A stretch of 24,696 nt of DNA from a virus. How positions within the stretch are numbered: the first letter of the stretch is position 1; each line of letters opens with the position of its first letter. The notes beneath the pieces were generated by a model. It was not told the origin of the DNA. It saw nothing but the letters and a program-made list of their open reading frames with translations, and made no database searches. The position numbers and the translations under genes are program-made. This document shows positions 1 through 24,696 of this stretch, piece by piece. The stretch spans positions 1-24,696 of IMG/VR virus record IMGVR_UViG_3300020383_000098; one strand, given 5' to 3'.

Positions 1-1272
1 AACGAAAATATACAAAATTTTACATATGATGATATGCTTGCTTGTAAAAAAATTGCAAGTACAAATGCTGGCTTTGTAATTCCTAGAAGAAATTGGACGA
101 CTGCTACTGTATATGATTATTACAGACACGATTATGGAGAATATATTACAGGTGGAACAACAGCACAAACTTCAAATAGTGGTGCTTCTACTTTATATGA
201 CGCAACTTTTTATGTTTTAACAGCAGCAAGAAATGTATATAAATGTTTAGATAATAATAACGGTGTTGCTTCAACTGTAGAACCTACAGGAACATCAACA
301 ACAATATTAGCAACTGCTGATGGATACAAGTGGAAATATATTTACACTTTAACTGCTGCTCAACAAGCAGAATTTTTATCAGTAGATTTTATGGCAGTTG
401 GTACAAATGGAACAGTTAATGCTGCTGCTGTAGATGGTGCAATCAATATAGTAAAAATTAAAACAGCGGGTTCTGCTGGTACAGATGGAACACATACAGG
501 TGTTCCAATACGAGGAGATGGATCAAGTGGAGTTTGTTCAGTAACCATTGCTTCAGGTGCAGTTACAGCGGTAACCGTAACTACTCCAGGAACAGGATAT
601 ACTTACGCATATATTAAACTTGCAGATATAAATGCTGCTGGTGGTGGTTCATTAATCACTACAGAATTAGATTGTATGATTGAACCAAAAGGTGGACACG
701 GATTTAATGCAGTACAAGAGTTAGGTGGATTTTTTGTTATGTTGAATACAAGTTTAGAAGGAACAGAGTCAGCTAATTCAGGTGACGTAACTGTTGCAAA
801 TGATTTTAGAAAAGTAAGTTTAATAAGAGACCCGAAATCAGGAGGTTCTCCTGCCGCTGCCGCTACATTAAGAGCAACTACAGCTGTTGTTGGTGCGTCT
901 AGTAATTTAACATTTTCAGTTGACGAAAAAATATCACAAGCAAGCACAGGTGCAGTTGGAAAAGTTGTAGAGTGGGATCCAACAAATAAAATATTATATT
1001 ATATTCAACCAAGACACAATGATGAGGGAATAGATACTAACGGTAATCAAACAGCATTTAGTGGCACAAATATTATTACTGGTGCAGATACAAACGCAAC
1101 TTTAACACCTGCAACGACAACAGGTACAGTTAATAGTCAAACATTTTCAAACGGATATTCAAGTTCGGAAATTGACCACGGTTCAGGTGAAATAGTTTAT
1201 GTAGAAAATAGAGCGCCAATCACTAGAGCTGCTGACCAAACCGAAAATATCAAACTGATTATAGAATTTTAG
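1..1272 (+). CDS. 8: Baseplate wedge subunit gp8 (T4-like), 5'-truncated by window edge
   Basis: This is the T4 gp8 family, the baseplate wedge protein that joins gp6/gp7/gp10 in the wedge. The frame is open from base 1, so the true start lies upstream. By comparison with T4 gp8, recalled from memory, about 60 N-terminal residues are missing. Counting from the first in-window Met (base 34), residues 15-21 read VIPRRNW (T4: VIPRRDW). A conserved GYKWKY segment follows near residue 98. The last 28 residues contain GEIVYVENRAPI and DQTENIKL, which closely match the T4 gp8 C-terminus. The protein is longer than T4 gp8 (about 334 aa) because of Gly/Thr/Ala-rich inserted beta segments in the middle, including one (around residue 300, STGAVGKVV) that resembles segments in the next gene. 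It is followed nine bases later by the DUF4815-type gene with an AGGGGAG ribosome binding site, the usual marine T4-like order. The identification is firm; the inserted segments are of unknown role. Confidence 0.9.
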   Translation, partial: NENIQNFTYDDMLACKKIASTNAGFVIPRRNWTTATVYDYYRHDYGEYITGGTTAQTSNSGASTLYDATFYVLTAARNVYKCLDNNNGVASTVEPTGTSTTILATADGYKWKYIYTLTAAQQAEFLSVDFMAVGTNGTVNAAAVDGAINIVKIKTAGSAGTDGTHTGVPIRGDGSSGVCSVTIASGAVTAVTVTTPGTGYTYAYIKLADINAAGGGSLITTELDCMIEPKGGHGFNAVQELGGFFVMLNTSLEGTESANSGDVTVANDFRKVSLIRDPKSGGSPAAAATLRATTAVVGASSNLTFSVDEKISQASTGAVGKVVEWDPTNKILYYIQPRHNDEGIDTNGNQTAFSGTNIITGADTNATLTPATTTGTVNSQTFSNGYSSSEIDHGSGEIVYVENRAPITRAADQTENIKLIIEF

Positions 1273-1281
1273 GGGAGTTAA

Positions 1282-4200
1282 ATGCCAAGTCCAACAGATT
1301 TTAATTTATCGCCCTACTTTGATGACTTTAATGAAAGTAAAAAATTTCATAGAGTTCTATTCAGACCAGCATTTGCTGTACAGGCGAGAGAGTTAACACA
1401 ATCACAGACGCAATTACAAAACCAAGTAGAAAGGGTTAGTGACCATCTATTTGAAAAGGGTGCTATGGTTATACCTGGAGAAATCGGGTACGACTTAAAT
1501 TACACTTCAGTAAAACTTTCCGCAAAATCAAACTCAACATTAGCAGATTATAATGGATTAGAAGTAACAGGTGCAACTTCAGGTCTTGTTGCAAAAGTTA
1601 TAGGTGTATCTATCGCTGATGGAACTGATCCAGATACATTATTTGTAAAATATTTAAAAAGTGGAACAGACACTATATCAACTTCTTTTACTGATACAGA
1701 AACTTTAAATTGTACAATCAATAGTTTGGCTGCTACAGCGACTGTTGCTTCAACACATAAAGGTTGCGCTGCCGAAGTACAAAAAGGAGTTTATTACATT
1801 AATGGATATCACGTTGAAGTTTTACAACAAACAGTAGTACTAGACAAATATACAAACACACCTTCATATAGAGTTGGTTTATTAGTTACAGAATCTTTTG
1901 TAACTCCAAATACAGATGGAAGTTTAAATGATAATGCTCAAGGAACATCAAATCAAAATGCTCCAGGTGCTCATAGATTTAAAATTGATTTAACACTTAC
2001 AAAGAAAACTTTAGCAGCTACAGATGATAAAAATTTCGTAGAATTATTAAGACTATCAGATGGTATTTTACAAAATAGAGTTAGAAATACAGAATATGGA
2101 GTATTAGAAGATACTTTTGCTCGTAGAACATATGACGAGTCAGGAGATTATATTATTAAAGGTTTTGAATTAGATATAAGAGAACATTTACTATCAGGAA
2201 ATAATAGAGGTATTTACGCTTCAGGTGATTCAACTAAACTTGCAATAGGTTTAGCTCCAGGAAAAGCATATGTTAAAGGTTATGAAATAGAAAAATTAGG
2301 AACAACTTTTGTTGATGTAGATAAAGCAAGAGATTTTGATACAGAACCAAACTTTAAAACTAGATTTGATTTAGGTAATTACTTAAACGTAACTAACGTT
2401 TTTGGTACACCAGATATTGGTTTTGTATCAGGTGATATAGAATCATATAAAAATCTTGACTTATATAGTAAGGCAACTGCTGTTAGAGGTGTACCTAATA
2501 CAGCAGCAGGTTCAAGTATTACTCAAATAGGAAGAGCAAAGTCAAGAGGATTTGAATACTCATCTGGTACTGCTGTAAATAATATTTTTTCAAGTGGTAG
2601 TTTAACAAGTTCTATTTTTAAACATTATCTATTTGATGTAGAAACGTACACTCACTTAAATATACTAACAGCTCAAGCTTTTACAACTGGTGAAACTATA
2701 ACAGGTGGTACTTCTGGTGCAACTGGTGTTGTTCAATCAATATCAACAACAGAAACGGCACCAATTACAAATTTAACAGCGGCAAATCCTTGCGTAGTTC
2801 AATGTACTAGTACACATAATTTTTTAGATGGACAACAAGTTACTATTGCAGGTGTAACTTCTTGGGAAATTGATTCAGTTGTAACTACTGGCGGAACATT
2901 TACAGTTAGAGTAGTTAATACTAATGATTTTCAATTATATGGAGTAGATGGAACAACTACTGTTAACTGTACAACAGCAGGCACAGGTGGAACAGCAGCA
3001 CACGGAATTGTAATAGCTTCAAATGTACAAGGTTCATTTATACCAAATGAAATAATTACAGGTGGAACTTCAAGTGCCACAGCAACTTTACAAACAGATG
3101 TTATAGGACGTAAAGCGGCAACAGTTTATGGTTCTTCTGATATTAAAACAATTGGTATGACAGGTTCTCCTGGGTATGTTTCGGATGTAGTGAGAGATAA
3201 TGTTAGTATGACAGGTACACTATCTGTCGCAGGTGCAGGAAAAATAATTAATGGATTTGGTACAAGATTTACAGATGAATTAAAAATTGGAGATAAAATT
3301 ACATATATAACAAATACTCCTCTTGAAGAAACAAATGAAGTTGCTTATATTATTAATGATACAAGTTTTGCAGTAACTTTAGGTGCAGGTGCTGATGTTA
3401 CCAAATCATCTTTTACTAGAGGACGAGGTGCAGTAAAAGAACCAAGTAAAAATACTTCTATCTTTAAAATGCCTTATGAAACTATTAAGACATTAAAGAC
3501 AACTGTTAATTCAGGAATAACAGATACAAATTTTGCAATTAGAAGACATTTCACAGCAACATTATCAGGTAATGGTGACGCTTCAATTACAGCAGGAACA
3601 AATGAAACATTTAGTGGATTAAAAGAATCAGATTATACTGTTTCTATTATGGCAACTGGTGCTATAGGAGATGTATTAAGTTTAAATGGTAATAACCATT
3701 TAGCACAACCAATATTTACTTTAGCAGGTTCTCCAACTGGTAAAACTTTAACATTAAATTTTGGTACTAATTATGCAGGACATAAAGTAAAAATATTAGC
3801 AACAGTTAATCGTTCAGTTGCAAGTTCTAAAACTAAAACATTAAATCCAGCACAAACAGTACAAATTGCTACACAAGCAACTGTTGAGTCTGGTGTATGT
3901 GGATTAGGTAGAGCAGATGTTTATAAAATTAATAACATTTATATGGCAGCAGATTTTTCTACAAATGCTATAGCTGGTGATACAGATATTACAGATAGAT
4001 TTAATTTAGATACAGGACAAAGAGATAACTTCTATGACATTGGAAGAATTAAATTAAAAACTGGTGCATTAACACCAACAGGAAGATTACTGGTTAATTT
4101 TGATTATTTCTCTCACGGTTCTGGAGATTATTTTGATGTAGACTCTTATGCAGGTATTGTTGATTATGAAAATATACCAGCATACGAATCATCAACAACT

Positions 4201-7200
4201 AATGAAAGATTTGAATTAAGAGATTGTTTAGATTTTAGACCAAGAGTTGATGACGCTTCAACAGTAAATTCAGGTCTACAAGACCGTTCATATGATGGAA
4301 CAGGAGCTTCTACAGTTGATTCAGTTAAATTTGGTACAGACATAACATCCGATTTTGAATATTATTTACAAAGAGTTGATAAAATATTTTTAGATTCAAC
4401 TGGACAATTCCAAATATTGAGTGGTGCAAGTTCAGCAACACCAGATGTTCCTGGTTCTTTAGATAATGCTATGCATATGTACACTTTATATTTACCAAGT
4501 TATGGATTAGATACAGCTGATGTTAGTATAGAAACAGTTGACAACCGAAGATATACAATGAGAGATATTGGACATTTAGAAAGAAGAATAACAAATGTTG
4601 AATATTATACTCAATTGTCTTTATTAGAAGTTGCTGCTCAAACATTACAAATACAAGACGCTGATGGATTTGATAGATTTAAAAATGGATTTGTTGTAGA
4701 TAATTTTACAGGACACGCAATAGGTGACCCAGGAAATGTAGATTATAAAGTTTCAATGGATATGGCAAAAGGTGAAATGAGACCAACATTCCACGAGGAT
4801 GCTATTCAACTTATTGAAAGTGATGGTGATGGTACATCTATTCTTGCCGCTGATAGAACAGATGGACAATATCAAAAAACAGGAGATTTAATTACATTAC
4901 CTTATAGTGAAACTGCTTTAATAACTCAACCATATGCAAGTAAATCAATTAATGTTAACCCATTTGGAATATTTACTTGGATAGGTTCAATTGCATTAAC
5001 ACCAGCAAATGATGAATGGAAAGAAACAGAAAGAGCACCAGAATTAACAATTACAAATGATGATGGTACTTGGGATACTTTAGTTCAAAATTCTGGTAAT
5101 CCAAATATGACATCTGTAGAATTAGGCACAGTTTGGAACGAGTGGACAAATAATTGGACTGGAACATCAACAACTAATAGTACAGAAAATTATGAAATAA
5201 GAGGTGGTCACGGTTGGAGACAAATGCAAAGAGATATCCAAACGACTACTCAAACTGGAACAAAAACAAGAACAGGAATTAGACAAGTATTAGTTCCAAA
5301 AACTGTTACTCAAAATATTGGTGATAGAATTATAAGTGTAGCATTTGTTCCGTTTATTAGAAGTAGAACGGTATCATTTACTGCTACAAGAATGAGACCA
5401 AATACAAGAGTATATGCTTTCTTTGATAGTGATGATATATCTACTTTCATAACACCAGACGGTGGTTCTTTAGGTGGTAATCTTGTCACGGATGCTAACG
5501 GTGCTGTAACAGGAACTTTTACAATACCTGACCCGAAAGTGGATGCAAATCCAAGATGGCGAACAGGTCAAAGAATTTTTAGATTAACAAGTTCATCTAC
5601 AAATGTTTTAACACAAGCACCAGATACAGCTGCTAATGCTGAATATATTGCTAGAGGTATTATAGAAACAGTACAAAATACAATTATTTCTACAAGAACA
5701 GCAGGTATAGAATTTAGAGCAACTAACGAAACAGAAAATGTAACTAGAACGGATGTCCAACGAGGGGCAGCTAGACAAGTTGGTTATCACGATCCATTAG
5801 CACAAACATTTATGATTGATGACGCTGGAGGTGTTTTCTTAACATCTATGGATTTATTTTTCAGTTCTAAAGACGCTAATGTACCTTTAACTTTACAAAT
5901 TAGAAATACTGTAAATGGTTATCCAGGACAAAATATATTACCGTTTAGTGAAGTGTCATTAAATCCACCTTCGGTTAATATAAGTGCTGACGCAACAGTT
6001 AAAACTACATTTACTTTCCCAAGTCCTGTATATTTACAGGAAAATACAGAATATTCTTTTGTATTAATGGCAAACTCAACTGATTACAATTGTTATGTTG
6101 GTAGATTGGGAGAAACTGTAATAGGTTCAGATAGAACAATATCAGCACAACCATACGCTGGAGTAATGTTTAAATCACAAAATGGTGTGACTTGGACAAC
6201 TGAACAAAACGAAGATATTAAATTTACATTGAAGAGAGCAGAATTTGAAAATGTAACTGGAGATGTTATGTTGACAAATGATACTTTACCTGCTAGAACA
6301 CTTAAACTTAATCCATTACGTACAACAAATGCGTCAGGTGTAGTTAGAGTTTATCATCCAAATCACGGAATGCACGGCACATCAAATAATGTGACCATTG
6401 CAGGAGTGCCAGCTGGTACTTATAATGGATTAGCGCATACTTCAATTAATGGAACATACACAACTATATCAAACATAACTTTAGATAGTTATGATATACT
6501 AATACCAGGTTCAACAAATGCAAATGCAAGTGGAGATATTGGCGGTATTACGGTAACAGCAACACAAAATAGAAAATATGATGTATTAAATTTATCAGGT
6601 GTTCAAACAATGAAATTACCTGGTACAAGTATTGAATGGTATATTAGACCAACTACTGGACAATCAATGCACGGTGCAGAATCAGAATTTAGTTTAACTT
6701 CAATGGCAAATAAAATTGCTGTTGTTAATTCTGAAAATATACATTTTAATAGTCCGAAAGCTGTAATGAGTGGAATAAATGAAACAAATGAAATGTCAAG
6801 TCAAAAATCTTTTTTCTTAAATTTAAAACTTATAAGTTCTAATACAAAACTTTCACCAGTTTTAGATACACAACGAATGAGTGCTTTTATGATTTCAAAT
6901 AGATTAAATAATCCTAGCTCTAGTAATACACCAGAATTTGTTGATGATATTGCTTCAACTGGTTCATCAACAGCAGCTCTTTATCTAACCAAACCTGTGG
7001 TATTAGAAAATTCATCAACTTCTTTAGATGTTAGACTGACTTCAAATGTTAGGTCAAGTTCAGTAGTACAAGTTTATCATAGAACATTAGGACCAGAAGA
7101 TGAAAGAAAAATTGAGGATTTATCTTGGACACCATTTAATACAGATGGTTCGGAAGATACAGCAATAACACCTGCTGAAAATGACACAACATTTAAAGAA

Positions 7201-7326
7201 TACAAATATTCAGTAGCTAGTTTGAATCAATTTACATCTTTTCAAATTAAAATAGTAATGAAAGGGTCAATATCATCATATCCTCCAATTGTAAGAGATA
7301 TGAGAACGATAGCATTGGCGATATAA
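1282..7326 (+). CDS. Very large virion/baseplate protein, DUF4815-type N-terminus
   Basis: This is a 2014-aa structural protein. Its N-terminus (residues 7-60, FNLSPYFDDFN, then FRPAFAVQARELTQSQ) matches my recollection of the DUF4815 proteins that sit next to gp8 in cyanophages and pelagiphages and are taken to be baseplate components. The body is Thr/Ser/Gly/Asn-rich beta sequence. Visible internal modules are TGATSG near residue 94, ITGGTSGATG near 473 and ITGGTSSATA near 592. Two domains of a shared pattern (H-N/G-F/M, then VTIAGV, then a closing beta hairpin) lie at about 509-560 and 1689-1754; the first, ending TNDFQLYGVDG, resembles FCCH-like domains seen in phage tail proteins. There is no signal peptide or membrane segment. 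The start has a strong AGGGGAG site. It is probably part of the baseplate periphery or fibre attachment. The exact T4 counterpart (gp9/gp10/gp11 region) cannot be assigned from sequence reading alone. Confidence 0.85.
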   Translation: MPSPTDFNLSPYFDDFNESKKFHRVLFRPAFAVQARELTQSQTQLQNQVERVSDHLFEKGAMVIPGEIGYDLNYTSVKLSAKSNSTLADYNGLEVTGATSGLVAKVIGVSIADGTDPDTLFVKYLKSGTDTISTSFTDTETLNCTINSLAATATVASTHKGCAAEVQKGVYYINGYHVEVLQQTVVLDKYTNTPSYRVGLLVTESFVTPNTDGSLNDNAQGTSNQNAPGAHRFKIDLTLTKKTLAATDDKNFVELLRLSDGILQNRVRNTEYGVLEDTFARRTYDESGDYIIKGFELDIREHLLSGNNRGIYASGDSTKLAIGLAPGKAYVKGYEIEKLGTTFVDVDKARDFDTEPNFKTRFDLGNYLNVTNVFGTPDIGFVSGDIESYKNLDLYSKATAVRGVPNTAAGSSITQIGRAKSRGFEYSSGTAVNNIFSSGSLTSSIFKHYLFDVETYTHLNILTAQAFTTGETITGGTSGATGVVQSISTTETAPITNLTAANPCVVQCTSTHNFLDGQQVTIAGVTSWEIDSVVTTGGTFTVRVVNTNDFQLYGVDGTTTVNCTTAGTGGTAAHGIVIASNVQGSFIPNEIITGGTSSATATLQTDVIGRKAATVYGSSDIKTIGMTGSPGYVSDVVRDNVSMTGTLSVAGAGKIINGFGTRFTDELKIGDKITYITNTPLEETNEVAYIINDTSFAVTLGAGADVTKSSFTRGRGAVKEPSKNTSIFKMPYETIKTLKTTVNSGITDTNFAIRRHFTATLSGNGDASITAGTNETFSGLKESDYTVSIMATGAIGDVLSLNGNNHLAQPIFTLAGSPTGKTLTLNFGTNYAGHKVKILATVNRSVASSKTKTLNPAQTVQIATQATVESGVCGLGRADVYKINNIYMAADFSTNAIAGDTDITDRFNLDTGQRDNFYDIGRIKLKTGALTPTGRLLVNFDYFSHGSGDYFDVDSYAGIVDYENIPAYESSTTNERFELRDCLDFRPRVDDASTVNSGLQDRSYDGTGASTVDSVKFGTDITSDFEYYLQRVDKIFLDSTGQFQILSGASSATPDVPGSLDNAMHMYTLYLPSYGLDTADVSIETVDNRRYTMRDIGHLERRITNVEYYTQLSLLEVAAQTLQIQDADGFDRFKNGFVVDNFTGHAIGDPGNVDYKVSMDMAKGEMRPTFHEDAIQLIESDGDGTSILAADRTDGQYQKTGDLITLPYSETALITQPYASKSINVNPFGIFTWIGSIALTPANDEWKETERAPELTITNDDGTWDTLVQNSGNPNMTSVELGTVWNEWTNNWTGTSTTNSTENYEIRGGHGWRQMQRDIQTTTQTGTKTRTGIRQVLVPKTVTQNIGDRIISVAFVPFIRSRTVSFTATRMRPNTRVYAFFDSDDISTFITPDGGSLGGNLVTDANGAVTGTFTIPDPKVDANPRWRTGQRIFRLTSSSTNVLTQAPDTAANAEYIARGIIETVQNTIISTRTAGIEFRATNETENVTRTDVQRGAARQVGYHDPLAQTFMIDDAGGVFLTSMDLFFSSKDANVPLTLQIRNTVNGYPGQNILPFSEVSLNPPSVNISADATVKTTFTFPSPVYLQENTEYSFVLMANSTDYNCYVGRLGETVIGSDRTISAQPYAGVMFKSQNGVTWTTEQNEDIKFTLKRAEFENVTGDVMLTNDTLPARTLKLNPLRTTNASGVVRVYHPNHGMHGTSNNVTIAGVPAGTYNGLAHTSINGTYTTISNITLDSYDILIPGSTNANASGDIGGITVTATQNRKYDVLNLSGVQTMKLPGTSIEWYIRPTTGQSMHGAESEFSLTSMANKIAVVNSENIHFNSPKAVMSGINETNEMSSQKSFFLNLKLISSNTKLSPVLDTQRMSAFMISNRLNNPSSSNTPEFVDDIASTGSSTAALYLTKPVVLENSSTSLDVRLTSNVRSSSVVQVYHRTLGPEDERKIEDLSWTPFNTDGSEDTAITPAENDTTFKEYKYSVASLNQFTSFQIKIVMKGSISSYPPIVRDMRTIALAI

Positions 7327-7327
7327 A

Positions 7328-7549
7328 ATGGCAAACGGAATATTGAAAGTTGAAGGACACGCAGATTTAATTAGAGATGTTAGAACCAATGCAATAGTTA
7401 AAACAAGTAATGAATATGCTGTCTATATGAAAAGAACAAGACAAAGAGAAGAGAACGCAGACAGATTAAGAGGTATGTGTTCCGAGATAAATAATTTAAA
7501 GAAAGAATTAAGAGAAATAAAAGATTTAATTAAGAAGGTTATAAAATAA
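7328..7549 (+). CDS. Small basic coiled-coil protein in tail module
   Basis: This 73-aa protein starts one base after the stop of the giant structural gene and ends one base before the next ATG, so it is almost certainly translated with them. The N-terminal half (GILKVEGHADLIRDVRTNAIV) looks like a short folded segment. Residues 45-73 are a Lys/Glu-rich amphipathic helix with heptad-like hydrophobic spacing (CSEINNLKKELREIKDLIKK), suggesting a coiled coil. There is no enzyme motif. Small proteins with a VKGH/VEGH-like start and a charged helical tail occur between baseplate genes in marine T4-like phages, as I recall. It could be a small baseplate or fibre-assembly protein, but no function can be assigned. 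Confidence 0.75.
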   Translation: MANGILKVEGHADLIRDVRTNAIVKTSNEYAVYMKRTRQREENADRLRGMCSEINNLKKELREIKDLIKKVIK

Positions 7550-7550
7550 A

Positions 7551-8483
7551 ATGGCTGTAAGAAATATAGCAATAACAGATACACTAGAACAATTTAGAAC
7601 AAATTTTAACGATATGTGTCTAAATGATTTTGGAGATATTGGAACTTTAGACTCTTCAATGTCAGCAACTAGTGTTATTGGTGCAGTTAATGAATTAGCT
7701 GCTCAAATATTTTCTGCTGCTGGTTGGAAGATGGAAGATTCTTCTTCAACAACACAAACAGTTGGTGCAGGTCAAACTGCTACATTTAAAGGTGTTTCAA
7801 ACCAAACAACTGCCGTTGTATCTGTTCCAGATATTTTAACAATTGGTTTAACAAATGTTGTTAATATTACTACTTCTTTATCGGCTCCAATTGTATCTGC
7901 AGGAAGTTTAACTTTAACAAATGGTTCTATTACAGATTCAAGTGGTTCTATAGATTTTGGTAATGACCATATAACAACAACTGGTACCCTACAAGCAAAT
8001 AATATCCAAGCGCCGACTATTACAACTACAGGTGGGACTTCGGTATTAGGAACAGTTTCAATAGTTGGTAATACATTTTCATCTACAGATTCTACTGTAA
8101 TTAATTTTGATGATGATGTTCAAGTTGAAGGAACATTAAGAACAAATACTATTTCTGCTCGCACAGGAGATAGTGTTAGTTTTGGAAATAGTCATATATC
8201 AACAAATAATATAACAACAGGTGGTTATATTTACTTAACAGGTGCAAATAGCAATTTAGGTATTTATTTTGAAGGTGCAACAAATGACGCATTTAAAACA
8301 TATATAAGACCTACAGACCCTACAGCAGAAAGAATAGTAACATTACCTGATTTAACTGGAATTGCAGTTTTAGATACTTCAACAGGATATGGAACAGGTA
8401 GTATCTTTACAGCTTCATCAACTTTAATAATATACAATTCAGCAGGGGTAGCGCAAAAGACGATTGTTGGTAGTGCTACATAG
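7551..8483 (+). CDS. Fibre-like virion structural protein
   Basis: This is a 310-aa Thr/Ser/Asn/Gly-rich protein. Residues 1-60 form a mixed helical head (TLEQFRTNFNDMCLNDFGDIGTL, broken into shorter stretches by Gly). The remainder is repeating short beta segments: SIDFGNDHITTTGTLQANNI near 135-155 and SVSFGNSHISTNNITTGGY near 205-225 are variants of one unit. Residues about 236-275 (YFEGATNDAF, then DPTAERIVTLPDLTG) are the motif that recurs in tail fibre-like proteins of marine T4-like phages. The start ATG follows the preceding stop by one base. It is preceded by baseplate genes and followed by another fibre-like gene, so it is probably a baseplate-attached fibre or spike protein exposed on the virion. 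It has no catalytic motifs or chaperone domain. Confidence 0.8.
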   Translation: MAVRNIAITDTLEQFRTNFNDMCLNDFGDIGTLDSSMSATSVIGAVNELAAQIFSAAGWKMEDSSSTTQTVGAGQTATFKGVSNQTTAVVSVPDILTIGLTNVVNITTSLSAPIVSAGSLTLTNGSITDSSGSIDFGNDHITTTGTLQANNIQAPTITTTGGTSVLGTVSIVGNTFSSTDSTVINFDDDVQVEGTLRTNTISARTGDSVSFGNSHISTNNITTGGYIYLTGANSNLGIYFEGATNDAFKTYIRPTDPTAERIVTLPDLTGIAVLDTSTGYGTGSIFTASSTLIIYNSAGVAQKTIVGSAT

Positions 8484-8494
8484 GAGATTTAATT

Positions 8495-9424
8495 ATGGCT
8501 GTACGAGCTCCTTTATACTATAACGGCAATGATTTAAAAGAGATGTCTTCTGCCGAAGTAGACCAAATAATAGCACAAGCAATTTATCAATATTCACAAA
8601 CACCATCTGTTGTATTATCAGTAGTAGGTTCTGGCGGAAACGTAGGAACAATAACTGATACAAGACAACAAGCGGGTGCTATGTTAACACACGCTTCAAC
8701 ATTTCCAAATGAAGCAACAACACCAGAACCTACAACGGTAACTATTAGTTATGATAAAATAAATCAAACTGTAACCTCTGGTTCAGCTCCAACTGATTCA
8801 GGAAAAAGTTGGCCTGTCTATAGAACAGCAGGTAATGATATTCAAGCAATGACGTTGCAAGATGTTAAAGATACATTTATACATCCTGCTATTGATTTAT
8901 TGACAGCGGCAACTACAACAACTGAACAAGCTGGAACATATCATATTAATAATTCAAATAGTGTTGCAGGTTCTACTTTAGTTGACGCAACAGCAATTTT
9001 TGTAAATACTCAAGCAGATACAACTGCTTATGCTGCTGGAGATATTCCTGAAGATTTAGACCAACCTACAACAATTGCAAGTTATTATTTGCATAGAGTA
9101 GATGGTGTTGATACTACTATAACAAGAAGTCCACTTTATGTAACTGGTGGAAATGATTTACAAGATTATACAGAAGTTGCTTTTGAAACTTTATTAGCAA
9201 GTCATATTAAATATACTGCCGCTGCTTCAGTAGATGGTTATAAAATAACTTATAGTTATGCAAGTGGAACAAATAGAGGGACTGGTATGGCAGATACAAT
9301 ACTGACAGGTACAGGAGATTATCAAACACATCAAGCGGGTGGAGATGATTATAGAGCGCAAGAATTTCCAAATGGTACACCTACAACATCAAATACTTGG
9401 TATTTGAAAATATTAAAATCGTAA
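8495..9424 (+). CDS. Virion protein with three PLY-GND repeats
   Basis: This 309-aa protein has a GGAG ribosome binding site in the 11-base gap before it. Three copies of a repeat are visible: residues 6-30 (PLYYNGNDLKEMSSAEVDQI), 107-133 (PVYRTAGNDIQAMTLQDVKD) and 213-240 (PLYVTGGNDLQDYTEVAFET). Each is an aromatic beta strand, a GND turn, then an acidic amphipathic helix. The segments between repeats are Thr/Ser/Gly-rich beta sequence. This repeat-plus-spacer design and the position between fibre-like genes indicate a structural component of the tail or fibre. The family looks like an uncharacterised virion protein of marine T4-like phages. There is no enzymatic motif. The spacing of roughly 105 residues between repeats suggests a protein made of three similar domains. 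Confidence 0.75.
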   Translation: MAVRAPLYYNGNDLKEMSSAEVDQIIAQAIYQYSQTPSVVLSVVGSGGNVGTITDTRQQAGAMLTHASTFPNEATTPEPTTVTISYDKINQTVTSGSAPTDSGKSWPVYRTAGNDIQAMTLQDVKDTFIHPAIDLLTAATTTTEQAGTYHINNSNSVAGSTLVDATAIFVNTQADTTAYAAGDIPEDLDQPTTIASYYLHRVDGVDTTITRSPLYVTGGNDLQDYTEVAFETLLASHIKYTAAASVDGYKITYSYASGTNRGTGMADTILTGTGDYQTHQAGGDDYRAQEFPNGTPTTSNTWYLKILKS

Positions 9425-9440
9425 ATTATAGGAGTAGATT

Positions 9441-9932
9441 ATGATTAATGAAGAAAATTTTATAACAGCACATTTCATAGATAATGAAAGAAAAAATATT
9501 GAAGTATTATTAAAAAGTGATGACGGAACAGCAGTCAATCCACATATACTTGAATATGATGTTAGTAATCCAAATTGTCAAGAATTATTAAAGTTTATTT
9601 CTTTAGACCAACTTCACGAAAATACTTATACTAAAAAACAAGAAGAACGAAAAGTTTTTGAGGCAATGATAAAAAGGGTTGCTCGGAAGGAAGGTCTTAT
9701 AAAAAGAATAATAGAAGATGTTGATCCTGATTTTTTTAAATTATTGTTTGACTTTTTATTGAGTAATAAGAAAGAACATATTGATAGATTGTTTAATTTT
9801 AAGATTTTTATATTTGAACAAGATGTTGTAAAAAATTCTAAAAATGAAACTATTAAATCTGCTATTAGAAAATCTAAAACACCATTAGAGGCATTAGATA
9901 ACTTTTTAATTATCTGGAAAGAAAGTAATTAG
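9441..9932 (+). CDS. Unknown 163-aa protein closing the left structural block
   Basis: I do not recognise this gene. An AGGAG site (TATAGGAGTAGATT) precedes the ATG. The N-terminal 55 residues look like a small beta domain (ITAHFIDNERKNIEVLLKSD). The rest is predicted helical and charged (KKQEERKVFEAMIKRVARKEGLI, then DFFKLLFDFLLSNKKEH), without Cys/His clusters, membrane helices or Walker motifs. The composition differs from the Thr/Ser/Gly-rich virion genes to its left, so it is more likely an assembly or regulatory protein than a fibre. Its stop overlaps the 3' end of the leftward operon by 23 bases, so the two transcription units run into each other. It may belong to the late transcript of the tail genes. 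Confidence 0.7.
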   Translation: MINEENFITAHFIDNERKNIEVLLKSDDGTAVNPHILEYDVSNPNCQELLKFISLDQLHENTYTKKQEERKVFEAMIKRVARKEGLIKRIIEDVDPDFFKLLFDFLLSNKKEHIDRLFNFKIFIFEQDVVKNSKNETIKSAIRKSKTPLEALDNFLIIWKESN

Positions 9933-10482
9933 TCCACCAACCAGACCAACCTTCTTCCATAAGAAATTGTCTTTGATTAAATAACATTATACTAAAGTTA
10001 TCATCTTTAGGTTTATACTCATTATTTTTAATAGAATAACATACCTTTTCATAAGTGTTAACAACTAACTTTTCTTTTTCTAACAGTTCATCAATACCTT
10101 TGCTGTATTTTTCTTGCCACATATTAGGGTCTTTTTTAAATGTATTGTAGATATGAGATTGGTCACCAGTCCAAGATATAATAGATGAATTGAAAGATGT
10201 ATGTTCTCTATCTCTCCACCAAGCGTGTAAAACGGTTGGGTCTTTTCTAATTAAATTAGGTACTTTATTGTAGATACAAATATCTAAATCAAAATATAAG
10301 TTTTCTCCATCTCTATAAATGTCAAACATTTGAAGTTTATTAAAAACACCTTTATAATTTTCAACTCCTATAACAACAAACTCATCATACTTTAAACCAG
10401 AGTATGTATCTATCATATGTTTCAGATTTCTTGTATACCAAGAGTCAAATTTAGTACCTGTATTTACACAAATTATTCTCAT
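9910..10482 (-). CDS. Glycosyltransferase-like protein, last gene of leftward operon
   Basis: This is a 190-aa protein with GT-A-like features. The N-terminal strand reads MRIICVNTGT, with a following FDSWYTRNLKHMID segment. A DxD motif (residues 65-67, in NLYFDLDICIYNKV) would bind the metal and nucleotide-sugar phosphates. Later come an HAWWRDREH region and a WTGDQSHIY segment. At 190 aa it is short for a glycosyltransferase, close to a bare nucleotide-binding core plus acceptor loop. An ATG seven codons upstream exists, but the start at 10482 is preferred. It forms an ATGA overlap with the stop of the upstream gene and has AAAGGA nine bases upstream. Its neighbours are other glycosyltransferases and radical SAM proteins, supporting a shared modification pathway. 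The sugar donor and acceptor are unknown. Confidence 0.7.
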   Translation of the reverse strand: MRIICVNTGTKFDSWYTRNLKHMIDTYSGLKYDEFVVIGVENYKGVFNKLQMFDIYRDGENLYFDLDICIYNKVPNLIRKDPTVLHAWWRDREHTSFNSSIISWTGDQSHIYNTFKKDPNMWQEKYSKGIDELLEKEKLVVNTYEKVCYSIKNNEYKPKDDNFSIMLFNQRQFLMEEGWSGWWTNYFLSR

Positions 10483-11564
10483 TTCCAATAATCCTTTATC
10501 CATTCATATTTGCTAGTGTGTATATTTGCGTCAGGATTAGCAAAGTGAACAATTTTTATATCATCATTTGGTTTATCTAATATCATATAGTCTTTATTAA
10601 ATTTTTTAATATAATCAATATTATTTTGTCTATCTTCATCTTCATTATTTGTTAGTTTACAAACCCATTCAGGTGGCATTAATGTTAAATTAATTTTATG
10701 TTTTTCACACATCCAATTAATAAAGTTTTGTTCTCCATAATATTTATAGTGTACTGCACCAGTTTTATACCAATTTAATTGCCATACTTCAGGACATTTT
10801 ATAAACTCGTTCCATATAATTTTACATTCACCAGATTTAAATTTTAGAAATCCTCCATTAAGTTTTAATCCATAAGATGATTTACCTCCCCACCATTTGT
10901 TGTAAGAAACTAACTCATTATCTGCTACAGGATAACCTATCATATCATCTACATTGCCTGTAATAATTTGGTCTATGTCCATAATAATAATTTCATCACC
11001 TGGTTTTTGATAGGCAAAATGTGGTGAAAAGAAAGATAGTTTGTGCCAATGATATTTTATATCACTATGGGGTTTTAAAGGTATTACTACATCTGCTTTA
11101 ACATTTGGATTATCACTATAACATATAAACTCAAATGGTATAGTGCAATTTCTTTTTAAACTATTATATAATTTTTCAACATAGTCTGGTGTGTATTTGC
11201 CTTCAAAATATAATGTACATATTTTTATTTTTTGGTTATTAGTTGTAGATGTATAACCTCTATATTTGTTTCCCTTTTCTCCTACTTTGTTAATACTATG
11301 ATTTAAAGGTACACTACAAAATCTTTGGCAAGTTTTTGCTGGATTGGTTTTTAATTCTTCAAAAAAGTCTTTCCATTCTTTACTATAAACAATATCTTCC
11401 ACCTTGTCATTATTTTCAAGTTTTAAATGTTTTTGTCTTAATCTTTTAATTTGTGGTTCTTGCCAACCTACAGGATTATCACACCAACAACAAGGTAATA
11501 AATAACCAGTTGCTGTATAAGCAAGTTCTTTTTTATATAAACATTTTGGATTAACTTTTATCAT
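10479..11564 (-). CDS. SPASM-like Cys domain fused to GT-A glycosyltransferase
   Basis: This 361-aa protein has two parts. Residues 1-90 carry Cys8, Cys25, Cys26, Cys28, Cys79 and Cys83 in a spacing like the SPASM-type auxiliary iron-sulfur region at the C-terminus of radical SAM enzymes. The segment YLLPCCWCDN is directly comparable with QVLPCCFFCN in the radical SAM protein at 12224-13315. Residues 112-361 are a GT-A glycosyltransferase. They start with IKICTLYF, have DxD at 196-198 (IIIMDIDQIITGNVDDM), LNGGF at 235-239, GEQNF at 277-281 and a C-terminal KIVHFANPD like the HF segment of GT8-type enzymes. The gene overlaps the preceding radical SAM gene by 14 bases. That gene lacks the Cys cluster, so the two products together add up to one radical SAM-SPASM enzyme plus a transferase. 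A SPASM region placed N-terminal to a glycosyltransferase is unusual. Confidence 0.75.
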   Translation of the reverse strand: MIKVNPKCLYKKELAYTATGYLLPCCWCDNPVGWQEPQIKRLRQKHLKLENNDKVEDIVYSKEWKDFFEELKTNPAKTCQRFCSVPLNHSINKVGEKGNKYRGYTSTTNNQKIKICTLYFEGKYTPDYVEKLYNSLKRNCTIPFEFICYSDNPNVKADVVIPLKPHSDIKYHWHKLSFFSPHFAYQKPGDEIIIMDIDQIITGNVDDMIGYPVADNELVSYNKWWGGKSSYGLKLNGGFLKFKSGECKIIWNEFIKCPEVWQLNWYKTGAVHYKYYGEQNFINWMCEKHKINLTLMPPEWVCKLTNNEDEDRQNNIDYIKKFNKDYMILDKPNDDIKIVHFANPDANIHTSKYEWIKDYWK

Positions 11565-12231
11565 CTTCTAATTCTAAAGCTATTTTATAATCTTTATAAA
11601 ATTCATCCCTTCTACTATTTAAATAACGGTTTGGATTTTTAGGTTTGTATGCGTCTTTAACACCCCAGCGACCTGAATAAAGTACATCAAATAAAATATT
11701 ATTATTTTTTGCCATTTGTCTAGCTTCTTCTATATTATTTTCATTATAATTAAAAACAATATATTGCCATCTGGAAGTAAGACCTCTTTTAGCAAATAAT
11801 TTCATAACTTCAAATAATTTTGGACCATCTTGATTAATTCTATACTTATGACTATCTTTTGGTAAACCATCAATACCAAATACCCATTTAGCTTTAGGAT
11901 TTGCCTCAAAGGCTTCTTCATACCATTCCATAGGTTTTTGTGAAGCAGCTGTATTAATATAAATTGGAATTTTATTATCATAACAATATTTTAACATTTC
12001 AATCATTTTAGGATTGAATATGGGGTCTGATGCTTGCCCACAAAATATTAAACCTTTTTTAAAAAATTTAGCTATTTTTAAAAAATCATCCCAAGGCATA
12101 TCAACTCCAGGTATTTTAAAACCTTGGCGTCTTATTGATTGCCTTTGGCATTTAGGACATTCTAAAGGACACCTAAAAGTAGATTCTATATTAATTTTCC
12201 TATCTGAAAAATCATAATTTGATTTAAACAT
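11551..12231 (-). CDS. Radical SAM core protein lacking its own SPASM domain
   Basis: This is a 226-aa radical SAM protein. The signature CPLECPKC (Cys21, Cys25, Cys28; CxxxCxxC) would bind the 4Fe-4S cluster that cleaves S-adenosylmethionine. FCGQASDP (63-70) is the glycine-containing SAM-binding strand, equivalent to FCGTWGDP in the neighbouring paralogue. The partial TIM barrel continues through IPIYINTAAS and WVFGIDG. Longer frames begin with GTG at 12255 or 12243. The ATG at 12231 is chosen because it leaves only an 8-base overlap with the preceding stop, and because the resulting N-terminus (MFKSNYDF) lines up with MLYNSSIDF of the paralogue. It stops after the barrel. The Cys-rich C-terminal region found in the paralogue is instead at the start of the next gene. 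The substrate is unknown; peptide or sugar are both possible. Confidence 0.85.
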   Translation of the reverse strand: MFKSNYDFSDRKINIESTFRCPLECPKCQRQSIRRQGFKIPGVDMPWDDFLKIAKFFKKGLIFCGQASDPIFNPKMIEMLKYCYDNKIPIYINTAASQKPMEWYEEAFEANPKAKWVFGIDGLPKDSHKYRINQDGPKLFEVMKLFAKRGLTSRWQYIVFNYNENNIEEARQMAKNNNILFDVLYSGRWGVKDAYKPKNPNRYLNSRRDEFYKDYKIALELEDDKS

Positions 12232-13315
12232 AACACTTTCCACAAAATTTTTCACATTGATAGACTGGTTTAGTCTTTGACCAACTATCTTGTAGTGTAG
12301 ATTGAAACCATTTGTGTTTCAATATATCTATTAGATTACTATTAAATACATTTAATTCTTTTTCATATTTTTTATATTCTAGCATTACAGGATGTTCTAC
12401 AAAATGTTTAGCTGCTTCAGGTACTTGTTTATTATAAAAATGAGAATTGCAAAAGAAACAACAAGGTAACACTTGTCCGTTTGGATTAACAACAACTTTA
12501 TTTTTAACTCCCCATTCACAAACAATTTTCATAACTTGTTTTGCTTTTCTTATTTTTTCTATTCTTTTTTTATCAGCAGTTCCCATATACTTTTTCTTTC
12601 TAACAAATCTTCTCCTATTTAATACTATAAACTCATCTTTGTCTTCAAATGTTTCACCTGTCTTTCTTAATACTTCTTTAGTTCCATCAGTTTTTGTAAA
12701 TTTTAATTCTTTAGTATTTTCAAATCTATCAGTTGCCATAATATTATGTCTAACTGATCCGTGTTCTACACATAGTTTTTCTATTTCATCTAGGTAATCT
12801 TCATTGTGTTTCCATATTAAAGTTTGAGTATAAATTATAGCTTTTGTATTTGATAGTGTGTTCATATTATTTAATATTTTATTTAAATAAGTATTTTGCC
12901 TATAAACTTCGTGCATTTTTTGATTGATACCTTCTATAGCAAAAACAACCATTAAATTTTTATCTCCAGCTACACCTAAATTCCACCAAAACTTATCATT
13001 TCTCATTGACCCATTTGTATTAATATTGATTTTTGTTTCATTATTAGTATCTCTAATATATTTTACCATATCAATAATATTATTATTTACAATAGGATCT
13101 CCCCAGGTTCCACAAAAGTCTGCTACTCTTAATCTTTTAATTACATTTTCTGGATATGCTTTCTTAAATGTTTCTAAATCCCAATTAATATCAGGTAACC
13201 AAGATTGTTTTTTCAAACCATTTAAATCAGTTCTATGGCATTGTGGACAACCTGCATTACATCTAGTTGTTATATCTAACATTACATCAAAATCAATACT
13301 AGAATTATATAACAT
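12224..13315 (-). CDS. Radical SAM/SPASM-domain enzyme
   Basis: This is a 363-aa protein with a complete two-part layout. CNAGCPQC (Cys19, Cys23, Cys26) is the CxxxCxxC SAM-cluster motif. FCGTWGDP (67-74) is the SAM-binding strand, and ININTNGS (96-103) is a later barrel strand. The C-terminal SPASM-like cluster region has Cys266, Cys285, Cys286, Cys289, Cys354, Cys358 and Cys361 (VLPCCFFC, then CEKFCGKC). Enzymes of this build typically modify ribosomal peptides or proteins, or act on sugars and cofactors, so a post-translational or carbohydrate modification is likely. A longer TTG-started frame exists. The ATG at 13315 is preferred because GAGGAG lies exactly seven bases upstream. It overlaps the preceding glycosyltransferase by 11 bases. 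A Lys/Arg-rich insert at about 200-262 separates the barrel from the Cys region and is absent from the neighbouring paralogue. Confidence 0.88.
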   Translation of the reverse strand: MLYNSSIDFDVMLDITTRCNAGCPQCHRTDLNGLKKQSWLPDINWDLETFKKAYPENVIKRLRVADFCGTWGDPIVNNNIIDMVKYIRDTNNETKININTNGSMRNDKFWWNLGVAGDKNLMVVFAIEGINQKMHEVYRQNTYLNKILNNMNTLSNTKAIIYTQTLIWKHNEDYLDEIEKLCVEHGSVRHNIMATDRFENTKELKFTKTDGTKEVLRKTGETFEDKDEFIVLNRRRFVRKKKYMGTADKKRIEKIRKAKQVMKIVCEWGVKNKVVVNPNGQVLPCCFFCNSHFYNKQVPEAAKHFVEHPVMLEYKKYEKELNVFNSNLIDILKHKWFQSTLQDSWSKTKPVYQCEKFCGKCYV

Positions 13316-14159
13316 TCCACAACTCCTCAAATCTTTTATTGATTAAATGTATCATCTTTACAGATTTTAAATCACTTGTTATCTTATCATTTTTCATTAA
13401 ATAAGTATGCCATTCTTTAGGAAGATTATACCAATCTATATTATCTTTATCTAATAGATAGTGTACAAATATTTCATTATTTGCAAAGAAAAGTTTTGAT
13501 ATTGTTTCACCAAAAAACTGTTCCTCTTTTGCTTTCTTTAAAGTATATGACATTTCATCTAGTCTTTCTGTATATCTTAATTTTGATATAGCACTAGAAT
13601 TACCTCCAAGTATTGCTGTATTTGCTATTAAATAATCTGTATCAAATTTATTGTCTGTTGCTAACATTGCTCTTTTACATACTGCTTTTACATATTCGTT
13701 ATACTTATCTTTATGAGATATTATTGTTTCAAAATCTACCTTGCCTTTTTTATAATTCTTTCTATCTGATTGCGACCACGAATCTATATTGGCGTTAGGA
13801 GCATAGACGCATATTTTATTCATATCAAAAGTTTCAAAAAAGTTTTCAGTTGTATTAGGAACCACATCTAAATCCATATATAAAACATTATCATATTCTT
13901 TACCTAATTTTTCCCATAGATATATCTTGTATAAATTAATAATATCAAATTCAAACCCATCAAATTTCTTTTTAAATTTTTGATAGAAAGTATCATTTTC
14001 ATATACTCTATATTCAGCATTACAATGTTTGGCGTATTCTTTTTTAACATCTACTAATCTATTATAATGTTTTTCTAATTGTTGTTTAGTGAATAAATGT
14101 TTTTCACTTAAATTAGGTTCTTTGTTTTCAATGTATATACTATAGATTATGTTTTTCAC
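13305..14159 (-). CDS. GT-A glycosyltransferase-like protein (paralogue 2)
   Basis: This 284-aa protein is paralogous to the gene just upstream. Shared features in order are KNIIYSIY at the N-terminus (KRVIYSLY in the paralogue), RLxxxKxEYAK near 34-44, a KI-Y/H-L-W/L helix near 78, and the DxD motif at 96-98 (VLYMDLDVVP). Then come FFE, a LIANTAILGG segment near 180 that would be the acceptor-side loop, and a C-terminal KMIHLINKRF. This is the layout of metal-dependent nucleotide-sugar transferases. An open TTG start lies seven codons upstream. GTG at 14159 is preferred because it aligns exactly with the paralogue's ATG and has GGAGG four bases upstream. It overlaps the upstream gene by 20 bases. 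The donor sugar and acceptor are unknown. The pair suggests sequential addition of two sugars or two acceptor specificities. Confidence 0.75.
   Translation of the reverse strand: MKNIIYSIYIENKEPNLSEKHLFTKQQLEKHYNRLVDVKKEYAKHCNAEYRVYENDTFYQKFKKKFDGFEFDIINLYKIYLWEKLGKEYDNVLYMDLDVVPNTTENFFETFDMNKICVYAPNANIDSWSQSDRKNYKKGKVDFETIISHKDKYNEYVKAVCKRAMLATDNKFDTDYLIANTAILGGNSSAISKLRYTERLDEMSYTLKKAKEEQFFGETISKLFFANNEIFVHYLLDKDNIDWYNLPKEWHTYLMKNDKITSDLKSVKMIHLINKRFEELWNVI
13323..13328 (-). promoter_or_regulatory. Shine-Dalgarno site that fixes the radical SAM/SPASM start
   Basis: On the minus strand the sequence GAGGAG is followed by seven bases (TTGTGGA) and then ATG at 13315. It lies inside the 3' end of the upstream glycosyltransferase gene. 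It makes the ATG, not the upstream TTG, the likely start. Confidence 0.75.
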
Positions 14160-15015
14160 AATACCTCCATACTGTATCAAAGTCTTTATTGACCGTGTGT
14201 ACTATCTTTGTTTCTTTTGGTATATAAAATTGAGTATCAAAGAAGTAATGCCAACGTCTATCTAACCATTGTATAGCAACTTTATTTACATTTATTTTAT
14301 ATGAAAAGATTGTTTCATTATCATAACGGAACATATCAATAATATTTTGAGGATATAAATTATCTAATCCTTCTTTTCTTAATTTTGTCATTAAATCTAT
14401 TGTATCTTTAAACTTACCAAAAAAATCTAATTTAAGGATTTGTTCTTTTGAAGCACCAATGATACCTGTATTAATAACATCATTTTTAGGATTGTTATCA
14501 GTTGCAATGAGCATTGCTTGACAATTAAAATATTTTGCTGTAGGACTTCTGATACCGTGTGTCACTTTATCAATAGTACGGTCTTGTTTATTAATCATAG
14601 TATTGTTATTATAGACAGCAATATGATTTTGTAAATCCCATACTTCAAAAAAGGAATCTTTGGTGACAGGTACAGCGTCAAAATCCAAATACAAAATTTC
14701 ATCATATTTTTTTGCTAGTTCATATAACAAATGTATCTTGTAAAAGTTTATTACTTCATAACCTGTTAATTCTGGAAAGTCCTTTAGTAAGTTCTTTTCA
14801 AATGTCTTGTATTGTTTATCATACTCATACATTTTAAAAGATACACCTATAGCTTTAGCATATTCACGTTTAATGGCAATTAATCTTTTATAATTGTCTT
14901 TAAATGAATTTCTAGTTTCTTTTGCTTTTTTTAATGTGTCGTACTTGAATTTAGAAGGACCATAATGTTCTTTTTCAGGCACATCAACATATAAACTGTA
15001 AATAACTCTTTTCAT
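14140..15015 (-). CDS. GT-A glycosyltransferase-like protein (paralogue 1), first gene of leftward operon
   Basis: This 291-aa protein begins KRVIYSLYVD and carries DxD at residues 111-113 (ILYLDFDAVP), the metal and nucleotide-sugar site of GT-A fold transferases. Upstream is a RLIAIKREYAK helix (44-54) and a YEVINFYKIHLLYEL helix (86-100). Downstream is DVINTGIIGAS near 182, and the C-terminus carries TKIVHTVNKDF. The same pattern appears in the next gene, so the two are tandem duplicates that have diverged considerably. It is the promoter-proximal member of a six-gene leftward operon in which every gene overlaps the next. The start ATG lies 37 bases from the divergent gene; a 7/8 match to the T4 late promoter sits in that gap. 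The likely role is transfer of a sugar to a phage or host surface molecule. Confidence 0.75.
   Translation of the reverse strand: MKRVIYSLYVDVPEKEHYGPSKFKYDTLKKAKETRNSFKDNYKRLIAIKREYAKAIGVSFKMYEYDKQYKTFEKNLLKDFPELTGYEVINFYKIHLLYELAKKYDEILYLDFDAVPVTKDSFFEVWDLQNHIAVYNNNTMINKQDRTIDKVTHGIRSPTAKYFNCQAMLIATDNNPKNDVINTGIIGASKEQILKLDFFGKFKDTIDLMTKLRKEGLDNLYPQNIIDMFRYDNETIFSYKINVNKVAIQWLDRRWHYFFDTQFYIPKETKIVHTVNKDFDTVWRYCEKHNL
14164..14168 (-). promoter_or_regulatory. Shine-Dalgarno site supporting a GTG start
   Basis: GGAGG on the minus strand is followed by TATT and GTG (14159-14157). The spacing is short, but the predicted N-terminus aligns residue by residue with the paralogue's first nine residues, so this GTG is the best start for the second glycosyltransferase. 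Confidence 0.55.
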
Positions 15016-15052
15016 ACTTGTATAAATAATACTAGACTATTTATTAAAGATT
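15016..15052. promoter_or_regulatory. Divergent promoter region
   Basis: This 37-base gap separates the leftward and rightward operons. On the plus strand TATAAATA at 15021-15028 is a perfect T4-type late promoter, followed 24 bases later by the ATG at 15053. On the minus strand AATAAATA (15045-15038) matches 7 of 8 positions and lies 22 bases before the leftward ATG at 15015. Both halves of the cargo island could therefore be switched on with the late genes. Confidence 0.6.
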
Positions 15053-15619
15053 ATGGATACTATATTAAAAGTGATTGATGGAGTGACCACGGATAGACTG
15101 GTCAAGTCTATTATAAATTCACTAAACGAAAATCAAGAGAAAAGCAAAGATTGGCTTATAGAAAAGTCAAAAAAATACTTTACATTTTTTGCTAAACCCA
15201 AAATATGTGTAGCAGCTGGTTGGTATGGGCATTTAGCAAATAAGCTAAAAGAATATACTAAAGGAGAGATTGTTTCCTTTGATAAAGACCTAATGTGTAA
15301 AAAGATTGGGCAAAGACTTTATAAAGATATTACATTTACAGAAGCAGATGTAAAGTATTATGATATTAAAAAATTTGATATAGTTATATGTACTTCTTGC
15401 GAACATCTTGGTCAGTATTTAATAGATGAATTTTTAAAGAGAAGAAAGAAAGGATCGCTAGTTATATTTCAATCAAATAATTATTTTTCAATTGACGAGC
15501 ATATTAATTGTCATAATAGTGTAGTAGAATTTGAGAAGAGTTTAAAATTAGAAAAGGTATTATATAGGGGTACTTTAAAATTGGATAAGTATGAAAGATA
15601 TATGGTGATAGGAATATGA
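15053..15619 (+). CDS. Class I SAM-dependent methyltransferase-like protein
   Basis: This 188-aa protein has a Rossmann methyltransferase layout. Residues 1-48 are helical (DRLVKSIINSL). A motif I-like strand-loop follows at 51-61 (ICVAAGWYGHL), with Gly56 and Gly59 in the SAM-binding turn. IVSFDKD (73-79) gives the acidic residue for the SAM ribose. FDIVICTSCEHL (108-119) is the motif IV strand. RKKGSLVIFQSNN and the C-terminal YRGTLKLDKYERYMVIGI give the closing strands. The acceptor is not apparent. It is the first gene of the rightward operon, behind a late promoter, and its stop overlaps the next start as ATGA. It may methylate a sugar, a protein side chain or a small molecule made by the island. 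Class I fold is fairly secure; specificity is open. Confidence 0.75.
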   Translation: MDTILKVIDGVTTDRLVKSIINSLNENQEKSKDWLIEKSKKYFTFFAKPKICVAAGWYGHLANKLKEYTKGEIVSFDKDLMCKKIGQRLYKDITFTEADVKYYDIKKFDIVICTSCEHLGQYLIDEFLKRRKKGSLVIFQSNNYFSIDEHINCHNSVVEFEKSLKLEKVLYRGTLKLDKYERYMVIGI

Positions 15620-16368
15620 AAATATTATTAACAGGTAGTGATGGATTTATTGGTAAAAATCTTTTAACTTGGTTAGAAAAAAAATACTTTGAGGTAATTG
15701 GTTTAGACCATAAATCAGGTAAAGAATTACTTACCTGTGATTTAAAATATAATGTTGATTGTGTTGTACATCTAGCAGGTCTATCTGGTGTCAGACAAAG
15801 TTTTGAAAATCCTACAGACTATTGGAAACAAAACGTTATCGTAAGTCAAAGAATATTTGACTATTTTAAAGATACAAGAATTTTATATGCAAGTTCAAGT
15901 ACTGCATATGAACCCTGGAGAAATCCTTATGCAATGAGTAAGTATGGTATGGAACTAATTGCTCCTGCAAATAGTTTGGGTATGAGATTTACTACTGTAT
16001 ATGGACCAGGTGCAAGAGATACTATGTTGATACCAAAAATTTTAAAAAATGATGTGCCATATATTAATACAAATCATAGTAGAGATTTTATACACGTGTA
16101 TGATATTTGTTCAGCGATTGAATCTATATTAAGACAAAAATCAATTTCAGCATTTACTGAAAAGACAGGTGTAATAGATATAGGCACAGGTACTACACAT
16201 AAGTTAACTGATATGATGGACTACTTTGGAATTACTACCGAAAAAAGAATTGGTGGTGATACTGAAAGACTTGACAACAAAGCAAACATAGACGCAATGA
16301 CAAGTTATGGTTGGGAACCTCAATATGAAGTAAAGAAATATATTGAAGATAATAGGAGAACGAATTAA
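15616..16368 (+). CDS. NAD-dependent epimerase/dehydratase (extended SDR family)
   Basis: This 250-aa protein has all the SDR landmarks. The NAD-binding GSDGFIG (GxxGxxG) lies at 7-13, and VVHLAGLSG at 50-58. The catalytic Ser/Thr is in ASSSTAYEP (92-100), followed by YAMSK (Tyr105, Lys109; YxxxK). TVYGPGARD and a RDFIHVYDI segment are typical of nucleotide-sugar epimerases and dehydratases. It is shorter than UDP-glucose 4-epimerase or GDP-fucose synthase (about 310-340 aa), mainly in the C-terminal substrate domain. It probably prepares a nucleotide sugar for the glycosyltransferases transcribed in the opposite direction. It overlaps the methyltransferase by four bases (ATGA) and has AGGA before its ATG. 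The exact sugar cannot be told from sequence. Confidence 0.88.
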   Translation: MKILLTGSDGFIGKNLLTWLEKKYFEVIGLDHKSGKELLTCDLKYNVDCVVHLAGLSGVRQSFENPTDYWKQNVIVSQRIFDYFKDTRILYASSSTAYEPWRNPYAMSKYGMELIAPANSLGMRFTTVYGPGARDTMLIPKILKNDVPYINTNHSRDFIHVYDICSAIESILRQKSISAFTEKTGVIDIGTGTTHKLTDMMDYFGITTEKRIGGDTERLDNKANIDAMTSYGWEPQYEVKKYIEDNRRTN

Positions 16369-16991
16369 TGCTAGATGATGATAAAGCATTACAACGATTG
16401 TGGTTGGTGGACTCCGTACTTGAAATGTTTACCTACAAAGCAATAGATTTAAATATTACAAAAGAAGATATAAACTTAATTGCTACAGAAATAAAATCTG
16501 TATCAAGTGGTTGGTATTTTAATGAGTACAGAAATTGTGAAGTATTAAGTATATATGATAAAAATTTTGAATGGACAAAAGAAGGTAAAACTTGTAAACA
16601 TTTAATAAAAGTTTATGAAGAAAAAATTAAACCTATTATGTCTAATAAAGGTAAGATACATATACTAAAAACTAAAAAAGGTAATCATATACCAACACAC
16701 ATAGACTGCCATCAAATAGAAATACCAGAGTTTCATCAAAAATTTAGACTTGCATTAACAGGTAAATTAGATAGTTTATATTTTTTAGATAAAGATAATA
16801 ATAAAGTTTATGCACCCACATATAATACTTATATTTTAAACGGTGGTCATCCTCACGGATTAGAACCAGATGAAGAAAAGTTAACCGTATGTATAGGAGC
16901 GCCTTGGATAGGTGAGGATAAATATTCTAACGAGGTATATACAATGAATGTGATACCTCCTAAATTAAAAAAGGAATGGATACAATGGTAA
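16368..16991 (+). CDS. Putative 2-oxoglutarate/Fe(II) oxygenase 1
   Basis: This 207-aa protein shows the double-stranded beta-helix signature. HxD lies at His111-Asp113 (IPTHIDCHQ), with FRLAL at 126-130 on the next strand (Arg127). YILNGGHPHG gives a distal His (161 or 163), followed by a strand ending in CIGAPW. The HxD...H triad would bind Fe(II), and the enzyme would hydroxylate a substrate using 2-oxoglutarate. The usual Arg after the distal His is replaced by Lys171, so 2-oxoglutarate binding may use Arg127 as in aspartyl/asparaginyl hydroxylase-like enzymes. Its start sits in TAATG, overlapping the epimerase stop by one base, with AGGAG nine bases upstream. Fold class is inferred from motifs only. 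Confidence 0.68.
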   Translation: MLDDDKALQRLWLVDSVLEMFTYKAIDLNITKEDINLIATEIKSVSSGWYFNEYRNCEVLSIYDKNFEWTKEGKTCKHLIKVYEEKIKPIMSNKGKIHILKTKKGNHIPTHIDCHQIEIPEFHQKFRLALTGKLDSLYFLDKDNNKVYAPTYNTYILNGGHPHGLEPDEEKLTVCIGAPWIGEDKYSNEVYTMNVIPPKLKKEWIQW

Positions 16992-17605
16992 ATTATAGTG
17001 AGTTTTTAACATATGGAGATTTTATACCTTTAAATTTAAGGTGTGATGTTAACAAATTATTTAAAGAAATTAAAGATTTTAAATTTAGTCAATATAATCC
17101 TAGAAAAAATATACCTAGATATGGTCTTAGCATAACTAGTATAGATGGCAAAGTCAATGGAATAGATTTAGATAGTATCTATCAATTATCTAAAGAAACA
17201 GGTATTGATTATGATGAAGATTCATTTACTACACTTACAGATGTTTACTATAAAAGCGAAGAAGTAAGAAAAATAGTAGACCCATTTAAACCTTGGTTAT
17301 GTAGAACACATTTTTTAAATTTTAAGAGAGGTGGATATTTTCCTCCTCATATAGATAATTACAGATTTGGTGAACAAAGATTTATGAGATTATTAGTACC
17401 ATTAAGAAAATGTAATCCACCTAATATGTATTTTATGTATGAAGATAAACCATTGAATTTTAATGAAGGATATACATACTTTTTAAACACAAATAAAAGA
17501 CACGCTATATTTTCTTATAAAGAAGATACCACAATGTTAGTAATGAATATCAAATGTTGTGATGAATCCATAAAAAAAATATTGAAAAATATGATGTATA
17601 AATAG
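16985..17605 (+). CDS. Putative 2-oxoglutarate/Fe(II) oxygenase 2
   Basis: This 206-aa protein has the HxD motif at His122-Asp124 (YFPPHIDNYR). Arg135 follows in RFMRLLVPL on the next strand, and the distal His173 sits in YFLNTNKRHAIFSY, preceded by an NEGYTYFLN turn. This is the pattern of prolyl- or asparaginyl-hydroxylase-like phage oxygenases. No clear Arg follows the distal His at the usual distance. Two ATGs are possible. The one at 16985 is preferred to 16976 because AAGGA lies nine bases upstream of it. It overlaps the previous oxygenase gene by 7 bases. Its last codons and stop (TAT AAA TAG) form a T4 late promoter for the downstream genes. Substrate unknown. Confidence 0.7.
   Translation: MVNYSEFLTYGDFIPLNLRCDVNKLFKEIKDFKFSQYNPRKNIPRYGLSITSIDGKVNGIDLDSIYQLSKETGIDYDEDSFTTLTDVYYKSEEVRKIVDPFKPWLCRTHFLNFKRGGYFPPHIDNYRFGEQRFMRLLVPLRKCNPPNMYFMYEDKPLNFNEGYTYFLNTNKRHAIFSYKEDTTMLVMNIKCCDESIKKILKNMMYK
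17597..17604 (+). promoter_or_regulatory. T4-type late promoter (TATAAATA) within a 3' gene end
   Basis: TATAAATA in the context ATGTATAAATAGAAATAG. It lies in the final Tyr-Lys-stop codons of oxygenase 2 and 18 bases before the next ATG, which has a GAGG ribosome binding site. It matches the late promoters at 15021 and 22277, including the preceding TG. Confidence 0.65.
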
Positions 17606-17621
17606 AAATAGAGGATAAAAA

Positions 17622-17936
17622 ATGGCAGTAACATACAAATTAATTCAACAAAGACCATCAGCTGAAGTTGATTTTTGGTCAATAGACCCAGCAGATATAG
17701 ACCAAGCAGATATAATAGCAAGAATCGAAGAATATAAGACAGCAGGAAAAATTATCAGTATAGATTTTACTGGAACAATTTCAGAAGATTTATTAGTAAA
17801 AACTATGTCAATAACTCTTATTGATGATATCGCATACGAAGAATATATAAATGACGATATTATTCTTGTAAATATTGATAACAGAATTAAATATTGCGAA
17901 GATAATTCTATTAATTGGTCAGTAGAAGAAGCGTAA
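17622..17936 (+). CDS. Unknown 104-aa acidic protein behind its own late promoter
   Basis: I do not recognise this gene. It starts MAVTYKLIQQRPSAEVDFW and is rich in Asp, Glu and Ile. Alternating hydrophobic strands (KIISIDFTGTIS, then LVKTMSITLIDDIAYEEYI) suggest a compact beta or alpha/beta fold. It has no membrane helix, metal-binding motif or coiled coil. A GAGG ribosome binding site and a late promoter directly precede it, and the desaturase gene begins six bases after its stop. The N-terminal sequence style resembles small virion-associated proteins of marine myoviruses. It may be a structural protein left between cargo genes rather than an enzyme; that is a guess. Confidence 0.7.
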   Translation: MAVTYKLIQQRPSAEVDFWSIDPADIDQADIIARIEEYKTAGKIISIDFTGTISEDLLVKTMSITLIDDIAYEEYINDDIILVNIDNRIKYCEDNSINWSVEEA

Positions 17937-17942
17937 TATAAA

Positions 17943-18572
17943 ATGGATATTTTTATTATGCTATTAATAGGTTTTGTTTGGTATCAGTTTATTGCTATGT
18001 TTGGATTGTCAATAGGTCTACATAGACACTTTGCACACAATCAATTTAAAACATCTAAACTATACGAAGTGTTTTCATTGTTTCTAGCAATGTTGGCATT
18101 TTCAAGGTCACCATTAAGTTGGATTGGTGCTCATAGAATACACCATAGATATTCAGATACAGAAAATGATCCACACTCACCTACAAATATAGGTTTTTGG
18201 AATGTTCTTTTCAATAATTGGAAAGTTAAAAAAATAGATAGACCTTATGTAAGAGATTTATATAAAAATCCTAGAATAATATTTTTTCATAATCATTGGT
18301 TGAAATTACATATTGCAACGGCAGTTATAACTTTATTAATAAGTGTGCCAATTTTTATTATATTTGTTCTCTCACCATTAGTATTAGGTTTTTTTAGTTA
18401 TGGTATTTTTAATGCGTTAGGACATAAAGACAACAAACCAGTTACAAATAGATTTATAAATTTTTTATCTGCTGGAGAAGGTCATCATAATGTACATCAC
18501 AACAACCCTAAACAAGTTAGATTAAGTAAAGGAGATATTTCAGGATACATAATTGAAAAATATTTTATATAA
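17943..18572 (+). CDS. Membrane fatty acid desaturase (acyl-CoA/acyl-lipid delta-9 type)
   Basis: This 209-aa integral membrane desaturase has the three histidine boxes. HRHFAH lies at 27-32, HRIHH at 64-68 and HHNVHH at 181-186. It also has the conserved DPHSP (76-80) and the NALGHKDNKP segment (157-166) of the stearoyl-CoA desaturase family. Hydrophobic helices lie at about 4-24, 42-53, 122-143 and 145-158. Such enzymes use a di-iron centre, oxygen and electron donors to insert a cis double bond into an acyl chain. It is shorter than bacterial homologues (about 250-320 aa), with trimmed N- and C-termini but every ligand box kept, so it is probably active. The next gene, an Asp/Arg hydroxylase-like protein, overlaps by one base. 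It would change the unsaturation of host membrane lipids, or modify an acyl chain on an envelope molecule. Confidence 0.9.
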   Translation: MDIFIMLLIGFVWYQFIAMFGLSIGLHRHFAHNQFKTSKLYEVFSLFLAMLAFSRSPLSWIGAHRIHHRYSDTENDPHSPTNIGFWNVLFNNWKVKKIDRPYVRDLYKNPRIIFFHNHWLKLHIATAVITLLISVPIFIIFVLSPLVLGFFSYGIFNALGHKDNKPVTNRFINFLSAGEGHHNVHHNNPKQVRLSKGDISGYIIEKYFI

Positions 18573-19150
18573 TGAAGTTTGATAGAAATAGTAGCGTTGA
18601 GTGGGTTGAAATGGGATTTAATGTTCCTGTTAATTCTATATTAAGAGAGTATAGAGATATAAAAGATAGTTTAATAGAACATAGACCTGAAGATGGACAC
18701 AAAGATTGGTACGCAGTTACCTTATACGGATTTGGTTCAGATAAAACTAATAGTCATTGGGAGTATAGAAAGAAAGGTGAAAAACCTTTTGTAACAGATA
18801 TTGGACAAAAATGTTCAGGAACAATTAAATGGGTTAAGTCTTTACCTTATTCTCGTATAGATGATATTAGATTTTTAGTAATAAAACCAAAAGGATATAT
18901 TACTAAACACATTGATATGCCTGAAAGAAATTGGTTAGACCCATTAAATATTAGTATAACATATCCTGAAGGTAATAAGTTTATGTTGAATAATAAAGAG
19001 TTAAAATATAAACCTGGTATGAGTGTTGTGTTAAATGTACATTATGAACACTATGTGGAAAACAATTCAGATGAAGAAAGAATACATCTAGTGGTACACG
19101 GTAAGAAAAAGAAAGAGTTTTGGAATGATATTCACACCTGGCAACAATAA
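18572..19150 (+). CDS. Aspartyl/asparaginyl beta-hydroxylase-like oxygenase (3)
   Basis: This 192-aa protein resembles the aspartyl/asparaginyl beta-hydroxylase (Asp_Arg_Hydrox) group. It has WYAVTLYG at 46-53 and HxD at His113-Asp115 (YITKHIDMPERNW). PLNISITYPEGNKF follows on the next strands. The distal His is 157 or 160 (LNVHYEHYVEN), with a distal Arg170 in EERIHLVVHG that would hold 2-oxoglutarate. The same family contains LpxO, which hydroxylates a lipid A acyl chain. Since the desaturase stop overlaps this start by one base (TAATG), a lipid substrate is worth considering alongside a protein one. No Shine-Dalgarno is evident, so translation is probably coupled to the desaturase. Enzyme class is good; substrate is inferred. 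Confidence 0.75.
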   Translation: MKFDRNSSVEWVEMGFNVPVNSILREYRDIKDSLIEHRPEDGHKDWYAVTLYGFGSDKTNSHWEYRKKGEKPFVTDIGQKCSGTIKWVKSLPYSRIDDIRFLVIKPKGYITKHIDMPERNWLDPLNISITYPEGNKFMLNNKELKYKPGMSVVLNVHYEHYVENNSDEERIHLVVHGKKKKEFWNDIHTWQQ

Positions 19151-19670
19151 AGAAAAAAACAGAAAAGGTGATTGTGATGTACTAACTTTCGCACCAGAAG
19201 AACGTATAGACATAATAAAAAAATTAAAAGATATAGATTTTAACAACGAAGCTTTAAAAGAAAATTATCAAACTATAAATTGGTTTGACTTTGATTGTAT
19301 AACGGTTTTAATGAAAGGTGATGACATACTAGGATTTAGTTCTATTTGGCACCGTTATGAATATTACAGAAAGGGTGAAGTTAGAGTATTGAATAGGTAT
19401 TGGGAGGATCCCTCGTTAAGACAACCAGGCCATAAGTTAGCAAAAACTCATATCATCTCAACTATCAATCATCAACTTGCCTTTGCAAAACAATTAGGAT
19501 ATACAAGTGCGTTTATAAGTAAAGAAAAAAACCCTCGTATGTTTAGAAAGTTATTAGATGGTATTGAAAACAAAACAAATACTGTTTGGTCACTATCTGA
19601 TAAAAAAGTTTGTGTATGTAAAGAAGAAAACCCTAGTTGTTGGCAATATAAAGGAGAAACAAAACTATGA
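19125..19670 (+). CDS. Possible GNAT-like acyltransferase
   Basis: This 181-aa protein has a layout like GNAT N-acyltransferases. A helical start (APEERIDIIKKLKDI) is followed by a strand pair (CITVLMKGDDILGFSSIWHR, typical of the GNAT central hairpin). Then come a strand-loop (EVRVLNRYWEDPSLRQPG), a long helix (THIISTINHQLAFAKQLG) and the strand YTSAFISKEKNPR. The C-terminus has three Cys residues (VCVCKEENPSC). The expected Q/RxxGxG/A acyl-CoA loop is only loosely represented by RQPGHK, so the assignment is tentative. It overlaps the preceding oxygenase by 26 bases and has no obvious ribosome binding site, suggesting coupling. Phages of this group often carry such proteins without known function. 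Confidence 0.5.
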   Translation: MIFTPGNNKEKNRKGDCDVLTFAPEERIDIIKKLKDIDFNNEALKENYQTINWFDFDCITVLMKGDDILGFSSIWHRYEYYRKGEVRVLNRYWEDPSLRQPGHKLAKTHIISTINHQLAFAKQLGYTSAFISKEKNPRMFRKLLDGIENKTNTVWSLSDKKVCVCKEENPSCWQYKGETKL

Positions 19671-20464
19671 AGAAACGACACGAATTACCTGCATTTAAAA
19701 AGTTAAATAAAACTTTTGATGTTGATAAGATACTTGAAGTTATGAGAATAATGCCTGTTAAGGATGACCTTAAAGAAAAAGGTGGGTATGGTGAGATAGT
19801 AGGTGGTAAGTGTTGTTGTCTTCAAAAAGCATTTGGTCTAAAGTTTGATACCATAGAAGAAGCATATCAGTTTCTACAAGAAAATGATGTTGAACAATCT
19901 GCATTAAAAGAAGGTCTTGGTGGTAAAAGAATGGCGTGGGATTTTAGAAACTATGTTAAACCATTTGAAGAATACATAGAAAAAGATGACAAAGGTAAAT
20001 ATCAAGTCAACGGTTCTCCTTACAAACAAATTGCATTAACACAATATAATCCAGAAATGGAAGATAGAGTTTATGATAAAAAAATACCTAAAACAAGATT
20101 AGATGAAAGACATTATAACAAAGTAAAAGATTGGGTTAAAGGAACATATTTAGAAGAAGTATTAACTTCTTTCAAAGCAGAATTTACTAGAGCAAGAATT
20201 GCTGTTATGAATCCTGGTGCGTTTGTTTCTGAACACATTGATTACAATACAGATTATTCAGTCCGTTATCATATACCTATTACAACAAATAAAGATTGTG
20301 GTTTCTATGCTGTCAAAGATGGAGAGAAAGTCTATCAGACAATGGAACCTGGATCAGTTTGGTTTTTAAATCAAGGTTTAAGACATAGTGCTTGGAACAA
20401 AGGCACTACATCACGTTCTCACATTATTATTTCGTTTTTGACACAAGAGGATATGAATGATTAA
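19667..20464 (+). CDS. Putative 2-oxoglutarate/Fe(II) oxygenase 4 with N-terminal extension
   Basis: This 265-aa protein is the largest oxygenase in the cluster. Its catalytic half is complete: RIAVMNPGAFVSEH, then HxD at His190-Asp192. SVRYHIPI places Arg200 on the following strand. GFYAV and the EPGSVWFLN turn lead to the distal His240 (LRHSAWNKG), with a distal Arg250 (TSRSHIIISF). This is very like asparaginyl/prolyl hydroxylase-type enzymes. The N-terminal 170 residues form an additional mostly helical domain with a CCC run at 49-51 and no motif I recognise; it may bind the substrate. A strong AAGGAG lies before the ATG, which overlaps the previous stop by four bases. Confidence 0.8.
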   Translation: MKKRHELPAFKKLNKTFDVDKILEVMRIMPVKDDLKEKGGYGEIVGGKCCCLQKAFGLKFDTIEEAYQFLQENDVEQSALKEGLGGKRMAWDFRNYVKPFEEYIEKDDKGKYQVNGSPYKQIALTQYNPEMEDRVYDKKIPKTRLDERHYNKVKDWVKGTYLEEVLTSFKAEFTRARIAVMNPGAFVSEHIDYNTDYSVRYHIPITTNKDCGFYAVKDGEKVYQTMEPGSVWFLNQGLRHSAWNKGTTSRSHIIISFLTQEDMND

Positions 20465-20966
20465 GAAATGGCATAAAAACTTTTTTATTGAAACAGACTT
20501 TAAAGTAGATAAAGATTTCTGGAATGATTACTTTAATGGTAAGTGGGAAGACAGCAATCAGTTGTATTCTGAATATGTTAAAGACATAACTGGTGGTAAA
20601 GATATGAATAAGTTTTATGTACAAGAGATACACAACTTTGACCGTAAATTATTAAGACTAATAAAAAGTATTTGGAATGAATTTGAAATAAGACCTAAAG
20701 AATTTAGATGTAATTTTTTTAGAGTAAAAGAAGGCGGAGAATTACCTTTACATTCAGATGCTAAAAGTAAATGTTCTTTTGTGATACCTATAACAGAAAA
20801 TACAGGAGAATTGTACTTTGATGATGGTAAAGAAAGTGCTAGTATTTTGTACGAATCAATGGTCGTATTAAATACAAAAAAACCACACGGTGTCAAATCT
20901 CCAACGAAAGAAAGGATAGTATTTCATATGGGAATACACGATATTGACTTTGAAAAATTACTTTAA
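20457..20966 (+). CDS. Putative 2-oxoglutarate/Fe(II) oxygenase 5
   Basis: This compact 169-aa protein has HxD at His99-Asp101 (ELPLHSDAKSK), then CSFVIPI and GELYFDDG on successive strands. SMVVLNTKKPHG carries the distal His144, and KERIVFHMGI the distal Arg153. All four residues expected for Fe(II) and 2-oxoglutarate binding are present with normal spacing. The N-terminal 80 residues are aromatic and charged, as in phage hydroxylases that bind a protein or small-molecule acceptor. The start has an AGAGGA site and overlaps oxygenase 4 by eight bases. It differs enough from the other oxygenases in the window to indicate a different substrate rather than a recent duplication. Confidence 0.75.
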   Translation: MIKKWHKNFFIETDFKVDKDFWNDYFNGKWEDSNQLYSEYVKDITGGKDMNKFYVQEIHNFDRKLLRLIKSIWNEFEIRPKEFRCNFFRVKEGGELPLHSDAKSKCSFVIPITENTGELYFDDGKESASILYESMVVLNTKKPHGVKSPTKERIVFHMGIHDIDFEKLL

Positions 20967-21555
20967 ATATAATGTTAGAGAATACTTTGAGCAGTATATT
21001 GATTTTAGCAATAAATCTGTACTAGACTTTGGATGTAATAATGGCAACTTTATTCGTTATAATCCACATAGTCAATACACAGGAATAGACATTAATAAAG
21101 AAATTATTGACATTAACAAAACAAAATATCCTCAATACAAATGGTTATACTACAATGGATATAATTATATGTACAATAAAAATGGAACAGAAAAATTACA
21201 GTTAAAAAATAAATATGATGTTGCAGTAGCATTTTCAGTAATCACACATATGTACGAAAATGAGATGATGGAAGTTGTTGATAATTTAAAAAAAAATTGT
21301 AGTAAGTTATTGTTGTCATACTATTCAAATACTGATAAAGATTCATATGAAAATATTTGTAAATATAGAAATCTTAAAGCAGACAAATGGAAACAAATAA
21401 GTGAAAGCAATGTATATTATTTAAAAACAAAAGATTTTTTATGGACTTTTTACAACGACCAATACATCAAATCATTATTACAATGTGATATAAAAGAAAC
21501 TAAATTTGATGACGCAACAGCAGTGTTAGGAATGCAAAAATGCTTAATAATATAA
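20944..21555 (+). CDS. Class I SAM-dependent methyltransferase
   Basis: This is a methyltransferase of about 203 aa with motif I VLDFGCNNGNF (26-36), the acidic ribose-binding residue in YTGIDINKE (45-53), motif IV-like YDVAVAFSVITHMYEN near 93-108 and KLLLSYYSN as the following strand. This is a standard class I fold. No ATG exists before the conserved region. The frame opens after a stop at 20917, and the best candidates are TTG at 20944 or 20950, both inside the previous gene. The start is therefore uncertain, and the overlap is about 17-23 bases. Lys/Asn/Tyr-rich composition matches the neighbouring genes. The acceptor is unknown; methylation of a sugar or a protein residue would fit the cluster. 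Confidence 0.78.
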   Translation: MTLKNYFKYNVREYFEQYIDFSNKSVLDFGCNNGNFIRYNPHSQYTGIDINKEIIDINKTKYPQYKWLYYNGYNYMYNKNGTEKLQLKNKYDVAVAFSVITHMYENEMMEVVDNLKKNCSKLLLSYYSNTDKDSYENICKYRNLKADKWKQISESNVYYLKTKDFLWTFYNDQYIKSLLQCDIKETKFDDATAVLGMQKCLII

Positions 21556-21564
21556 AAGAGTTTT

Positions 21565-22269
21565 ATGAACCCAACACACACAATATTTAATAAGTTAAAT
21601 CCTGATTGGTGTTTAGAACAAGTACAATGGATTATAAAAAATATACCAATGACTGAAAGTAGTAACAGTAGTGGTAAATTTTATCATACTTATCGTTGTT
21701 GGCATTTTCACAAAACTAGTGAAGTGCCTATTATAAAAGAAATGAATAGGTTGATAGAAGAACAATCAAAACAATTTGAAGAAATATATAACAGAGCACC
21801 TAAAACTGATTTCTTTAATCTTGCTTATACAGTAGATGACAGCAAAGAGATGTGTGTATGGCATAAAGACCGTTATTTCTTTAATGGTCAATATCATATT
21901 ACAATTAAAGGTAATGCAAATATAAGTGTTGATAATGGTAAAGATATTGAAACTATAAATGTGCCTAATGGTACAATGTGGTATATGAATGGTACTGAAT
22001 ATAAACACAAGATAAACACAGGCACAGGAACTGAACGTTTTGAACTTTGTGCTCCTATGAGTCAAAGACCTGAACACGTAAAAGTTAAAATAAAAGGTGT
22101 TGTAAATAATAAATGGAAATACATTGATACTAGTAGCGAAGAATACAATAACTTTAGAAAAAAACTTGCTGAAGGTGTTGAAGACGCAGTTAAAAGAGGA
22201 ACTGCTAGTAATAAAAGTGTAGCATTTCCTACACCACCTGAAGGATTTAAAACTATTGACACCTGTTAA
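21565..22269 (+). CDS. Putative 2-oxoglutarate/Fe(II) oxygenase 6
   Basis: This 234-aa protein carries HxD at His100-Asp102 (MCVWHKDRYF), then GQYHITIKGNANISVDNG. A VPNGTMWYMNG turn leads to the distal His148 (EYKHKINTG), with Arg158 (TGTERFELCAP) ten residues on. Spacing and residues fit an aspartyl/asparaginyl hydroxylase-like double-stranded beta helix. Both ends are extended. Residues 1-80 are helical with aromatic residues, and residues 165-234 (after CAPMSQRPEH) form a charged tail, part of which may be disordered. The gene starts nine bases after the methyltransferase stop and is the last of the cargo island. The tandem late promoters for the second virion block follow it directly. Confidence 0.7.
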   Translation: MNPTHTIFNKLNPDWCLEQVQWIIKNIPMTESSNSSGKFYHTYRCWHFHKTSEVPIIKEMNRLIEEQSKQFEEIYNRAPKTDFFNLAYTVDDSKEMCVWHKDRYFFNGQYHITIKGNANISVDNGKDIETINVPNGTMWYMNGTEYKHKINTGTGTERFELCAPMSQRPEHVKVKIKGVVNNKWKYIDTSSEEYNNFRKKLAEGVEDAVKRGTASNKSVAFPTPPEGFKTIDTC

Positions 22270-22276
22270 AAAAATG

Positions 22277-22298
22277 TATAAATAGTATATAAATAGTA
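22277..22298 (+). promoter_or_regulatory. Tandem T4-type late promoters
   Basis: Two perfect TATAAATA boxes (22277-22284 and 22288-22295) lie in an exact 11-base tandem repeat (TATAAATAGTA twice). They lie in the 57-base gap before the gene at 22327, which has a GGAGA ribosome binding site. The gap holds no other feature that I can see. Confidence 0.7.
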
Positions 22299-22326
22299 TT
22301 ATGAATTTAAAAATGGAGATAAATGT

Positions 22327-22530
22327 ATGATAACAATTGACAAAAAAGAGTATGATGAAACGAAGTTTAGTCCTGAATTACAGAATTGCATAGCAGTAAG
22401 ACAAGAAATCCAGGTAAGCAAAACTAGACATTTAATTGAGATTGAAAAGATAGATGTTTTAACTAAATATTACAACGAAAAAATAGTCAAATTGATTAAA
22501 AAAGAAGTACCAGAATCCGAGAAAAAATAA
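22327..22530 (+). CDS. Small helical phage protein (DUF6447-like)
   Basis: This 67-aa protein starts MITIDKKEYDETKFSPELQ and continues as a charged helix (AVRQEIQVSKTRHLIEIEK, then VLTKYYNEKIVKLIKK). The layout of a short beta hairpin beginning MITIDxKEY followed by a long helix is how I recall the DUF6447 family of small phage proteins near tail genes. It follows tandem late promoters and a GGAGA ribosome binding site. The next ATG comes directly after its stop. There is no enzymatic motif. A role in tail or fibre assembly is possible, but unproven. Confidence 0.65.
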   Translation: MITIDKKEYDETKFSPELQNCIAVRQEIQVSKTRHLIEIEKIDVLTKYYNEKIVKLIKKEVPESEKK

Positions 22531-22866
22531 ATGGCAGCAATAGCTAATCTAACGATAGACCAAGGCGCAACCTTTAGTTCAGACGTAACTGTAAAGGATG
22601 CTAATGGACAGGCGTTTGACCTAACTGGTTATACGGCGGCGGCGAAGATGGCTAAAGGTTTTGCTTCCACAAGAACAAGAATTAATATGTCTACTTCAAT
22701 AGCAGCAGACGCTACCACAGGAGTAGTTACTCTCTCATTAACAGCAACAGAAACAGGTGATTTGGATGCTGAGAGATATGTGTACGACCTTGAGATTACA
22801 AAGGATGCTGGAGTTACTAGAGTTATTGAAGGCATTATAACTGTAAGACCACAGGTTACTGTCTAA
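22531..22866 (+). CDS. Small Ig-like virion protein (baseplate/fibre associated)
   Basis: This 111-aa protein is all-beta by inspection: IANLTIDQGATFSSDVTVKD, then LTGYTAAAKMAKG, then TGVVTLSLTATET, then YVYDLEITKD, then RVIEGIITVRPQVTV. The sequence FDLTGYTAxAKM followed by GVVTLSLTxxET and YDLEI is the pattern of N-terminal domains of BppU-like upper baseplate proteins and of stand-alone small virion proteins in marine T4-like phages. The ATG abuts the preceding stop. Composition returns to Ala/Thr/Gly-rich, as in the left structural block. It is probably a virion surface or adaptor protein. No other domain is attached. Confidence 0.72.
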   Translation: MAAIANLTIDQGATFSSDVTVKDANGQAFDLTGYTAAAKMAKGFASTRTRINMSTSIAADATTGVVTLSLTATETGDLDAERYVYDLEITKDAGVTRVIEGIITVRPQVTV

Positions 22867-22874
22867 TTAAATAT

Positions 22875-22882
22875 TATAAATA
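22875..22882 (+). promoter_or_regulatory. T4-type late promoter (TATAAATA)
   Basis: A perfect TATAAATA in the 34-base gap between the 111-aa and 92-aa virion genes, 18 bases before the ATG at 22901, which has an AGGAG ribosome binding site. Confidence 0.6.
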
Positions 22883-22900
22883 TTCACAGGAGAGAATTGG

Positions 22901-23179
22901 ATGGCAGATATTACAGCCACGGTAGGGCAAAAAACTACTACAACAGCAAATATAAATGTAAATACTGGAGATGGTCCAGAAGCAGTTTCGGTAACTTTAC
23001 CATCTACGGTAGCAGTACAAAATTCTTCCCTAAAATTTGCTCTTCTTGGTGATGTTGACACAACACATTTAGATGATGGCGCAATGATTCAATATAGGTC
23101 TAGTGATAATAAATTTGTAACTAGAACCGAAATAGTTACTACAACAGGAACACTATTATTTAATTGTGGGAGTTTTTAA
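22901..23179 (+). CDS. Small virion structural protein
   Basis: This 92-aa protein is rich in Thr, Val and Asn: ADITATVGQKTTTTANINV, then EAVSVTLPSTVAVQNSS, then LLGDVDTTHLDDGAMIQYR, then KFVTRTEIVTTTGTLLFN. The segment GDVDTTHLDDGAMIQYRSSDNKF is a common connector in marine phage fibre proteins, where it precedes a beta-structured shaft. Here it stands as a separate small gene. It has its own late promoter and a good AGGAG site, and the fibre gene starts ten bases after its stop. It is probably a fibre-associated or trimerising component. No catalytic motif. Confidence 0.7.
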   Translation: MADITATVGQKTTTTANINVNTGDGPEAVSVTLPSTVAVQNSSLKFALLGDVDTTHLDDGAMIQYRSSDNKFVTRTEIVTTTGTLLFNCGSF

Positions 23180-23189
23180 AAAATAGCAT

Positions 23190-24696
23190 ATGGCAACAGT
23201 AATACAGATAAAACGTTCATCAAGTACTTCAGCACCAGCTACATTAAAACTTGGGGAATTAGCATTTACTTATGGAACAGGAACTCAAGGTAATCTAGGA
23301 GATAGATTATTTATTGGGGAAGGTGGAGTTGATGGAAATGGTGACGCAAATAATATATCAGTTATCGGTGGACAATATTTCGCTGAAATTTTGGATCACG
23401 TACAAGGTACATTAACAGCAAACGGTGCTTTAATAATAGATTCAAATAAAGCAATAGACGAATTCATTGTAGGTAATTCTACTAATGTAGGTGGAACAAT
23501 AAAATTTAATGAAGGTACTAATAACGGTACTAACTTTGTAGGACTTAAAGCTCCTAACTCATTATCAGCTACAACAACATTTGCATTACCAGGCGCTGAT
23601 GGTTCTGCTGGTCAGTTCTTAAAAACTGACGGTTTTGGTAATTTAGAGTTTATGACTGTTAATCAATATATTGATTTAGCAGGTGATACAGGAACAGACC
23701 AATACAATACAGCTGAAACATTAACTTTCGCTGGTGCCGCTGGTATGGATACAGTTGTTACCGATAACAATGTAGAAATTCAGGCGAACACATTAACAGA
23801 TTCAAACTTATCAGGTAGTGCAGGAATATCAAATGCTAATTTAGCAAATCCTACAACAACAATAGGTAGTTCAGTATTAACTTTAGGTGCAACTGAAACA
23901 GATATTGCAGGATTAACTTCTTTAGTAATTGATGACATTACAATTGACGGTCAATCAGTTACAACAACAGCAGCAAATAAAAATATTAATTTAACACCAC
24001 ACGGAACAGGTACAGTTATCTTACCAAGTGGTTATGAAGATAGAGCAGGATTTCAAAATCAATCAGTTGCAAACAAAGCATACGTTGACCAAGTTGCTCA
24101 AGGTTTAGATACTAAACCATCTTGTAGAGCAGCAACAACTGCTAATTTAGCAGCAACTTATAATAATGGAACAGCAGGTGTCGGTGCAACTTTAACAGCA
24201 GATATTAACGGTGCAATATCAGTTGATGATATAGCATTAAGTCTTAACGATAGACTTTTAGTTAAAGACCAAACAGACGCAACCGAAAACGGTATTTATA
24301 AAGTTACAACTGTTGGTGATGGATCAACTGATTTTGTATTAACAAGAGCAACTCCAGAAGACCAACCACCTGAATTAAGTGGTGGTGCTTTCGTATTTGT
24401 AGAAGAAGGTACTATTGGTTCTAACAATGGATATACATTTACACATACAGGACAACCAGTATTTGGTACAACTGATTTAGATGTATCACAATTTTCTGGT
24501 GCAGGTCAAATTACTGCAGGTGCAGGTTTAGTTAAAGATGGTAATACGATAGATACAAATCCTGACAATAGTTCAATTGAAGTTGCAGGTGACCAAATAA
24601 GAGTTAAAGCATTAGGTGTAACAAGTAATATGTTAGCAGGTGCAATTGCAAGTGAAAAACTTGCTGATCCTTTATATTTTGCTGATGAATCTTCAT
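23190..24696 (+). CDS. Tail fibre-like protein, 3' end beyond the window
   Basis: The open frame runs from ATG 23190 to the window end (502 codons and one base) without a stop. Residues 4-45 (VIQIKRSSSTSAPATLKLGE, then FTYGTGTQGN, then RLFIGEGG) match the type of N-terminal domain found in phage receptor-binding proteins such as the major tropism determinant. Residues about 105-155 carry TIKFNEGTNNGTN and ALPGADGSAGQFLKTDGFGN, a beta module common in marine fibres. NINLTPHGTGTVILPSG lies near 267-283. From about 298 to 387, YVDQVAQGLDTKPSCRAAT through DQTDATENGIYKV is the module repeated in many cyanophage and pelagiphage tail proteins. This is probably a receptor-binding fibre. Its C-terminus is not visible, and translation may be weakly initiated since the GGGAG site lies unusually far upstream. 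Confidence 0.82.
   Translation, partial: MATVIQIKRSSSTSAPATLKLGELAFTYGTGTQGNLGDRLFIGEGGVDGNGDANNISVIGGQYFAEILDHVQGTLTANGALIIDSNKAIDEFIVGNSTNVGGTIKFNEGTNNGTNFVGLKAPNSLSATTTFALPGADGSAGQFLKTDGFGNLEFMTVNQYIDLAGDTGTDQYNTAETLTFAGAAGMDTVVTDNNVEIQANTLTDSNLSGSAGISNANLANPTTTIGSSVLTLGATETDIAGLTSLVIDDITIDGQSVTTTAANKNINLTPHGTGTVILPSGYEDRAGFQNQSVANKAYVDQVAQGLDTKPSCRAATTANLAATYNNGTAGVGATLTADINGAISVDDIALSLNDRLLVKDQTDATENGIYKVTTVGDGSTDFVLTRATPEDQPPELSGGAFVFVEEGTIGSNNGYTFTHTGQPVFGTTDLDVSQFSGAGQITAGAGLVKDGNTIDTNPDNSSIEVAGDQIRVKALGVTSNMLAGAIASEKLADPLYFADESS

Follow-up and report, generated by a model that had tools for sequence, protein, structure and literature searches.

A modular enzyme locus between the virion structural genes of a T4-like pelagimyophage, with a possible role in host envelope remodelling

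Why should a phage carry 12.4 kb of enzyme genes between two blocks of virion structural genes? The question is raised by the metagenomic contig IMGVR_UViG_3300020383_000098, analyzed here at its full length of 24,696 nt (the window). The contig is the whole record; it ends at 24696 inside a fibre gene, before gp14. The left structural block, on the plus strand, begins with the baseplate wedge gene gp8 (34–1272; PF09215, phrog_438), followed by genes for the VrlC/DUF4815 virion protein (1282–7326; PF16075, phrog_358), a 73-aa virion protein that served as the left anchor of the locus scan (7328–7549; phrog_473), a fibre-like protein found with or without the island (W04; 7551–8483), and a virion-like protein linked to the island (W05; 8495–9424). 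The right block, also on the plus strand, consists of two late-type motifs (22278–22326), a homologue of the L-shaped tail fibre assembly protein, which served as the right anchor (22531–22866; phrog_1084, phrog_3304), and a tail fibre that runs off the contig (23190–24695; 72% identical to a fibre of phage Mosig EXVC030M). The structural flanks claimed in the earlier note were thus confirmed. Gp8 was 74% identical to that of Mosig and 49% to that of HTVC008M, both SAR11 phages, and <40% to those of cyanophages; this protein sequence places the contig among the T4-like pelagimyophages. Few entities in the ocean are as abundant as SAR11 and its phages.

The enzyme block comprises 18 intact genes, six on the minus strand (9910–15015) and twelve on the plus strand (15053–22269), which diverge from a 37-bp centre (15016–15052). 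Genes overlap at 13 of the 16 same-strand junctions, several of which rest on GTG or TTG starts. The coordinates, the divergence, and the frequent overlaps all agree with the earlier note. Its left edge at 9910, however, is better placed at about 9441, as a gene of unknown function, W06 (9441–9932, plus strand; 163 aa, 24% GC), joins the island by composition and co-occurrence. The right exchange edge was at approximately 22286–22288. The GC content of the island was 0.278, compared with 0.334 in the left flank and 0.351 in the right flank. The dN/dS ratio was 0.1–0.4 for 14 of 15 island genes tested, indicating purifying selection, which argues against junk. A tRNA scan of the window found none, and its genes had no family match to an integrase or homing nuclease, so mobility of the tRNA or integrase type was dropped.

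The block had been described as enzymes plus one unknown. It does consist mostly of enzymes, with four GT-A glycosyltransferases, two radical-SAM enzymes, six 2OG oxygenases, and one desaturase, but the gene at 9910–10503 (W07) also appears to encode a glycosyltransferase, and the clearest genuine unknown is W17 (17622–17936), which had no family match. W07, likewise without a family match, has a predicted GT-A fold with a DLD motif (AlphaFold pLDDT 82; Foldseek E of about 4e-5) and aligned with glycogenin in VIA-align at Z 12.4 (rmsd 3.4, 179 aligned). At the other end of the minus-strand module, the GT8-like W12 (14140–15015; DFD motif) was the island enzyme most conserved relative to Mosig (66% identical to Mosig_00091). 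Its match to PF01501 fell just short of the cut-off, and its nearest fold was the capsid glycosyltransferase of PBCV-1 (Z 14.2, rmsd 3.1, 184 aligned), with LgtC at Z 11.9. With a GT-A fold and a DxD motif each, W07 and W12 are predicted glycosyltransferases. W11 (13305–14180; DLD motif) is related to W12 and 29% identical to Mosig_00091. The alignments used for structure prediction left out Mosig sequences. Fold searches on the island glycosyltransferases did not separate LPS-type from protein-type enzymes, and PDB sequence searches with W12, W08, W10, and W24 returned little.

Between these genes on the minus strand lie the two radical-SAM genes and a composite one. W10 (12224–13330) matched PF04055 above the cut-off and PF13186 just below it, with conserved cysteines, as in a radical-SAM enzyme with a SPASM domain. 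W09 (11551–12255; PF04055, CxxxCxxC) is a radical-SAM protein without a SPASM domain of its own. According to alignments and domain architectures, W08 (10479–11564; phrog_1962) fuses a SPASM-type Fe-S domain to a glycosyltransferase with a DID motif; its two halves are separate genes in Mosig, and its profile weakly matched GlyE, an adhesin glycosyltransferase. Radical-SAM and SPASM domains are thus split over the neighbours W09 and W08 here, as they are over two neighbouring proteins in Mosig, whereas locus L122 has both in a single protein. The domain arrangement indicates that the SPASM domain of one radical-SAM enzyme moved onto a glycosyltransferase. A 'GT-SPASM' class in the architecture survey was discarded because glycosyltransferase sequence had contaminated part of the SPASM profile.

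The plus-strand module opens with W13 (15053–15619), a SAM methyltransferase-like protein with a weak match to NF045844 and homologous to Mosig_00090, and W14 (15616–16368), a predicted NAD-dependent sugar epimerase (PF01370) that is mobile (92–95% DNA identity) and placed at a switch point. Four proteins are 2OG oxygenase-like by an HxD...H motif: W15 (16368–16991) and W22 (20457–20966), both conserved in their cassette; W16 (16976–17605), which aligned at 56% with Mosig_00081, annotated as Asp_Arg_Hydrox; and W24 (21565–22269). W19 (18572–19150) and W21 (19667–20464) match the Asp/Arg hydroxylase family of 2OG oxygenases (PF05118). The fatty-acid desaturase W18 (17943–18572; PF00487, with His boxes) was the sole clear membrane protein of the island by hydropathy; no other membrane protein, flippase, or polymerase was found there. 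W23 (20944–21555; PF08242, PF13489) is a predicted SAM methyltransferase, and W20 (19125–19670), with no Pfam match, is tentatively a GNAT-like acetyltransferase by resemblance and by a position like that of Mosig_00073. W15–W22 form a cassette (16400–21013) that recurs at up to 88% DNA identity in phages with other neighbours, and W24 travels singly, being found alone inside another island with a 94.8% DNA match.

The divergent centre carries back-to-back late-type promoter motifs, TATAAATA in the forward and AATAAATA in the reverse direction, the latter with one mismatch relative to the former. By motif, this fits T4-type late promoters, which have TATAAATA upstream of late genes. The motif is kept in the centre of relatives' islands, mostly in both directions; in Mosig, it lies ahead of 13 of 56 structural genes versus 5 of 97 early genes, and the Mosig annotation includes gp55 and a late-promoter accessory factor. 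In the whole window, ATAAATA was not above chance (14 seen, 23 expected), but 5 of the 14 sites fall in the 207 non-coding bases. The case for late promoters therefore depends on the place of the motif in gaps and on its conservation, not on its overall frequency. The motif and the neighbouring genes suggest that the island is probably expressed late from the shared centre.

We compared synteny among relatives, as the earlier note had proposed. The position of the locus was constant and its enzyme content was swapped, between flanks up to 99% identical, which supports a modular locus. Of 54 anchored relatives, 21 lacked the island as a whole, and much of what it contains is swapped; HTVC008M, which shares its isolation host strain (HTCC1062) with Mosig, has no island. 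At the same time, W06, W07, a W12-type glycosyltransferase, W13, the epimerase, and a radical-SAM protein form a recurrent core at a fixed position in most island carriers, so that the contrary expectation of conserved core genes in all relatives was half borne out. Near-identical phage backbones (98–99.6% DNA identity) bear different islands. Loci L012 and L014 agree at 99.06% across 11.7 kb and thereafter have different islands; L112 and L018 agree at 99.6% across 7.9 kb from the epimerase rightwards, their left parts being different; and L018 and L017 agree at 98.2% across 8.0 kb, stopping at the epimerase. One switch point was inside the adjacent gene W05; others were at the epimerase gene and at the right fibre block. 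In L218–L221, W15–W22 is 87–88% identical in DNA and stands beside Mosig-type modules, with right fibres just 68–73% identical. Cassettes and single genes thus move independently, and we conclude with high confidence that the island is a modular locus.

The island is linked almost perfectly to its neighbours W05 and W06. All W05-bearing loci had an island, both among the anchored loci (31/31) and in the converse scan (62/62), counts in which the loci are not phylogenetically independent. Two island carriers lack W05 (L028, L037), and near-identical W05 genes stand beside different islands (L022/L025, L014/L018). No co-adaptation of the W05 sequence to island type was found, identity within types being equal to that between types.

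Could the architecture be an assembly chimera? The contig is metagenomic, and the switch points lie in conserved genes, where assemblers also misjoin. Nevertheless, cultured Mosig, whose genome is complete, shows this architecture too, and junctions recur across samples (L012/L013/L158, L020/L021, L218–L220), which makes a chimera highly improbable. Of the two places at which, according to the earlier note, misassembly would refute the island, 9932 gave no sign of it, the convergent W06/W07 junction recurring in Mosig and several contigs. The exact W24/W25 junction at 22270 did not recur in other loci, but beside other islands, too, the fibre block begins at the right exchange edge. A host origin of the glycosyltransferases was rejected: a genome scan yielded only five short MAG contigs, judged to be mis-binned phage, all five with neighbouring island genes and four with phage fibre-side genes. 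A W12 homologue occurred in one of 247 SAR11-order genomes, the one with a mis-binned phage contig, and in none of the other 246; hence no host pathway guides a guess at the target.

Gene content and place identify the island as the enzyme portion of a locus already published, the pelagimyophage host recognition cluster (HRC; Zaragoza-Solas, 2020, PMC7029224). HRCs are hypervariable regions after VrlC in SAR11 T4-like phages; they average 44.6 kb, hold fibres, glycosyltransferases, and radical-SAM cassettes, and have been proposed to alter surfaces (PMC7029224). Likewise, the present T4-like pelagimyophage has variable, non-syntenic content with tail fibres and glycosyltransferases downstream of VrlC in the structural region, although the contig stops before gp14, the published far boundary. 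The remark in the earlier note that the contents go well beyond what is usual in marine T4-like phages therefore holds for cyanophages but not for pelagimyophages. Beyond the published description, the cassette boundaries, the paired late-type promoters, the W05/W06 linkage, and the split radical-SAM/SPASM enzyme are new. Mosig has an orthologous divergent island at the same place (55–72 kb) with late-type motifs both ways, and shares W06, W07, the W08 glycosyltransferase, W09, W12, W13, W14, W16, W18, and W21-type genes. Its island differs in having aminotransferases, a carbamoyltransferase, nitroreductases, and an extra radical-SAM gene, the epimerase on the opposite side, and the SPASM domain as a separate gene. 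T4-like marine cyanophages also combine sugar enzymes (LPS clusters) with 2OG oxygenases, but their LPS clusters are sited elsewhere, near hli03 and phoH (PMC3037559). P-HM2 had no such module between the corresponding fibre genes. Mycobacteriophage glycosyltransferases modify their own virion proteins, but in other phages and with other enzymes; we know of no radical-SAM, oxygenase, or desaturase set there.

What does the locus do? The explanation that best covers the whole, held tentatively at a little under an even chance, is that late, modular HRC enzymes alter the host envelope. The exchangeable cassettes sit at one constant site, with the VrlC-side fibres on one flank and the L-shaped-fibre block on the other. 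There, the minus-strand module and the epimerase would build or rearrange an unusual glycan, and the plus-strand set (six 2OG oxygenases, two of them of the Asp/Arg-hydroxylase type, the desaturase, methyltransferases, and perhaps an acetyltransferase) would decorate sugars, acyl chains, or peptides, as the enzyme families suggest. An envelope changed late in infection might then no longer bind rival phages, or might keep the phage's own progeny from sticking to the cell or debris. The part that limits confidence in the whole is the target, the outer envelope (LPS core/lipid A or glycolipids), to which we likewise give slightly less than an even chance. It is favoured because a desaturase needs lipid. 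PF05118 includes LpxO; LpxC is present in 86 of 97 SAR11 genomes; and in Mosig, an Asp/Arg hydroxylase and a 2OG oxygenase lie near a gene annotated as UDP-2,3-diacylglucosamine hydrolase. Apart from the desaturase, however, the island lacks membrane functions, late expression suits virion modification at least equally, and the tight W05/W06 linkage is unexpected if the host surface alone matters. The surface job suggested earlier remains the best available class of explanation, drawn from enzyme families and context, but it is not new: both the locus type and its envelope-type reading were published in 2020 (PMC7029224), which makes the island less surprising than the earlier note implied.

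The main rival, plausible at about one chance in three, is that the enzymes work in the cytosol and modify tail or fibre proteins of the phage itself (W05 or its neighbours), giving a variable glycan or hydroxylated particle surface with altered adsorption or protection. The late-type promoters common to island and fibre genes, the W05 linkage, the soluble glycosyltransferases, the capsid glycosyltransferase fold nearest to W12, and the GlyE match of W08 point this way. Peptides are the substrates of many SPASM radical-SAM enzymes and Asp/Arg hydroxylases. Mycobacteriophages offer a precedent for virion modification (PMC12363180). On the other hand, fold likeness does not reveal the substrate, the linkage counts carry their phylogenetic dependence, near-identical W05 genes accompany different islands, carriers without W05 exist, right cassettes adjoin divergent fibres, and the desaturase is hard to fit. 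A more specific form, less likely still, is that W05, W06, and the glycosyltransferase/radical-SAM core would be one dedicated system of a large marine T4-like group, putting a radical-SAM-tailored glycan of variable type onto the tail of the phage itself; W05 would be its acceptor or scaffold, and cassette exchange would change the sugar chemistry. Auxiliary metabolism away from any surface, a small-molecule, cofactor, or redox pathway parked at a permissive site, seems improbable. Oxygenases, radical-SAM proteins, and the nitroreductases and aminotransferases of relatives can serve such pathways, and cyanophage 2OG enzymes have been suggested to affect 2OG levels (PMC3037559), but the glycosyltransferase core and epimerase, the fixed site at the fibre genes, the late-type promoters, and the swapped rather than conserved content argue against it. 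DNA hypermodification against restriction is very unlikely. DNA can be a substrate of glycosyltransferases and 2OG enzymes in phages, but we know of no DNA modifiers in the GT8/GT-A-like and PF05118 families; moreover, the promoters are of the late type, and restriction-modification occurs in just one of >100 SAR11 genomes (PMC7029224).

The W05/W06 linkage, together with the pair Mosig and HTVC008M, with and without an island on the same host strain, makes the choice between envelope and virion directly testable. More generally, near-identical phages that differ in their late surface-chemistry kit are natural pairs for probing enzyme function.

The window takes in all 24,696 bases of the IMG/VR viral record. 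The island coordinates proposed in the earlier note agree with the gene calls, which give six minus-strand genes (9910–15015) and 12 plus-strand genes (15053–22269) diverging around a 37-base centre. GC content is 27.8% in the island versus 33.4% and 35.1% in the flanks. According to family matches, the left flank carries gp8, DUF4815/VrlC, phrog_473, and fibre-like genes, while those of the right flank include a fibre and a member of the L-shaped tail fibre assembly family. We place the left edge of the island at 9441, because gene W06 (9441–9932) is equally low in GC and co-occurs with the island.

Island families were assigned by Pfam, PHROG, and NCBIfam matches: radical SAM (W09), radical SAM with SPASM (W10), GT8-like (W12), phage glycosyltransferase (C-terminal part of W08), sugar epimerase (W14), desaturase (W18), Asp/Arg hydroxylase family (W19, W21), and methyltransferase (W23); W13 is methyltransferase-like. 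AlphaFold models and fold searches class both W07 and W12 as GT-A glycosyltransferases; W11 belongs with the W12 family by homology. W15, W16, W22, and W24 had no match in the Pfam search; the HxD...H motifs of 2OG oxygenases are present in all four sequences, and the Mosig homologue of W16 is annotated Asp_Arg_Hydrox. W17 had no family match, and W20 is tentatively an acetyltransferase.

Three SPASM/radical SAM architectures exist among the relatives. The SAR11 phage Mosig has a radical SAM protein (~211 aa) followed by a stand-alone 112-aa protein of SPASM type; in the window (10479–12255) and several relatives, the SPASM domain is joined to the N-terminal end of a glycosyltransferase, apart from the radical SAM; in the related locus L122, it is joined to the radical SAM. 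This change of fusion partner suggests that the glycosyltransferase may work jointly with the radical SAM enzyme.

The radical SAM enzymes, together with the epimerase and the glycosyltransferases, suggest work on a glycan, and the desaturase and hydroxylases suggest work on acyl chains or peptides. LpxC occurs in 86/97 SAR11-order genomes, and lipid A is therefore on hand as a target. That the island remodels the envelope has, in our estimate, slightly less than an even chance; that its enzymes modify the phage's own virion is a rather doubtful but plausible alternative. The sequence evidence is compatible with either target, and the ranks of the fold matches for W12 (PBCV-1 capsid glycosyltransferase, Z 14.2; LgtC, 11.9) favour neither.

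The region is the host recognition cluster of Zaragoza-Solas et al., who noted radical SAM cassettes as well as glycosyltransferases in it and suggested a surface change to block co-infection. The island is a further example of this known kind of locus; what is new here is its more finely resolved anatomy. The nearest cultured phage, Mosig (EXVC030M, MT647606; gp8 74%), has its own divergent enzyme island with the same flanks. Most shared island genes are 28–66% identical; in place of the others, Mosig has genes for nitroreductases, aminotransferases, a carbamoyltransferase, and one more radical SAM enzyme. HTVC008M, an isolate from the same host strain as Mosig, has fibres at the site without such an island, which is therefore dispensable for infecting that host. 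A second Mosig cluster of glycosyltransferase, sulfotransferase, and methyltransferase genes (L305; 124832–130666) lies on the replication side, apart from the fibres.

The centre (15016–15052) contains TATAAATA forward and AATAAATA reverse, and this layout of two opposed motifs recurs in most related centres and in that of Mosig. In Mosig, TATAAATA lies 8–90 bp upstream of 13/56 structural genes vs 5/97 replication/early genes (Fisher p 0.001), and also of both divergent island genes; its annotation includes a gp55-like late sigma factor and an accessory protein for late promoters. TATAAAT is known as the late promoter of T4 (PMC3037559). Given this, the structural-gene bias in Mosig, and the annotated late factors, the island is likely expressed late.

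The phrog_473 gene (73 aa) served as anchor for 54 IMG/VR loci with 4 kb or more of downstream sequence; an island was present in 33 of them and absent in 21. Five loci whose VrlC is only ~30–34% identical (L185, L190, L194, L206, L212) hold a W05-W06-W07-W13-W12-radical SAM module at the unchanged position, so its reach extends well past close relatives; up to five consecutive radical SAM genes occur among them. Pelagimyophage-like island fragments have also been mis-sorted into bacterial genomes, namely the five GTDB MAG contigs L130–L134, which carry the labels Gammaproteobacteria, Pelagibacter, Flavobacteriaceae, and Rhodobiaceae.

The island follows the virion-like gene W05 in every case (31/31 and 62/62 loci) and is absent in 21/23 loci lacking W05, although p-values for this linkage are too strong because the loci share ancestry. 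W05 sequence is independent of island type, which suggests that W05 would be a general rather than type-specific partner. Neither W05 nor W06 had a match outside Mosig in 50,697 phage records. W05 has a usual form of 309 aa and a long form of 386–388 aa with ~78 added residues (loci L014, L017, L018, L022, L025, and L026).

DNA comparisons of related loci revealed sharply ending blocks of 98–99.6% identity. L012 and L014 have 11.7 kb of left flank in common, then unlike islands; the match between L112 and L018 runs for 7.9 kb, starting at the epimerase and taking in the right fibres, and their left parts differ; the one between L018 and L017 covers 8.0 kb and stops at the epimerase. The window's right fibres have a 96% match in phages bearing other islands, phages that combine a Mosig-type left module with right fibres matching at just 68–73% have its W15–W22 segment at 87–88% identity, and W24 is found singly within another island (94.8%). 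No mobility gene was seen. The simplest reading of these mosaic blocks would be homologous exchange at shared genes, for which the epimerase gene, with a relaxed dN/dS of 0.69, may be a homology anchor. The epimerase (15616–16368) retains 92–95% DNA identity in phages that differ as to which side of the glyco module it occupies. W20 (19125–19670) is 54% identical in a cassette whose neighbours are mostly at 73–97%, as if this allele alone had been swapped out.

Follow-up and report, generated by a model that had tools for sequence, protein, structure and literature searches.

The locus studied here raises the question of how a radical SAM enzyme would work when its gene ends right after the catalytic barrel and the cluster of Cys residues expected at its C-terminus is found in the next gene, fused to a glycosyltransferase. 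The window, i.e., the whole stretch of DNA analyzed, is a virus record of 24,696 bases. Its VrlC-like protein was closest to the counterpart in Pelagibacter phage Mosig (60.7% identity, full length), with that of HTVC008M next, so that the window was taken as a pelagimyophage-like contig. Immediately beyond the VrlC and tail-fiber genes comes the cassette, at the position of the glycosyltransferase-rich host recognition cluster reported between VrlC and gp14 (neck gene), where radical SAM cassettes have been mentioned in passing (PMC7029224). On the minus strand, two GT8-like genes are followed by a single-chain radical SAM/SPASM protein, the barrel-only gene, the gene of the Cys-glycosyltransferase protein (Cys-GT) and a second glycosyltransferase-like gene (9910-10503; 'gt2' family by ORF and domain census). 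On its plus strand the island also encodes a fatty acid desaturase (17943-18572) and two proteins resembling aspartyl/asparaginyl beta-hydroxylases (18572-19150 and 19667-20464), and several unassigned neighbors there looked 2-oxoglutarate-oxygenase-like by eye.

The barrel-only gene (11551-12255, minus strand, GTG start) encodes a radical SAM protein of 234 aa without an auxiliary-cluster domain of its own, as judged from the ORF, an ortholog alignment and the Pfam Radical_SAM family (PF04055), whose cut-off it passed (31.7 bits vs. 29.5). Its CX3CX2C cluster motif, CPLECPKC (Cys29, Cys33, and Cys36; 12148-12171, minus strand), was kept in every one of the 110 distinct barrels of the family. 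The original prediction that this gene stops after the barrel and overlaps the following one by 14 nt was borne out by the ORFs: the barrel stop falls within the start of the Cys-GT gene (overlap at 11551-11564, minus strand), whose ORF is in the +1 frame. This second gene (10479-11564, minus strand) encodes a fusion protein of 361 aa according to the ORF, the domain census and an AlphaFold2 model. It comprises a twitch-like auxiliary cluster domain (residues 1-86; 11307-11564), a variable linker (about residues 87-112; 11229-11306) leading from the twitch domain to the glycosyltransferase, and a GT-A glycosyltransferase domain (residues 113-361; 10482-11228), all on the minus strand. The neighboring single-chain radical SAM/SPASM protein (12224-13330, minus strand, 368 aa) stands outside the split enzyme; in Pfam it scored 32.3 bits for Radical_SAM and 20.7 bits for SPASM, slightly under the cut-off of 21.5.

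The Cys domain had been described as SPASM-like, with a cluster formed by Cys8, 25, 26, 28, 79, and 83. All six residues occur at these positions, and five of them (Cys8, 25, 26, 79, and 83) were invariant in an alignment of 32 relatives; Cys25, 26, 79, and 83 were present in 66 of 66 domains, whereas Cys28 was not conserved (27/66). The SPASM assignment held in part: Pfam SPASM was matched by 30 of the 32 Cys domains (best E-value 3.8e-6), with the window copy below the cut-off (0.022), but what is present is only the first half of the motif followed by a CX3C element (C8-X11-G20-X4-C25 and then C79-X3-C83 in the window). Among 121 domains, the half motif CX9-15GX4C was found in its strict form in 86 and in a relaxed form in all, and CX3C in 120, whilst the full SPASM motif CX2CX5CX3C, which goes with two auxiliary clusters, was found in none. 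The domain is therefore accurately called twitch-like (one-cluster); a twitch is a shortened form of the SPASM domain that has a single auxiliary cluster, with four Cys ligands in BtrN (PMC9012708). The claimed likeness to the C-terminal cluster of the 12224-13330 protein proved real, though weak (hhalign E-value 1.7e-5, probability 79%). Sequence searches of the PDB with the Cys domain, the barrel and the glycosyltransferase gave no useful match. In three loci (L038, L041, and L075) a second Cys paralogue without a barrel of its own lies near the pair, possibly as an alternative auxiliary subunit.

The relatives analyzed, for barrel and Cys domain alike, were gathered from IMG/VR. For 72 distinct barrels, the Cys domain was a separate adjacent ORF in 64 cases (59 directly downstream and 5 directly upstream), was part of the same chain in 3 and was absent in 5; four of these last barrels are truncated at or very near contig ends, and one (L043) is a genuine exception. 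Seen from the side of the 121 distinct Cys domains, a separate Cys ORF followed a barrel in 70 cases and preceded one in 12; 23 domains shared a chain with the barrel, 10 were joined to a glycosyltransferase and had a barrel upstream, and 6 had no barrel next to them, the latter including contig-end cuts and second copies. The split had been tied to the glycosyltransferase fusion; this link did not hold, as in most relatives the Cys protein stands alone and carries no glycosyltransferase. Judging from these gene arrangements, the split is the common state in a family seen here almost only in phages. Overlaps between barrel and Cys ORFs were mostly of 4-14 nt.

Short overlaps and the occurrence of single-chain relatives are what would be expected if the two ORFs were really one gene, interrupted by a sequencing error or read by programmed frameshifting. 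Against this, the split was present in more than 60 distinct sequences, the Cys ORF was in the +1 frame in 47 cases, in the -1 frame in 31 and in the same frame in 2, and gene order was reversed in some relatives (L041, L053, L083, and L087). Since frames and gene order vary in this way, the one-gene explanation was rejected as hardly credible, and two separately translated chains are the only sensible reading of the sequences. Distance matrices of barrels and Cys domains were correlated (r = 0.63, n = 77; maximum after shuffling 0.11), a value that includes the contribution of shared phage descent.

The original proposal, in which the Cys domain supplies the auxiliary-cluster part that the radical SAM chain lacks, found support in the 23 relatives in which barrel and Cys domain form one chain (Rosetta-stone cases), in the conservation of the Cys residues and in the predicted fold of one of these natural single chains (L007). 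The AlphaFold2 model of L007, obtained with a 90-row alignment, reached a mean pLDDT of 90.5 and a pTM of 0.89, with the Cys domain mostly at 93-97; alignments for structure prediction were made without the rows from the phage collection (Mosig). Foldseek placed BlsE first (4.8e-11), then SuiB, anSMEcpe, MoaA, and BtrN. With VIA-align, residues 1-307 superposed on SuiB (Z 18.8, 262 residues, 4.0 Å), MoaA (Z 18.6), and BlsE (Z 18.1), and the match to BtrN had a Z of 15.9 over 222 of 246 residues. The single chain is thus predicted to adopt one compact radical SAM/twitch fold, and the superposition over its whole length on SuiB, MoaA, BlsE, and BtrN suggests that both domains are arranged as in known SPASM/twitch enzymes. 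The relative shares 48% identity with the window in the barrel and about 37% in the Cys domain, and by analogy with it the Cys domain of the window would pack on the barrel. It could be argued that the Cys domain belongs instead to the glycosyltransferase, as a zinc or regulatory domain with no relation to the radical enzyme, given that the window copy scored below the Pfam SPASM cut-off and that cluster binding is a prediction. However, across the family this domain tracks the radical barrel and not the glycosyltransferase, besides being barrel-fused in 23 relatives, which makes such an origin very unlikely.

The second half of the fusion protein conformed to what had been expected, a GT-A transferase with a DxD motif. 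Residues 113-361 matched the glycosyltransferase family PHROG 1962 (2.4e-13), and both Asp residues of the motif (D196-I-D198; 10971-10979, minus strand) were present in all 23 members of the glycosyltransferase family tested. The GT-A fold matched the GT8 enzymes GlyE (2.5e-6) and glycogenin in Foldseek, and LARGE1 (Z 14.4), GT6 (about 13.5), and GlyE (13.3) in VIA-align. No Pfam family, GT8 included, was found for this domain at E-values up to 1, and no CAZy family was assigned because the structural scores for GT8 and GT6 tie. The AlphaFold2 model of the complete Cys-GT protein was of moderate quality (pLDDT 71.6, pTM 0.62); residues 1-12, around Cys8, were mostly disordered, and the linker had pLDDT values of about 31-52, with residues 86-109 below 50. 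In most pairs of the clade the linker, variable in both length and sequence, showed 33-52% identity vs. 66-90% for the Cys domain. In every clade pair tested dN was lower than dS in both the Cys and the glycosyltransferase parts. No in-frame ATG, GTG, or TTG occurs in codons 61-130 of the Cys-GT gene, and separate translation of the glycosyltransferase is therefore not expected.

Glycosyltransferases of this family also occur without any Cys domain (L002, L004, and L007). The stand-alone protein of L002 is 87% identical to the domain of the window, whereas in L007 and L138 the glycosyltransferase is the next, separate gene. The Cys-GT fusion comprised eight sequences forming one clade of the tree with a branch support of 99; the window, shown there as row L009, belongs to this clade, its label 'split' arising only from the glycosyltransferase being cut off at that locus. 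A second type of fusion joins the Cys domain to the 'gt2' family, i.e., that of the 9910-10503 gene, in L047, L051, and L063, so that a second glycosyltransferase family has captured the same Cys subunit independently. Among the relatives searched, we found no protein with radical SAM, SPASM and glycosyltransferase domains in one chain, which had been proposed as a test. Identities in the two parts of the fusion were discordant: L001 and L014 shared 89% in the Cys part and 67% in the glycosyltransferase, whereas the window and L014 shared 76 and 86%, respectively, which suggests recombination inside the fusion gene. The stand-alone glycosyltransferases (L002:4971-5774 and L004/L005:4971-5762) start with a leader, M(M/I)xYLNIExLTGxNFGM, nearly identical to that preceding the radical SAM barrel at L001:4291, as if the barrel/Cys pair had been excised from, or inserted at, that point.

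Such features bear on whether the glycosyltransferase has any catalytic connection with the radical enzyme. The idea of a rigid module shared by radical chemistry and sugar transfer was not sustained, as the linker is variable and poorly predicted and the same glycosyltransferase exists without the Cys domain; given the 87% identical stand-alone version, the tether looks like scaffolding and not like a shared catalytic module, and the glycosyltransferase seems to be attached to the radical enzyme without being an inseparable part of its mechanism. The whole enzyme could even consist of the twitch subunit and the barrel, with the glycosyltransferase as a passenger fused by chance and devoid of catalytic coupling. 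The stand-alone glycosyltransferases, the variable linker, the signs of recombination and the fact that most pairs have no neighboring glycosyltransferase all agree with this, and fusion alone is no proof of function because adjoining overlapping genes fuse easily. Nevertheless, the fusion persisted through a clade of eight diverged sequences, and the capture of the subunit by a second glycosyltransferase family argues in the same direction; the passenger explanation thus seems possible but doubtful.

Taking these results together, we consider it probable that the window encodes a radical SAM/twitch enzyme made of two chains, in which a variable linker connects the auxiliary-cluster subunit to a glycosyltransferase, a feature of the window's clade. 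In such a heterodimer, chain 1 (11551-12255) would provide the SAM-cleaving [4Fe-4S] site on the barrel, and the twitch domain of chain 2 (residues 1-86) should hold one auxiliary [4Fe-4S] cluster with four or five Cys and close the barrel end, as in MoaA, BtrN, and BlsE. Translational coupling through the gene overlap would keep the amounts of both chains similar. Since the twitch subunit carries the GT-A domain, the radical active site of the assembled complex would lie near the site of sugar transfer.

The genomic settings of the pair offer some indication of its substrate. In one of them, defined by neighbor clustering and Pfam, the pair is accompanied by genes for DegT aminotransferase, carbamoyltransferase, epimerase, methyltransferase, GDSL, and glycosyltransferase proteins, a gene content that would correspond to a sugar or surface-glycan cassette. 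For the version of the window a sugar or glycan substrate is preferred because of both the glycosyltransferase fusion and the cassette. The complex may oxidize or rearrange a sugar or a sugar-bearing acceptor and hand the product over for transfer, as one step in a surface-glycan or virion modification cassette, a role to which we give a little less than even chances. A sugar substrate would not be general for the family, because the glycosyltransferase also stands alone and glycosyltransferase genes were found within 200 nt of just 25 of the 121 pairs.

The main alternative is a protein substrate: the radical pair would modify a peptide or protein of the phage (virion), and the modified site would then be glycosylated by the glycosyltransferase. 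Genes of the gp15/gp16 type (T4) were present in the flank of 35 of the 102 loci, and in many of them the pair stands directly between gp15 (tail sheath stabilizer) and gp16 (small terminase), followed by gp17, with no adjacent sugar genes. Loci of this second setting include L023, L029, L034, L036, and L050, and the pair sometimes occurs in two or three copies (L150, L161, and L163). The best structural matches included SuiB and anSME, whose substrates are peptides or proteins, and the glycosyltransferase fold resembles GlyE and glycogenin, both of which are protein-glycosylating enzymes. However, the sugar- or nucleoside-acting BlsE, BtrN, and DesII matched about equally well, and other copies lie in the cassettes with sugar-type genes described above, so that for the window this explanation appears unlikely, although it is not negligible. 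A broader proposal would regard the family as a virus-specific two-subunit radical SAM class with a separate and exchangeable auxiliary subunit, encoded in phage cassettes (including those between gp15 and gp16) that modify a virion or surface component, some lineages having fused the subunit to a glycosyltransferase and thereby coupled the radical step to sugar transfer; we put this forward tentatively, as a rather speculative generalization.

Compared with known systems, the chemistry and the fold are familiar, whereas the subunit architecture and the fusion partner are new. BtrN and MoaA share with the window's enzyme the CX3CX2C barrel and a half-SPASM domain for which a single auxiliary cluster is expected, and the model of the single-chain relative superposes on them over its whole length, but their twitch is the C-terminal part of the catalytic chain, whereas that of the window is a separate chain, in its clade also joined to a glycosyltransferase. 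The twitch cluster is probably an electron acceptor from the substrate radical in BtrN and takes part in substrate binding in MoaA (PMC9012708). The best structural matches of the single-chain relative, BlsE (a cytosylglucuronate decarboxylase), SuiB, anSMEcpe, SkfB, and PqqE, are likewise single chains, in contrast with the two chains of the window's enzyme, whose family lacks the full SPASM motif. In the mycofactocin pathway (MftC/MftF), too, a radical SAM enzyme of the SPASM type works together with a glycosyltransferase, but these are separate, ordinary single-chain enzymes acting on a peptide-derived cofactor. In Campylobacter phage CP220, an exchangeable phage module holds radical SAM genes next to those of nucleotide-sugar transferases (PMC2853527); its radical SAM proteins are distant relatives of the window's barrel (27.6% identity) and, unlike it, are apparently single chains with their own C-terminal Cys. 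N_Twi_rSAM (NCBIfam NF033640) is another twitch-bearing radical SAM family, with its twitch N-terminal in one chain, unlike the window, and it adjoins the pair in related phages (247.7 bits for the L001 neighbor, cut-off 170). Its gene precedes the split pair in L001 (3171-4349), L003, L007, L022, and L138 and is missing from the window, L018, and L020; one cassette can therefore combine C-terminal, N-terminal and separate twitch/SPASM domains.

In the open-access papers searched, no split or stand-alone SPASM/twitch enzyme was found described, nor any function for the phage barrel/Cys family. In the known SPASM/twitch enzymes considered, the auxiliary cluster belongs to the catalytic chain and its role is hard to isolate; with natural two-chain versions the auxiliary subunit could be omitted, exchanged or altered by mutation, so that the function of the cluster could be tested directly. 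The cultured Pelagibacter phage Mosig EXVC030M has the parts, as barrel, Cys protein, and glycosyltransferase are its genes 00084, 00085, and 00092, respectively; all three are separate, with the glycosyltransferase several kb away, in contrast with the fusion of the window.

The family was widespread in marine T4-like phages. Within 50,697 phage records, the Cys-GT protein and the barrel of the window matched Mosig, and the barrel also matched distant Campylobacter phages. Genome contigs gave four matches only, all metagenome-assembled, and no further Cys domain was found in 791 other sampled bacterial genomes of two phyla. At least one of the four (L092), a contig binned as Flavobacteriaceae, carries tail genes of the pelagimyophage type together with the pair and is probably a misbinned phage.

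Follow-up and report, generated by a model that had tools for sequence, protein, structure and literature searches.

Six predicted 2-oxoglutarate oxygenases, three of them in a conserved five-gene core, in a hypervariable island of a marine phage fragment

Three of six clustered oxygenase genes (ORFs 18572, 19667 and 20457) belong to a conserved five-gene core, in which an acyl-desaturase (DES), OX1, a GNAT-like protein, OX2 and OX3 follow one another without any change of order across 24 contig groups (at least 24 marine virus sequences), with changing flanks; DES and GNAT never served as queries in this count. We found no published description of such a core. The other three oxygenases (ORFs 16368, 16985 and 21565) are better read as accessory and exchangeable. 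The original prediction saw six hydroxylases serving one modification programme: the six divergent, clustered oxygenases are borne out, while the single programme gives way to a conserved core of three plus three exchangeable enzymes. The whole cassette has the look of a chemical 'tailoring' kit that acts late, its candidate targets being the host envelope, a small molecule and the virus particle.

Few auxiliary genes are commoner in marine phages than those for 2-oxoglutarate (2OG) oxygenases. The presence of an acyl desaturase in a fixed core helps to focus the search for their substrates, singles out three oxygenases that are expected to act in one pathway, apart from the exchangeable accessory enzymes, and offers a candidate co-expression unit.

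Genomic setting and transcription

The window, i.e. the whole stretch of DNA analysed (24,696 nt; IMG/VR record IMGVR_UViG_3300020383_000098, positions 1 to 24,696), is on sequence grounds a fragment of a pelagimyophage, a virus of abundant ocean bacteria. Its oxygenase genes can be placed in the known hypervariable 'host recognition cluster' (HRC) of these phages. The marks of the HRC within this 24.7-kb fragment are the VrlC side and the tail-fibre and glycosyltransferase-like genes (Table 1), while the gp14 side lies beyond the fragment end. Tail-fibre genes start at 22327 and 22531, downstream of the oxygenases, and genes for a sugar epimerase, a glycosyltransferase family 8-like protein and radical-SAM proteins adjoin the cassette. 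The start of ORF 16985 is an internal ATG within ORF 16976.

Table 1. Features of the window discussed in the text.
Feature	Position	Strand	Evidence or remark
VrlC-like baseplate protein, left structural boundary of the island	1282..7326	+	60.7% identity and 100% coverage to Pelagibacter phage Mosig VrlC
Opposite-strand arm of the island: radical-SAM/SPASM proteins (11551, 12224), glycosyltransferase family 8-like protein (14140), others	9910..15015	-	
T4-type late promoter motif TATAAATA	15021..15028	+	32 nt upstream of ORF 15053
MT1, methyltransferase-like (tentative)	15053..15619	+	Recurs in related islands; without Pfam match
NAD-dependent sugar epimerase/dehydratase	15616..16368	+	PF01370, E=2.6e-25
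OXa, accessory oxygenase (predicted)	16368..16991	+	H111-x-D113, R127, H163 and K171 invariant; Lys where Arg is usual
OXb, L-proline cis-4-hydroxylase-like	16985..17605	+	H122-x-D124, R135 and H173 invariant; no Arg after distal His
Internal T4-type late promoter motif TATAAATA	17597..17604	+	25 nt upstream of ORF 17622
104-aa protein, no function assigned	17622..17936	+	Found in those islands that also have the 22327/22531 tail-fibre pair
DES, core gene 1, membrane acyl-CoA-desaturase-like di-iron enzyme	17943..18572	+	PF00487, E=1.6e-11; acyl-CoA desaturase 4zyo in PDB, E=2.8e-18
OX1, core gene 2, PF05118 oxygenase	18572..19150	+	H113-x-D115, N126, H160 and R170 invariant
GNAT-like, core gene 3 (identity weakly supported)	19125..19670	+	Constant neighbour in 24 contig groups
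OX2, core gene 4, PF05118 oxygenase	19667..20464	+	Conserved ~140-aa N-terminal extension; H190-x-D192, R200, H240 and R250 invariant
OX3, core gene 5, compact oxygenase	20457..20966	+	H99-x-D101, S107, H144 and R153 conserved
MT2, SAM-dependent methyltransferase	20944..21555	+	PF08242, E=1.3e-9; frequent, not constant, neighbour of the core
OXc, accessory oxygenase (predicted)	21565..22269	+	H100-x-D102, H148, R158
Two T4-type late promoter motifs	22277..22295	+	Upstream of tail-fibre genes 22327 and 22531

The six oxygenase ORFs are closely packed and all lie on the plus strand, in keeping with the single transcription unit originally proposed, but a second T4-type late promoter motif inside the cluster (at 17597) means that this proposal holds only in part. 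The motifs suggest two late units, with two and four oxygenases, instead of one. In a simple sigma-70 promoter scan, the number of sites equalled that in shuffles.

Family membership of the six oxygenases

All six ORFs with an HxD and a distal His are present at the predicted places and on the predicted strand. Motif counting was dropped as sole proof: HxD..H occurs in 5–31% of shuffles of the same proteins, so that the motif alone is weak evidence and homology is the real test. Judged by homology, the assignment of all six proteins to the double-stranded beta-helix (DSBH) Fe(II)/2OG oxygenase superfamily holds. Two of the six exceed the Pfam PF05118 cut-off (18572 at 3.6e-12 and 19667 at 1.8e-13), and this family is also matched by 12 of 26 relatives of 16985. 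Iterated profiles join all six; the profile seeded with 16985 gathers them with 0 reversed-sequence decoys (21565 at 1.8e-4). No row of five family alignments (26, 9, 24, 11 and 20 rows) departs from the HxD and distal His, and dN well below dS indicates purifying selection on the oxygenases. Pairwise identities among the six are 17–29%, which agrees with the earlier view that they are not recent duplicates. They are six separate and divergent oxygenases that are probably active.

In this superfamily a basic residue ∼8–10 positions after the distal His is expected to bind 2OG. As predicted, an Arg follows the distal His in four of the six (18572, 19667, 20457 and 21565); the corresponding position is an invariant Lys171 in 16368 and is variable (T, Y, M, I and others) in 16985, where the invariant strand Arg135 may replace the missing Arg.

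The DSBH fold of 16368, 16985, 18572, 19667 and 20457 is predicted from homology. ORF 21565 is the weakest superfamily member of the six, although a bridging relative joins it to the others. A direct sequence search with it against the PDB returned nothing relevant, and hhalign comparisons with the other oxygenase families were not significant. In a mixed alignment led by 21565 the triad residues are the sole invariant columns. Its predicted structure, which rests on an alignment of distant homologues, contains the beta-helix that the original prediction expected. The model has moderate confidence (pLDDT 59.4, pTM 0.56), while a single-sequence control (pLDDT 35.0) was uninformative. It matches solved 2OG hydroxylases (7v4m: Z 14.0, rmsd 2.4, 137 aligned residues), with fold matches at such Z values tied across the superfamily.

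The conserved core and the accessory oxygenases

The most constant partner of the oxygenases is the acyl-CoA-desaturase-like protein DES, whose three histidine boxes are all invariant among 20 diverse members. The GNAT-like protein is less clearly identified: one of 23 members matches a GNAT family in Pfam at E=0.093, the PDB match to a GNAT protein (3t9y) has only E=0.22, and its similarity to the Mosig N-acetyltransferase is remote (hhalign probability 36.5%).

The NCBIfam models nearest to 18572 are two lipid acyl 2-hydroxylases of PF05118: among the OX1 relatives, 14 of 20 match OlsC (best 1.9e-4) and LpxO (best 5.2e-4). The match is recurrent but weak: the phage proteins are shorter, and ORF 18572 scores 14.0 bits against a curated equivalog cut-off of 500 for one of the two models and 13.9 against 450 for the other. 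Because scores lie so far under the cut-offs, and because the 16985 family too weakly selects the same two models, the match could mirror which models the library holds. PDB profile searches gave a nucleoside-antibiotic pathway hydroxylase as the closest solved relative of 19667 (1.6e-8) and no match from 18572 or 20457.

For the accessory enzymes, the closest solved relative of the 16985 family is L-proline cis-4-hydroxylase (PDB, 1.9e-5), which acts on free L-proline, whereas the 16368 profile has only a weak cupin match in the PDB. Relatives of 21565 are rare, with one other contig found in IMG/VR. A scan of 84,980 genomes for a cellular origin gave a single match, in a Rhodobacteraceae metagenome bin that probably contains a mis-binned phage contig.

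Candidate roles and comparison with known systems

We tentatively read the cassette as a late-expressed tailoring unit in the pelagimyophage HRC that decorates either an envelope molecule of acyl or glycolipid type or a conjugate of amino acid and sugar (probability roughly 0.42). In each oxygenase the HxD...H triad would coordinate Fe(II), and the enzyme would use up O2 and 2OG and insert oxygen into its substrate, normally as a hydroxyl; DES would act on a membrane acyl chain. Most economically, the core enzymes would jointly decorate the envelope molecule or conjugate, and the accessory oxygenases, methyltransferases, radical-SAM proteins and glycosyltransferases would vary this decoration from phage to phage. 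The placement of late-promoter motifs before both halves would imply late expression, and the benefit might be an infected-cell surface altered against competing phages. Within this reading, an acyl or glycolipid envelope target is somewhat favoured, short of even odds, because of the desaturase partner, the weak LpxO/OlsC likeness of 18572 and the neighbouring glycosyltransferases. It is improbable, though conceivable, that the core is an undescribed phage pathway making or remodelling an acyl-amino-acid or glycolipid envelope molecule, in which the desaturase would introduce a double bond, the GNAT-like protein would transfer an acyl group and the three oxygenases would hydroxylate defined positions, the core being kept intact while accessory oxygenases are swapped to diversify the product.

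The weak GNAT assignment speaks against the tailoring reading, as do the relatives of known structure that come nearest to 16985 and 19667, which are free-amino-acid or nucleoside-antibiotic hydroxylases. These relatives (together with 21565, by fold at Z 14.0, a value tied across the superfamily) fit a rather doubtful alternative, in which the cassette would produce a modified metabolite of amino-acid/sugar type; a cyanophage cluster that combines 2OGFeDO, cupin-like DSBH, carbamoyltransferase and halogenase genes has been proposed to do this (PMC7824862). The same slot in Mosig, with carbamoyltransferase, aminotransferase, nitroreductase, radical-SAM and TauD-like genes, also points that way. 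However, we recognised no halogenase, carbamoyltransferase, NRPS or peptide-precursor genes in the window, and a membrane desaturase is untypical of such pathways. The original prediction had pointed to virion proteins, and hydroxylation of Asp, Asn, Pro or Lys in tail-fibre or baseplate proteins during their synthesis would suit genes that lie between VrlC and the tail fibres, share late-promoter motifs with them and include members of PF05118, to which protein Asp/Asn hydroxylases belong. Beyond this position and these motifs no result indicates a virion substrate: collagen-like (GXY)8 runs, the classic hydroxylation substrate, occur in no ORF of the fetched loci; the core includes a membrane acyl desaturase, an enzyme that plays no part in hydroxylating proteins; many unrelated auxiliary genes occupy the same island; and in the literature searched we found no paper linking phage tail fibres with prolyl hydroxylation. 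We consider a virion target unlikely.

A drain on 2OG, O2 or iron that shifts host nitrogen/carbon signalling, along the lines of the 2OG/NtcA modulation proposed for cyanophage 2OG enzymes (PMC3037559), would leave both the six divergent active sites and the fixed pairing with the desaturase and GNAT-like genes unexplained; moreover, NtcA signalling was proposed for cyanobacteria, whereas the closest relatives of the present phage infect Pelagibacter. We consider it very improbable. Slighter still is the chance that some of the six modify or repair nucleic acids as AlkB/TET-like enzymes: AlkB-type chains occur among the fold matches of 21565, but at tied Z values, and at the sequence level the proteins match PF05118 and amino-acid hydroxylases rather than AlkB/TET.

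The island can be set beside known systems. The HRC of pelagimyophages and cyanomyophages is likewise a hypervariable island beside VrlC with tail fibres, glycosyltransferases and radical-SAM genes, and its glycosyltransferases were assigned to host O-chain modification (PMC7029224). That study lists an aspartyl/asparaginyl beta-hydroxylase among pelagimyophage core proteins and a stearoyl-CoA desaturase unique to freshwater ones; the present island differs in its six oxygenases and fixed five-gene core. Several non-orthologous 2OG oxygenases per genome are also known from HTVC023P-type pelagiphages (PMC9599517) and T4-like cyanophages (PMC3037559), but there they are described as AMGs and form no conserved operon; the HTVC023P type has them close together, not adjacent, with a ferrochelatase partner, whereas the present genes keep a fixed order and are partnered by a desaturase. 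The cyanophage S-SSM6a cluster (PMC7824862) similarly combines 2OGFeDO and cupin-like DSBH enzymes with sugar/amino-acid modifying genes; unlike it, the window has a membrane desaturase and a GNAT-like gene and no recognised halogenase, carbamoyltransferase or HAD phosphatase. In the HRC of Mosig EXVC030M, the same slot beside tail-fibre genes holds an OXb orthologue (55.7% identity), a desaturase (43.8%), a methylase, an N-acetyltransferase and an AspH-like gene. This last gene shares only 27% identity with OX2, however, and in place of OX1, OX3, OXa and OXc Mosig carries aminotransferase, FMN reductase, peroxiredoxin and TauD-like genes.

Six divergent members of one oxygenase superfamily

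The six HxD...H oxygenase-like reading frames of the original prediction, at 16368 (OXa), 16985 (OXb), 18572 (OX1), 19667 (OX2), 20457 (OX3) and 21565 (OXc), are all real, run in the same direction and are tightly spaced, with overlaps or gaps of at most 16 nt around each. The HxD...H motif, found in 6/6 proteins, carries little weight alone because 5–31% of shuffled versions of the same proteins also show it; superfamily membership is upheld by homology. PF05118 (Asp_Arg_Hydrox) recognises OX1 (3.6e-12) and OX2 (1.8e-13) above its cut-off, as well as 20/20 relatives of OX1 and 12 of the 26 relatives of OXb. An iterated profile seeded with OXb, searched against 2161 ORFs of related loci and the same ORFs reversed, gathers all six oxygenases and no reversed sequence (last round: OX3, 1.4e-38; OXa, 2.4e-28; OXc, 1.8e-4). 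Profile–profile alignment agrees for OXb, OX1 and OX2, and more weakly for OXa and OX3. PDB 7v4f/7v4o are sequence matches of OX2 and of the OXb family. Pairwise identity among the six is 17–29%. In all pairs compared, dN is well below dS (e.g. 0.058 versus 1.196 for OX3), which argues that these genes are maintained.

The His-x-Asp and distal His are invariant in all five families with diverse members. An Arg after the distal His, claimed for four proteins, is present in OX1, OX2, OX3 and OXc; in OXa it is replaced by an invariant Lys171. Aligned OXb relatives carry T, Y, M, I and others at this position, and Arg135 is invariant, i.e. the metal triad and strand Arg are kept and the usual Arg is lost. 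This family may bind 2-oxoglutarate (2OG) in another way or use another cosubstrate. Arg135 of OXb and Arg200 of OX2 may correspond to the strand Arg that contacts 2OG in human AspH.

OXc is the weakest member, with one close relative (94%). A protein of another phage contig (L019) bridges it to the family, matching the OXc profile weakly (0.008–0.01) and the common profile strongly (6.7e-23). Only H100, D102 and H148 are invariant in an unguided MAFFT alignment of OXc with 15 diverse family members, and likewise in the 15-row alignment used for modelling, which gave a pLDDT of 59.4 and pTM of 0.56 (35.0 and 0.26 without an alignment). The structural check proposed earlier, run on this protein with fold comparisons that included Foldseek, supports a predicted double-stranded beta-helix (DSBH) 2OG-oxygenase fold: the model matches the PDB 7v4m hydroxylase (Z 14.0, rmsd 2.4, 137 residues), which belongs to the same series of structures as 7v4f/7v4o, and the remaining listed matches, at tied Z, are for the most part 2OG oxygenases drawn from several subfamilies. 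Because distant members make up most of the modelling alignment, this support for the fold does not stand apart from the homology evidence.

The five-gene core and its setting

A desaturase gene (17943), OX1, a GNAT-like gene (19125), OX2 and OX3 share an identical order in 24 contig groups. The loci were fetched using several oxygenases as queries, so some of the co-occurrence of OX1–OX3 follows from the search design; neither the desaturase nor the GNAT-like gene served as a query. The exceptions are contig L017, where OX1–OX3 are present and the GNAT-like gene is displaced, and Pelagibacter phage Mosig EXVC030M and contig L006, which have only OXb, the desaturase and a distant OX2-like gene. 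The flanks vary throughout: OXa and OXb lie upstream, downstream or are absent, the methyltransferase gene at 20944 is variable, and extra oxygenase lineages occur. At least five of these oxygenases are found in 17 contig groups, which makes such clustering a recurrent feature. Further DSBH lineages in related islands (see table) share <40% identity with one another and with the six oxygenases, and the repertoire across related phages thus exceeds that of the window.

Among 50,697 phage records, OX1, the GNAT-like protein, OXa, OX3 and OXc have no relative and OX2 has distant ones only, which places the origin of the core in an essentially uncultured group. The sole match among 84,980 cellular genomes, a 76% identical OX2, is encoded by a contig binned as Rhodobacteraceae (FZLS01000007.1), which is probably a mis-binned phage contig. 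The N-terminal extension of OX2 (∼140 residues) shows high conservation, and its one match is PHROG 1824, of unknown function (5.5e-5, residues 93–164).

The window takes up a complete 24.7-kb IMG/VR virus record. It derives from a pelagimyophage or close relative, since a 2014-aa product shares 60.7% identity over its full length with the VrlC baseplate protein of Mosig and 47% with VrlC of HTVC008M. In pelagimyophages, VrlC is adjoined by a 'host recognition cluster', a large non-syntenic region containing tail fibres, glycosyltransferases and radical-SAM genes, and an aspartyl/asparaginyl beta-hydroxylase is listed among the core proteins (PMC7029224). The six-oxygenase cluster appears to lie within this island. 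Several 2OG oxygenases in one marine phage are already known (PMC3037559, PMC9599517); we found no description of the fixed core with a desaturase, or of six-fold clustering, in the open-licence papers searched.

Late-promoter motifs and putative transcription units

Matches to the T4 late-promoter consensus TATAAATA occur seven times in the window, no excess over the 7.2 expected by chance. Five of the seven fall within the 2.3% of the sequence that lies 10–50 nt upstream of genes, a far higher share than the 37/556 for pooled permutations of the motif letters. Mosig has the same pattern (6/8).

Positions of late-promoter motifs and other features
Feature	Position	Context
TATAAATA motif	15021	before gene 15053 (methyltransferase-like)
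TATAAATA motif	17597	before gene 17622, internal to the oxygenase cluster
TATAAATA motifs, two	22277, 22288	before gene 22327 (tail fibre)
TATAAATA motif	22875	before gene 22901
VrlC-like gene	1282–7326	
Radical-SAM pair and adjoining protein	10479–13330	opposite strand
OXb	16985–17605	
104-aa protein	17622–17936	directly after the internal motif
OX2 N-terminal extension	19667–20080	
Further DSBH lineages	L019:5752–6267, L007:4392–4982, L055:3630–4157, L084:1058–1501, L040:4484–5260, L060:10822–11472	related islands

The genes are co-directional and tightly packed, as expected of the single transcription unit originally proposed, but the motif before 17622 would split the cluster. Because motifs stand before 15053 and 17622, there would be two late units, 15053–17605 with two oxygenases and 17622–22269 with four; no clear terminator was found between them. 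The exact motif precedes the counterpart gene in 10/26 related contigs, and the internal promoter is thus not shared by all of them. From motif placement, we infer late expression of both units. The 104-aa protein occurs only in islands with the 22327/22531 tail-fibre pair.

Possible functions of the cassette

The desaturase keeps all histidine boxes, matches solved acyl-CoA desaturases (2.8e-18) and overlaps OX1 by one base. In NCBIfam, the lipid acyl hydroxylases OlsC (14/20 OX1 family members, best 1.9e-4) and LpxO (14/20, best 5.2e-4) outrank every other model for OX1, with scores far below cut-offs. The OXb family also tends to OlsC/LpxO (2/26 members), so NCBIfam may hold few alternative models.

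Family membership, active-site residues, gene order, selection and the placement of the motifs are what the analysis shows directly. As to activity, substrate and benefit, which we infer, acyl/glycolipid tailoring of the envelope is rated highest (a probability of roughly 0.4) because of the desaturase, the weak likeness of OX1 to OlsC/LpxO, and the sugar epimerase, glycosyltransferase family 8-like and radical-SAM proteins near the oxygenases. Tailoring of a small molecule, for which there is a precedent (PMC7824862), seems rather unlikely, and hydroxylation of virion proteins is more doubtful still.

The two radical-SAM proteins, one of which has a SPASM-like domain, are encoded on the opposite strand. 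Beside this pair lies a protein with an N-terminal cysteine cluster, which may be a glycosyltransferase fusion.
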